Virus record (IMG/VR): IMGVR_UViG_3300040856_000168
Span: 1 to 45,442 of that record
Strand: one strand, 5' to 3'
DNA from: a virus
DNA length: 45,442 nt
Both the position numbers and the translations under genes were made by a program. Under the pieces are notes generated by a model. That model was not told the DNA's origin. It searched no databases and was given only the letters and a program-made list of their open reading frames with translations. How positions within the stretch are numbered: the stretch's first letter is position 1; the number at the start of each line of letters is the position of its first letter. Positions 1 to 45,442 of the stretch are shown piece after piece.

Positions 1-439
1 GAGTCGGTAACCAATGCTTAATTTTAGGCGTAGCGCAAGCGACCGCAACTATTGCGTCAAGTTGTTCAACTGAATCCAAATCGCCAGAGTCAAACCAACG
101 ATGAAATTTTTCGCCCGTTTTATCTGCGATACGTTTGATTTGAAATACGCAAGCGTCAATCCATTGGGCAGGGTTAGTAGCTATCAAGCGTGTTGCCTTT
201 TCATAGTTGGCGTTCCAGCCTTTGTTGACACTAGGGCGCAAGCGTTGGATTCTACGGGCGTAACAAGACTCGCATACTGAACCTTTAACGTTAGCCAAAC
301 GACTCCCAACTTTACAAGCGAAAGAGTCTTGGGCGAAAGTTGATCCTGGCATTTTGGAATTGCCTTTGGATATATTGGCGGATTCTTTGGCGGCCTTGAG
401 CGTTAGGGCATAGGGGCGGTTTTTCGTTAGTGTTGCCAT
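1..439 (-). CDS. GP88-like phage protein, N-terminal part (cut by window edge)
   Basis: Open frame starting at ATG 439-437 and still open at base 1: 146 codons plus one base. The product has the pattern I associate with the phage GP88 family (PF17338 as I recall it): KMPGSTFAQDSFACKVG, then VCESCYAR (Cys pair about residues 59-62), then HRWFDSGDLDSVEQLD, then KHWLPT. Function is unknown in the family; the cysteines suggest a metal or Fe-S site (inference). It is the last gene of the leftward operon; its ATG overlaps the upstream stop (TAATG) and it has GGAGTC as ribosome site. The missing C-terminus appears at the other end of the window (45383-45442). Confidence 0.8.
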   Translation of the reverse strand, partial: MATLTKNRPYALTLKAAKESANISKGNSKMPGSTFAQDSFACKVGSRLANVKGSVCESCYARRIQRLRPSVNKGWNANYEKATRLIATNPAQWIDACVFQIKRIADKTGEKFHRWFDSGDLDSVEQLDAIVAVACATPKIKHWLPT

Positions 440-567
440 TATTTCGACTCCGTTGATATATGATAACCGCCTAGCATAGGCACAAAGATTCCGTATCCGT
501 TTGAGTCAAGATATGTAAACTTGCCCAACAAAAAACCGAAAATTAATATCCAGACATATTTTGCCAT
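439..567 (-). CDS. small membrane or secreted protein, 42 aa
   Basis: ATG 567-565, 9 nt after GGAGTC. It reads MAKYVWILIFGFLLGKFTY and ends HISTESK. The first about 15 residues are hydrophobic, so a signal anchor or signal peptide is likely. The stop overlaps the ATG of the next gene (TAATG), and the coupling sequence GGAGTCGAAATAATG encodes its terminal ESK. Not a family I recognise. Support comes from the ribosome site, coupling and exact packing between two neighbours. Confidence 0.7.
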   Translation of the reverse strand: MAKYVWILIFGFLLGKFTYLDSNGYGIFVPMLGGYHISTESK

Positions 568-776
568 TATTTCGACTCCGCATTGATTGCAGCACGCAAG
601 AGTTCCAAAGAATTGATAAGCGAGTCCAGATCATGCCCGAATCCGTATATCTGATCAAAGTTATCGACATTGGCACACTCTTGCACCATAACTTCACTAC
701 CTAACCAATGCTGCACAATAGATATGTTTTGGCCTTTATAGGTTAATTTGATTTGATTACGTTCGACCTGATCCAT
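567..776 (-). CDS. hypothetical acidic protein, 69 aa
   Basis: ATG 776-774, preceded by GGGAGTCGCTATA, overlaps the stop of the upstream membrane protein gene by one base. The frame is open further upstream, but only this start has the operon-wide GGAGTC site. The product starts MDQVERNQIKLTYKGQNI and has a C-terminal LDSLINSLELLRAAINAESK helix-like stretch. No family recognised. It ends ESK through the same coupling sequence as its downstream neighbour. Confidence 0.7.
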   Translation of the reverse strand: MDQVERNQIKLTYKGQNISIVQHWLGSEVMVQECANVDNFDQIYGFGHDLDSLINSLELLRAAINAESK

Positions 777-946
777 TATAGCGACTCCCAAAATAAAACC
801 GTTAGAATACCAAAGGCGGCAACTGTAGCGCATAGCATCGCCGCAATAGCTTCTGCGGTGTCTAGGTAAAACGGTGCAAAGCAAACGACAACTAGCGTAA
901 AGCACCAAATCAAAAAAGTTGCGGTTTGTAGTAAAAGGGTTTTCAT
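776..946 (-). CDS. small two-helix membrane protein, 56 aa
   Basis: ATG 946-944 follows GGAGTCAAAACC. The product starts MKTLLLQTATFLIWCFTLVV and has two hydrophobic segments (about 3-24 and 30-52) separated by LDTAE, so probably two transmembrane helices in the inner membrane. It ends WESL, again because the next gene's ribosome site lies in its last codons. A role as holin-like or superinfection protein is possible but not shown. Confidence 0.7.
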   Translation of the reverse strand: MKTLLLQTATFLIWCFTLVVVCFAPFYLDTAEAIAAMLCATVAAFGILTVLFWESL

Positions 947-986
947 GGTTTTGACTCCGTTGGTTTGTTTATAAGTTATTTTATCA

Positions 987-1013
987 ATGGGCCAAACGAT
1001 TCGCAAGGCCCAT
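987..1013. other. 7-bp inverted repeat in operon gap
   Basis: ATGGGCC at 987-993 pairs with GGCCCAT at 1007-1013 around a 13-nt loop that contains GATTC. It lies in the only sizeable gap (947-1024) of the leftward operon. No T-run follows it on the minus strand, so it is more likely an mRNA hairpin or processing/attenuation site than a strong terminator. Confidence 0.4.
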
Positions 1014-1024
1014 AACTAAAACAA

Positions 1025-1246
1025 CTAGCCCGCAATGCGATGGAATTGACGCAAGGCCTTGCGATAGTTGCAAGAGACTGAAAGCTTGCCAAAATGCGCC
1101 CCAATAGTTGCGGGGCCTTTGGTCAATTCATAGCGTTTTTTAATCTGACGTTTACGGGCAATGCCTTGGATTGAATTGAGAATAACAAAGCGGAAACCCT
1201 TTGTTCCGTCGTTCAATGGGGCGGTTTTAATTAGTGATTTGAACAT
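1025..1246 (-). CDS. hypothetical basic protein, 73 aa
   Basis: ATG 1246-1244 with AAAGGAGTCACAAA upstream. The product (MFKSLIKTAPLNDGTKGFRF... RQFHRIAG) is strongly basic (many K/R, few acids), compatible with nucleic-acid binding. No family recognised. Second gene of the leftward operon, after a 35-bp gap. Confidence 0.65.
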   Translation of the reverse strand: MFKSLIKTAPLNDGTKGFRFVILNSIQGIARKRQIKKRYELTKGPATIGAHFGKLSVSCNYRKALRQFHRIAG

Positions 1247-1281
1247 TTTGTGACTCCTTTGTCTGTTGTGATGATTTGACG

Positions 1282-1464
1282 TTACGCTGATTCGTTTACT
1301 CTGTCAACTAGTTTAGGATTGTCAGAATATGAAAGCAATGCATCGTTTTCGCCTGTTGACGTATGAATAAGAGTCCATCCCTCCGACTCTAACATTGCCT
1401 TGCGCTTTTCTGCTGCACTAACTGATTCTGGATCATTCATTCTGATTGTGACATATCGAAACAT
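1282..1464 (-). CDS. hypothetical protein, 60 aa, first gene of leftward operon
   Basis: The start is ATG 1464-1462 because GGAGTC stands 5 nt before it; a longer reading from 1530 has no ribosome site. The product starts MFRYVTIRMNDPESVSAAEK; the charged middle (KRKAMLESEGWTLIHTSTG) suggests a small alpha/beta fold. No family recognised. The promoter's -10 lies about 92 bp upstream, leaving a leader of about 85 nt. Confidence 0.65.
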   Translation of the reverse strand: MFRYVTIRMNDPESVSAAEKRKAMLESEGWTLIHTSTGENDALLSYSDNPKLVDRVNESA

Positions 1465-1555
1465 TTTTGACTCCGTGGTTTGTGTTTTGATGATTCCACC
1501 TTGCCTTGATTCGCAATGGGAGTCAAACATTAATTTTTACCCGTGATTCATTATA

Positions 1556-1584
1556 ATTATATATACACAAGGCCAATGTCGCAA
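1556..1584 (-). promoter_or_regulatory. consensus sigma70-type promoter for the leftward operon
   Basis: Read on the minus strand: -35 TTGCGA (1584-1579), a 17-bp spacer, then a perfect -10 TATAAT (1561-1556). It points into the six-gene leftward operon. It lacks the AAGTCC element of the three phage promoters elsewhere, so it probably answers to the host sigma factor (inference), which would fit early expression. Confidence 0.7.
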
Positions 1585-1604
1585 AATGATCATTTTATGT
1601 CGCA
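1576..1604. promoter_or_regulatory. palindrome with flanking direct repeats at the leftward promoter
   Basis: AAAATGATCATTTT (1583-1596) is a perfect 14-bp palindrome. It is flanked by two direct copies of ATGTCGCA (1576-1583 and 1597-1604), the first overlapping the -35 box. This is the geometry of a regulator-binding site. The regulator is unknown; no obvious repressor gene is present. Confidence 0.5.
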
Positions 1605-2085
1605 TTATGGGGTTGACACGTCCAGACTTCGGGGAATCACTTTTTCGACCTAGACCACGCCAGAACCGTTTGGGCATTCTGGGGGCATTTTTGGGGGGTT
1701 TTTGGGCCTATTGACTCCCATACCCGAATCATGCTAAGGTGATTCTGAGGCTCGGTTACTATCCCGATAACCGTTTGTGTTGGTGGATTCCGTCCTATTA
1801 GTTTAATGGTTAAACTATTGCGTTTTATGCATAGCAGCCATGCAAAATTGACTGTTGTAATATCAGAATCTTGTCGTGCTAAAAAATACCGAATCACCTA
1901 GCGAATCAGTCGGTCGTGCGTTATCGTGCGGCAACTGATTCGTCAACTGTAAATCTATGTCAAGGGGAATCTTGTTACGAATCGTTGTATTTTAGCCACA
2001 CTATACCAAATTCCTTGTCAACTATCCTTTTGCGCTATTGACAGCACATTTGGATATGCGAATCACTATCCGAATCGGTAGTTTG
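1605..2085. other. gene-poor intergenic stretch
   Basis: No convincing gene. It is rich in GANTC sites, has G-runs at 1680-1708, and carries GGGGTTGACA (1609-1618) and TATGTCAAGGGG (1956-1967), both of which recur at 45195-45212. A minus-strand frame at 1637-1897 has a GTG start without a ribosome site and is probably not coding. A TTGACA at 2038-2043 has no good -10. Confidence 0.5.
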
Positions 2086-2187
2086 GAACGAATCAGGAAC
2101 GAATCGTGAATCTAGAACGAATCAAGAACGAATCATGAATCTAGAACGAATCAGGAACGAATCGTGAAAATGGAACGAATCAGGAAC
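2086..2187. repeat. tandem 29-bp direct repeats (iteron-like), 3.5 copies
   Basis: Units begin at 2086, 2115, 2144 and 2173; the last is cut to 15 bp. Each full unit has two GAACGAATC-type cores, GAACGAATCAGGAACGAATC, then a GTGAATCTA-type end, with few differences. The array holds eight GAATC (GANTC) sites and lies in the divergent control region before the rightward genes. No spacers separate the units. Candidate replication-initiator or regulator sites; this role is inferred from layout. Confidence 0.85.
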
Positions 2188-2210
2188 ATTGTGATATTTT
2201 TGCCACAGAC

Positions 2211-2316
2211 CCCCACAGTGGAAATAAGGACCCCCACCAGTGGAAATAAGGATTGACCCCGCCAGTGGAAATTGGTAATCTACTTACGAATCACCCCCGC
2301 AGTGGAAATTAGGAGG
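2211..2316 (+). repeat. four copies of a CAGTGGAAAT leader motif
   Basis: Copies at about 2211-2230, 2231-2252, 2253-2276 and 2292-2316 share C-rich sequence, a small CCAC/GTGG inverted repeat, then CAGTGGAAATAAGGA or a close variant. The last supplies the AGGAGG ribosome site of the first gene. A related leader precedes the gene at 2562 (2533-2556), and CAGTGGAAATGGAG precedes the gene at 12717. The first three copies contain Shine-Dalgarno-like AAGGA or a relic of it but have no start codon after them. Confidence 0.7.
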
Positions 2317-2322
2317 ACACCC

Positions 2323-2511
2323 GTGGAATATGTAAACCTAAGAGACAACCTGAACCTAGCATATGAGCAAGGCAGCACAGATGCATACTACGGTAAGATC
2401 AAGTTGTCGTTAAGAAAAGATACGCCATACAACAAATACACAGCAGAAGAAAAGCAGTGGTACTGGAAAGGTTATGGTGATGCAATCTTTGGCGAGAAAG
2501 ATTATGATTGA
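2323..2511 (+). CDS. RMF-like small protein, 62 aa
   Basis: Start taken at GTG 2323, 6 nt after a perfect AGGAGG; the frame is open upstream but without such a site. The product has LAYEQGSTDAYYGK, then NKYTAEEKQWYWKGYGDA. The A-x-x-x-G-x-x-A-x-x-G ... W-x-x-G-x-x-x-A pattern resembles ribosome modulation factor / Rmf-CrpP small domains. If so it could bind ribosomes or another host target early in infection. This is a pattern match, not a proven relation. First gene of the rightward arm. Confidence 0.65.
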   Translation: MEYVNLRDNLNLAYEQGSTDAYYGKIKLSLRKDTPYNKYTAEEKQWYWKGYGDAIFGEKDYD

Positions 2512-2561
2512 CATTACCAACGAATCAGTGTAGACCCACCGATAGAAATAAGGAGAACATT

Positions 2562-2819
2562 ATGACACTAGCAGCAGACACAGTACGTAGCATCGTAGCA
2601 GCCAAAGGCACACAGTTTGCCACAGTTACATTCATCAAGAAGGACGGTACAGAACGTACTATCAACGGCCTCTTCAAGCCTAGCAGCAAGATCATTGGTA
2701 ATGAGCAAGGTCAACGTAACAGTCAGGTCTTGCAAAACAATGGGCTTATCCCTATCTACTCTGTCGCAGAGAAGAAATGGAAATGCTTTAACGAAAACGC
2801 AGTAGTGGAGATAAGCTAA
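2562..2819 (+). CDS. phage SH3-barrel-like protein, 85 aa
   Basis: ATG 2562 follows AAGGAGAACATT. The product starts MTLAADTVRSIVAAKGTQF; its core FATVTFIKKDGTERTINGL, with a later IPIYSVAEKKWKCFN strand pair, resembles the small SH3 beta-barrel proteins common in marine phages (VTF.KKDGT.R...; Y......R..N). Function unknown; nucleic-acid or host-protein binding is a guess. Its stop overlaps the next ATG (TAATG). Confidence 0.6.
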   Translation: MTLAADTVRSIVAAKGTQFATVTFIKKDGTERTINGLFKPSSKIIGNEQGQRNSQVLQNNGLIPIYSVAEKKWKCFNENAVVEIS

Positions 2820-2962
2820 TGAAACACGAACTTATGGTAAGCGAATACATTGAAGGTGAATGGAGAGTAATTAAGTTGGACCGTGGTTGTATAGTTTGGG
2901 ATGTCTGCTTTGATAACGAAAACCAGATGTTAAAGTTTGTTAAAATGTTCTTAGGAGATTAA
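2819..2962 (+). CDS. hypothetical protein, 47 aa
   Basis: ATG 2819 overlaps the preceding stop by one base and the frame ends at TAA 2960-2962. The product starts MKHELMVSEYIEGEWRVIKL and has strands around VIKLDRGCIVWDVCF. Unrecognised. Support comes from translational coupling and exact packing in the operon. Confidence 0.5.
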   Translation: MKHELMVSEYIEGEWRVIKLDRGCIVWDVCFDNENQMLKFVKMFLGD

Positions 2963-2965
2963 GTA

Positions 2966-3124
2966 ATGTGGAGCAAAGATAAAGTAATTGAGGTTTACGA
3001 CAGGCACCCTGACCTAACCCTTAAACGTATGTCGCAGATGTCGGGATACAACGTGTCGGAACTTATCGAAATTCTGTGTGATAACGATGCAGAGAAATTA
3101 CGCAAGAAAGCAAAAAGCAAATGA
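2966..3124 (+). CDS. hypothetical small protein, possible helix-turn-helix, 52 aa
   Basis: ATG 2966 follows TTAGGAGATTAAGTA (AGGAG site). The segment LTLKRMSQMSGYNVSELIEI reads like a helix-turn-helix, and the C-terminus is lysine-rich (EKLRKKAKSK). A small DNA-binding role is possible. The stop TGA overlaps the next ATG (ATGA). Confidence 0.55.
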   Translation: MWSKDKVIEVYDRHPDLTLKRMSQMSGYNVSELIEILCDNDAEKLRKKAKSK

Positions 3125-3387
3125 GAAAGTATGACATGAGGAATACATACACAATCGCAGCAGTCCCATCAGACGTAGAATCACGCACGGCCTTACCTGC
3201 TGTACCCCTGCCAGTGAAAATACCGTACACTCTGGCAGATGCAGAAGAGATAGCAAAGCGTTACAATGAGAACCCAATCTACAAAGGTATCTTGCGTAAC
3301 CACAGGTACAACCACTTTGTCGTTATGAGCCTAGAGGCACTGACAATGGACCCACCACCCTATTACCTTGGGGGCAGTAATGCTTGA
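3121..3387 (+). CDS. hypothetical protein, 88 aa
   Basis: ATG 3121 is coupled to the preceding stop. The product starts MRKYDMRNTYTIAAVPSD; it has a proline-rich part (LPAVPLPVKIPYT) followed by LADAEEIAKRYNENPIYKGI, and ends MDPPPYYLGGSNA. No family recognised. It overlaps the next gene by 8 bp. Confidence 0.55.
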   Translation: MRKYDMRNTYTIAAVPSDVESRTALPAVPLPVKIPYTLADAEEIAKRYNENPIYKGILRNHRYNHFVVMSLEALTMDPPPYYLGGSNA

Positions 3388-3769
3388 GTGTCTGATAGCT
3401 GCAATATTCTTTGAGGCACGTGACCAACCGTTAGAGGGGCAGTTTGCCATAGGTGATGTCATTATGAACCGTGTGGAATCTGACAGGTGGCCTGACAATG
3501 TTTGCGATGTCGTGTATCAGAAGAAACAATTTTCGTTCACACATGACGGAATGTCAGATAACCCATTGAAATACATGAAGAATGACTTGGAAAAAAGTGC
3601 CTATAAAACAGCCGTAGAGGTAGCCCTAGAGGTTGACAAGGGACACCAAATCGGTCTAACTAGCACTCATTATCACAGGGTTGATGTCAAACCCTACTGG
3701 ACGAAACACTATCTAAAGGATGGAACCATTGGAGAACACACATTCTATACCGCAGTGGATGGCAGATGA
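3380..3769 (+). CDS. SleB-type cell wall hydrolase
   Basis: The start is ATG 3380, after GGGGGCAG; 129 aa. The product begins MLECLIAAIFFEARDQPLEG, with the catalytic-type Glu in the FFEAR motif, followed by IGDVIMNRVESDRWPDNVCD, FSFTHDG and STHYHR. This is the Hydrolase_2/SleB pattern of peptidoglycan lytic enzymes (family knowledge). It lies in the early/replication arm, not with the M15 endolysin at 18497, so the phage carries two wall enzymes in separate transcription units. It starts with a hydrophobic stretch but has no clear signal peptide. Confidence 0.88.
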   Translation: MLECLIAAIFFEARDQPLEGQFAIGDVIMNRVESDRWPDNVCDVVYQKKQFSFTHDGMSDNPLKYMKNDLEKSAYKTAVEVALEVDKGHQIGLTSTHYHRVDVKPYWTKHYLKDGTIGEHTFYTAVDGR

Positions 3770-3908
3770 ACTAGGGCTACTGATGCCCACCCCACTAGAG
3801 CAACTAGAAGAACTAGAAGGACCGTACAACCGTGAATATTATCAAGAGGTATTTAGTAAGGGCTACTACAGAAACCCCTACGATGAAAATGGTGAAATAT
3901 CTTTCTAG
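3759..3908 (+). CDS. hypothetical protein, 49 aa
   Basis: Frame from ATG 3759 (MADELGLLMPTPLEQLEELE ... YYRNPYDENGEISF), overlapping the SleB gene by 11 bp. The ribosome site is weak (CAGTGG). The C-terminal YYQEVFSKGYYRNPY faintly recalls the RMF-like pattern of the first early gene. Unrecognised; the exact start is uncertain. Confidence 0.4.
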   Translation: MADELGLLMPTPLEQLEELEGPYNREYYQEVFSKGYYRNPYDENGEISF

Positions 3909-4098
3909 GATATTGTCGGTACTGAGTGTACTGATCAACGTCCTACTAGGTGGATCACAGAACCAAACTTTCTCTGCACGTAATTGGCAGTGGAAAAAGG
4001 ACAACAGACCCAACATAGTGTGGCTTATAGATTTGATCTTTGGTAAGGGTCACTGTAGTGAGTGTTGGGTCTGGTGGAAAACTAGAAGGAAATGGTAA
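3883..4098 (+). CDS. small phage membrane protein, 71 aa
   Basis: ATG 3883 (or 3889). N-terminal hydrophobic segment YLSRILSVLSVLINVLLGG (one helix), then NQTFSARNWQWKKDNRPNIV and a Cys/Trp-rich end (HCSECWVWWKTRRKW). I recall similar small proteins in many marine phages, without a known function. It follows the SleB gene closely, so a membrane role linked to wall lysis is conceivable but unproven. Confidence 0.6.
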   Translation: MKMVKYLSRILSVLSVLINVLLGGSQNQTFSARNWQWKKDNRPNIVWLIDLIFGKGHCSECWVWWKTRRKW

Positions 4099-4099
4099 G

Positions 4100-4231
4100 A
4101 TGCGTAGGCCCAACCCTATGGCTAAAGACCTAAGACAGAAAAAGTATAGGCCAAGGGTTGTCCCAGACAAAAAGAAGCCTATCTTACACAGGAAACGCAA
4201 ACACAAGGACAAGATAGATGAAAAAAGGTGA
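4100..4231 (+). CDS. very basic small protein, 43 aa
   Basis: ATG 4100, with AAGGAAATGGTAAG upstream. The product starts MRRPNPMAKDLRQKKYRPRV and continues with lysine/arginine-rich sequence; close to half of its residues are K or R. Likely nucleic-acid or ribosome binding by charge alone. It overlaps thyX by 14 bp. Confidence 0.55.
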   Translation: MRRPNPMAKDLRQKKYRPRVVPDKKKPILHRKRKHKDKIDEKR

Positions 4232-4895
4232 AATTAACGTAGACCTGATTGACAAAATGGGTGATGACCTGACTGTAGTACGTGCTGCACGTGTGTCGTA
4301 TGCATCCACATCAGACTGGGTAGGACAGGTACACTCAGGGGAATATAGACAGCTAAAGGATAAAGACATACGTCTGATCCAATACCTAGCAGAACATAAG
4401 CATACGTCACCATTTGGTCATTGCTTTACTAGTTTCCGTGTTGAGGCACCACTGTATGTAGCACGACAGTTAGTGAAGCATAAGTTCTTACGTTGGAATG
4501 AGATCAGTCGTCGTTACGTGAATTATGAACCTGCATTCTACGAACCATACTGGCGCAGCAAACCAGAGCATTCTAAGCAGGGTTCAGGGGGTCCGATGGA
4601 AATTAGCCAAGAGGCTGAAATGATGTTCCATGCGACACTACGTAATGCCCTGACGACATATGACATGTTGATCAAGGAAGGTGCTTCACCAGAGCAAGCA
4701 CGTGGGGTATTACCGCAGAACATGATGACCTCATGGTACTGGTCTGGGTCGTTGGATGCATGGGCTGATATGTGTAAGCTACGTTGCGCAAAAGACACAC
4801 AATCAGAGACACGCATTGTAGCCTCTGTGATCTATGGTGAAATGCTGAAGCTGTACCCTGTGTCGTGGGCAGCACTGATGGACCAAGAAGAATGA
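4218..4895 (+). CDS. thyX: flavin-dependent thymidylate synthase ThyX
   Basis: 225 aa. It makes dTMP from dUMP with methylene-THF and reduced FAD. The signature region reads KHKFLRWNEISRRYVNYEP, the equivalent of the usual RHR...NE.S.RY ThyX motif with K-H-K in place of R-H-R. Other family parts are AARVSYAS near the N-terminus, EHKHTSPFGH, and CKLRCAKDTQSETR near the C-terminus. It supplies thymidylate together with NrdJ, MazG and DUF3310 later in the arm. The stop overlaps the next ATG. Confidence 0.95.
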   Translation: MKKGEINVDLIDKMGDDLTVVRAARVSYASTSDWVGQVHSGEYRQLKDKDIRLIQYLAEHKHTSPFGHCFTSFRVEAPLYVARQLVKHKFLRWNEISRRYVNYEPAFYEPYWRSKPEHSKQGSGGPMEISQEAEMMFHATLRNALTTYDMLIKEGASPEQARGVLPQNMMTSWYWSGSLDAWADMCKLRCAKDTQSETRIVASVIYGEMLKLYPVSWAALMDQEE

Positions 4896-5059
4896 CTTGG
4901 TTTCTGGTATTAGTGTGGGTTTACCAAGGTACCCCGTCAGTGGAAATTATAGATAAGTACAAGTCTATGTATGATTGCTTTTATGCATTTGAATTATACG
5001 AGGATCAGGTACAAGAGGAAATGCAATTAGTTTGCGTTAAGGAGAAAACCAATGAATGA
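4892..5059 (+). CDS. hypothetical protein with hydrophobic N-terminus, 55 aa
   Basis: ATG 4892 overlaps the thyX stop (ATGA). The product starts MTWFLVLVWVYQGTPSVEII; the first about 12 residues are hydrophobic (signal-like), and the rest is acidic. The gene contains a dispersed copy of the CCCCGTCAGTGGAAATTA motif at 4930-4947. Unrecognised. Confidence 0.5.
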   Translation: MTWFLVLVWVYQGTPSVEIIDKYKSMYDCFYAFELYEDQVQEEMQLVCVKEKTNE

Positions 5060-5363
5060 TGCAGGGATACTTGGAGTAGAAACAGTAGAAGAACACGAAG
5101 ACGGTAGTGCCACCTACAAGTTTCACATGGATGCACATTGTCGTGGGTTACTGGCAGAGGAAGGCTTGAAGCTAGTCCTCTACTGTGCAGCAGCCAACAT
5201 GGACATGCAGCTAGTCTATGACTTCATTGAGGATCATATTAAGTACGAGAAAGATGAACTAACAGAGTATGAGTTTGGTACTACAGACGAACCACAGAAA
5301 TGTGTGTCGTGTGGGGGTCCAGCGAAGTCTGACTTCTGTGAGTTCTGTCTGAATGAGGAATAG
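5052..5363 (+). CDS. hypothetical protein with C-terminal zinc ribbon, 103 aa
   Basis: ATG 5052 has AAGGAGAAAACCA upstream. An acidic alpha/beta N-terminal part (about 1-80) is followed by CVSCGGPAKSDFCEFC, two CxxC knuckles about residues 86-101 that should bind Zn. The role is unknown. It lies just upstream of the sigma-like gene, so a transcription-related role is possible (inference from position only). Confidence 0.6.
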   Translation: MNDAGILGVETVEEHEDGSATYKFHMDAHCRGLLAEEGLKLVLYCAAANMDMQLVYDFIEDHIKYEKDELTEYEFGTTDEPQKCVSCGGPAKSDFCEFCLNEE

Positions 5364-5373
5364 GGGGTATGAA

Positions 5374-5868
5374 ATGAAACCAGAGCAAATAGCAACACAC
5401 TTGGCGGCACGTTACGGTGACCCAGAGAAATATGATGACCTGTACCAAGAGGCATGGCTACACATCCTAGAATGTCAGGAGAAGAACCTGAGTGATAAGG
5501 CTACCTACTGGTATGTCAAAGAGCGTGTGAACAACTACGCTAACTACAGGGATCGTGTGGTTACTCTGCCTGAACGTAGTGGCTCTAGGAAGCTGCTAGA
5601 GGAGATGGAGATAGAGAACGACATACAGGACTACATGGCTGTCACTAGTGACCATACAGAGGCTTACGAGTTGAAGGATGAGGTCAAGCACCTCAAGAAA
5701 GTGATGGAGAAACTAGACAAAAAGGAACGAGAAGTCTTGTATGACATCTACTGGGGTGGTATGACGACAAGAGAACTAGCAGAGAAAAGAGGCTACAGTC
5801 ATCAGATGTGGCACAAATATCACACAAACTTACTAAATAAGCTAAAAAGTTTACAGGAGAAAATATAA
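5374..5868 (+). CDS. sigma-70-family-like RNA polymerase sigma factor
   Basis: The start is ATG 5374 (MKPEQIATHLAARYGDPEKY), about 6 nt after GGGGGT; 164 aa. Residues about 10-32 (ARYGDPEKYDDLYQEAWLHI) resemble sigma region 2 (D-L-x-Q-E-x-W). Residues about 108-160 (LDKKEREVLYDIYWGGMTTR then ELAEKRGYSHQMWHKYHTNL) resemble region 4 with its helix-turn-helix. The size fits a small ECF-type or phage-type factor. The gene's last codons contain the -35 box of the first of three look-alike phage promoters, which makes it the natural candidate to recognise them (inference). An HTH regulator rather than a true sigma factor remains possible. Confidence 0.75.
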   Translation: MKPEQIATHLAARYGDPEKYDDLYQEAWLHILECQEKNLSDKATYWYVKERVNNYANYRDRVVTLPERSGSRKLLEEMEIENDIQDYMAVTSDHTEAYELKDEVKHLKKVMEKLDKKEREVLYDIYWGGMTTRELAEKRGYSHQMWHKYHTNLLNKLKSLQEKI

Positions 5869-5878
5869 GTCCTATATA
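5850..5878 (+). promoter_or_regulatory. phage promoter P1 (before primase-helicase)
   Basis: -35 TTTACA (5850-5855), a 17-bp spacer ending AAGTCC, and -10 TATATA (5873-5878). It shares AAGTTTACA and AAGTCCTATATA with the promoters at 9751 and 45009. The -35 lies in the end of the sigma-like gene. It would start mRNA at about 5885 for the gene at 5933. Confidence 0.75.
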
Positions 5879-5932
5879 CTAAAGTCCCCCTTTGGTATGA
5901 CAACTACAACTACAACATAAGGAAACTATAGT

Positions 5933-7501
5933 ATGGCAGAGAAACCACACCAACCATGTCCCTACATTGATTGTGGGTCGTCAGATGCCTTTAGCTACAA
6001 CACAGATGGGTTTGGTCGTTGCCATAGTTGTGACCGTGGTTATCCATCAAAGGACGCAATGCACCCTTGGGCAAAAGAGAGGTACCCGACAGTGGAAAAT
6101 GATGGATTTGATAACCTACGTTCTATGGTGTCGTCACAACCTACGTCTATGTCTCAGAAGACCTACAAGGAAATGCGTGGTATTACTGCAAAGACAATGG
6201 AAGAGTTTGATGTCGTCACTGATGACTTTACGCAAGAGTATACATACCCCTCTGGTGGAAAGAAAGTGCGTATGATTGCAGACAAGAAGTTCTTCACCAA
6301 GGATGGCTTCAAGGGTGACGAACTGTTTGGTATGAACCTGTTCCCTGCTGGGTGTAGTAAATTTGTCACAATAACAGAAGGTGAATTAGATGCTATGTCT
6401 GCATGGCAGATGCTAAAGTCTAACTGGACTACACCTGTTGTGTCGTTACCATCAGCTACCCCATCGAAGAAATTATGGGAAAACTGTAAGGAATGGTTAG
6501 ACAGCTTTGAGAAGATCATTCTATCTGTCGATAACGATGAAGCAGGTAACAATGTCGCTGACCGTATGTCACGCCTGTTTCCCAACAAGGTCTACCGTGT
6601 AGATCATGGGCAGTACAAGGATGCTAACGACTTCCTACAGGCAGGTAAAGCACAGGATTACAAATCGTCGTGGTGGAAGCCTATCAAGCACACACCAGAG
6701 AACGTAATCAATACTGCTGACCAGTTCTTGAAGCTGTATGAGGACACGCCAGAGCATGTATATGTACCAACAGGTATCCAAGCCCTAGACGACAAAATCT
6801 TAGGTTTGATGCAGGGACACTTTACCATGTTCAAGGCACCTACTGGTATCGGTAAGACAGAACTAATGCGGTATCTTGAATACCAGATGCTACAACGTGA
6901 CATCCCTATCGCTACGTGGCACCTTGAGGAGACTAAACTACGTTCACTATTAGGGCTTGCGTCCTACCACATGAATGATAACGTAACACGCCGTGACCTA
7001 ATTGAGGACAAGGGGGTTGATAAAGAAGTACGTGAGGCCATCGTTGACCTTACTAAAGGGGAAAACCTTTATCAGTTCTACTTGGGGGACGGACAGGGGG
7101 CCGACGAACTGTGTGATCAGATACGGTTCTTTAGTCAGGCATGTGACTGTAAGTTTGTATTCTTTGAGCCTATCCAAGATGTCATCACTGGCACTGAGGA
7201 AAGCAAAGAACAACAACTGGCAGACCTGTCCGTCCGATTGTCGAAACTGGCAGCGGAACTTAACATAGGTATCGTGTCTATCGGACACACTAACGAGAAT
7301 GGAGACTTCAAGTATTGTAAGATGATTGGTCAACGTGCTAGTGTCATTGTGAACCTACACCGTGACAAAGAGTCAGACGACATGGAAGAACGCAACACAA
7401 CGTATCTAAAGATTGAGAAGAACCGTCCGTCATCCGAAGAGGGTATGGCAGGTAAACTCAAGTTCAACTACGATACATTCACACTAAGAGAGGTGTACTA
7501 A
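5933..7501 (+). CDS. T7 gp4-like DNA primase-helicase
   Basis: 522 aa. N-terminal zinc-binding module with CPYIDCG and CHSC (about residues 9-35). A TOPRIM-type primase core follows with EGELDAMSAW (about 150-160) and LSVDNDEAGN (about 198-207). The DnaB/gp4-type helicase domain has Walker A APTGIGKTEL (about 303-312), then VFFEPIQDV and SIGHTNENG. It should synthesise primers and unwind DNA at the fork with the PolA-type polymerase downstream. It is behind phage promoter P1 with an AAGGAAACTATAGT ribosome site. Confidence 0.95.
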   Translation: MAEKPHQPCPYIDCGSSDAFSYNTDGFGRCHSCDRGYPSKDAMHPWAKERYPTVENDGFDNLRSMVSSQPTSMSQKTYKEMRGITAKTMEEFDVVTDDFTQEYTYPSGGKKVRMIADKKFFTKDGFKGDELFGMNLFPAGCSKFVTITEGELDAMSAWQMLKSNWTTPVVSLPSATPSKKLWENCKEWLDSFEKIILSVDNDEAGNNVADRMSRLFPNKVYRVDHGQYKDANDFLQAGKAQDYKSSWWKPIKHTPENVINTADQFLKLYEDTPEHVYVPTGIQALDDKILGLMQGHFTMFKAPTGIGKTELMRYLEYQMLQRDIPIATWHLEETKLRSLLGLASYHMNDNVTRRDLIEDKGVDKEVREAIVDLTKGENLYQFYLGDGQGADELCDQIRFFSQACDCKFVFFEPIQDVITGTEESKEQQLADLSVRLSKLAAELNIGIVSIGHTNENGDFKYCKMIGQRASVIVNLHRDKESDDMEERNTTYLKIEKNRPSSEEGMAGKLKFNYDTFTLREVY

Positions 7502-7911
7502 TGGAAACTAAAGTTTGTAAAATATGTGAAGAAGAGAAGTCTTTATCTGAGTTCTATAAAAAAGTATGGGAAGGAGAGGATGGGTATAAAAGGGACAATC
7601 ACGATCATAGATGTAAATCTTGTCATGGTGAAATACACAGACACGTTAGAAAATTAAACAAAGGTTTTGAGAGCTTGAAGCCATCCTATTGCGAGTGTTG
7701 TGGACAGGAAGACATTAAAACAATGATGGACCATGACCATGAAACTGGTAATTTTCGTGGTTTTATATGTAAGTCTTGTAATAGAAATATTGCCTTTTTC
7801 GGTGATACTTTTGAGTCTGTTATGAAATCGGATTGCGATCAGATGTATAAAGACTACATGAAGATAGCTAATTACCGACAAGGAAAGGGTACTAGATTTG
7901 CCAGTATTTGA
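7501..7911 (+). CDS. endonuclease VII-type HNH nuclease
   Basis: 136 aa. N-terminal Cys pairs CKICEEEK and CKSC, then CECCGQ and the catalytic-type MDHDHETGNFRGFICKSCN (about residues 76-94), the Endonuclease_7 (PF02945) signature of T4 gp49-like nucleases. The gene is wedged between helicase and polymerase, overlaps both, and looks more AT-rich than its neighbours. It could be a Holliday-junction/packaging nuclease or a homing-type insertion. A separate T7 endonuclease I-like resolvase is encoded at 11242, so resolution may be redundant. Confidence 0.88.
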   Translation: METKVCKICEEEKSLSEFYKKVWEGEDGYKRDNHDHRCKSCHGEIHRHVRKLNKGFESLKPSYCECCGQEDIKTMMDHDHETGNFRGFICKSCNRNIAFFGDTFESVMKSDCDQMYKDYMKIANYRQGKGTRFASI

Positions 7912-9730
7912 CATAGAAACAGATGGTCTGAACGCCACAAAGATACATGTGTTATCGTGGATGGGGGACGATGGAAATGTGCATCACACCCACGACTATG
8001 TAGCTATGCGTATCTTCTTTGAGGAAGCAGATATACTCATTGGTCACAACATTATCCGCTTTGACATCCCCCAAGTGGAAAAAGTGCTAGGGGTCAAGAT
8101 CAAGGCAAAGCTAGTCGATACTCTAGCCTTGTCGTGGTATCTAGACTTCTGGCGACCAAGCCACGGTCTTGCGTCTTATGGTGAGGACTTCAACATACCC
8201 AAGCCTCAAATTGACGACTGGGAAAACCTCACACCAGAGGAATATGCACACCGCTGTAACGAGGACGTACTTATCAACTATGCATTGTACAAACGACTAA
8301 ACTACAAACTAGATCAACTGTATAAAAACGAAAGTGACAAGTGGCGACTGATCGACTACCTGACGTTCAAGCTACAGTGTGCAGCAGAGCAAGAGGCCCT
8401 ACGATGGAAATTAGACGTACCCAAGGCACAATCCCACTTACAAGAGTGGGAAGCACTCAAGCAAGAGAAGACAGAGGCACTTGCCAATGTTATGCCGAAG
8501 GTAGTCAGTTACGCTGTACGGACACGACCAAAGGTGTACCACAAACAGGACGGAAGTTTGTCTGCAAACGGTGCCAAGTGGGAACAACTCTGCAAGGACC
8601 ACAAGGTCCCGACGAGTACCCAGAGCCTGAAAGTCAAGGTTGGTGAAGATCGTGCTAACCCTAGTTCTGTATCACAGGTAAAAGAGTGGTTGTTCATGCT
8701 AGGGTGGGAACCACGTACATTTAAGTTTATGAGGGAAGCAGATGGCTCCACAAGGAAACTGGAACAAATACGTAAAGACGGAGAACTCTGTTCCTCGGTA
8801 CGTGAGTTGGTTGAACGGGAACCTGCTATTGGTTTGCTTGATGGCCTCACTGTTCTTTCTCATCGTATTGGGGTCATCAAGGGCTTACTTGAATCAGAGA
8901 ACGATGGATACGTGCAAGCTACTGTTGCAGGGCTTACTAACACCTTCCGCTTTCGTCACGCCCGACCATGTGTCAACTTGCCAAGCGTTGATCGACAGTA
9001 CGGAAAAGAAATAAGGGAATGCCTGACAGCACCAGAAGGTTACACTCTGTGTGGTGCCGATATGACATCATTAGAGGACACGACCAAGCGTCACTACATG
9101 AAACCACTAGACCCTGATTATGTCGAGGAAATGTCTAAGGATGGGTTTGACCCACACCTTGACCTTGCCAAACACGCAGGTGTCGTCACACAAGATGACA
9201 TCGACAAACACAACTCAGGTGAACGTAGCCTCAAGGCACTGCGTAAGAACTACAAGGTGGTGAACTACAGTGCGACTTATGGCGTAGGTAAGCAGACCCT
9301 AGCCAGAAACACAGGTATGTCTGAGAGCGAAGCACAGACGCTCCTAGACGCATTCTGGTCACGCAACTGGTCTGTGCAGAAAGTGAGTGAAGATGCAAGG
9401 GTACGAACTGTTCTTGGCTCTGATTGGCTTTACAATCCTGTGTCTGGTTTCTGGCACTCTTTACGATCTGATAAGGATCGGTTTAGTACCTTGAACCAAT
9501 CTACAGGTGTCTATTGTTTTGACAGTTGGGTAAAGGGTATCAGAGAAATGGGACTACAGACTATTGGCCAGTTCCATGACGAAGTAATCGTCTTAACCGA
9601 AGAAGGAGATGAGGACAAAACAGAGAACATTATGAATATGAGCATAGACAACCTCAACAATGAACTGCGACTAAATGTAACATTAGGTATAGATGCCCAG
9701 TTCGGTAGGACATATGCAGACATCCACTAG
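7898..9730 (+). CDS. family A DNA polymerase (PolA type) with 3'-5' exonuclease
   Basis: 610 aa, replicative polymerase of T7 gp5 type. Exonuclease motifs: DIETDGL (5-11), HNIIRFD (about 55-61), and CNEDVLINYAL (about 120-130). Polymerase motif A GADMTSLED (about 387), motif B RKNYKVVNYSATYG (about 448-462), motif C FHDEV (about 560). Motif B aligns without gaps to E. coli Pol I 754-767 and puts Tyr at the Phe762 position. The start appears to be TTG 7898 after AAGGAAAGGG, inside the end of the endonuclease VII gene; no ATG lies before the exonuclease motif. Confidence 0.95.
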   Translation: MPVFDIETDGLNATKIHVLSWMGDDGNVHHTHDYVAMRIFFEEADILIGHNIIRFDIPQVEKVLGVKIKAKLVDTLALSWYLDFWRPSHGLASYGEDFNIPKPQIDDWENLTPEEYAHRCNEDVLINYALYKRLNYKLDQLYKNESDKWRLIDYLTFKLQCAAEQEALRWKLDVPKAQSHLQEWEALKQEKTEALANVMPKVVSYAVRTRPKVYHKQDGSLSANGAKWEQLCKDHKVPTSTQSLKVKVGEDRANPSSVSQVKEWLFMLGWEPRTFKFMREADGSTRKLEQIRKDGELCSSVRELVEREPAIGLLDGLTVLSHRIGVIKGLLESENDGYVQATVAGLTNTFRFRHARPCVNLPSVDRQYGKEIRECLTAPEGYTLCGADMTSLEDTTKRHYMKPLDPDYVEEMSKDGFDPHLDLAKHAGVVTQDDIDKHNSGERSLKALRKNYKVVNYSATYGVGKQTLARNTGMSESEAQTLLDAFWSRNWSVQKVSEDARVRTVLGSDWLYNPVSGFWHSLRSDKDRFSTLNQSTGVYCFDSWVKGIREMGLQTIGQFHDEVIVLTEEGDEDKTENIMNMSIDNLNNELRLNVTLGIDAQFGRTYADIH

Positions 9731-9750
9731 GATAAAAAATGACAAAAAAG

Positions 9751-9779
9751 TTTACAAGGACGAAAAAAAGTCCTATATA
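9751..9779 (+). promoter_or_regulatory. phage promoter P2 (before SSB)
   Basis: -35 TTTACA (9751-9756), a 17-bp A-rich spacer ending AAGTCC, and -10 TATATA (9774-9779). Same architecture as the promoters at 5850 and 45009. It lies in the 80-bp gap after the polymerase gene and drives the SSB-to-DUF3310 run. Confidence 0.78.
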
Positions 9780-9810
9780 TAGTTACCAGTGTTAGAAAAG
9801 GATACACAAT

Positions 9811-10359
9811 ATGGCAAGATACACACTCGACATGGTTCTAGAATATGCAAAAGTATTCCCTGAGAACGCAGACATGGGCAACATGGATGGGCCACAATGG
9901 CAACAACAGATTGCTATGAAGGGTGGTCAGTATGTCGTAAATGCATACTTCACCAGTCAAGAACAGATTGACAAACTTATGATGGATGGCTTCAAGGCCA
10001 CAGTCATGGGTAACGCTCGTATTCAAGAGGGCAATGCTGACTTCGGTATTGGTAAGTACATGAAGATCAAACGTGGCGTAGCTGATGATGTACGTGACTG
10101 GATCGACCCAGTAACCAAAGAGAACGTCAACCTAGGTGGTCCTGTTAAGGTAGTTGACCTACGTCAAGGTAAGGAAAACGTCAGTAAGTGGGACTTCGCA
10201 GAAGATGGTGAACTAGGCAACGGTACACGGGCCAAGGTGCAGTTTGAAACCTATGCTGACGGTAACGGTCTTCGCCTCAACGGTATTGCTGTCACTGAAC
10301 TGATTGAACGTACAAGTGAACCATCAGAAGATGACATGATTTTTGCGGCGGCAGGTTAA
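9811..10359 (+). CDS. T7 gp2.5-like single-stranded DNA-binding protein
   Basis: 182 aa, ATG 9811 with GAAAAGGATACACAAT upstream. Beta-rich protein with KATVMGNARIQEGNADFGIG and VKVVDLRQGKENVSKWDF, and an acidic tail SEPSEDDMIF followed by AAAG. An acidic C-terminus with a terminal-region Phe is typical of gp2.5/SSB proteins. The position directly before exonuclease and endonuclease I matches the T7-type module. Assigned from fold-like pattern and context; a few residues after the Phe are unusual. Confidence 0.7.
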   Translation: MARYTLDMVLEYAKVFPENADMGNMDGPQWQQQIAMKGGQYVVNAYFTSQEQIDKLMMDGFKATVMGNARIQEGNADFGIGKYMKIKRGVADDVRDWIDPVTKENVNLGGPVKVVDLRQGKENVSKWDFAEDGELGNGTRAKVQFETYADGNGLRLNGIAVTELIERTSEPSEDDMIFAAAG

Positions 10360-10559
10360 TGCAAGTAGAAATTAGTTTTGTAATGGACAAAGATGAGGAC
10401 GGGGTTTCAGGCTCCGTCACCATCGAACGACAAGAGGTAGATAGCTTATATGATCTCCTACATCTATATCACGATGCTTGCCTCGCAGCAGGGTACACCT
10501 ACGTGGAATCCATCGGTGCGCACAAAGAGGGTGGCGAAATGGCTTGGTCGAGTTTCTGA
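10359..10559 (+). CDS. hypothetical acidic protein, 66 aa
   Basis: The start ATG 10359 overlaps the SSB stop (TAATG), and its stop overlaps the next ATG (TGATG). The product starts MQVEISFVMDKDEDGVSGSV and includes LYDLLHLYHDACLAAGYTYV. No family recognised; possibly an accessory of the replication module. Confidence 0.6.
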   Translation: MQVEISFVMDKDEDGVSGSVTIERQEVDSLYDLLHLYHDACLAAGYTYVESIGAHKEGGEMAWSSF

Positions 10560-11266
10560 TGGGATACGGAAAGGCTTTAATCGACGGTGATGTATTCGCC
10601 TATCGTGCTGCCTTTTCTACTCAAGATGAAAGCGAACGGGCTGCACGTGTAAAGACTGACGAGATACTGCAAATGAGTATAGAGTATGTATGTGGCTGGC
10701 CTTGGGACAGTGACGACTACCAAATCTATATCACATGCAGTGGACATCAGTTTAGACACGACATTGCCAAGTCACATGTTTACAAAGGTAATAGGTCCAA
10801 AAGAGAAAAGCCTAAACACCTTTCATTCATTCGTGACTATATGGTGTCAGATTGGCAAACGGTTGTCAGTGTGGAACAAGAAGCAGACGATTGTCTAGCG
10901 ATACATGCTACAGAACTCGACCATGACTGTACTATCGTGTCAGTAGATAAGGACATGCTACAGGTTCCATGCTGGCATTACAATCCTGTTAAAGGTACGA
11001 TGAATAAGGTTACCCCCGACGAGGGAATTAAGTTCTTCTATACCCAGATATTGACAGGGGACAGTGCTGACAACATCCACGGTCTACCTCAAGTTGGCCC
11101 TAAGAAAGCTGAGAAGATACTCAAAGGGTCAACCACTGAGGAAGATTTGTGGCATACAGTCGTTAAGGCTTATGATGGCGATGTAGATCGTGTAGTGGAA
11201 AATGCTAGATTGCTCTGGCTACGACGATACGAAGGGGAAATATGGCAACCACCAGACAAGCGATAA
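10559..11266 (+). CDS. FEN/T7 gp6-like 5'-3' exonuclease
   Basis: Start taken at ATG 10559 (MGYGKALIDGDVFAYRAAF), coupled to the preceding stop; 235 aa. Metal-binding motifs of the 5' nuclease family are visible: ALIDGDVFAYR (6-16), VEQEADDCLAI (about 107-117), TIVSVDKDMLQ (about 128-138), and the helix-hairpin-helix part LTGDSADNIHGLPQVGPKKA (about 166-185). It removes RNA primers and degrades host DNA in T7-type phages. It overlaps endonuclease I by 25 bp. Confidence 0.92.
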   Translation: MGYGKALIDGDVFAYRAAFSTQDESERAARVKTDEILQMSIEYVCGWPWDSDDYQIYITCSGHQFRHDIAKSHVYKGNRSKREKPKHLSFIRDYMVSDWQTVVSVEQEADDCLAIHATELDHDCTIVSVDKDMLQVPCWHYNPVKGTMNKVTPDEGIKFFYTQILTGDSADNIHGLPQVGPKKAEKILKGSTTEEDLWHTVVKAYDGDVDRVVENARLLWLRRYEGEIWQPPDKR

Positions 11267-11622
11267 AGCATGGCTATCGTTCTGGTCTAGAAGAGAGGGT
11301 ATCAAAGGAATTAGAGGAAGCTGGTGTTAAGTATGAGTATGAGACACAGAAAATCAAGTATCGTGTCGAGGAAGACCGTACCTATACACCAGACTTCATC
11401 TTACCCAATGGTATCATAGTCGAAACTAAGGGGCGGTTCACAGTGGCAGATAGAAAAAAGCATTTGCTAATTCAGAAACAGTACCCAAAGCATGACATCA
11501 GATTTGTGTTCCAGAACTCTAGAGCAAAGTTATACAAGGGTGCAAAGACTACTTATGCACAGTGGTGTGACAAGCATGGGTTCCTGTACGCAGATAAGTC
11601 TATACCAGAGGAATGGCTATGA
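11242..11622 (+). CDS. T7 endonuclease I-like Holliday-junction resolvase
   Basis: 126 aa. Pattern of T7 gp3: YRSGLEERVS (Glu about 17), TYTPDFILP (Asp about 51), IIVETKGRFTVADRKKH (Glu-x-Lys about 61-63), giving the PD-(D/E)XK-type catalytic set. It cuts branched DNA and helps degrade host DNA. It lies directly after the exonuclease. Confidence 0.93.
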   Translation: MATTRQAIKHGYRSGLEERVSKELEEAGVKYEYETQKIKYRVEEDRTYTPDFILPNGIIVETKGRFTVADRKKHLLIQKQYPKHDIRFVFQNSRAKLYKGAKTTYAQWCDKHGFLYADKSIPEEWL

Positions 11623-11816
11623 GTTTATCAGATTACATACAAGCGTATGATACAATAGAACAAGAAGACGACATAGATAAACTGAAACATATGGCTAAGT
11701 TCATATTGGTTGGTCGTGCTATGAATGACAGAAACTTATCTGAGGAAGAGGCTATAGCTTTAGCAGAATACAGTTCTATAGATTTAGGTATGGCAGAAGA
11801 GGTAGTGATACACTGA
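11619..11816 (+). CDS. hypothetical acidic helical protein, 65 aa
   Basis: Start ATG 11619 preferred, because AGGA stands 6 nt before it; ATG 11613 is the alternative. The product starts MSLSDYIQAYDTIEQEDDID and is highly acidic and helical, with LSEEEAIALAEYSSIDLG. No family recognised. Confidence 0.6.
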   Translation: MSLSDYIQAYDTIEQEDDIDKLKHMAKFILVGRAMNDRNLSEEEAIALAEYSSIDLGMAEEVVIH

Positions 11817-12361
11817 TGGGAAAAAGATCCGATTTTGTCAGGGTACCTAGGGACTACTACCCTACACCAGAAGAAGCTGTTAAGCCTCTTATAGATCACC
11901 TACCACAAGACAGTTTTAGTTTTGTAGAGCCTTGTGCAGGTGATGGTAGGCTTGTCGATCATATCGAACAGTTGACTGACTATGCAGGTAACTGTCAGTG
12001 GGCTTCCGATATAGAGCCACAGAGAAAAGATGTAATGCAGTGGGATGCACTGGATGTACAACCACATGATGTACTTGATATTGACTATTGCATTACTAAC
12101 CCACCGTGGGAACGAAACTTCCTACATAACTTCATAGACACTTGGATTGGCATCATGCCTACTTGGCTATTATTTGATGCTGACTGGATGCACACAAAGC
12201 AATCATCGGTTCTTATGACATATTGTTCTAAGATCGTAAGTGTAGGTAGAGTTAAGTGGATCGAAGGTTCTAAACACACAGGTAAAGATAACTGTGCGTG
12301 GTATCTGTTTAATCGACACCACAGGGGTCCAACAGAGTTTTATGGAAGGTTGATAGAATGA
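11816..12361 (+). CDS. small N6-adenine DNA methyltransferase-like protein
   Basis: 181 aa. SAM-binding motif I FVEPCAGDGRLVDHI (about 36-50) and catalytic motif IV CITNPPWERN (about 90-99), the NPPW form of amino-methyltransferases; YYPTPEEAV near the start is typical of phage Dam-like enzymes. It should methylate adenine in DNA. Its target is not visible from the sequence. In view of the GANTC clustering in this genome, GANTC is a testable candidate, but there is no CcrM-like C-terminal domain. It lacks a long target-recognition domain. Confidence 0.82.
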   Translation: MGKRSDFVRVPRDYYPTPEEAVKPLIDHLPQDSFSFVEPCAGDGRLVDHIEQLTDYAGNCQWASDIEPQRKDVMQWDALDVQPHDVLDIDYCITNPPWERNFLHNFIDTWIGIMPTWLLFDADWMHTKQSSVLMTYCSKIVSVGRVKWIEGSKHTGKDNCAWYLFNRHHRGPTEFYGRLIE

Positions 12362-12720
12362 TCAGTAGAGAAGACATAGAAGCATTTGAATACTTTAGTC
12401 AGACAGAAATGGAGATGAACGTATATCAGAACGCAGCAGCAAAGACAGCTATATACAAGAGTGAACACCAAGTTATATACCCCTTAATTGGCTTAACAGG
12501 TGAACTAGGAGAGGTAGCCAATAAAGTTAAGAAAATACTACGTGACGGTGTTTTTGATAGAGAGGGTATCCTAGATGAAATAGGAGACTGCCTTTGGTAT
12601 ATTTCTGCAATTTGCCGTGATCTTAATGTAAGCATGTCGGATGTTGCTGTTGGAAACCTAAAGAAGTTACAGGATCGCAAAGAACGTGGGGTCCTCAGTG
12701 GAAATGGAGACAAAAGGTGA
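12358..12720 (+). CDS. MazG-like nucleotide pyrophosphohydrolase
   Basis: 120 aa, one MazG domain: GLTGELGEVANKVKKI (about 44-59) and EIGDCLWYISAICRDL (about 76-91) supply the E-x-x-E ... E-x-x-D metal site. It hydrolyses NTPs/dNTPs or alarmone-like nucleotides; in phages it may reset host starvation signalling or clean the dNTP pool (family knowledge). The ATG overlaps the upstream stop (ATGA). Confidence 0.85.
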   Translation: MISREDIEAFEYFSQTEMEMNVYQNAAAKTAIYKSEHQVIYPLIGLTGELGEVANKVKKILRDGVFDREGILDEIGDCLWYISAICRDLNVSMSDVAVGNLKKLQDRKERGVLSGNGDKR

Positions 12721-12917
12721 AGACACTAATGAAATGGTGGTGGCGGTGGATTAACTACCAAGCCACATGGCGAGAACATCGTAAGGTCATCAAAGAACTT
12801 AATCAGATGACTGACCGACAACTAAATGACATAGGAATTAGTCGTGCAGACATTGATCGTCTGGTATGGCTAGGTGAAGACAAAACAATGCGTGGACGAG
12901 GAAAAGAACAAGAATGA
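12717..12917 (+). CDS. DUF1127 family small protein
   Basis: 66 aa from GTG 12717 (GGAG 7 nt upstream) or 62 aa from ATG 12729. WWWRWINYQATWREHRKVIK is followed by the DUF1127 core LNQMTDRQLNDIGISRADID. DUF1127 proteins are small arginine-rich proteins frequent in Alphaproteobacteria; one, CcaF1 of Rhodobacter sphaeroides, binds RNA and affects RNA turnover. A phage copy could alter host RNA metabolism (inference). The leader CAGTGGAAATGGAG upstream is a copy of the repeated motif found at 2211-2316. Confidence 0.85.
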   Translation: MKTLMKWWWRWINYQATWREHRKVIKELNQMTDRQLNDIGISRADIDRLVWLGEDKTMRGRGKEQE

Positions 12918-14866
12918 ACAATATGCTCCCTACCCCCTATCAAAACTTTATTGCACTATCACGTTATGCCCGTTGGACTGGAGACAAACGTGAAACTTGG
13001 TCAGAGACAGTTGACCGATACGTTGACAATATTGTTAAACCACTAGCAGGTGACGACAGTTACATCAAAGATATACGTGATGCAATTTTGTCACTAGAGG
13101 TTATGCCCTCTATGCGATCTATGATGACCGCTGGACCAGCAGCAGCCCGTGATAATACCTGTATGTACAACTGCTCTTACGTAGCTGTAGACAAGCCTAA
13201 ACGCTTTGACGAGGCTATGTTTATCCTGTTGTGTGGTACGGGGGTAGGGTTCAGTGTTGAACGACAGTATGTCCAGAAACTACCAGAAGTACCAGAAAAG
13301 ATATTCAAGTCTGATACAACGATTGTAGTGAAGGACAGTAAAGAAGGTTGGGCTAAAGCATACCGACAATTACTAGCATTGTTGTGGTCTGGTGAAATTC
13401 CTAAGTGGGACGTATCTAAAGTACGACCAGCAGGTGCAAGACTAAAGACCTTTGGTGGTCGTGCATCAGGACCAGCACCTCTAGTAGACTTGTTCAACTT
13501 TACTGTCGAGAAGTTCTTGAATGCTACAGGCCGTAAGCTGACATCTATTGAGTGTCACGACATCATGTGTAAGATTGGCGAGATTGTCGTAGTAGGTGGT
13601 GTACGCCGTAGTGCTATGATCAGCCTATCTAACCTGTCAGACGACAAGATGCGTCACGCTAAGTCAGGACAGTGGTGGGAAAACTATGGACACCGTGCCT
13701 TGGCTAACAACTCTGTAGCTTATACTGATAAGCCAGATGCAGAAACATTCATGCGTGAATGGACAGCATTGATCGAAAGTAAATCAGGTGAACGAGGTAT
13801 CTTTAACCGTCAGGCATCACAGAAGCAAGCTGCAAAGAATGGTCGTCGTAATCCAGACAGTGACTTCGGGACGAATCCTTGCAGCGAGATAATCCTCAAA
13901 AATGCGCAGTTCTGCAACCTTACTGAGTGCGTAGTACGTGCTACAGACAATATTGAAGACATAGAACGCAAGGTAAAATATGCGACTATCTTAGGTACAA
14001 TCCAAGCTACCTATACAAAGTTTCCGTACCTATCCAAGGATTGGACAGACAATACGGAAGAAGAGCGTCTGCTAGGTGTAAGTCTAACAGGCATCATGGA
14101 CAATCCGCTAATGACCAGTGCTAATGCTGGGTTAGCCAAAACACTGGAGCATCTAAAAAATGTCGCTATCTCTACTAATGCTGAATGGGCTGAACGTCTT
14201 GGTATCCCTACTTCTGCTGCTATCACTTGTGTCAAACCTTCTGGCACTGTCTCCCAACTTGTTGATTCTGCTAGTGGGATACATGCTCGTCACAGCCCTT
14301 ATTACATCCGCACAGTGCGTGGAGACAATAAGGACCCGCTTACTAAATTCTTGATTGATCAGGGTGTACCTAATGAGCCTGATGTGATGAAGCCAGATGC
14401 AACAACAGTGTTTAGCTTCCCACAGAAAGCCCCAGCAGGTGCAGTAACACGTAACGATATGACAGCCATTGAGCAACTAGAAACATGGCTTACGTATCAA
14501 CGACACTGGTGTGAACATAAACCTAGCATTACTGTGTCAGTTCGTGACCATGAATGGGTATCTGTAGGTGCATTTGTGTATGAGCATTTTGACGAGATGT
14601 CGGGTGTGTCATTTTTGCCACACTCAGATCATACCTATCAGCAAGCACCTTATCAGGAAACCTTTAAGGATAAGCCTGTCACTGGTTTAAGGTACGAGGA
14701 TGATGCAGAGTACGTTATTACGCCAAGCTACGAGGATGTGTTAGCACAGATGCCTGAAACTATCGACTGGTCTAAACTGTCTGACTACGAGCAAGAGGAC
14801 AATACAGCAGGTATGCAGACAATGGCATGTTCTGGTGACTCATGCGAAATCGTAGACCTAACGTAG
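12914..14866 (+). CDS. nrdJ: adenosylcobalamin-dependent (class II) ribonucleotide reductase
   Basis: 650 aa, single chain. Makes dNTPs from NTPs using vitamin B12. It starts MNNMLPTPYQNFIALSRYAR; active-site region NPCSEI (about 320) and GGVRRSAMISLSNLSDDK (about 230-247) are typical of class II enzymes, and the C-terminus carries the thiol pair in CSGDSCEIVDLT. No small-subunit gene is present, as expected. A B12-dependent enzyme suits B12-using marine alphaproteobacteria. A glutaredoxin follows closely and may donate electrons. It overlaps neighbours by 4 bp and 25 bp. Confidence 0.94.
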   Translation: MNNMLPTPYQNFIALSRYARWTGDKRETWSETVDRYVDNIVKPLAGDDSYIKDIRDAILSLEVMPSMRSMMTAGPAAARDNTCMYNCSYVAVDKPKRFDEAMFILLCGTGVGFSVERQYVQKLPEVPEKIFKSDTTIVVKDSKEGWAKAYRQLLALLWSGEIPKWDVSKVRPAGARLKTFGGRASGPAPLVDLFNFTVEKFLNATGRKLTSIECHDIMCKIGEIVVVGGVRRSAMISLSNLSDDKMRHAKSGQWWENYGHRALANNSVAYTDKPDAETFMREWTALIESKSGERGIFNRQASQKQAAKNGRRNPDSDFGTNPCSEIILKNAQFCNLTECVVRATDNIEDIERKVKYATILGTIQATYTKFPYLSKDWTDNTEEERLLGVSLTGIMDNPLMTSANAGLAKTLEHLKNVAISTNAEWAERLGIPTSAAITCVKPSGTVSQLVDSASGIHARHSPYYIRTVRGDNKDPLTKFLIDQGVPNEPDVMKPDATTVFSFPQKAPAGAVTRNDMTAIEQLETWLTYQRHWCEHKPSITVSVRDHEWVSVGAFVYEHFDEMSGVSFLPHSDHTYQQAPYQETFKDKPVTGLRYEDDAEYVITPSYEDVLAQMPETIDWSKLSDYEQEDNTAGMQTMACSGDSCEIVDLT

Positions 14867-15042
14867 GTCAAGTACCTTCGCCCTGTGTAAAGGTTTGTCG
14901 TCTAGATGACGATGGCTTTTGCATAGGGTGCAAGAGGTCTACAGAGGAAATAAGAGACTGGATGATAATGTCGGAGTATGAACAAAACATGCTCTTGCAT
15001 GAACTTAAATGGAGACAACATGTGGGTGGTAATCACACGTGA
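14842..15042 (+). CDS. DUF1289 family protein
   Basis: 66 aa. SPCVKVCRLDDDGFCIGC (residues about 13-30) gives the four-cysteine DUF1289 signature, followed by RSTEEIRDWMIMSEYEQNML. The cysteines suggest Fe-S or Zn binding; function unknown. It starts inside the end of nrdJ (25-bp overlap) and overlaps the glutaredoxin gene, so all three may be co-translated and act in one redox step (inference). Confidence 0.88.
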   Translation: MRNRRPNVGQVPSPCVKVCRLDDDGFCIGCKRSTEEIRDWMIMSEYEQNMLLHELKWRQHVGGNHT

Positions 15043-15265
15043 CCAATGCAATTTCTGCGATCAAGCTAAAGCCCTACTAAAGGCTAGTGGTTTACCTTAT
15101 ACAGAATACAACATACAATCAGGTAGTAGTAAGTGGTTGTTGTACTTACTCAAGAGGTCTAGCATAACAACTGTTCCTCAAATCTTTAACCCGAAAGGCA
15201 ACCACATAGGTGGCTATACAGAACTGAAAGAGTGGCTAGATGACAAAGGTAAGAAAGAGTTTTAG
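15020..15265 (+). CDS. glutaredoxin-like protein
   Basis: 81 aa from ATG 15020, which follows GGAGACAAC. Thioredoxin fold start MWVVITRDQCNFCDQAKALL with CxxC active site C-N-F-C (10-13); TTVPQIF (about 55-61) contains the cis-Pro of the family; GGYTELKEWL is the usual end. Likely reductant for the class II reductase just upstream. Confidence 0.9.
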   Translation: MWVVITRDQCNFCDQAKALLKASGLPYTEYNIQSGSSKWLLYLLKRSSITTVPQIFNPKGNHIGGYTELKEWLDDKGKKEF

Positions 15266-15692
15266 TAGGGCCTTGTATGAGGCATACGACGAACCTGCTA
15301 AAGCTGCACTAGTATCCCTACTAAAGAAGAAGGGACACACTATTGTAAACACAGAAGAGAACTATTACGTTGATGTCGTGTCACAGAAGGGTGGCTACAC
15401 TTATTTCAACGAGGCAGAGGTTAAGGTAGCTTGGGATGGGGACTGGCCTACCCACTGGTCAGAAATACGCATTCCTGAACGCAAACAGAGGCTCCTAGAC
15501 AAACATGGGTCAGAGAATGGTGTTCTTAACTTCTACGTCTTCCGTAAAGACCTACGACAGGCATGGCGTATCAAGGACACATTACTGACTAAGGAAAGCC
15601 TAGGTACAGCCAAAGGTAGGTACATACGTAAAGGGGAACAATTCTTTCATATACCCTATACATCAGCAGAACTGGTAGAACTGAATGGATGA
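15240..15692 (+). CDS. conserved phage protein, possible PD-(D/E)XK nuclease fold
   Basis: 150 aa. ENYYVDVVSQKG ... YFNEAEVKVAW gives a D ... E-x-K arrangement (D about 40, E-V-K about 57-59) as in PD-(D/E)XK nucleases; IPERKQRLLDKHGSENGVLN and IKDTLLTKESLGTAKGRYIR follow. I recall close relatives in marine phages, usually without assigned function. A nuclease role is inference. Located between glutaredoxin and PhoH. Confidence 0.65.
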   Translation: MTKVRKSFSRALYEAYDEPAKAALVSLLKKKGHTIVNTEENYYVDVVSQKGGYTYFNEAEVKVAWDGDWPTHWSEIRIPERKQRLLDKHGSENGVLNFYVFRKDLRQAWRIKDTLLTKESLGTAKGRYIRKGEQFFHIPYTSAELVELNG

Positions 15693-16404
15693 TGACAACG
15701 TGACAGAGTTTCCTGTCAAACCTAGAAAGACCCGACGAAAAACTAATTACAAAGGTGCAGCCCAGAAAAAGACTTCTGGGTTGTTACCTAGGACTGATAA
15801 ACAAAAGGAACTATTAGATGCTCTTCGGGAATATCAACAAGTCTTTATCCTTGGTCCTGCGGGGACTGGGAAAACGTATGTTACGGCGACTTATGCTGCC
15901 GACCTCTACACGACGAAAGAAATTGATAAGATCGTTATCACAAGACCTCACGTTGCCGTAGGTAAGGAATTAGGGTTTCTCAAGGGTGACCTAGAGGAAA
16001 AGACTAAACCTTGGGCATTACCTGTACTAGACGTATTGGAGAAGCATCTTGGAAAGGGTACAGTCGAAACTGGTATCAAGAATGGCAACATTGAGATGGC
16101 ACCTCTTGCACTTATGCGTGGGCGTAGCTTCGATAATGCCTTCATAATTGTAGACGAGTCACAGAATATAACAACACACGAACTAAAAATGTTGTTGACT
16201 AGGGTTGGAGAAGGTACTACTATTGTGCTTAATGGTGATTCGCAACAATCTGACTTGAAAGAGACAGACGGGTTGTCGAAGGTGATCCATCTAGCAAAGA
16301 AGCATATGTTGCCTGTGCCAATCATTGAGTTTGGTGTGGATGACATCATCAGGTCAGACATCTGCGCCCAATGGGTTAAGGTGTTTATGAAGGAACGTCT
16401 ATGA
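15685..16404 (+). CDS. phoH: PhoH-like P-loop ATPase
   Basis: 239 aa. Walker A LGPAGTGKTYVTATYA (about 56-71), Walker B FIIVDESQNI (about 152-161) and LNGDSQQSDL (about 177-186), all of the PhoH family. The basic N-terminus (KPRKTRRKTNYKG) may bind RNA. PhoH is widespread in marine phages; its function is not settled, with links to RNA metabolism proposed. Starts 8 bp before the preceding stop. Confidence 0.93.
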   Translation: MDDDNVTEFPVKPRKTRRKTNYKGAAQKKTSGLLPRTDKQKELLDALREYQQVFILGPAGTGKTYVTATYAADLYTTKEIDKIVITRPHVAVGKELGFLKGDLEEKTKPWALPVLDVLEKHLGKGTVETGIKNGNIEMAPLALMRGRSFDNAFIIVDESQNITTHELKMLLTRVGEGTTIVLNGDSQQSDLKETDGLSKVIHLAKKHMLPVPIIEFGVDDIIRSDICAQWVKVFMKERL

Positions 16405-16721
16405 CAACTCAAAAAAGGTACTGGAAAGAACTTATGGAACAAGATTGGAGTGAAGCCCCGATGATAACCCCAATGACAAAAGAGGAACGACAACGATCCA
16501 AAGAACGTGACAATGTAAACAACCCTGCACACTATGGTACAGGTTCTATTGAGTGTATTGAGTACATCAAAGACTTCCTGACAGACGAGGAACTAACAGG
16601 ATACTACCGTGGAAATGTAGCTAAGTATCTACACCGATGGCGATACAAAAATGGTGTCGAGGACTTGAAGAAAGCCCGATGGTACCTAGAAGCACTAATA
16701 CAACAACAGGAGCGTAAATGA
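16401..16721 (+). CDS. DUF3310 family protein
   Basis: 106 aa. VNNPAHYGTGSIECIEYIKD (about 39-58) and GNVAKYLHRWRYKNGVEDLK then KARWYLEALI match the DUF3310 pattern shared with T7 gp1.7-type nucleotide kinases. Probably acts in dNMP metabolism. ATGA overlap with phoH upstream and with the small gene downstream. Confidence 0.88.
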   Translation: MTTQKRYWKELMEQDWSEAPMITPMTKEERQRSKERDNVNNPAHYGTGSIECIEYIKDFLTDEELTGYYRGNVAKYLHRWRYKNGVEDLKKARWYLEALIQQQERK

Positions 16722-16864
16722 CCGTAATAGAAGGTATCCTGCTGATTAGTCTACTGGCAAATGCATATTGCCTACGTAAGATTACAAAAGCAGAGGCCGA
16801 CATAGAAATGCTGTATGAAGGTACAGCTATGTGCATGAACAAACTAGGTCTATCAGAAGAGTAG
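16718..16864 (+). CDS. small hydrophobic-start protein, 48 aa
   Basis: ATG 16718 overlaps the preceding stop. The product starts MTVIEGILLISLLANAYCLR (one probable helix), then a helical charged part with EADIEMLYEGTAMCMNKLGL. Last gene of the rightward arm, 4 bp before the terminator. Unrecognised. Confidence 0.6.
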   Translation: MTVIEGILLISLLANAYCLRKITKAEADIEMLYEGTAMCMNKLGLSEE

Positions 16865-16868
16865 ACAC

Positions 16869-16906
16869 AAAAAAGCCCCCTAGGAATTAACCTAGGGGGT
16901 TCTTTA
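16869..16906. terminator. bidirectional rho-independent terminator
   Basis: CCCCCTAGG (16876-16884), loop AATTAA, CCTAGGGGG (16891-16899): a perfect 9-bp stem with six A before it and TTCTTT after it. It serves both converging arms: the rightward replication genes and the leftward late genes. Confidence 0.92.
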
Positions 16907-16917
16907 GTATCTGGGGG

Positions 16918-17244
16918 TTAGTATTCTATTCTTCTTCGTCGGAACAGTTTAAGTATTCCCCTACCTATCTCTGAGGGGCTAGGAGCAAGCCAGCCAAGTA
17001 CTAAGAGTATTAATAGTAGGGGGTCTAGTTCAGATATGTTTGTCACACTGTTGTCCTGTTGTACGTTCTCTACGGGACCTTCTGGTCTTAGGACAGGCTT
17101 AACTGACCTATCGACGTTTGTCGTGACACCTTGGTAGTTCTCTTGTCCTACCTGTGTGTTAGCAGCTACGTTAGTCCCACCAGTGGGAATTAGACTAGTT
17201 AATCCACAACTAGATAATAGTAGTGTTAGGATTATCCATCTCAT
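16918..17244 (-). CDS. probable spanin (single-chain u-spanin-like lipoprotein)
   Basis: 108 aa. The N-terminus MRWIILTLLLSSCGLTSLIP is a lipoprotein signal with lipobox L-S-S-C (Cys13). Near the C-terminus LDPLLLILLVLGWLAP is a transmembrane helix followed by FRRRR. An outer-membrane lipid anchor plus an inner-membrane helix in one chain is the architecture of unimolecular spanins, which fuse the two membranes at lysis. The last gene of the late arm, after M15 endolysin and other membrane proteins, fits. No sequence family match is claimed. Confidence 0.65.
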   Translation of the reverse strand: MRWIILTLLLSSCGLTSLIPTGGTNVAANTQVGQENYQGVTTNVDRSVKPVLRPEGPVENVQQDNSVTNISELDPLLLILLVLGWLAPSPSEIGRGILKLFRRRRIEY

Positions 17245-17564
17245 TTGCTCATAGCCACCTTATTACCCATAGGTTTACCAGCCATATAAGCTGTAGCACC
17301 CATGTAAGCTGCAACAACACCAGTCTGTGCAATGTAGAATAAACCTAGTAGATCAGCTAAAGCAGATACACGTGAGTCTGACATGATAGGTGTGAATAGA
17401 AATATCGTAAAGATAATCATCATACCCATAGCTACCCAAGCCATAAACTTCTGTGACTCAGCTTTTTCTTCACGTAACTCTACTTCAAGCATACGCTCTT
17501 TCATAGCTATTTCTTCTAGTGTGACTTTACCGTCACCATCAACATCAAAGTCAACTACCATCAT
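17241..17564 (-). CDS. EF-hand membrane protein, holin candidate
   Basis: 107 aa (105 or 106 if the second ATG is used; GGAG lies just upstream). Residues 7-18, DVDGDGKVTLEE, form a textbook 12-residue calcium-binding EF-hand loop. Then an acidic/helical linker (KERMLEVELREEKAESQKF) and two to three hydrophobic segments (about 41-57, 66-80, 81-95). I recall similar EF-hand membrane proteins in other marine phages. A holin role is inferred from topology and place in the lysis cluster. Confidence 0.6.
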   Translation of the reverse strand: MMVVDFDVDGDGKVTLEEIAMKERMLEVELREEKAESQKFMAWVAMGMMIIFTIFLFTPIMSDSRVSALADLLGLFYIAQTGVVAAYMGATAYMAGKPMGNKVAMSK

Positions 17565-17655
17565 ATTTCTCCGCTATTCGTCGGCTACTAGTGATGATAA
17601 CGATCTTACCACCCTTCCCGTATACTATATACTTGTTGCCGACTTTTTTAATCAT
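17551..17655 (-). CDS. possible tiny protein, 34 aa
   Basis: ATG 17655 overlaps the preceding stop (ATGA); reads MIKKVGNKYIVYGKGGKIVI and ends KYDGS. It fills the gap between two real genes but has no ribosome site of its own. Beta-strand pattern, basic. Plausible only because of coupling and packing. Confidence 0.35.
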   Translation of the reverse strand: MIKKVGNKYIVYGKGGKIVIITSSRRIAEKYDGS

Positions 17656-18107
17656 CTCATTGTGTAAACTAGAAAACCTAAGCCAACAAAGAATATAAGC
17701 AAGATTAGGCCAGTAAGTGACCAAGTTATTATGGCCTCTTGTAGTTCAGCTTTACGGTATTCATGCTCTCTTTTTTGTTTACGTATTTTTGCTTCTGTAG
17801 CCACTAATTCATCCCATGCTGATGGCCCATAAACAAAACTTATATAACTGCGTAATTCTTCACGCATGGCTTCTGCCTTACGCTTTGCATTCCAAACAGC
17901 CATAGCCTCTTGTTCTACATCACTACCAAGTGACTTCCACCAAGGCGGGTTGTTGACTTTCTTTTCTGCCTGACCTAAATCTGACATAGCAGAGGCCCAC
18001 TGATTTAGTTGACCCCCCATTTCTTGTAAGTCTTTGCCTACAGCAAAACCCTTCTTTAAGGCATTAAAGGCGACTGTAGCACCACTGATAATCGTAACTG
18101 GGTCCAT
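17652..18107 (-). CDS. phage membrane protein with C-terminal anchor, 151 aa
   Basis: ATG 18107 after AGGAGAATACA. It starts MDPVTIISGATVAFNALKKG, has NNPPWWKSLGSDVEQEAMAV in the middle, a long charged helix (about 75-125) and a C-terminal transmembrane segment SLTGLILLIFFVGLGFLVY. I recall a common marine-phage family of this shape, of unknown function. Lies in the lysis/membrane cluster. Confidence 0.65.
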   Translation of the reverse strand: MDPVTIISGATVAFNALKKGFAVGKDLQEMGGQLNQWASAMSDLGQAEKKVNNPPWWKSLGSDVEQEAMAVWNAKRKAEAMREELRSYISFVYGPSAWDELVATEAKIRKQKREHEYRKAELQEAIITWSLTGLILLIFFVGLGFLVYTMR

Positions 18108-18116
18108 TGTATTCTC

Positions 18117-18257
18117 CTACTTTGCAAATGCGTCATTTAGGAGAATGATCTCAAGTTTCTGTACCTGTAAGGTTAGTTCATGTGTTGTCTTTATGTTCCA
18201 ACCTAACAAACCTATAAGTGCTGCAAAAAGAACACCGACTAATGCTTTATTATCCAT
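18117..18257 (-). CDS. small membrane protein, 46 aa
   Basis: ATG 18257 with ATAGGTAAA before it, one base after the upstream stop. The product starts MDNKALVGVLFAALIGLLGW (one helix), followed by a short amphipathic helix LTLQVQKLEIILL. Candidate pinholin or antiholin-type partner by size and position only. Confidence 0.6.
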   Translation of the reverse strand: MDNKALVGVLFAALIGLLGWNIKTTHELTLQVQKLEIILLNDAFAK

Positions 18258-18258
18258 T

Positions 18259-18489
18259 TTACCTATCTCGCAGTGATTGCTCTATACTGTCGAGTTTAAG
18301 GAATATTGCTTTAATGGTTTCTTTCATCTCTTTCATTTCCCTGTCATAGGAAACTTTAGATGACTCTAGTTGTGATTTAAGTACGGCTATTTCTGTATCG
18401 TGTTTAGTACATCGGGTAAACAAATGCCATACAACGATTATAACAGGTGCAACAAGCCACTGCATGATAAGGTCAACCATTTCAATCAT
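18259..18489 (-). CDS. membrane-anchored coiled-coil protein, 76 aa
   Basis: N-terminal helix in MVDLIMQWLVAPVIIVVWHL, then a coiled coil (TEIAVLKSQLESSKVSYDRE ... KLDSIEQSLRDR). This resembles small phage holin-accessory or Rz-like proteins in shape. ATG 18489 or 18477 may be used. Adjacent to the M15 endolysin gene. Confidence 0.6.
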   Translation of the reverse strand: MIEMVDLIMQWLVAPVIIVVWHLFTRCTKHDTEIAVLKSQLESSKVSYDREMKEMKETIKAIFLKLDSIEQSLRDR

Positions 18490-18496
18490 AACTGAC

Positions 18497-18877
18497 CTAT
18501 TCTACTGGATACGAGTTCCAAGACAATTCAAAGTGTGGACCATCAGGGAAATTCTTCCAGTCTGCACCACACGTGATCTCTATGTCTAACTCTTCTGCTG
18601 CTGCTTTCATAGCGTCTACGATAGGGTAAAAGTATTCCCAGTCCCACGACACAGGATAAGGCACTAAGTCTACTGCATGTCCTGTCAGATGTCGTGAGTT
18701 CATAGTGGTTGACTTACCTGCCTTAACTAGTTCTCGTTGACGATTGATGTGTCGTATACCTTCAAGCACAGAGAAGTCTTGTTCAGACAACTCAATCGCC
18801 CGTGATACTACTGCTACCATATCGGGATGAACACCCGAAAGTTTTTGTTTACTACGTGTTCCTAATTGGTATCCCAT
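18497..18877 (-). CDS. M15-family peptidase, endolysin
   Basis: 126 aa. SRHLTGHAVDLVPYP (about 61-75) gives the zinc His and Asp (S-x-H-x-x-G-x-A-x-D), and DGPHFELSW (about 111-119) gives the last zinc His. This is the L-alanoyl-D-glutamate / D,D-carboxypeptidase (VanY/M15) fold of T5-type endolysins. It should cleave the peptide stems of peptidoglycan at lysis. No signal peptide, so it needs a holin; several small membrane proteins follow. Confidence 0.92.
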   Translation of the reverse strand: MGYQLGTRSKQKLSGVHPDMVAVVSRAIELSEQDFSVLEGIRHINRQRELVKAGKSTTMNSRHLTGHAVDLVPYPVSWDWEYFYPIVDAMKAAAEELDIEITCGADWKNFPDGPHFELSWNSYPVE

Positions 18878-18886
18878 AATATCCTC

Positions 18887-19279
18887 TTATGATGGTTTAG
18901 TAGGCCAAGTTGGGTTGGCAGGGTCTGTTGTGTTGGAAGGTAGGTCACGTAAAGATTGACGATACGTGGCCCACTCTTGTTTCTTAGCGTCAGTCAATGG
19001 GCTGTCTGGTGATTGTGTCCAATCGGTTGATGACAACCTCCCCGCCCTAACTGAACGAAGTAAAAACCACGCTTCTTCCGTTTTTCTTGCATCAATAACA
19101 CTCTGACTTAAAGGAACTATGGTGCTTGATGGTATGTCAAAACGATAGTTTTCAATATCATCGGGAAAGTCAGTTAATACCTGTGTATGATCGGTGTTAA
19201 TTCTTTGATCAATCTCCTCTGGCATTGAGCCGCAAGAAATGATGTCCCCATTTGAGTCGTGTATAATGTAGTTGATCAT
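18887..19279 (-). CDS. tail fibre assembly-type chaperone domain protein, copy 1
   Basis: 130 aa. The C-terminal part RLSSTDWTQSPDSPLTDAKK then WATYRQSLRDLPSNTTDPAN (about 80-122) matches the tail-fibre assembly chaperone pattern (Phage_tail_APC-like). ATGA overlap with the tail-tip gene upstream. A second protein with the same C-terminal pattern is at 35985. Confidence 0.78.
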   Translation of the reverse strand: MINYIIHDSNGDIISCGSMPEEIDQRINTDHTQVLTDFPDDIENYRFDIPSSTIVPLSQSVIDARKTEEAWFLLRSVRAGRLSSTDWTQSPDSPLTDAKKQEWATYRQSLRDLPSNTTDPANPTWPTKPS

Positions 19280-22200
19280 CGTTTGAGCCTTATCAAAGTC
19301 ATCCTAATCGAATTAGCTGTGGCGGTTTCAGATGATGAGACACTTTGTGCTGGATTAAAAGTGAACGTCACTGTGCCGCTCGAAGTTGCTTCGAATAGGC
19401 CCACCATTGTGCTCCCGCCAGCAAACCCTGTAGCTGTCTCTAGCCGAGGATGAAAAAGTTGCGAGAAACCACCAGAGTTCAAAAACGCTGACTGATTGAT
19501 ATAATCCACATTACTAGAGATATTCGTATACCATCCGACGGTGACTATTCCCAAAAACTTGTCTCCGCTCTCTGCGCCTGACAAGCTGGTGCTTGCGATT
19601 GACGATCCAAAGGTGTTGCTTGAGTAAGGCACCGACGCCGATGCAGTGTAAGATGTCGCAACCGTTGAAATTGCAGATGCCGCAATTTGGGTAGTATCAA
19701 CACCAGCATCTTTAATGGTAAGGTTATTACCAGATTTACCAATAGTAAGGTCATCAACAATAATACTATTAGCTGTAATAGTGTTAGTAGTAATATTGCC
19801 ACCATCAATGATGGTACTACTATCTGCCAAAGCTGTATTTAGGTCTGTTGTACCAGTTTCGTTAGTAAAAGTAACCAAACCGTTAAAGTTAAACAAACGT
19901 ACAGCATTAGTTGAACTAGAACCTGTAGTCGTACTCGCTTCACCTGTGCTATCTACATATGTAATATCACTATAGTAATAATCATTAGAACCAGCGGCAT
20001 CGACAGTTGGTGCGGTAGTTGACCAACTTCCTACAGTAGCTGTCGCTTGACCTGTAGACCAAGTATATGTTGAAGAACTAGCAGTTGGTTTAGCAGGTGT
20101 CGACGGTGCCTCTTGGTAGTATCTTACTACAGCATTTCTTGATCCAGTGTCTCCTTCTGGCCCCTCTGGTCCTCTTGGCCCCTCTGGTCCTCTTGGCCCC
20201 TCTGGGCCAACAAACTCAACCCAAGTACCAGTAACTGTGCTAATAGCAGGTTTAGTGCCAGTGTACTCATAGTAGAGTACAAAAGTACGAGAACCAGCGG
20301 TATAACTTTTGTTAGTGCCGCTTGCATCGTCTGCATACACAGGAACAATAGATGTACCATCTGCTAATGCATCTTGTGTAGTTGCAGAGTTGCCAGTTGT
20401 ACCAGTAAATGCACTGGAGTTTCCTGTGTAGTCTAAAGCCTTGAGGAAATAATAACGTGTAACTGCACTACCAAGACCACTGTGAGTAAAGAAGGAACCA
20501 GAAGTTTCGCCTATCTTTGTCGCACCAGTAGAGGTGTTAGTTGTATTTACGTATACTTCAACTTTAGAAAAGTCATTATCGGTAGGGTTATCCCAGTCAA
20601 TAATGATCATTTGAAATCCACCAGTAACACTCACAAGTGTGGGTGCAGAAGGTGCAGTTACATCCCCTGTAATAGTAACAGTAGTTGTAGATGGATCCGA
20701 TAGAATACCCAACCTGTTACGTGAAGATATACGTAGGTCGTAGTCATCTCCGATCTGTACAGAGGGAATACGGTAGTATAAATTAGTTGTAACTATAGAC
20801 TGGTAGTCAGTTTCTGAAGTTCTCTTCCACTCTAATACATAGTCGTTTGCATAAGCATCGTCAGTTACAGTCCAAGCTACCTCTGCACTAGCGACAGCAG
20901 TGCCATCCTCTTGAATGATAACCTCTGTAGTAGGTGTACCATCAAAAGTAGGTTGAGGTGCATAGTCATATTTAGGTAATGTTGTATTGTTAGTTGAGAA
21001 GACACTAGCTTCTGCATTCCAGTCGTATGCAGCTTCTGAGTTCTCTTTTAGTGTCAGGTCAACCTCTAGGGCAGCACCATCACCATAAGCAAACTTCCAC
21101 GATACAACCTCAAAGACTTTCTCATTCCAACCCATACGTGAGTTAGTTAGCTTAATATTGTCGCCAACCCTAGCTTGGAATGCTTTAAGACCAAACCTAG
21201 CATTAACAACAATTTGTTCCCTAGTTCTAAATAGGGTTTGTTTAGCTATACGTTGGGCTTGAAGTAAGTCAGTGGTAAATGGTAATGGGAGTTCTAGTGT
21301 ATTTCTTACTCCACCATCCTCTGCTTCTAAGGCAGAAGATGTTACCATTGGGTAGTCGGTAGGTATGAAGTCTATCTCTGAGGACGTGCTTGGATCAGTA
21401 AAGTCAAACTCAGCGGATACCTTACCTGTAACAGAGTTATATAGATCACGACGAGAAGTCTTAGTATCTATAGACATAGGGCCACGTAGGTCACCCTCGT
21501 CAAACACAGGGCTGATAGGTGTACGATACTCACCTACACGTAGAACCCACTTACCTTGAGCATAGAATAAAGAACCTGCACAAGACGAAAGCATGGCAGG
21601 TAGAATCTCTTGAGGTGCCATGTCCCGTGTAAATACGCCATTTAGATTATAGCGATCATTCAACCAGACAGCCTCGCCCTCTGAGTATTCTGTAACTTGT
21701 TCTTCACAGATGTCAGCTTCGTCAGCCCATTCTACATCATCAATTTCATCATAGCCAATATTAAGTCCATGCTCTTGAGTTAGGTAGTCTAGAATACATA
21801 ACGCAGGGTTATTGCTATATTCCCAAGTGGACTCAGTAGTCTTTCTGTGTGTGGATACTCCAAGACTTGCATCATAAGCGTCAGATGTGCTATCTTTACG
21901 AGGGTCATATATCTTACGTCCTTTTACGATAGCGTTGATTGTAGGGATACCGTTGGTAAATACGTCCTTATTGTAGTAAAAAAGAGTTTGTAAAAACGAT
22001 AAACCGTTGCCAGTAAAGTCAGTTGAGTTTACATCTGTTGAGTTGTCTGTCTTGCTATAAAATAATTGGTTTAATGCAGTGGTATTGTTTGATCCATTAC
22101 CTTTAAATACAGCAACCTTTGATGATGTGCCATCTTTCCAGTCTGGATGGTCAATGAACCCCCCATAAACAGACCCACTTCCCACATTAGCTTTATCAAC

Positions 22201-22629
22201 ACGTGTGTCGTTGACATAAATGTCTTCAATCTCTTCGACAGGGTGACCCGCAATACAGATGATTTGCATCAAAGTACTGCTATCATCAACACTTTCGATG
22301 TAAGTAACAGCACCACCAACACGGGTACGACCATAGATCACCTGCTTTGGTGAGTCTGGCTGTAGTCGGTTGCTTAGGTCTGGGCTAGTAGGTGTAGGTG
22401 CTTTAGGTGCTAACTGCTTCAAGGCCCACATAGTACCAGCAGTGTAGATAGCATAAGCTGCGACTGTACTGACGTATATCGTCGTTCCAGTTGCTAAAGT
22501 TGTCAGTAATGTACCCTGACCAAAAGCTCCAATTATAGCAGACTCAATAACCCCTGGCATCCTACGTAACTGATAGTTAGGACTTAAAAACGTAGTCCCT
22601 CTTGCCCATGCGCCAAATTCATCTTTCAT
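19276..22629 (-). CDS. tail tip attachment protein J-like (host specificity)
   Basis: 1117 aa. A hydrophobic segment near residues 30-70, then a gpJ-type start LQPDSPKQVIYGRTRVGGAV and MQIICIAGHPVEEIEDIYVN. The central part is a baseplate-hub-like region, with fibronectin III-like domains around 585-770 (SAPTLVSVTGGFQMIIIDWD) and a collagen-like GPEGPRGPEGPRGPEGPEG segment near residue 815. The variable C-terminus is rich in Ser/Thr. Likely the receptor-contacting tip of the tail. Part of the order tape measure, distal tail, DUF2163, DUF6950-like, J. Confidence 0.9.
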   Translation of the reverse strand: MKDEFGAWARGTTFLSPNYQLRRMPGVIESAIIGAFGQGTLLTTLATGTTIYVSTVAAYAIYTAGTMWALKQLAPKAPTPTSPDLSNRLQPDSPKQVIYGRTRVGGAVTYIESVDDSSTLMQIICIAGHPVEEIEDIYVNDTRVDKANVGSGSVYGGFIDHPDWKDGTSSKVAVFKGNGSNNTTALNQLFYSKTDNSTDVNSTDFTGNGLSFLQTLFYYNKDVFTNGIPTINAIVKGRKIYDPRKDSTSDAYDASLGVSTHRKTTESTWEYSNNPALCILDYLTQEHGLNIGYDEIDDVEWADEADICEEQVTEYSEGEAVWLNDRYNLNGVFTRDMAPQEILPAMLSSCAGSLFYAQGKWVLRVGEYRTPISPVFDEGDLRGPMSIDTKTSRRDLYNSVTGKVSAEFDFTDPSTSSEIDFIPTDYPMVTSSALEAEDGGVRNTLELPLPFTTDLLQAQRIAKQTLFRTREQIVVNARFGLKAFQARVGDNIKLTNSRMGWNEKVFEVVSWKFAYGDGAALEVDLTLKENSEAAYDWNAEASVFSTNNTTLPKYDYAPQPTFDGTPTTEVIIQEDGTAVASAEVAWTVTDDAYANDYVLEWKRTSETDYQSIVTTNLYYRIPSVQIGDDYDLRISSRNRLGILSDPSTTTVTITGDVTAPSAPTLVSVTGGFQMIIIDWDNPTDNDFSKVEVYVNTTNTSTGATKIGETSGSFFTHSGLGSAVTRYYFLKALDYTGNSSAFTGTTGNSATTQDALADGTSIVPVYADDASGTNKSYTAGSRTFVLYYEYTGTKPAISTVTGTWVEFVGPEGPRGPEGPRGPEGPEGDTGSRNAVVRYYQEAPSTPAKPTASSSTYTWSTGQATATVGSWSTTAPTVDAAGSNDYYYSDITYVDSTGEASTTTGSSSTNAVRLFNFNGLVTFTNETGTTDLNTALADSSTIIDGGNITTNTITANSIIVDDLTIGKSGNNLTIKDAGVDTTQIAASAISTVATSYTASASVPYSSNTFGSSIASTSLSGAESGDKFLGIVTVGWYTNISSNVDYINQSAFLNSGGFSQLFHPRLETATGFAGGSTMVGLFEATSSGTVTFTFNPAQSVSSSETATANSIRMTLIRLKR

Positions 22630-23054
22630 TTTTCACCCCATGCAAACTGTATTTCGTCTGTTGGTATAAATTGTAATTCTCTAGTCCCGACGAAAACGGA
22701 ACTATCACCTAGGCATATACCAAGGGCAACTCTTGTAGTGTTGTTTTTCGACCACTTACATGTACCGACTAAATTACCATAAGCTACTTGTGATGTAGGC
22801 ACCCTATTTAGCTTTTCGTCTAATGCTTCATGTAGTTCGTTGTATCCAAACTCTTGTTGCATCTCTTCTCTGGACAGGGGTCTATATCTTTCGTTGTAGT
22901 ACCTGTCGTACCACTCGTCAGCATATCCCTTACCAGTCATCTTACGCCAAGCTACATTGGTGAATACAAAACAATCATGTACACCCCAAGAGAACCTATT
23001 GTATCTATTCTGGTCTATCCAAGTTGTCAGGTTGTGTTTCCAGTCGGGTAACAT
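22626..23054 (-). CDS. DUF6950 / NlpC-P60-like tail protein
   Basis: 142 aa. RFSWGVHDCFVFTNVAWRKM (about 20-39) carries the W-G-x-x-D-C motif typical of DUF6950 and NlpC/P60-like tail peptidases, with the Cys as candidate nucleophile. A local peptidoglycan-opening role at the tail tip is likely for this position in GTA-like tails. ATGA overlap with the J-like gene. Confidence 0.78.
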   Translation of the reverse strand: MLPDWKHNLTTWIDQNRYNRFSWGVHDCFVFTNVAWRKMTGKGYADEWYDRYYNERYRPLSREEMQQEFGYNELHEALDEKLNRVPTSQVAYGNLVGTCKWSKNNTTRVALGICLGDSSVFVGTRELQFIPTDEIQFAWGEK

Positions 23055-23612
23055 TTACTTCCATTCTACTCGTTTATCTTGAATGTCTGTTAAGAAGTCA
23101 AAGAACTTATCACCTGAGTTACCGCTGATACTCTGATGACTTGCTTTAGTGTATCTGGCAACCCTTGGTCGTTCTAGGTCAATTAGTCTGCTTTCCACAT
23201 TAAGTGAAACGTCAACAGTATCTGCTGATTCATTAATGGTCATAACATCCATGTAACCTGAGAATACTTCTGCCATGTTAGCCACACCTACAATACCTAG
23301 GTATAACTTAGCTGCACGGCCTTGGTAGTTCTCAGATAGGGCAGCAGACAGTATACTACTGTTAAGTCCGTTTAACGACAAACTAAGACCTTGTGCTGAT
23401 AGATCAAGAGCCTCTGAGGGTTCACCTATCTGTAGAAGGTTACCGACACCAATATAAGTATTTGTCGATCCATTCTCAGGTGTAAGGGACTTACTGCCAA
23501 TACCCGTCCATAGATATACGGGAGTAGAAAATTGTAGTTCTAAGGCATGGAATAACTCAACTTCACCCTCAGTGAGTTTAGCAACCATACCTGTCGGTAA
23601 AGTACGGCTCAT
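23055..23612 (-). CDS. DUF2163-type tail/baseplate hub protein
   Basis: 185 aa. HALELQFSTPVYLWTGIG and LLQIGEPSEALDLSAQGLSL, then YQGRAAKLYLG and FSGYMDVMTINESADTVDVS, and ESRLIDLERPRVARYT near the end, are typical of DUF2163 proteins of GTA-like and lambda-like tails. Structural part of the tail tip. Confidence 0.85.
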   Translation of the reverse strand: MSRTLPTGMVAKLTEGEVELFHALELQFSTPVYLWTGIGSKSLTPENGSTNTYIGVGNLLQIGEPSEALDLSAQGLSLSLNGLNSSILSAALSENYQGRAAKLYLGIVGVANMAEVFSGYMDVMTINESADTVDVSLNVESRLIDLERPRVARYTKASHQSISGNSGDKFFDFLTDIQDKRVEWK

Positions 23613-24208
23613 ATTGCTTCTATTGCTCCAAATGTTATACCATAGAAACTGGCATCGTTGACAGACCAGTTGGTGTCACTACTAGCTAGACGAAACTGAC
23701 CTTGTGGTGCAGATAGGTCCACATTTAAGTTAGTATATGAATCTCTAAGTGCTGGCCATATTTCCATACTTGCTGGACTGCTTGTCCCAACGTAGTCTAC
23801 TAAAATTTTGTGTAGTCGGTATTTACCACCTGATACTATTCCAAAGTAATCACCAGCTTTTAGAGTTCTACCACTAGTTACAGTAGCGTTAATAGTACGA
23901 TCACCAGTACCCCCAGTAATTGTCATACCTGTCGCTGTACCCCTTGGTTCAGCCGCTGTTGGATCGCTAAGTCTAAAGGTACCATATTGACCTCTTAGGC
24001 TCATTAGAAAGGCTATCCATTGCTCTGCATCAGCACGTTTCATAGGTGGTAAAGATACATCAGCAGTCCACATCTCACCAGCATGAGCATGTACTTGCCC
24101 TTCAAATGTAAATGGGGACTGACTGTATGCTACTGCATTGATTGCATGTAACTCAATAGAGGCTATACCTGTATGTGTCGGTAAGTTTAGTGGATAAGTA
24201 ATAGCCAT
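23609..24208 (-). CDS. distal tail-like protein
   Basis: 199 aa. N-terminal beta-rich part (SQSPFTFEGQVHAHAGEMW), MKRADAEQWIAFLMSLRGQY (about 58-77), then GTFRLSDPTAA. A common module between tape measure and DUF2163 in siphoviruses; corresponds in position to a distal tail protein. Family named from context and pattern. Confidence 0.7.
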   Translation of the reverse strand: MAITYPLNLPTHTGIASIELHAINAVAYSQSPFTFEGQVHAHAGEMWTADVSLPPMKRADAEQWIAFLMSLRGQYGTFRLSDPTAAEPRGTATGMTITGGTGDRTINATVTSGRTLKAGDYFGIVSGGKYRLHKILVDYVGTSSPASMEIWPALRDSYTNLNVDLSAPQGQFRLASSDTNWSVNDASFYGITFGAIEAI

Positions 24209-26493
24209 TATGCAAAGTTCCTTCCATACGAACCGCCTCGACGTTTAGCATCAGCAACGGCTGCTTTAGATGCCTCTGCAATCTGTGGCATTAAGGACTT
24301 GATCTCAGTACGTACAGTTTGTTGTACACCAGTAGATACGTTGATGTTCTGTACGACAGTAACTCCACCGCCACCTTCGACACCTAGTTTACCGTTAGGT
24401 CCACGCTTGAGTGGCATGATAGCCTCTGGTCCAGATTCACCCATAAGTCCCATGCCGTTAGCCATTGGGAATACAGTAGGACCATTTACGACACCCCCGT
24501 AAGCGAATGGCGTAAGTTTGCCACGTGACATAACACCACCGTCTGCTAGTAGGAATGACTTGAGGAACGACACTGCTGGGTCAATAGCCAACTCTTGGTA
24601 AAGCTGTTTGATGATGTTGTACATAAAGTTCTTGAAGGCTTCGTCAGCTTTCATTGTACCATCTACAATACCCATCAGCATATCACCAAAGGCATCACCT
24701 ATCATGTCAACTCTGGCTGTATGCTTCTCTTGTAGTTCTGTCGCCTTACGAAGAGCCTCTTCTTCTTTTACCAAAGCATCTATTCTAGAGTTATTTACCT
24801 TTAGTCCACGCTTCTCATATTCTTCACGTAGTTCCAGTGTTCTGGCGACTTCCTCAGATACACCGACTTGCTTTTGCTCTAACTTAACGGTTCTTTCAAG
24901 ACCCTTCATGTACTCGTCAAGTTTTTGTGCTGGGGTTTTACCTTTTTTCTTACTATCAGGCTTATTGTCAGGGTCTATAGTGACAGGCATATTCATTAAA
25001 GCTGTTTCATCTGCAAACCTGTTAGCAAACAGGAAAGACGAGGCATTAAAAGCATTTTCGTAGGCTCTTGCAGCTTTCTCTGCGTCCTCTTCAATTTTCT
25101 CTAAGAGTTTGTCAGATATTTCCACAGCTTGATCAAATAGTGCGGCTTCACCTTTATATCTGTGATCTATACCACGCTGATATGCTTCGTACTCAGCTTG
25201 TTCTCTTTCAGCAGTGGACTTTAAATAGGACGCTTGTAAGGCAGAAGATATTTGCAGCCTGTCGTTAGCTAGTTGTTCTTCCGCAGCTTTCTCTGAGTCT
25301 CTTCGTTTTATAGCAGCAGATTGCATAGCAGCCCTAATGGTTGCCGCATCTTGAATTTCTCTTTTTGCAGCTTCTTGACGTTCCTTTTCTATCTGCACCA
25401 TGATAACTTTAGTTCTGTGGAGCCTATCCTGATACTCGTCCTCTTGGTCTTGTGGGTTTACATTAAGTCCCAGCTTCTTAGTAGATACAATAGATTCGTA
25501 AGTTTCTTTCTGCTTTGTTAAGGTGTTAATTAACTCTTGCTCTTGCTTACTAATTTCACCATTAGCGTTAGCAAGGTCTATGGCAGCGTTTACCATATTC
25601 GTTAAAATACCAAGCCTTTCTTCTGGGTCAGTAGTTTCAGACACAGCACCAAAACCAGACACTAGTTCCCCAAGCTGATTACCTGCGACTTCTTCACGAC
25701 CAAAACCAAAAGTTCCTGTACCCTTAATTTCAGTACCACCTTTAAAATTTAAACCTAGTCCAAACAAGTCAGCTAAAGCAGTACGTCTTTCCCCACCACC
25801 ACCAGTAACATATTTATCACGCATAGAAGCCGCAACATCTTGAAAGGCTTGCTCTTGCAATTTAGCTTCAAAATCTGCTAGTTTGTCTAGAGAAAGTTTA
25901 ATGTTTTCTGCTAAGTTACCAAAAGCTCTTGCTAAAACCTCTGTTTGTGTTGATGCGGTCTTAGCTGATCCATGCCAGCTATCGGTTAATTCAGCAAACG
26001 CCTCTACTTGATCTTGAAGAGATTGCATTTTACCGCCAGCACCTAAGATGGCAGTGCCAAGTCCACCAAGCGCAGCAATACCAAGACCAATAGCAGCACC
26101 CCAAGGTCCAGCAAAGAAACCCGCTAACTGTGAACCCTGTTGTGAGAACGCAATTAGTGGGTTAGTACCTGCTTGCACCTGTACGATAAAATCTTGTAGC
26201 TGATAACCAGCCTGTTGCATTGCGATCTCTTTTTGTCGCATTGCTTTACCAGAACCATATACAGTTTTCTCAAAGGCACGAAAGTCTTTAGAAGAACCTT
26301 TTGCAACTGTTTTAAGACGAGCCATAGACTGCGTGAGTCTTTGGGTTTCAGCATTGTACTGCTTTTCCGTGATAAGGTTCTTGTCCATAGCACGTTCGAC
26401 ATCACGCAACTCAGCTTCTAAGTTGTCCATGACTCTGACAGCACGATCAACAGGTGCTGTATCAACCTTCATCACTAACTGGATGTCATCCAT
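24208..26493 (-). CDS. tail tape measure protein
   Basis: 761 aa from ATG 26493 (AGGAG 6 nt upstream). Long coiled-coil start (MDNLEAELRDVERAMDKNLI), lambda H-type segment FRAFEKTVYGSGKAMRQKEI and LQDFIVQVQAGTNPLIAFSQ, a hydrophobic Gly/Ala-rich region (about 122-152), long helical repeats, and a Gly-rich end with GLMGESGPEAIMPLKRGPNG, the usual tape-measure terminus. Its length sets tail length. Overlaps the chaperone frame by 8 bp. Confidence 0.94.
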   Translation of the reverse strand: MDDIQLVMKVDTAPVDRAVRVMDNLEAELRDVERAMDKNLITEKQYNAETQRLTQSMARLKTVAKGSSKDFRAFEKTVYGSGKAMRQKEIAMQQAGYQLQDFIVQVQAGTNPLIAFSQQGSQLAGFFAGPWGAAIGLGIAALGGLGTAILGAGGKMQSLQDQVEAFAELTDSWHGSAKTASTQTEVLARAFGNLAENIKLSLDKLADFEAKLQEQAFQDVAASMRDKYVTGGGGERRTALADLFGLGLNFKGGTEIKGTGTFGFGREEVAGNQLGELVSGFGAVSETTDPEERLGILTNMVNAAIDLANANGEISKQEQELINTLTKQKETYESIVSTKKLGLNVNPQDQEDEYQDRLHRTKVIMVQIEKERQEAAKREIQDAATIRAAMQSAAIKRRDSEKAAEEQLANDRLQISSALQASYLKSTAEREQAEYEAYQRGIDHRYKGEAALFDQAVEISDKLLEKIEEDAEKAARAYENAFNASSFLFANRFADETALMNMPVTIDPDNKPDSKKKGKTPAQKLDEYMKGLERTVKLEQKQVGVSEEVARTLELREEYEKRGLKVNNSRIDALVKEEEALRKATELQEKHTARVDMIGDAFGDMLMGIVDGTMKADEAFKNFMYNIIKQLYQELAIDPAVSFLKSFLLADGGVMSRGKLTPFAYGGVVNGPTVFPMANGMGLMGESGPEAIMPLKRGPNGKLGVEGGGGVTVVQNINVSTGVQQTVRTEIKSLMPQIAEASKAAVADAKRRGGSYGRNFA

Positions 26494-26842
26494 GTGCAAC
26501 TCCTATGTAAACAGCATCTAGCCGCTTTATTGCTTCTACTTCCCAAGACTTGAGGGGTGTGTCTGTAAGTTCCATCCACGTTTTTATTTCAGTGTAGGTC
26601 AAAGGGTTTGGGCCACTAAAACCAGCAGATCGTGAATTACTTAGGCTTACAAAAGCAGACCATACGTGCATTAACACATTAGGGAACTCAACATCTGTTT
26701 CTAAACCAGATACATTCCTACCAGTCTGCTTTTGTACTTGTTCTAGGTGTTCTCTTTCCGTAGCACCTTTACCTGTAGGCTTATCTAGCTTAAAGGTATG
26801 CTCTGCCCAATCGCAAAGTTGTTGTACTACGGTTTCGTAAAA
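26486..26842 (-). CDS. frameshifted extension of tail assembly chaperone (T part of G-T)
   Basis: This frame continues the chaperone gene after a -1 shift. It reads VVQQLCDWAEHTFKLDKPTG, ..., FPNVLMHVWSAFVSLSNSRS, and ends LDAVYIGVAHG. It has no start codon near its beginning (first ATG is deep inside), yet its sequence is well-formed, as expected for a G-T fusion before the tape measure. A likely slip site is the four T in GATTTTACG (26842-26839, minus strand). In the -1 frame a TGA lies a few codons upstream, so the shift must fall in a window of about eight codons. Confidence 0.75.
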   Translation of the reverse strand, partial: FYETVVQQLCDWAEHTFKLDKPTGKGATEREHLEQVQKQTGRNVSGLETDVEFPNVLMHVWSAFVSLSNSRSAGFSGPNPLTYTEIKTWMELTDTPLKSWEVEAIKRLDAVYIGVAHG

Positions 26843-27225
26843 TCTAAGCTGTCATTGATAGCTTCTTCGATTTGATCACGTATCCAGAAAACCTCGTCGT
26901 AAATGTCCATAGCTGCATCAACAGAAAACTTAGGCTGCTTACCGCCAAACGTAATGTTCCAAGTCTTAGTAGCTTTAGCTAACAACTCTAGTCCAGTACG
27001 TTCTAAGTCTTCGGCAGTTAGTTCCAGACGCTTGTTCTTCTGGGTTTGCTTCAAGCGTTTGTTGGTTTGCTCATGTACTACAGCCTTGTACTCCTTAGAG
27101 TGTGGGGCATACATAGTAATAGTCATAGTAGATTCATCTTCGTTCTTTAGTGGTTCTAAAGTGTTTGGATGTACAATTTCTACTTCTACTGTATCACTTT
27201 TAGGTTTTAAGTCTTTTAAATCCAT
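26827..27225 (-). CDS. tail assembly chaperone (G-like)
   Basis: 132 aa, ATG 27225 after GAAGGAGACTCGAC. MTITMYAPHSKEYKAVVHEQ and LERTGLELLAKATKTWNITF, then DEVFWIRDQIEEAINDSLDF. Size, charge and position between the tail tube and tape measure genes fit the short (G) form of the tail assembly chaperone pair. It probably binds the tape measure during tail assembly. Confidence 0.82.
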   Translation of the reverse strand: MDLKDLKPKSDTVEVEIVHPNTLEPLKNEDESTMTITMYAPHSKEYKAVVHEQTNKRLKQTQKNKRLELTAEDLERTGLELLAKATKTWNITFGGKQPKFSVDAAMDIYDEVFWIRDQIEEAINDSLDFTKP

Positions 27226-27246
27226 GTCGAGTCTCCTTCGGGATTT

Positions 27247-27308
27247 GTCGGGTAATTATAGTGGGGGATGCCAGACCCGACACCAACACCCCCCGACCCT
27301 AGCTAGGG
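27247..27308. other. inverted repeats between tail tube and chaperone genes
   Basis: GTCGGGT (27247-27253) pairs with ACCCGAC (27275-27281), and CCCTAGCTAGGG (27297-27308) is a perfect palindrome just after the tail tube stop. G- and C-runs lie between. No T-run follows. Could reduce read-through from the abundant tail-tube mRNA or stabilise its 3' end (inference). Confidence 0.5.
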
Positions 27309-27309
27309 A

Positions 27310-28230
27310 TTACGCAGATCGTGTAATAGATAAGTTTGTCGCTTCTGTTGTGTCATATAGAGCAACGAAGGACATAGATACTACACGACTTGTAGGACCA
27401 TCTACACCCACATCAGCAGAGTTTACTTTCACACGTGGGAATAGGAATGTCATTGTGTTTGTGCCATCACCTACAGAAACTTCAAGTGCTGTCTCTGTTT
27501 CGTTGATGAAACGATTTACTAGTGCTGCATCTTGAAAGTACGCTGATAGTGTACCTTCTACTTCTGCACGACCAAACTCTAGGCTTGGTGCTGAGTCATC
27601 ACCGATAACGAATGTAGGTGCATAACCGTTAGTGACTGTGAAGTCTAGTCCAGTAACAATAGCCGATGATGCTAGAGTTGAACCACTGTCAGCAATCTTT
27701 AGGTCACCAGAGTAAGCATCAAAAGGTGCTGCACCAGAGGCTGCATCTATAGTACGTGACTCAGCAATATCAGTAGAACTAATTGTCATGTCTTTACCGA
27801 CGACACCAAAGGTTGTTGTTACCATTTGGTTAGGTGCTAGTGAAACACCCATTGTGTTTACTGTACAACCAGTGAACAAACGGGCTTGGTCGATGTCAGC
27901 AGCATAGTCTTCGATAGAGAAGAACTTAGGTGTTGTACCAACTTTAAGTACGTTAGTTGACCATGTGTTTAGCATGGCAGCTTCTAGCCAATCGTCATAG
28001 TCTGCATCACGCATATCGACAGAAATGTCACCACCAACCTGACGGTTACCGTGACGATCAACACGTGGCATACGGTCTGCCTGAATGTCGTTACCAGCAA
28101 CACGATCTTTAGATAGGTTTAGTGAGTGAGTAGAAAAAGGTAAGTTAGTGAAGTTACCAGTAGGTGTCGTACCAAAAGTGCTTTCTACAATGTACGACAG
28201 ACTGGAACGTGAACCCTGTGCAAAGGCCAT
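27310..28230 (-). CDS. major tail tube protein
   Basis: 306 aa. MAFAQGSRSSLSYIVESTFG at the start, NRQVGGDISVDMRDADYDDW (about 62-81), LEFGRAEVEGTLSAYFQDAA and FPRVKVNSADVGVDGPTSRV near the end: the tail tube type seen in GTA-like siphoviruses (Phage_tail_3-like). It forms the tail tube around the tape measure. Directly upstream of the chaperone pair. Confidence 0.88.
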   Translation of the reverse strand: MAFAQGSRSSLSYIVESTFGTTPTGNFTNLPFSTHSLNLSKDRVAGNDIQADRMPRVDRHGNRQVGGDISVDMRDADYDDWLEAAMLNTWSTNVLKVGTTPKFFSIEDYAADIDQARLFTGCTVNTMGVSLAPNQMVTTTFGVVGKDMTISSTDIAESRTIDAASGAAPFDAYSGDLKIADSGSTLASSAIVTGLDFTVTNGYAPTFVIGDDSAPSLEFGRAEVEGTLSAYFQDAALVNRFINETETALEVSVGDGTNTMTFLFPRVKVNSADVGVDGPTSRVVSMSFVALYDTTEATNLSITRSA

Positions 28231-28244
28231 GAGTTATCTCCTAG

Positions 28245-28652
28245 TTAGTTGTATGCATACCATCCAATGGAAACAGGAACGAAGTAGAAAGGACTATCGA
28301 CTATTCCCTGTGTTCTTTCTGCATAATCAATGTTTACAGTTTTACTGTTATGGGTAAGTTTAGTTGTGGCCTCAAATGCTTCCATGACATTTTTAGCTAA
28401 AGTGTCTGCCGCCGCAGGGCCAGCACCCTCTGGGACATAGCAGTTAATAGTAAAGATACCATCGTATCTCTGCTGTGGATTTAAGCCCCGTACAGTTGGG
28501 CGACGAGTAATAGGGATATACGAAACCTCTAAGTAGTTTTGCCCTGTTGTCGGATTAAAAGGTACGTTCTCATACGCAATAGAAGGTACGTCTGTTATAG
28601 AGGACAGTTGACTTTCCAAAGCAGCCCTAATGTCTTTATGAATATCTGCCAT
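28245..28652 (-). CDS. tail terminator-like protein (DUF4128-like)
   Basis: 135 aa. MADIHKDIRAALESQLSSIT, YENVPFNPTTGQNYLEVSYI and YDGIFTINCYVPEGAG fit DUF4128-type tail terminator proteins that cap the tail tube at the neck. Gene order (neck, terminator, tube) supports it. Overlaps the upstream gene by 17 bp. Confidence 0.75.
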   Translation of the reverse strand: MADIHKDIRAALESQLSSITDVPSIAYENVPFNPTTGQNYLEVSYIPITRRPTVRGLNPQQRYDGIFTINCYVPEGAGPAAADTLAKNVMEAFEATTKLTHNSKTVNIDYAERTQGIVDSPFYFVPVSIGWYAYN

Positions 28653-29049
28653 ATTTGTTCCTCAACTGATCCATAACCTTAGAGTGTTTAGCATCGACGT
28701 ATCTAGCATGAGGTGCGCCATTACGTAAAACTAATCTTGTCGTGTTACGAAAATCTATCTTAGCTATGTCCGACTGCATCTGTCTAGTAGACTCTGCTGC
28801 CATTGCTTTAGCAAATGTTTGATCACCTTTACGTCTAGGTTTACCGTGAGAAGAGCGTCCACGGGGACGACCTCTACGACCATCAGTAATCTGCCAAGAG
28901 GTTATAAAGGCACCTGTGTCCACAAAGTACTGACTTAGGAAAGGTGCATCTACAGACATGTTTCTAGCGACAGCCTCAAGTGTTTCAGCAGGAAACTCTT
29001 TGAGTTGTTCTTTCTTATTGTAGAAAGACCTGTTTATCGTAATCTTCAT
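28636..29049 (-). CDS. neck/tail completion protein (HK97 gp10-like position)
   Basis: 137 aa, very basic middle (TDGRRGRPRGRSSHGKPRRK) and NGAPHARYVDAKHSKVMDQL near the end; the A-P-H-A-x-Y-V pattern is usual in HK97 gp10-type and minor tail proteins. Assigned from this and from its place between head closure and tail terminator. Confidence 0.65.
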   Translation of the reverse strand: MKITINRSFYNKKEQLKEFPAETLEAVARNMSVDAPFLSQYFVDTGAFITSWQITDGRRGRPRGRSSHGKPRRKGDQTFAKAMAAESTRQMQSDIAKIDFRNTTRLVLRNGAPHARYVDAKHSKVMDQLRNKYGRYS

Positions 29050-29405
29050 TACTCTGCAACCTCACAGGTATACATGACTGCTAGACCGTTGCTGTAGTGA
29101 GTGGTAACCCTTACGATGTGTACTGTGTCACCAAACCCTGAGATAGTATCACCATCATCAGGAGCAACTGCAAGACCCAACGCAGAAATTACACAACGTC
29201 TGGTACCACGCCTAAGATCAGTCTCGCCCTGAATGCCTACCTCAAAGTTATAGAAGTAAGCAAAGGCTGTATAATCTGTAGTCGCCCCACCCGACAAAGT
29301 ACCTGTGGCTGGATCGTATGTCCCATCCGTGGTCTGTTTGTGCAGTGTAACTTCTTTGCCGAAGTCCCTTATCATGTCATAGGGATCAAAGGATCGAAAA
29401 GACAT
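29049..29405 (-). CDS. head closure-like protein
   Basis: 118 aa. Starts MSFRSFDPYDMIRDFGKEVT; TYDPATGTLSGGATTDYTAF and LGLAVAPDDGDTISGFGDTV are typical of small beta-barrel head-tail joining (stopper) proteins, including the substrate-like A-P-x-x-G-D motif. Stop and start are coupled with the next neck gene. Confidence 0.7.
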   Translation of the reverse strand: MSFRSFDPYDMIRDFGKEVTLHKQTTDGTYDPATGTLSGGATTDYTAFAYFYNFEVGIQGETDLRRGTRRCVISALGLAVAPDDGDTISGFGDTVHIVRVTTHYSNGLAVMYTCEVAE

Positions 29406-29414
29406 CTAGACCTC

Positions 29415-29882
29415 CTAGTCGTAGTCTGAGCCGTAATCTTCTCCACTATAGCTTGGTGGATTACGAAAGCGATCCCTACGGAATGAGGGAGTAATGCGGT
29501 TAGTGTTGGCACGTATAGCGTCTACACCTGACTTGGTAATACCGCCAGCCTTAATACCAACAACAGCACCAGACTTCTTACCCTGATACTCTAGGCTTTC
29601 TGCTAACTTGTTATACTGCTTTGCTAAGTCACTGTAATCAGCACTTATAGCATTGTCTATTGATGTCGTTACCTTACGTGAGTACTTGGCAGCAACTATT
29701 CTTGCACACCAAGCCCCAGCGTAATATACGTTATTATTATTTTGAGCCAGAGCAAAAGCGATCTCTTCGTTCTGCACCTGTTGGTCGTTACTGTCTGTAT
29801 CACCAAGTAACAGTCGGACAGTATTCAGACGACCAGAGGCCGTTGTTGTCCTTAGATCGGTTTCCTCATAACTCCAAGCCAT
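29415..29882 (-). CDS. head-tail adaptor-like protein
   Basis: 155 aa from ATG 29882, which overlaps the upstream stop (TGATG). Helical: GRLNTVRLLLGDTDSNDQQV, NEEIAFALAQNNNNVYYAGA, AARIVAAKYS-type motif (CARIVAAKYSRKV) and YSDLAKQYNKLAESL. This is the pattern of HK97 gp6-like / GTA-type adaptors under the portal. Acid-rich end (SGEDYGSDYD). Confidence 0.72.
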   Translation of the reverse strand: MAWSYEETDLRTTTASGRLNTVRLLLGDTDSNDQQVQNEEIAFALAQNNNNVYYAGAWCARIVAAKYSRKVTTSIDNAISADYSDLAKQYNKLAESLEYQGKKSGAVVGIKAGGITKSGVDAIRANTNRITPSFRRDRFRNPPSYSGEDYGSDYD

Positions 29883-30277
29883 CAATCTACCTCATAATGC
29901 CCGTGGTTTCTACGCCAGCTACGAATAAGCCCACGCTGTTTATCTAGTATCTTAGATGTCTTACACTTATGTTTCTCGTACATATTAGCGTTAGGTGTCT
30001 TAACCTTAACCTTGGCATTGATACTCTTAACGACTTCGTGTAGCCCATCTATATTTAATTCTTCTAGTCCATCACCAGCCTTAACTTCTTTTTCTAGTTC
30101 AGCATTGTGATGTAACATCCTCTGATTATAGAGGGTCATCACATTGGTTTCTGGCATGGACATCTCTTTCCATTTAAACTCTTGTCCTGACTCCCATGAA
30201 CGTCCTGCTGCATCAAAAGGTACACGCACGAATAAGGGTCGGTCAAACTGGAAAGGCATTTGTTCTTGTCGGATCAT
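29882..30277 (-). CDS. structural-module protein of unknown role, 131 aa
   Basis: Starts MIRQEQMPFQFDRPLFVRVP, then SGQEFKWKEMSMPETNVMTL, and ends with a basic tail (KILDKQRGLIRSWRRNHGHY). Sits between capsid and adaptor genes. No family named with confidence; possibly a head or neck protein. Confidence 0.6.
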   Translation of the reverse strand: MIRQEQMPFQFDRPLFVRVPFDAAGRSWESGQEFKWKEMSMPETNVMTLYNQRMLHHNAELEKEVKAGDGLEELNIDGLHEVVKSINAKVKVKTPNANMYEKHKCKTSKILDKQRGLIRSWRRNHGHYEVD

Positions 30278-30302
30278 GTTACACCTATCATTAGTAGAAT
30301 AA

Positions 30303-30321
30303 GGGGGCCATTACAGCCCCC
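30303..30321 (-). terminator. stem-loop after the major capsid gene
   Basis: GGGGGC (30303-30308) pairs with GCCCCC (30316-30321) around a 7-nt loop. On the minus strand it is followed by TTATTCT, only a weak U-run, so it is probably a partial terminator or 3'-end stabiliser, placed 13 bp after the capsid stop. Confidence 0.6.
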
Positions 30322-30334
30322 CAGAGTAAATAGC

Positions 30335-31315
30335 TTACGCTACAACTGCTTCAAAGAAGTAACCCAAGTCTGCGCCTGTGATTTTCATATCATAGGACAT
30401 TTTAACTTGGATGTGTTCTGCAACTTGTTGACGCTTTAGAGCATCGTCAGAGAATGACTCAACTGTTACGCCCAAGTTGTTCACACCGTCTAGTGTGTTC
30501 CATGCGAATGTCGCACCAGCCATTGGTGTCATTAGACCTGCATTTGGAGCAACGTGTGCTAGTAGAGCATGTTTACCACCGATGAATGCGTTGCTTTCTG
30601 CGACACCTTCAACTGATGAGTTCTTGACTGCTTCCATGACGTAGAAGTTCTCTACCTCAAAAATCTCAGCCAACTTAGCGTTAGTGATCAATGCAGTGTT
30701 TGTTACAGTTGCACCACCATTCAAACGTGCTAGGATGTCTGGGTGATTGATCAAGATGTCACGCACCTCTTTACCGACAACCATTGTGTTTGGCTTGAAG
30801 CCACCAGATTTTAGCTGCATGGTACGACGAGCGGCTGTTACGTCTGCGATTGGTGTACCGTTTGTATAATCTGACCACAAGTTTGATGGTGTAGATGTTG
30901 TACCCCAAACATCTGCTGCAAAGAATGTTGAAGCAAATTGTTCTTCACGGTGGATCAACAGACGGTTAGTCAATGTAGCTGCACCCGCTGAACGAATGTC
31001 TAGTGCTGCATCTTCGTTAGCAAGAGTTTGCTGATCGAAGTCCATACCTAGGCCATATACGTCTGCATAGTATGATGCGTTTGAGATTGACATACCGATA
31101 CGGTTGACTTCTGTGCGTGGTGCAAGAGCCTTAACATCACCTGAACGGTTCATGTTATCACGGTCATAGATGTAGTATTTGTCAGATTGTTTCTGAACGC
31201 CTACTGTTGGGAAAACCTTGTCAGCGACAAAGTTTGTTTGGTCTTGTACATAAGCAATGGTCAGGTTTGTCAACGGCTGATCAATATGTACCGAATTTGG
31301 TGTTAGCAATGGCAT
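30335..31315 (-). CDS. major capsid protein
   Basis: 326 aa. Starts MPLLTPNSVHIDQPLTNLTI; NFVADKVFPTVGVQKQSDKY, MDFDQQTLANEDAALDIRSA, NTMVVGKEVRDILINHPDIL and QQVAEHIQVKMSYDMKITGA are typical of the HK97-fold capsid proteins of this GTA-like/marine siphovirus type. Position after protease, scaffold and decoration genes agrees. No long N-terminal delta domain; the scaffold is encoded separately. Confidence 0.9.
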   Translation of the reverse strand: MPLLTPNSVHIDQPLTNLTIAYVQDQTNFVADKVFPTVGVQKQSDKYYIYDRDNMNRSGDVKALAPRTEVNRIGMSISNASYYADVYGLGMDFDQQTLANEDAALDIRSAGAATLTNRLLIHREEQFASTFFAADVWGTTSTPSNLWSDYTNGTPIADVTAARRTMQLKSGGFKPNTMVVGKEVRDILINHPDILARLNGGATVTNTALITNAKLAEIFEVENFYVMEAVKNSSVEGVAESNAFIGGKHALLAHVAPNAGLMTPMAGATFAWNTLDGVNNLGVTVESFSDDALKRQQVAEHIQVKMSYDMKITGADLGYFFEAVVA

Positions 31316-31339
31316 TTGTTATATCCTTCCTATCGCTGG

Positions 31340-31714
31340 TTACGCTGGTACTACGTTACCACCTTGGATCAACTCAATGGCAAATACTTGACCATCAACC
31401 GCTGATTCCAAAGCGTAACCTAGAACTACATCACCTGCCGCAGCAGTTAGTGCGTCACCAGATGCATCTGTTTGAATTTGTGCGCCAGCAGCAATAGTAC
31501 CACCTGACGTTACCATAACTTTACCTGACATTACGACTGTAGCAGCTTCGTCTGCTGCTGGGTCATTAATCAGCACACCGATTGCGTTTTCACCAGCAGC
31601 GTCTGCTAGGTCAACTTTACCGTCTGATTCCAAAGTTACGAATTTGAACTGTGATGAAGACAGGTCCTCACCAGCAATAAATGTCCGTGTATCACGGGAT
31701 TGCATTACAGCCAT
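31340..31714 (-). CDS. capsid decoration protein (DUF2190-like)
   Basis: 124 aa. AGEDLSSSQFKFVTLESDGK, AGENAIGVLINDPAADEAAT and VMVTSGGTIAAGAQIQTDAS fit DUF2190-type head decoration/stabilisation proteins (Gly/Ala-rich beta). Lies directly before the capsid gene. Confidence 0.85.
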   Translation of the reverse strand: MAVMQSRDTRTFIAGEDLSSSQFKFVTLESDGKVDLADAAGENAIGVLINDPAADEAATVVMSGKVMVTSGGTIAAGAQIQTDASGDALTAAAGDVVLGYALESAVDGQVFAIELIQGGNVVPA

Positions 31715-31716
31715 AA

Positions 31717-32514
31717 TTATTCCCCTTTATAGCTTTTATTGATTAGGGCTTTACCTTCGTCGGTCTTAGCTACAGCAGCGTATGCTTTAGCGTAATCGCC
31801 CTTCTTCATTTTGTTTTCATCCATGTAAGATTTTACAAGGGATTCCATTTTATCAGTTGCAGTAGCGAACTCACCATCTGCATCTGATTTTCCTACCTCT
31901 TCCATGCTTTCTGCGAATGTCGCATCGGCAGCTTTAAGGGCTTCCATAACACCTTCTACTTCACCGAACTCAGCAACCAAGGATTTAGCTACATCTTCTG
32001 CAAAGTGTGGTAGGGCTTCTGTTGCACGTTTTGTTAGTTCTGCATCAGCTTTAGCAAACTCTGCTTCTTCCAATGCTTTGAGAATAACGGCAGGTACATC
32101 TGCTTTATTGATTTGTTCCCCTTCGTACTCAATGTACTCTGGTTCAACTTTCTTTTCGATTGAGTCAGACTTGATAATGAAACCGTTTTCGATAAGAGCC
32201 TTACGTAGGTCTTCGTTCTGGATTTTCAGTGTGTCGTTCTCAGCTTTCAGCAGGTCTAGTTCATCAATTTCTGCTGCGTCAGACTTCTTCATGTCCTCGT
32301 CATAGGCTTTCATTGCCTCTTCTTCGGTCATTCCTTTGTCCATATAAGGCTTTAGTTTTGCCTTTAGGTCGTCTGACATCTTTTCTACGTTATCTGTCAT
32401 TTGTTCCTCTTCGGAGTTGTCACGCTTGAATAGGGAAACCATAGCTTTTGCATTGGCAGGACGATCCACTAAGGATAATTCCTCTAGTTCAAGCTGTTTT
32501 AAAAGGTTAGCCAT
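31717..32514 (-). CDS. head scaffold-like protein
   Basis: 265 aa, strongly acidic/lysine-rich and helical. N-terminus LKQLELEELSLVDRPANAKA, then MVSLFKRD, resembles the part that follows XkdF-type proteases; the body (DLLKAENDTLKIQNEDLRKA; VEGVMEALKAADATFAESME) is coiled coil. Position between protease and decoration/capsid fits a scaffold that is later degraded. Overlaps the protease gene by 8 bp. Confidence 0.75.
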   Translation of the reverse strand: MANLLKQLELEELSLVDRPANAKAMVSLFKRDNSEEEQMTDNVEKMSDDLKAKLKPYMDKGMTEEEAMKAYDEDMKKSDAAEIDELDLLKAENDTLKIQNEDLRKALIENGFIIKSDSIEKKVEPEYIEYEGEQINKADVPAVILKALEEAEFAKADAELTKRATEALPHFAEDVAKSLVAEFGEVEGVMEALKAADATFAESMEEVGKSDADGEFATATDKMESLVKSYMDENKMKKGDYAKAYAAVAKTDEGKALINKSYKGE

Positions 32515-33688
32515 TATAGTCTTCCTTTATTGCTCTACCGCCAATGCTAAAGGCGGCTAATTCACCAGACTTGACCTTGGCCCAAACATCGTCGTTATAC
32601 ACCTTAAATGCTACGACCCAGCCTTCACGGTCACTCTGTATGCCAAGGGATTCACCAATCTCTTTAGTGACTGGCATAGAGTGAATGACTGCGCCAATCT
32701 GGTCCCCTTTGTGCATTTCTTTACCGACACGTACATGTTCCATAAACTTGTTTACGGCACGAACCAAAGTATCTGGCTCAATAACATCACCTTGTCGATC
32801 TACTACAGGTTCACCCTTTTCTGTAACTACTGATGCCCAACCGTATACCATACGTTGTTCATCGTCAGCTTTAAGGATTTGCCCTTCTATATTCTTTGTT
32901 AAGTCTGACACTGATGTGCCTCCTTCCCACATACGACATGACCAATAACGGGCCGATGTCTTATCTGTTGCTGTATCACATGAATGGCGTGATCGGAAGT
33001 TGGCACGGGCCTTTGGATTGTCTCGACGTATTTCCATATTGGGGTCACCGAAGGTAACACGTTTTACTTTACTGCCATCCATAACGAAGACTTCAAACTT
33101 CTTGTTACCACCAGATAATCTACGTGGTTTGTTCAAAGTCACCTTTTCACCTTGGTACTCTGCCTTGGCGAACTCTTCTTTCATTACTTCCTGTACAATG
33201 ACCCGTAGAGCCTCTAAGCGGTCCTCTGAGGGCTTGTCTTCATCTTCTGTACGGTAGTAGTCTAAATACTCTTCATGGCTACCACAGGGCATGTATACGG
33301 CCTGTCCGTCAATCTCATGCACATGAATGGCACCACCGCATCCCATATCCATAGAACGACTACGTGCTTCCATCTCTGTCGTGAATACGTCATTGGCATA
33401 CTGTGCCTTTAGCATCTTCTTAGCTTTACTCTTAGAGGGGTGCGACGAAGGTAGAAGGTCTTTATCATGGTTAGCAGACTTAGAACCACTTACGATACGT
33501 AGAAAACTATTGACACGAGCCATTGCCCACTGTTCTGGTGACTTGACATTAGGTCGAACACTTGCAGGATTAGTGCGATAGGCTCCAACGCCACGGTCAT
33601 ATACTTGCTCCAACATCCGCATAGTAACTTTATGCTTAGACTTCTTGTTGTGTTCTTTGACTTTGTTCTGTAAAGCTACTTTAGGCAT
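32507..33688 (-). CDS. XkdF-like prohead protease with N-terminal extra domains
   Basis: 393 aa. The N-terminal part (VKEHNKKSKHKVTMRMLEQV; WAMARVNSFLRI) resembles DUF5824-like phage domains; the middle RLSGGNKKFEVFVMDGSKVK then FRSRHSCDTATDKTSARYWS is a common phage module; the C-terminal part QRMVYGWASVVTEKGEPVVD ... MHKGDQIGAVIHSMPVTKEI ... GELAAFSIGG is the XkdF-type protease (catalytic His in the AVIHS region, Ser in AFSIGG). It cleaves scaffold/head proteins. Confidence 0.82.
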   Translation of the reverse strand: MPKVALQNKVKEHNKKSKHKVTMRMLEQVYDRGVGAYRTNPASVRPNVKSPEQWAMARVNSFLRIVSGSKSANHDKDLLPSSHPSKSKAKKMLKAQYANDVFTTEMEARSRSMDMGCGGAIHVHEIDGQAVYMPCGSHEEYLDYYRTEDEDKPSEDRLEALRVIVQEVMKEEFAKAEYQGEKVTLNKPRRLSGGNKKFEVFVMDGSKVKRVTFGDPNMEIRRDNPKARANFRSRHSCDTATDKTSARYWSCRMWEGGTSVSDLTKNIEGQILKADDEQRMVYGWASVVTEKGEPVVDRQGDVIEPDTLVRAVNKFMEHVRVGKEMHKGDQIGAVIHSMPVTKEIGESLGIQSDREGWVVAFKVYNDDVWAKVKSGELAAFSIGGRAIKEDYNG

Positions 33689-34428
33689 TATACATCTCTA
33701 TATGTGTTTTCTACGAGTATCAGATCAAATGCAGCAGTAAGTCGAGCATTGTTACTTCTTACTGAGGCTCTTACGTCAACGTCAGATTTTTCTGGTATTG
33801 TTCTCGGTACTGCAAACTTGTACATGTACTGACCACCTGCACCAGAGAACTCAAAAGAGTGACCTATGCGAAATGCATCTTGCCCAAAGTAACGTATGTA
33901 CATATCCCCTGTAGCATCTGCATTACCTTGACATGTGGCAGCACCTTGTATCAAGTATGCTGTATAACCAGCAGGTACCGTGTAAATAGCCATCAGGGTT
34001 TGACCCTTACCAGCATTGATACGCATGACTGTTACAGCAGACTTTTGTACGTTTATGACACCTACATTTGTAGACCCATTCGATAGAAATGCACGATAGA
34101 GCCTAATATAAGAATTTGTAGATGTGACAGAACCAGAACTACTCAGAGTGATCTCTTCTGACTGAGCGTTGTAATCTGCATCAAGACCTAAGATAGTAAT
34201 CTTCTTACCGTTGTCTGATGCATTAACAGCAGGAATGTCTACAGTACCAGCAGTTGACCAAGAGGACCAAGGATAAGCTGTATCGTTTACATCCCAGATA
34301 GTCCCTGTTTGGTTCTGCGACATAGCAGGTACAGCACCAAACTTATGTTCACTAGAGTAACCGTTGACTTCACCCTTGGCTATGGCAAGAGGGTCATGCT
34401 CATATATTTGTCTTGCCCAAGTTGTCAT
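33688..34428 (-). CDS. structural-module protein, 246 aa
   Basis: Starts MTTWARQIYEHDPLAIAKGE; beta-rich with VGVINVQKSAVTVMRINAGK and MAIYTVPAGYTAYLIQGAAT. I recall relatives in marine phages annotated only as virion-associated. Likely a virion surface or head protein. Coupled to the BppU-like gene upstream. Confidence 0.6.
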   Translation of the reverse strand: MTTWARQIYEHDPLAIAKGEVNGYSSEHKFGAVPAMSQNQTGTIWDVNDTAYPWSSWSTAGTVDIPAVNASDNGKKITILGLDADYNAQSEEITLSSSGSVTSTNSYIRLYRAFLSNGSTNVGVINVQKSAVTVMRINAGKGQTLMAIYTVPAGYTAYLIQGAATCQGNADATGDMYIRYFGQDAFRIGHSFEFSGAGGQYMYKFAVPRTIPEKSDVDVRASVRSNNARLTAAFDLILVENTYRDV

Positions 34429-34748
34429 TAGTTCAACTCACCTACTACAACCATAACTAGGTTACCATTGTTAGGGAAGGTTTCTATAGAACCGTCATTA
34501 TAGGTAGCCTCAAACTCTACATAGTAGGTACCGACAGTATCTGTATCCCCTGACTGCCAGTTGACCCTTACACGACCAATAAGTGGATCAGGAATGATAG
34601 CTGCACGGTCAACCTTGAGTGTACCTTCTACATCCTTAATGTGAACCTGAACACTGGCACCAGTAAGGTTAATGGCGTTACCGTCAGCATCTTGTAAGTT
34701 AGCCAACATAGATGGGCTTGTGTCATTCTGCTTAATGTAGAAAGCCAT
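34428..34748 (-). CDS. BppU N-terminal-like beta protein, 106 aa
   Basis: MAFYIKQNDTSPSMLANLQD, ADGNAINLTGASVQVHIKDV and VGTYYVEFEATYNDGSIETF resemble the N-terminal domain of BppU-type upper baseplate proteins and other phage Ig-like proteins. Likely virion surface (inference). Confidence 0.62.
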   Translation of the reverse strand: MAFYIKQNDTSPSMLANLQDADGNAINLTGASVQVHIKDVEGTLKVDRAAIIPDPLIGRVRVNWQSGDTDTVGTYYVEFEATYNDGSIETFPNNGNLVMVVVGELN

Positions 34749-34750
34749 TG

Positions 34751-35974
34751 TTATGCAACCTTATTGTATTGTTGAATTAGTGTTACCTTGTTGAAGGATT
34801 TACCAGTGACTAGGACACCACGCTTAGATGATGGGTTACTGATCGTAATGTCTTGTCCAGTTATAGTGAACGTACCTTCATCTACTCCCAATGGGAATGT
34901 AAACCCTAAGTCTTGTCCATTTACAGCAAACTGGCCTCTTACAGCAGGTAGTGTAATCTCTGGTGTAAATACCGCATCTTCTGTAGTAACTGTGTAGGTT
35001 GTACCTTCTGCAACTAAAGATTTACCGTCAATCAGAGTTACATCTTGTCCTAAGAAAAGGTAATTCTCTGAGTCGTTAATTACAATCGGGAAGTTAGCTT
35101 TGAAACTTACATCTTCACCGCCGACAATAAAGCTACCAACTTCTGCAACAAAATTATCGTTTACATCAAAGTTAATGTCCTGACCAGTTAGTGTATAAGA
35201 CACACTATCGACTGGAAGTTGTTCAGCAACAATAAGGCCTACATCTTGGCCTGTGAACGTAAAGTTAGCTTCTTCAGCAACTTTTGATGTATGTAGAGTT
35301 GGATCAACTGGGGCTGTTAAAGAGAAGCTACCAGACTCTACAGGGAATATATCTGCATAGTCAAAGTTAAGGTCTTGACCCGTCAGAGTAAATGATGCGG
35401 CATCGTCTACAGTGATAACTGTTGTAGGACTAATAGCTACATCTTGACCAGTAACAGAGAACGATCCAGCAGCATGAGAAATGCTTGTGTTTACGTTAGC
35501 TGCCTGACCAGTAAGTGCATATGTAGCCTCACCAGCTAGTAGAGTAACCTCAAATACTGTTGTTTGTCCTGAGAGGCTGTATGATGTTTCACCTGCTGGT
35601 AACTGATAGTTAATACCAGAGGTCTGTCCTGTAAGACTAAAGCTACCCTGACCCGCTACACGTTTCCATGCTGCATCCGCATCTTGCGGTGTCATAATGT
35701 AGTTGAAGTGTGCGGCTACAAGTCTTTCAGCAATAACAAAGTCTGCATCTTGGCCTGTTACAGAATAAGTACCTTCGTCTACTGGTTTAGTTACGACAAG
35801 AGGTGAAGTCTGTCCCGTTAGGGTGAATGTTGCTTCACCCGCTGTTATGGATATAGCATCAATAACGTCTTGGAAGGTTAAGCTGTATGTACCTTCGTCA
35901 GCGGCAAGTTGGTAAGATAAACCTTCGCCAGCAGCAGCAAACGTGGTAGACGCTAATGGTGCAAATCCTAACAT
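34751..35974 (-). CDS. tandem-repeat structural protein with about 17 TGQD-type repeats
   Basis: 407 aa made almost entirely of about 22-residue beta repeats ending in a turn F/Y-x-L/V-T-G-Q-D/T (for example EATFTLTGQT, GSFSVTGQD, ASFTLTGQD, SYTLTGQDINFDV, GTFTITGQDI). I count about 17 units, some degenerate (AHFNYIMTPQD, SGSFSLTAPV). It should form an elongated or solenoid beta structure. A decoration, whisker or fibre role is inferred from position among virion genes. N-terminus MLGFAPLASTTFAAAGEG, C-terminus basic. Confidence 0.75.
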   Translation of the reverse strand: MLGFAPLASTTFAAAGEGLSYQLAADEGTYSLTFQDVIDAISITAGEATFTLTGQTSPLVVTKPVDEGTYSVTGQDADFVIAERLVAAHFNYIMTPQDADAAWKRVAGQGSFSLTGQTSGINYQLPAGETSYSLSGQTTVFEVTLLAGEATYALTGQAANVNTSISHAAGSFSVTGQDVAISPTTVITVDDAASFTLTGQDLNFDYADIFPVESGSFSLTAPVDPTLHTSKVAEEANFTFTGQDVGLIVAEQLPVDSVSYTLTGQDINFDVNDNFVAEVGSFIVGGEDVSFKANFPIVINDSENYLFLGQDVTLIDGKSLVAEGTTYTVTTEDAVFTPEITLPAVRGQFAVNGQDLGFTFPLGVDEGTFTITGQDITISNPSSKRGVLVTGKSFNKVTLIQQYNKVA

Positions 35975-35984
35975 TGTTTACCCC

Positions 35985-36458
35985 TTACGGTTTAGTAGGC
36001 CAGTCTTCATCTTCTAAAAATGGCCAATTTGCTGCTGTTTCAGGCAAGTCTCGTAGTGCCTGACGATAAGCAATTTCTTCTGGTGACATTGTACGGTCTG
36101 ATGATGCCATCCAGTCTGTATCGTGTAATCTGCGAAACCTTTCATCTCTGTTAGAGGCAGCTTTAGAGCCAACAACAGCTTCACTTTCTTCATCCGTTAA
36201 TTCCCTGACTGTTATTGTGATTGTCCACTGACCATCAACAAGTTCAGGGTAATAAGAAGGCTCCGCAATGTGCGTTCTCAAATCTACATCTGTAGGTGCT
36301 TCTTGGACTGCCACAGGATAAACATCATAGGCAGCTAAAAAATCATCTGGGATTTGAGGGTAAGGCCATTCCACTTCGGGAAAATCAGTCTTTAACCTGT
36401 TTAGATGATAAGGATATACGGCAACTTGCCCATCCTCAATTTTGGCATATTTTGTCAT
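35985..36458 (-). CDS. tail fibre assembly-type chaperone domain protein, copy 2
   Basis: 157 aa. N-terminal beta part (MTKYAKIEDGQVAVYPYHLN), then FRRLHDTDWMASSDRTMSPE and IAYRQALRDLPETAANWPFL (about 105-145), the same chaperone-like pattern as the protein at 18887. It follows the beta-propeller and fibre genes, as the other copy follows the tail-tip gene, so each copy may serve its neighbour. Confidence 0.72.
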   Translation of the reverse strand: MTKYAKIEDGQVAVYPYHLNRLKTDFPEVEWPYPQIPDDFLAAYDVYPVAVQEAPTDVDLRTHIAEPSYYPELVDGQWTITITVRELTDEESEAVVGSKAASNRDERFRRLHDTDWMASSDRTMSPEEIAYRQALRDLPETAANWPFLEDEDWPTKP

Positions 36459-36461
36459 ATT

Positions 36462-38303
36462 TTAAGTCTCGTACACATTAAATGAATAAATACTGTCAGC
36501 GTCATTGTTACTTAGAAACACTTGACCGCCATCTTCCGACCAACCATGACGGATGTTGATTGCTCTGTTTAGGAAATTATCTAAATCAAAGTATTCCGTA
36601 CTTGAAGGAGTAGCAGTGGATATGTCCCAATCAGTGCTGAGATTCCACTGTTGCAAACGAGCGTCATAGGGGCTTGCCGTACCTGTTGTAAACATTTTAT
36701 CTCCATCAGGGTGAAAAGTAAAGTCCGTAAAACCTGCTGTGAGAGCAATGTCGCTCCCAATTTGTGAAGCGGTGTTAATTTGCCATGCGGTGCTTAGAGC
36801 ATATTGAGCCACTCTCATCTCGTAGGTTTGATAAGCTACTCTCTGTCGCATGGTGACGAATAACTTAGTACCGTCATCTGAGAGGGCGCAACCGTATAGG
36901 ACGTTGTTTGACAAAGCAGCAGTCGCTCTGTTGGTGTAAGTTGCAGTGTTAATATCCCAAGCCGTACTACAAGAGTATTCGTAGACTTTTTTATTTTGTT
37001 GACCGCTTATGTAAAACCTTGTGCCATCTGGCTTCCAGTGCATCATGTAAGGAAAAGTATCCTGACTATATGTTGAGAACTCGTTCCCCCAAGTCGCAGT
37101 GCCAAGATCAAAAGGAGTGGACATATTTATCTCAAATATCTTTTTCTTATCATAGTCCACATTCCACAATTTTGTTCCGTCAGGCTTTACTCTAACTCCA
37201 CCAGCTACATACGATTTTACGGCAGTGGACGAACCATCTGATCTTACGTTAAATGCACCAACTGTATAGGCAGCGATGCGCTGTTGGTTGGGCAATGCGA
37301 CAAGCATTTGTGTCCCGTTACCATTAAACGTAACACCTCTTGGGTGTTGATCAGTAATACCCGTCCCACCATCACCTAAGTAAAACCTAAAGTCTTTAGA
37401 GTCGGCTCTATTGAAATCCAGATTTGCAATTGAACCTCCACTAGTATCAACCCACCAAAGGTTGTCGTATCTATTTGGTCTGTAAGTCCCATTACCTAAA
37501 GCACTAAAAACAAAAGCATCACCACTTGGTGTTACAGTGAAATCATAGTGTTCACCATTAATGGTACCTATGTTCGAATTAGTTGTAGGAGAACTTAGGG
37601 TGGTGAAGTCATAGTCCGAAGTCATAGAGTATTCGTACAATGTATCTGTAGACTTAGACGAAAGGATCATCTTTCGAGGGTATAATTTAATCCCGCCGTA
37701 CAGATAAGCCACATCTGATGTAAAATCAAAAGTTTGGCTTTGCGTATCCGATGACGTAATCGAATAGTCTGTAGAGGTATCAAATTTTCTAATGCCAGAG
37801 TAATAACTAGGCTGAGAAGTTCCTGGGGCCTTAAAGGTAACATAGTGTTTACCATCGGCGGTTACATCGGAACCGTAAAGCCAACTGTTAGCATATCCAG
37901 TCCCATCATCTATATTTACCTGTTGATAATTAGATGCCCCTTTTGAATAACCTAAAACATCATCAGGACTTGCTAAATCCATCCTAGTAACTGTTGTTTC
38001 ATCACTAGCTCCGCTACCTGTACCATGAAAAACATACAAATAGTCTTCGGTGGGCATCGCCAAACTTCGGATACTATAAGGTGTAAACTCTGTCCCAAAG
38101 GGATAATAACCAGCATAGTTATACGACATGCTGGTAACACCAGAGTACGCAACACTGCTATCATACCCCGTCCACTTAAACGCCAAAGATTTGGGGTCAT
38201 AGTGCATGTTGGCTAGGTCCCACTGACCAACTTTTACATCTTGGGCAATGCCCCAGCCATACGCAAAGGCCGATGCGCCGCCAAATAAGCTGAGTACTGG
38301 CAT
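36462..38303 (-). CDS. beta-propeller-like virion protein, candidate receptor-binding protein
   Basis: 613 aa. Starts MPVLSLFGGASAFAYGWGIA (also seen as a Gly/Ala N-terminus in fibre proteins). It repeats a blade-like motif: FDTSTDYSI, YSMTSDYDF, INMSTPFDLGTATW, YSCSTAWDINTATY, YALSTAWQINTAS, WNLSTDWDISTATP, each followed by F-x-x-D/x-P-D-G-x-K/R-x-F/Y strands (DGTRFYISG, DGTKLFVTM, DGDKMFTTG). About seven or eight blades would make a closed propeller. Lies between fibre gene and chaperone. Confidence 0.75.
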   Translation of the reverse strand: MPVLSLFGGASAFAYGWGIAQDVKVGQWDLANMHYDPKSLAFKWTGYDSSVAYSGVTSMSYNYAGYYPFGTEFTPYSIRSLAMPTEDYLYVFHGTGSGASDETTVTRMDLASPDDVLGYSKGASNYQQVNIDDGTGYANSWLYGSDVTADGKHYVTFKAPGTSQPSYYSGIRKFDTSTDYSITSSDTQSQTFDFTSDVAYLYGGIKLYPRKMILSSKSTDTLYEYSMTSDYDFTTLSSPTTNSNIGTINGEHYDFTVTPSGDAFVFSALGNGTYRPNRYDNLWWVDTSGGSIANLDFNRADSKDFRFYLGDGGTGITDQHPRGVTFNGNGTQMLVALPNQQRIAAYTVGAFNVRSDGSSTAVKSYVAGGVRVKPDGTKLWNVDYDKKKIFEINMSTPFDLGTATWGNEFSTYSQDTFPYMMHWKPDGTRFYISGQQNKKVYEYSCSTAWDINTATYTNRATAALSNNVLYGCALSDDGTKLFVTMRQRVAYQTYEMRVAQYALSTAWQINTASQIGSDIALTAGFTDFTFHPDGDKMFTTGTASPYDARLQQWNLSTDWDISTATPSSTEYFDLDNFLNRAINIRHGWSEDGGQVFLSNNDADSIYSFNVYET

Positions 38304-38312
38304 GATAATTCC

Positions 38313-41300
38313 TTATGCAAACTGATTTGGACCTGAAGCGATTACTTCATATGAGGAACCACTATAAAAGAATGTGAATGTGTAGGCATCAACACTATCG
38401 GCGTTACCAGCCGCTGGTCCTGCACCCCCCTGCCACTTAGCAAATTGTGGAAAAATGATAGAAGATGAAGATCCTGTGTAAGCAGCACCTTGCCAGTAAG
38501 AGTTCATTTTGTACGGGGTCGAACCATTTGTGAAAAGGATTGTGAAAGTATGGGCAGTGTTAGTTCCCAATTTACTGGCGTCAAAGCGGATGTTTAAACC
38601 CCGATCCGCAGTTGCATCCGCAGTAAAGTAAATAATACTATCAGGTACGCCAGCACCACTATTAAACTCTGTTAAATCAACACTGATAAGCCCAGAAGTT
38701 GAGGTTTCGTATCTTACTCTTTCTGATCTACCTTTAGCATAAAGTTTATCAACAGAAAATTCTGCTGGAGTGGAACTCGATGTCAGGAAGCCACCCTGTG
38801 ACGCAACATGGGAAAGTGTAGACTTTCGAATGTAACCGTCACCCGTATCAACATAAAGACGAGACAAGCCACTTGAAGTATCGCCTGATGTTGTATTGAT
38901 CCAGCCGAACTCTGCATAACCGCTGCTATTGGTACGCATTACTCTGTTGGCGACATTGTTTCGCCCTGTGGACAAATCAAGGCCGTCTAATAGATTACTG
39001 TCAGCAGCCTTACCAGAGGTAGATAATGCACCTATATCAGCAGCAGTTAGTGTCCTAGTACCCATACTAGTGATAACACCATCAGTAACAAAGATGTTGT
39101 CGATGATAGTCGAACCAGATGTGTTTATGTCACTATCTGTACCAATAATAGTGTTATAAGTACCTGCTGCTTGTTTACCATCAAGAGCCGACTGCAATCC
39201 ATCAATGTTTGATATAACGTGATTGTGACTATCGTCTGCAACGGTAACGGTCAGCGTGGCGTTAGCGGAGCCATCCCAAGAGACAGAACCAGATGCGTCA
39301 CCAGAGAGTGACAACGTTCTAGCGGTTGTCCATTTGGGTGCCGAAGTGACCGCAAATGTCATGTCATATGGGTCACCATCAGAGCCTGTAGACGTATCAG
39401 TCCAGTTGATGTCAATGCCTGTACCCTCGACAAACTTAACCTCTTTACCGTGGCTGATCGTAACCTCGGTTCCGTCACCATCTTCTAACTGAAATGTAGT
39501 GAGCTGGTTTGTGTTGGTCACGCTTTCTGTAGCGGAGGAAATAGCTGTGACATGACCATAAGTATCAAGTGTAATATCTTGAATATAAGTACGACCTGAG
39601 TTATTTACCGATGATTGGGTAGATGTATCAGCGTGGCTAATAGTAACGTCACCAGTTCCACCGCCAGTTAGACCACTACCTGCTGTAATAGTCTGGTCAG
39701 CAGTAGCACCACTTTCGATACCATCAAGTTTAGAACCATCGGCTGAAAGATCACGACCATCAACAGTCTGTGCGCCAGACATCGTGATGTTGCCTGTCAT
39801 CTGACCGCCAGATCGCATCAAGGCACCTGCGCCAGACACATTGGTTGCGTCAGTTACATCTGCACCACTTTCGATACCATCAAGTTTAGCACCATCAGCA
39901 GATACGTCACGACCATCGAAGGTCTGACCTGCTGGGAAAGTAACTGTACCACTAAAGGTAGGACTTGCTGTAGGTGCCTTAGCATCTAGGGCAGTCTGTA
40001 GGCCATCTACGTTAGCAATAGTGTGGTCGTGGCTGTCGTCAGCGACAGTGGTAGTAATAGATACGTTACCTGAACCATCTACACCTGTGGCTGTACCTGA
40101 GACATCCCCCGACAAAGTAATTGTACGGGCAGTTTCCCAAGCAGTCGCTGTAGCAGCATTACCAGAGGTGTCTTGGTTACCAGTCGTATTAACACCAGCT
40201 AAGTTGATGTTAGCTGTACCGTCGAAAGATACCCCACCGATTGTACGTGCAGTCTCTAAGGCTGTAGCTGTAGCTGCATTACCTGTAGTATCTGCTGCAA
40301 TAGTAGAGTCTAGGTTGAACGTAGTACCACTAAGGGTAATGTCTGTCCCACCAGAGTAAACAGCAGTAGCCTGAATCTGAGTAAAAGTTATGGCTGTGGT
40401 ACCGAAGGTGATAGCACCATCGGTATTCATAACGTATAGTTCACCAGCACCTGCGTTACCTTCTTGTACAAAGAAAGCATCACCTTTACCAAGCGAGTCA
40501 GGGTCAGACGGAGCATAACTGTCTGCATCAGTCGCACGGGTAAGAACCCAGTTAGTGCTTGCAGAACCTACGTTAGTGACTGTGTAGATACCATTCTCAA
40601 ATGCATTGGTTTGTTCATAGATAAGAACACGGTCGTTAAGGACCATAGTGACCCCATCAATGACCAATGCAGCCTGAGTACCTGAGTTAGTAAGGGTTGC
40701 ACCTACACCTGCTGTACCATTGTCGTAAGTAGCTGTAAGGTTACCCTCTTGCTCGACACGTACTGGATCGTGGTAGTGAACACCAGCGGCAGCAATCGTA
40801 TCGACATACTCTTTCGTAGCGGCTCCTAATGCCGTAGTGGGGTCAGCATTCAGGATCAAGTTGCCAGTCATAGTACCACCAGACTTGTCTAGTTTTGCAT
40901 CTAGGTTAGTCTGTAGGTTATCGACATTGGCAATAGTATGGTTATGACTGTCATCAGCAACGGTAACAGTCAAGGTCGCATCTTCTAAGTCTGTAAGCGT
41001 AACAGACCCGCTGGCATCACCAGCGAGTGTAATGGTCGGGCTAAAGTCTTGTGCTGCTGGGCCGATGAAGACGACTGCATTACCTGACAAGTTGATCGCA
41101 GCGTCAGAGTTGCTGCTTTCTGTAACTGTACGTGTGAGGGTGGTTCCAGAAGCAGTATACGTACCTGTACCTACTTCCCAGTTAGAACCATCCTCAATAA
41201 CGTAACGGACTACATCTCCATCGGGTACACCAGCGTCATCAAAACTTTGGTAGCCATTTTCAGCAGAACCTAATGTAATTGTGCCAGTGCCAGTAGTGCT

Positions 41301-41336
41301 GGTGGACATTCTGGCTCTGTTGACTAGCTTGACCAT
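38313..41336 (-). CDS. large tail fibre protein
   Basis: 1007 aa. The N-terminus MVKLVNRARMSTSTTGTGTI, then GSAENGYQSFDDAGVPDGDV, is typical of virion-attached fibres. The shaft has repeats: DDSHNHTIANVDNLQTNLDA, DDSHDHTIANVDGLQTALDA, DDSHNHVISNIDGLQSALDG; GNAATATALETARTI twice; TFDGRDVSADGAKLDGIESG and a near copy. The distal end is less repetitive and ends YEVIASGPNQFA. Likely trimeric and host-range relevant. Confidence 0.88.
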   Translation of the reverse strand: MVKLVNRARMSTSTTGTGTITLGSAENGYQSFDDAGVPDGDVVRYVIEDGSNWEVGTGTYTASGTTLTRTVTESSNSDAAINLSGNAVVFIGPAAQDFSPTITLAGDASGSVTLTDLEDATLTVTVADDSHNHTIANVDNLQTNLDAKLDKSGGTMTGNLILNADPTTALGAATKEYVDTIAAAGVHYHDPVRVEQEGNLTATYDNGTAGVGATLTNSGTQAALVIDGVTMVLNDRVLIYEQTNAFENGIYTVTNVGSASTNWVLTRATDADSYAPSDPDSLGKGDAFFVQEGNAGAGELYVMNTDGAITFGTTAITFTQIQATAVYSGGTDITLSGTTFNLDSTIAADTTGNAATATALETARTIGGVSFDGTANINLAGVNTTGNQDTSGNAATATAWETARTITLSGDVSGTATGVDGSGNVSITTTVADDSHDHTIANVDGLQTALDAKAPTASPTFSGTVTFPAGQTFDGRDVSADGAKLDGIESGADVTDATNVSGAGALMRSGGQMTGNITMSGAQTVDGRDLSADGSKLDGIESGATADQTITAGSGLTGGGTGDVTISHADTSTQSSVNNSGRTYIQDITLDTYGHVTAISSATESVTNTNQLTTFQLEDGDGTEVTISHGKEVKFVEGTGIDINWTDTSTGSDGDPYDMTFAVTSAPKWTTARTLSLSGDASGSVSWDGSANATLTVTVADDSHNHVISNIDGLQSALDGKQAAGTYNTIIGTDSDINTSGSTIIDNIFVTDGVITSMGTRTLTAADIGALSTSGKAADSNLLDGLDLSTGRNNVANRVMRTNSSGYAEFGWINTTSGDTSSGLSRLYVDTGDGYIRKSTLSHVASQGGFLTSSSTPAEFSVDKLYAKGRSERVRYETSTSGLISVDLTEFNSGAGVPDSIIYFTADATADRGLNIRFDASKLGTNTAHTFTILFTNGSTPYKMNSYWQGAAYTGSSSSIIFPQFAKWQGGAGPAAGNADSVDAYTFTFFYSGSSYEVIASGPNQFA

Positions 41337-41349
41337 TTTTTATTTCCTC

Positions 41350-41787
41350 TTAGGCGATCTGTAGTACGCCGTTAGCTGCTGAGAAGTCGATTGTTAGTGA
41401 GTCACCATCGTTTAGTGTCAATGATGAACCGTAGTCGTAGTATCCGATCAGTGGGTCGGCTGGTGTTGCTACTGTGTCGTTATAGATGTACACGTAACGG
41501 AAAGGACCAGTAGAACCACCAGATGATGTCAATGTGATGTCTGATAGAACTAGCTTATATGTTCCTGATGTCTGTGTAGACGAAGTAGTAGTAACATTAC
41601 GAGAACTTAGGTTAGTGTATGCAACTTCTGTTACGTTACCTAGGATGCCGTTGCCATCTGTTGATGGATCAGTAGTTTCTGATGAAGGTGCTGTATTTGA
41701 TAGAGCAACAACAACTTGATCTGATTCCAAGTCCATGTTGTGTACAGCGTTGACTACGAAGTCATTTACCTTATTGAAGGTAGCCAT
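41350..41787 (-). CDS. virion-associated protein, 145 aa
   Basis: MATFNKVNDFVVNAVHNMDL, VVVALSNTAPSSETTDPSTD, DGNGILGNVTEVAYTNLSSR and FRYVYIYNDTVATPADPLIG. Beta-rich; this type is common before portal genes in marine siphoviruses and is usually annotated as structural. Precise role unknown. Confidence 0.65.
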   Translation of the reverse strand: MATFNKVNDFVVNAVHNMDLESDQVVVALSNTAPSSETTDPSTDGNGILGNVTEVAYTNLSSRNVTTTSSTQTSGTYKLVLSDITLTSSGGSTGPFRYVYIYNDTVATPADPLIGYYDYGSSLTLNDGDSLTIDFSAANGVLQIA

Positions 41788-41789
41788 GA

Positions 41790-43124
41790 TTAGTTTTCCT
41801 TATCTAATTGAGTTTGGTCAGTATCGCCCTCTTGATCTGGGTCGTACCGAAGTTCAGCGATGTCCATCAAGTCCTGAATTACTTCTGGATGCGACGACAC
41901 ATCAATGTTTGCACCATTTAGGTTACGTAGGAACGCTGCAATTTCACGCAGGTCATGTGGTGCTACATCCCCTGCAACAATAGTTGGCATGAGATCATAG
42001 TTCAGACCGTTCAACTCCCATAGGCGTTCTACCAACTGTTTGTTGAGAACATCAACTATGGCTTGGATGTAACTCTCAAGCGCACGAAGGAACAGGTCTG
42101 TCTTAGACTTGGACAGGGCATATGAACCAGTGTTGCCACCACCAAGCATAAGAAACTCTGAAAGTACAGAACGAGCAATGTCGTGCTGGTACCGTTTTAC
42201 AATCGGGTCTATGTCTATATTACGTTTACCGTTAGAAGCCATCAACTCAACATCTACTAGTCGAGTGTTGGTAGGACTTCCGTTACTATCGGGGTAGGTA
42301 TCTGAGGGCAGGACGATGTATCCCTGCTCATTGAACTTAACATCTCTAAGGATTTGTTGAAGGTTGGCGAGGAATCCAGACTGAGCAGCAGTAGCATCAG
42401 GACTAAGATACTCAGAAGGGATACGAGCCACAGGAATACCAGCCAACTCACGCTCCACAGCAATAGCTTCAATGCTCTGTAGATTGTTAAGATACTCATA
42501 CGAGGTATACGCATTACGTAAGATCGACCTTCCTGACGGATCATTGTTAATCGCCGTAGTGCGGTAGTACAAACTCTTACGACTAGGAATATAGTTAGTA
42601 TTGTTGAACCCTGAACCTTCCTGATGAATGCCTAAGACATCACCAGTTTTTTCGTCTACGTCAAACTTAGAGATTGTCCAAGGCGCACGTGAAGCAATCT
42701 TACGCACACCCATACGACCATCAGAATACTTAGAATTAGTCTTCTGACCATTACGTCTTTTGTAGACGACCTCAAACCAAGCAAATCCAAATGTAAGGGA
42801 CGACAAAGCCTCGGATACGTGATCATCTAGGGTGTGATCCATATCCTTAAAGATACTCTCCACAAAGTCTGCTTCACGTTTAGCAGCAGGGGTATCATTG
42901 GCTGGCATAACCTTAATGTCTACGTCACGTAAGACTTGTTCAGTAGCGTACATGACTGCACCAATAGTGCTATCATTGTCACGCATTTCACGATACTTAC
43001 GTATGGCACGTTTGCCACGTAATTCAGGTAGAAACTCATCCGCACGGATTTGACCGTTATGTGTGTTGTCACCTGCGATACCCAGTACTTGGGCCGCTTC
43101 CGTTGCTGATAGTTTCTTTACCAT
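41790..43124 (-). CDS. portal protein (DUF935-like)
   Basis: 444 aa. Starts MVKKLSATEAAQVLGIAGDN; YREMRDNDSTIGAVMYATEQ (about 44-63), LTFGFAWFEVVYKRRNG (about 109-125), and DPIVKRYQHDIARSVLSEFL then MLGGGNTGSYALSKSKTDLF are typical of DUF935/Mu gp29-like portals. It forms the dodecameric DNA gate. Lies 1 bp from the terminase stop. Confidence 0.9.
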   Translation of the reverse strand: MVKKLSATEAAQVLGIAGDNTHNGQIRADEFLPELRGKRAIRKYREMRDNDSTIGAVMYATEQVLRDVDIKVMPANDTPAAKREADFVESIFKDMDHTLDDHVSEALSSLTFGFAWFEVVYKRRNGQKTNSKYSDGRMGVRKIASRAPWTISKFDVDEKTGDVLGIHQEGSGFNNTNYIPSRKSLYYRTTAINNDPSGRSILRNAYTSYEYLNNLQSIEAIAVERELAGIPVARIPSEYLSPDATAAQSGFLANLQQILRDVKFNEQGYIVLPSDTYPDSNGSPTNTRLVDVELMASNGKRNIDIDPIVKRYQHDIARSVLSEFLMLGGGNTGSYALSKSKTDLFLRALESYIQAIVDVLNKQLVERLWELNGLNYDLMPTIVAGDVAPHDLREIAAFLRNLNGANIDVSSHPEVIQDLMDIAELRYDPDQEGDTDQTQLDKEN

Positions 43125-43125
43125 C

Positions 43126-44478
43126 TTACCTTAAACCTTTGGCATTGGAATACGCTAGTTTTAGTTGTGGTTTTGCGTATCCATTTAGTGATAGGTCCGT
43201 TAAAGCCCATACCATAGCATCAAGACGGTCTGGTGAGCCTATGGACCCTAAAGGTTCCCACTGTACCATCTGATCTTCTAAGTCGTTAAGTCCCTTGACA
43301 TGCTTTACTTTGCCTTGTTCGTATAGTGCAGACACAGGTTCAGCCCGTGCCATCTTACCACGACTAGCATGTACTAGCTTAATCGGGACGTTTTCATCTT
43401 CTGTTTGCAGAGTATGACGGACCATATCGCCACCTTGGTTACGTTCAGCGACAATCCTGTCAGCCATGTGTTCGTGATATAGTTCTATAGCTTTAGCTGC
43501 CCACTCCTTGGGACTGTAACGATCTGTGTGATCCTCTAGTACGTAGGCTGTACCATCCTGATCTATACCTGCCACGACAATACCAGTCATGTCACTATCA
43601 GTTTTATTGGTTACAGCAGGGTCTACAGACACGACAATACGAGACAGAGGTGGTACCTCGTCCCGATCTACTTCACACTTGAAGAGCAACTCACGGTTCC
43701 ATAAGGCACCAGAGGCTTCATCTAATATCTCTGCATATAATTCTTGCCTACCAAGTCTTGTACCTTCGTAGGTCTTTTTGACCGCATCAATGAACGTATC
43801 CGCTAAGTTTGCTGCGTTATCAAACGTAGAACCCTTAGAAATAACCGTTTTGGGGTCAGATATAATATTTCTTAGTAATTTTGTAGTTTTTGGTGTAGTT
43901 GTGATAAAAACTTGAGGTTTACGACCCAATCTGAGTCCAAACATCATCATATCCCAAGTTTCTTGTGCATTTCTCCAAGCACACAACTCGTCTGTCCATG
44001 CTGAGTAAGCCTGTGGACCACGAAGACGCTCTGGATCCTCTGCTGAGAAGAATACGGCTTTACTTCCGTTTTCCCATGTCAGAGTATTGTTAGTAGGGGA
44101 CCAGACAGGAAACCCAATGTGTTTTCCTCTGTAGGTCTTATCACCCTTCCAACAAACATTAAGTAATCCACTGTCACCCTCAACCATAACACGGCGAACA
44201 TCACCTTTAGTAGGAGCGACACAATGTACGATCTTGTCACCTTTTTTGATCCTGTGTCTTACCCACTCAGCACCTGCACGGGTCTTACCCCAACCACGAC
44301 CAGCTAATGCTAACCATGCATTCCAGTCACCTTCGGGTTCTAGTTGTTCAGGCCTAGCCCAGAACTCCCAGTTATACCGTAGTTCTTCGGCTTGGGCTGG
44401 ACCCAGTTGTTTGAGTATGTACGCTACTTCGATGTCGGGTAGCTGGCGTAGATCGTTCGCTGTTATCGGGAGTGTCAT
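43126..44478 (-). CDS. terL: terminase large subunit
   Basis: 450 aa. ATPase: Walker A LALAGRGWGKTRAGAEW (about 56-72), Walker B AYSAWTDELCAW (about 135-146). Nuclease: VVSVDPAVTNKTDSDMTGIV (about 275-294), ADRIVAERNQGGDM (about 332-345), and a C-terminal Asp in SPDRLDAMVWAL. Terminase_6-type motor that packages DNA. Its first 107 bp overlap terS in another frame. Confidence 0.95.
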   Translation of the reverse strand: MTLPITANDLRQLPDIEVAYILKQLGPAQAEELRYNWEFWARPEQLEPEGDWNAWLALAGRGWGKTRAGAEWVRHRIKKGDKIVHCVAPTKGDVRRVMVEGDSGLLNVCWKGDKTYRGKHIGFPVWSPTNNTLTWENGSKAVFFSAEDPERLRGPQAYSAWTDELCAWRNAQETWDMMMFGLRLGRKPQVFITTTPKTTKLLRNIISDPKTVISKGSTFDNAANLADTFIDAVKKTYEGTRLGRQELYAEILDEASGALWNRELLFKCEVDRDEVPPLSRIVVSVDPAVTNKTDSDMTGIVVAGIDQDGTAYVLEDHTDRYSPKEWAAKAIELYHEHMADRIVAERNQGGDMVRHTLQTEDENVPIKLVHASRGKMARAEPVSALYEQGKVKHVKGLNDLEDQMVQWEPLGSIGSPDRLDAMVWALTDLSLNGYAKPQLKLAYSNAKGLR

Positions 44479-44842
44479 TCTTTTTACCTAAGAGTGTCAT
44501 CAAGGAGTCGATTGCTCCTGCGTCCTCATCGGCATCAGAAGACCCTTCTACCTCAATGTTTGTTTGCGTTGGTGACCAGCCGCCTTTACTACGGAGATAA
44601 AACTCAGCAGCCTTAAAGTCGCCATCTAGTGCCTGTTGGATCACGACAGAACCAATTTGACCTACAATATCTGCACGTTCTTGTGCAATAGTGTCACCAT
44701 ACAACTTATAGAATGTAGCTGAACTAGAGGGTGCTTGTTGATACTTCTGGATAGAAGCCATAATGTCCTTTACAGCGACACCATTCCTAATGCCTGTACG
44801 GACAGCTTTTGCGATAGTTTCGCTATACTTTAGTTTGTCCAT
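44372..44842 (-). CDS. terS: terminase small subunit
   Basis: 156 aa. MDKLKYSETIAKAVRTGIRN, then a helical DNA-binding-type part (VAVKDIMASIQKYQQAPSSS, TFYKLYGDTIAQERADIVGQ) and FKAAEFYLRSKGGWSPTQTN, a typical small-terminase end. The last about 35 residues (rich in S, T, R) are read from DNA that also encodes the TerL N-terminus. First gene of the late arm. Confidence 0.8.
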   Translation of the reverse strand: MDKLKYSETIAKAVRTGIRNGVAVKDIMASIQKYQQAPSSSATFYKLYGDTIAQERADIVGQIGSVVIQQALDGDFKAAEFYLRSKGGWSPTQTNIEVEGSSDADEDAGAIDSLMTLLGKKNDTPDNSERSTPATRHRSSVHTQTTGSSPSRRTTV

Positions 44843-44879
44843 TTAACCACGACACCTAATTAAAATAATGGGAAAGCTG

Positions 44880-44894
44880 TATAGAGGTACTATA
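44880..44894. promoter_or_regulatory. operator-like box O2
   Basis: TATAGAGGTACTATA: half-sites TATAG and CTATA around 5 bp. It is an inverted copy of the box at 44962-44976, 82 bp away, and lies in the terS leader. Confidence 0.55.
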
Positions 44895-44951
44895 GTAGAA
44901 CTTTAGTTGTAATCTATTTGGGTAATATGTGAGTAGTTTTAACCTTTAGTA

Positions 44952-44976
44952 TATACTATAGTATAGTACCTCTATA
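44952..44976. promoter_or_regulatory. operator-like boxes O1 at the late promoter start
   Basis: TATAGTACCTCTATA (44962-44976) is the reverse complement of O2 and covers the predicted start site of the late promoter. It overlaps the perfect 14-bp palindrome TATACTATAGTATA (44952-44965). The arrangement suits a dimeric repressor or activator; the protein is unknown. Confidence 0.6.
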
Positions 44977-44980
44977 CTTA

Positions 44981-45009
44981 TATATAGGACTTTTTTTTAT
45001 ATTTGTAAA
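44981..45009 (-). promoter_or_regulatory. phage promoter P3 (late arm)
   Basis: On the minus strand: -35 TTTACA (45009-45004), a 17-bp A-rich spacer ending AAGTCC, -10 TATATA (44986-44981). Same AAGTTTACA and AAGTCCTATATA elements as the promoters at 5850 and 9751. It points at terS and the whole structural arm. Confidence 0.8.
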
Positions 45010-45325
45010 CTTGAATGTTATAACTTTTTTATATGTCGTTGTAAACAAAGGATTCTTTTTTGTTGTACATAGGGTGTCATCGGGATTACTAGTGTTGCAT
45101 AAAAGTCACACTTTGGAATTTTTTAGTTTGCAGATGTAGGTGGTTGCGCCCCCGCTGGCGAATCACTTGTGATAATCTGGAGGGTCCCAAATGTTATGTC
45201 AAGGGGTTGACAAAAGTTTTTCTTGCGCTCGGACCGATTCGGCGCAGGATTCTTCAGTCTGTTGCAATAATGTCACACACGAGAATCTCGCAGAAAAACA
45301 CAAGGCAAACCACGGAACACAAACG
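45010..45325. other. intergenic region between the late promoter and the leftward operon end
   Basis: No supported gene. Contains the inverted repeat TGTCAAGGGGTTGACA (45198-45213), whose halves recur at 1956-1967 and 1609-1618. GANTC sites are dense from 45050 on. The plus-strand frame at 45144-45386 crosses the terminator and lacks a ribosome site. Confidence 0.5.
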
Positions 45326-45351
45326 AAAAAAGACGACTCCGAAGAGTCGCC
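45326..45351 (-). terminator. rho-independent terminator with UUCG loop
   Basis: On the minus strand CGACTC-TTCG-GAGTCG, followed by TC and six T (45331-45326). A 6-bp stem with the stable UUCG tetraloop and U-run is a classic terminator. It ends the GP88 operon coming from the right edge and insulates it from the late promoter. Both stem arms are GANTC sites. Confidence 0.85.
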
Positions 45352-45382
45352 AGTTACACGGGAGTCATGCTTGTGAAATTAT

Positions 45383-45442
45383 CTAGTGTTTCGGGTAGCT
45401 AACATTCGGGACTGATGCATCCCAACAGGCCCGACAATCGCC
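45383..45442 (-). CDS. GP88-like protein, C-terminal part (cut by window edge)
   Basis: The minus-strand frame open at base 45442 reads GDCRACWDASVPNVSYPKH and stops at TAG (45385-45383). This Cys- and Trp-containing terminus is what I recall as the end of GP88-family proteins, whose N-terminal part is at the left window edge. Roughly 60 residues of the family's usual middle are absent. The two parts are probably one gene spanning the window ends. Confidence 0.75.
   Translation of the reverse strand, partial: GDCRACWDASVPNVSYPKH

Follow-up and report, generated by a model that had tools for sequence, protein, structure and literature searches.

Phage P1 encodes its own Dam methyltransferase, and this enzyme and a cluster of GATC sites (about 160 bp) gate cleavage at pac. 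GANTC located between the −10 and −35 elements marks a class of cell-cycle promoters in the hosts (PMC4287350), where the motif of GcrA is YGAKTCG, as cited in PMC7987155; in Caulobacter, about half of the GcrA-bound sequences contain GANTC, and the top target lies within a coding sequence (PMC3667746). On the phage side, gp015 of DSS3P8 is listed as CcrM-like and is present in the published alignment of Decewicz et al., 2017 (PMC5537653). A survey of 2022 found GcrA sites in phages to be distributed without asymmetry (PMC9437464). CRP-6-type phages have been reported to be ubiquitous in the ocean (PMC6918029).

Here we analyze a 45,442-nt stretch of DNA from a marine phage (IMG/VR record IMGVR_UViG_3300040856_000168; hereinafter, the window), in which the GANTC density of a control and accessory-gene region of ~3 kb is ~17 times that of the rest of the genome.

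Results

GANTC Counts and Layout of the Dense Region

The preliminary description had estimated about 55 GANTC sites in positions 1–2530, 8–9 in 45050–45442, about 11 in 2530–16900, and about 40 in 17000–45000, and exact counting bears these figures out (51, 8, 11, and 39, respectively). The block formed by 45050–45442 and 1–2530 (2,923 nt) contains 59 sites. Dinucleotide-preserving shuffles give 9.6 ± 2.8 (at most 17 in 300 shuffles), and an order-3 Markov model trained on the rest gives 6.6 ± 2.6. The remaining 42,519 nt contain 50 sites versus 143 ± 10 in shuffles; thus, both the enrichment of the block and the depletion of the backbone are real. Masking of the iterons, the terminator, and seven Shine–Dalgarno-type sites leaves 38 sites in 2,706 nt, that is, 14 per kb versus 1.18 per kb elsewhere (Poisson p ~1e-27), so that the excess survives correction for repeats and ribosome sites, and the shuffles, the Markov model, and the masking together rule out an artefact of composition or repeats. 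Among all 16 motifs of the form XYNY′X′, the 17-fold enrichment is unique to GANTC, and no other well-sampled motif reaches twofold. Both classes of the central nucleotide contribute, with 39 GAATC/GATTC versus 1.5 expected from the rest, and 20 GACTC/GAGTC versus 2.1, and hence the N position is free.

The larger part of the island (1..2530, unstranded, 51 sites) comprises a leftward accessory operon, a divergent control region, and iterons, and the other end (45051..45442, unstranded, 8 sites) comprises the operon end, its terminator, and a possible promoter directed toward the terminase genes. That the two dense parts join across the window ends, as suggested earlier, agrees with the single continuous region seen in relatives, but the junction is inexact, as comparison with a relative, L016, reveals a gap of ~200 bp from base 45442 to base 1. 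A short open frame across this junction was rejected as an artefact due to the same gap.

The operon (minus strand) includes a GP88-like protein truncated by the contig ends (2..439, phrog_1392), whose full-length counterpart in L016 matches Pfam GP88, and small genes at ~439–567, 567–776, 776–946, 1025–1246, and 1282–1464, delineated by open reading frames, ribosome-binding sites, and cross-genome clusters; the Shine–Dalgarno sequence of each small gene is GGAGTC. The intrinsic terminator of the operon, GGCGACTCTTCGGAGTCGTC-T6 (45332..45351, minus strand), carries the motif in both stem arms. On the plus strand, an iteron array GAACGAATCnn (2071..2186), with spacing of 11 and 18 bp and GANTC in nearly all units, is followed by five copies of CCCC..CAGTGGAAATAAGGA repeats (2210..2554), which lie in the leader preceding the rightward early genes and have no GANTC in the unit. 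No tRNA or Rfam RNA was found inside the block. The large terminase gene adjoining the island (43126–44478, minus strand) is 86% identical to CRP-6 gp64; the overlapping putative small terminase gene (44372–44842, minus strand; 62% identity to CRP-6 gp65) is assigned from its position only, having no family match. GANTC density peaks at the control region, on the side away from the terminase genes.

Selection on GANTC Sites

The island GANTC sites are held by selection at the DNA level, in both coding and non-coding sequence. The genes of the blocks contain 311 coding GANTC versus 192 ± 7.5 under synonymous shuffling, GAGTC is present in 51 out of 87 ribosome sites of the blocks, and the density is retained among homologues at 66–96% protein identity. 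The same gene families show no GANTC excess in other phages, and thus inheritance of GANTC-rich families was rejected. The block is kept in the isolate CRP-6 and its relatives despite exchange of its genes. The earlier suggestion of a block of separate origin is therefore unsupported as a cause, as the density persists in different genes and is absent from their families elsewhere. All four variants occur on the sense strand of coding sites (112 G, 90 A, 73 C, 36 T), which disfavours an RNA-level motif, and a single extended transcription-factor motif for all sites was rejected because the flanks are nearly free in coding DNA.

Candidate GcrA-Type Promoters

Comparison of many blocks, through which alone the class could be detected, yielded oriented candidate promoters whose sigma-70 spacer contains CGAATC(A/G); they occur in the dense zones of CRP-6-type phages, DSS3P8, and RcXuper. 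The pattern TTGAC-N8..10-CGAATCR has 155 matches across the blocks versus 0–4 with a scrambled −35; out of 74 deduplicated spacer sites, 45 are in promoter orientation and four are reversed, and the −10 elements are better in this class. The dense zones of DSS3P8 and RcXuper contain 10 and seven such matches, respectively, versus 0–3. The class is absent from lambda-like islands and, under the strict pattern, from the block of CRP-6 itself, and a generic sigma-70 scan of the block finds promoters no more numerous than in shuffles.

Four candidates are located in the window: TTGACA-gagtaaaCGAATCAgcg-TAACGT (1276..1307, minus strand) upstream of gene 1025–1246; TTGACT-cccattgCGAATCAagg-CAAGGT (1495..1526, minus strand) upstream of gene 1282–1464; the rightward TTGACT-cccatacccGAATCAtgc-TAAGGT (1711..1743, plus strand); and TTGACA-ttaccaaCGAATCAgtg-TAGACC (2508..2539, plus strand) upstream of the rightward gene 2562–2819. 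These putative promoters have GANTC in the extended form YGAKTCG between −35 and −10. They use only a few of the 59 block sites, the in-gene density being left over. GcrA is present in five out of five roseobacter-type genomes carrying related prophage enzymes.

The Phage Methyltransferase and Its Co-occurrence With the Island

A small m6A-type DNA methyltransferase of 181 aa with the motif TNPPW is encoded at 11816..12361 (plus strand; phrog_799, 2.2e-34), far outside the region that the preliminary description had considered. It is, by sequence, a member of the phage CcrM-like family with published GANTC specificity, and its own role as a GANTC writer is predicted from this membership. The protein is 52% identical to DSS3P8 gp015 and 37.6% identical to the PBC5 protein, another listed family member, and NPPW is invariant across 44 homologues; similarity to the proven enzyme PhiLM21_p027 is weak (26% over 98 aa), and a genome scan for the Paracoccus aminophilus enzymes of proven specificity did not find them. 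An AlphaFold model using the 44 homologues has pLDDT of 89 (34 in the single-sequence version), with M.TaqI and M.BseCI as the closest solved folds. Its neighbours are genes for a MazG-type protein and for an endonuclease I of the T7 type (PF05367). There is no restriction family among the 25 PHROG families listed for the 24 scanned proteins, and the cognate restriction enzyme expected beside the methyltransferase in a restriction–modification system is not seen in this listing.

The GANTC pattern recurs in CRP-6 and in relatives among marine contigs, of which there are dozens. Wherever both can be checked, the dense region is confined to phages with the matching methyltransferase gene. All 14 CRP-6-type genomes testable for both have both; neither is present in the relative G004, whose TerL is 94% identical, and in three cobaviruses; no genome is discordant (Fisher p 3e-4, which is too small since the genomes are related). 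GANTC clusters are also found in lambda-like phages, DSS3P8, and RcXuper, all with the methyltransferase; as clusters occur only with the enzyme, yet many enzyme-bearing phages have no cluster, the enzyme is needed but not sufficient. MD18 has a weaker zone (6.2 versus 2.2 per kb) with just one promoter match, and a 139-kb contig, L172, was rejected as clustered, its close GANTC pairs being scattered along the contig.

Discussion

The preliminary description had offered three readings of the dense block, namely, methylation-linked control, mimicry of the host chromosome, and separate origin of the block. Methylation-linked control is the best supported one, given the co-occurring methyltransferase of a GANTC family and the candidate GcrA-type promoters. 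We suggest, with a probability of about 0.45, that the block serves as an island of methylation-read control over early and accessory genes. According to this model, progeny DNA would be methylated at the island by the phage enzyme, either alone or together with host CcrM. When this DNA enters a cell, GcrA, a host cofactor, would be recruited by the methylated GANTC within the sigma-70 spacers, and both the leftward accessory operon and the earliest rightward genes would immediately be expressed. Replication would then leave the sites hemi- or unmethylated and thereby reset the island promoters, until the sites are remethylated by the phage enzyme. The abundant in-gene sites probably form a high-density target for methylation and GcrA, which is the weakest step.

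Both CRP-6-type phages and, judging from a family match, L338 have the island next to their terminase genes, which brings to mind control of packaging, where methylated GANTC near the terminase would license the initial packaging cut, timed by the phage enzyme, with the phage-encoded Dam and GATC cluster of P1 pac as a precedent. We consider this quite unlikely: the P1 cluster is short (~160 bp), the density peaks at the control region rather than next to the terminase, and the dense zone of DSS3P8 starts ~5 kb from terL with other genes in between. Moreover, TerL and the small subunit of G004 are still 94% and 79% identical, respectively, although this genome lacks both island and enzyme, so a cognate terminase apparently does not need the island. 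Control of the replication origin, with methylated iterons and flanks gating its firing in a SeqA-like sequestration, is at least as improbable. In its favour are the helical spacing of the GANTC-bearing iterons and the location of the methyltransferase among replication genes, and a replication link is suggested by Decewicz et al. (PMC5537653), but CRP-6 has no such iterons, its other repeats lack GANTC in the unit, the sites run across the operon and the terminator, and a search for a SeqA-like protein found none.

Sites spread through genes, ribosome sites, and the terminator, independently of position, in accessory and exchanged genes could also act as a sink for host GcrA or CcrM, or as a methylated mark of self on a segment that might enter first and carry counter-defence genes, in line with GcrA binding in Caulobacter, about half at GANTC and with its top target in coding sequence (PMC3667746). 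We regard this as unlikely, though conceivable, as a sink need not form one block and the backbone is depleted, and no defence is known to spare G-m6A-NTC islands. Finally, the iterons and the seven Shine–Dalgarno-type sites do add GANTC, as would be expected if the block were a by-product, i.e., a GANTC-rich segment of recent acquisition, or else a set of repeats and ribosome sites in which the motif occurs by chance. This is disfavoured and highly improbable, given the 38 sites left after their removal together with the terminator, the density kept through gene exchange and among homologues at 66–96% identity, the codon choice skewed toward GANTC, and the lack of an island where there is no enzyme.

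The control island proposed here brings together three subjects previously seen only separately, namely, orphan methyltransferases of phages that share the specificity of a host regulator, GcrA/CcrM promoters of the hosts, and the architecture of phage genomes, and gives the orphan enzymes a candidate target. We found no published description of such a methylation-read control region. More tentatively, and at somewhat less than even odds, kilobase-scale methylation islands may constitute a new phage element that occurs in three or more unrelated lineages. In such an element, the promoters and genes of an exchangeable early/accessory cassette would be filled with the recognition site of the methyltransferase that the phage itself encodes, and their methylation state would serve as an address for this cassette. 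CRP-6, DSS3P8 (Ruegeria pomeroyi DSS-3), and RcXuper (Rhodobacter capsulatus) have been isolated, and their hosts are in culture.

Among known systems, P1 pac/Dam and Mu mom are also phage elements read via adenine methylation, and P1 likewise has its own methyltransferase, but both involve a few GATC sites over 100–200 bp, whereas the island is of kilobase scale and extends through genes. By sequence and motif, the enzyme of the window falls into the family of phage CcrM-like orphan GANTC methyltransferases, for which the excerpted text of Decewicz et al., 2017 (PMC5537653) leaves the role open and mentions no dense target island, while the window has one. Depletion of GANTC, as in the backbone of the window, is shared with pelagiphages, for which only whole-genome density is reported and no dense island is described (PMC9516812). 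The candidate promoters share the TTGAC −35 and the spacer GANTC with host GcrA/CcrM-dependent sigma-70 promoters (PMC3667746, PMC4287350, PMC7987155), and CGAATCR is the complement of YGATTCG; unlike them, the island promoters are on phage DNA, several per island, within a GANTC-saturated region including coding DNA. Phages with clustered CtrA sites and lytic deferment (PMC9437464) are similar in that they infect Alphaproteobacteria, concentrate the regulatory sites of a cell-cycle regulator of the host in a single region, and have arisen several times. The island differs from them in its regulator and its methylation word, and runs counter to the same survey, which reports no clustering of GcrA sites in phages.

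GANTC Density in the Window

The window is a viral record with a relative in Roseobacter phage CRP-6, which infects the RCA roseobacter lineage and has a short tail in microscopy (PMC6918029). Early genes are transcribed rightward and late genes leftward, and the GANTC-dense block, or island (45050–45442 and 1–2530; 2,923 nt), consists of a short leftward operon and a divergent control region and adjoins the terminase genes. The GANTC counts of the preliminary description proved correct within a few sites upon exact recount: the block contains 59 sites vs. 9.6 ± 2.8 in dinucleotide-preserving shuffles and 6.6 ± 2.6 expected from an order-3 model of the rest of the window, and the 42.5 kb outside it contain 50 vs. 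143 ± 10 in shuffles. Among 16 gapped palindromes, this behavior is unique to GANTC, and the excess survives masking of the iterons, terminator, and Shine-Dalgarno-type sites (14 vs. 1.2 per kb). The dense parts had also been described as meeting at the window ends; comparison with the relative L016 shows that they do not join directly, the window lacking about 200 bp inside a GP88-like gene.

The terminase genes are separated from the island by an AT-rich gap without GANTC (44843–45050), a candidate late promoter or packaging site; on the terminase side, 155 bp of it share 82% identity even with G004, a relative lacking the island. Elsewhere, the product of 5353–5868 shows weak similarity to sigma-70 regions 2 and 4 (phrog_1740, 3.5e-8; Pfam below cut-off) and is possibly a phage sigma-like factor.

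Conservation of the Island

The block recurs in relatives, being present in 60 of the loci fetched and in further ones retrieved via iteron search; in CRP-6, 38 of the 69 GANTC sites of the genome fall within the last 2.5 kb. Its gene content varies (GP88, PF17338; DUF7227; DUF7178; small orphans), and longer blocks retain 11–24 GANTC per kb despite these differences, while GP88 and DUF7227 homologs in other phages (about 38–47% identity) have ordinary or low GANTC. Block coding DNA (26 kb) contains 311 sites vs. 192 ± 7.5 after synonymous codon shuffling, and GAGTC lies within 51 of 87 block ribosome sites. Thus, GANTC in the block is under selection as a DNA motif, exceeding protein requirements.

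Where the window has its iterons, the control region of CRP-6 (L003, 44500–44900) carries TTGCAAGAATGTCACG and CCCCTCCGATGGAAA repeats instead, and G004 has TGTCAC repeats resembling those of CRP-6.

The Methyltransferase and Its Link to the Island

The protein encoded at 11816–12361 (+) is 181 aa long, contains a TNPPW motif, and matches phrog_799 DNA methyltransferases; the nearest solved structures to its predicted fold are M.TaqI and M.BseCI, and its homologs come mostly from phages of Alphaproteobacteria. It is 52% identical to DSS3P8 gp015 (AMO44073), which figures in a published alignment of CcrM-like GANTC enzymes, both putative and confirmed (PMC5537653). Since the protein resembles PhiLM21_p027, a member proven by experiment, only weakly, we infer GANTC specificity from homology, and the enzyme is a predicted GANTC writer.

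Among genomes with both loci checkable, 14 CRP-6-type genomes have both enzyme and island (the window, CRP-6, G001, G002, L026, L029, L030, L047, L049, L052, L063, L082, L344, and L241), and four have neither (G004 and the cobaviruses CRP-5, ICBM2, and P12053L; Fisher p 3e-4, with related genomes treated as independent). The best control is G004, 94% identical to the window in TerL and 79% in the polymerase: the enzyme gene is cleanly missing between its flanking genes, and the region homologous to the island has 0–2 GANTC per 500 bp. In L354–L364, a clade sister to the L249 group, there are enzyme-less contigs and one island-less contig, but these are different contigs. Many phages and prophages carry the enzyme without an island; the enzyme therefore seems to be required for an island but not to suffice for one.

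In an enzyme-carrying prophage region of Aureimonas flava (L302), the 16.5-kb locus has 30 GANTC sites, and 10 of them lie in a single 257-aa gene without a Pfam match (2951–3724).

Islands in Other Phage Lineages

Six enzyme-carrying lambda-like contigs (L338, on contig G024:C224, L417, L425, L460, L465, and L484) show a GANTC peak of 12–22 per kb across a 2–3.5 kb accessory cassette; the L484 and L460 clusters include DUF7227-like and GP88-like genes, identified by eye. L338 (CAIVXR010000224.1) appears to be a phage contig but was assigned to a "beta proteobacterium" MAG, probably through misbinning: apart from this case, its methyltransferase family is almost restricted to phages of Alphaproteobacteria. 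DSS3P8 and RcXuper have 14–16 kb zones with 8–9 GANTC per kb vs. 2.3 in the remaining parts read, the density in DSS3P8 being equal in genes and gaps.

Candidate GcrA-Type Promoters

In the islands, counting related sequences, TTGAC-N8..10-(C/A)GA(A/C)TC(A/G) occurs 155 times vs. 0–4 with a scrambled −35; the same pair occurs 7–8 times at two other spacings, and a second favored spacing, 16–18, accounts for 151 cases, with GANTC falling at −10. Deduplication leaves 74 spacer sites, where CGAATCR or CGACTCR is found 45 times in promoter orientation vs. 4 in the opposite one, and TA...T follows in 27% vs. 6%. The DSS3P8 and RcXuper zones contain 10 and 7 promoters of this class, respectively, vs. 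0–3 in controls, some recurring ahead of several genes; none was found in G004, the cobaviruses, or the lambda-like islands. GcrA itself was found in five out of five roseobacter-type genomes tested, all carriers of related prophage enzymes.

In DSS3P8 (L275, 1–8200; L276, 42400–50000), a near-identical promoter family, ..GCGAATCRTGGCA..AGTCTTACCGAAACGC, precedes many small genes of unknown function, likely an early regulon. In the window, the tRNA D-arm-like sequence TAGTTTAATGGTTAAAC (1745–1830), directly 3′ of the rightward candidate promoter (1711..1743), yields no call by ARAGORN or Rfam and is possibly a small RNA.

Possible Roles and Comparison With Known Systems

These comparisons demonstrate motif-level selection, enzyme linkage, and the promoter architecture of the island. 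Mechanistically, the phage enzyme would methylate the island, which would recruit GcrA, and replication would reset its methylation state. Promoters cannot be the whole explanation, as the lambda-like islands lack the class. Nor does this mechanism account for the GANTC density inside genes. In L338, a small terminase gene adjoins the cluster, and in the other lambda-like contigs a small terminase neighbor was assigned by eye from translations. We consider pac-type gating by island methylation improbable, and control of an origin by that methylation about equally so. Titration or self-marking by the island is also doubtful, if the most credible of these three.

Precedents exist separately for GcrA promoters, for phage methyltransferases, and for phage elements gated by methylation; to our knowledge, none exists for the scale of the island or the saturation of coding sequence. 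No description of such islands was found in the literature searched, most subscription papers lying outside its reach, and the DSS3P8 paper mentions neither methylation nor promoters. A 2022 survey reported GcrA motifs without positional asymmetry in alphaproteobacterial phages (PMC9437464). The candidate island promoters match both host promoters that carry GANTC between −10 and −35 (PMC4287350) and YGAKTCG, reported as the extended GcrA motif (PMC7987155).
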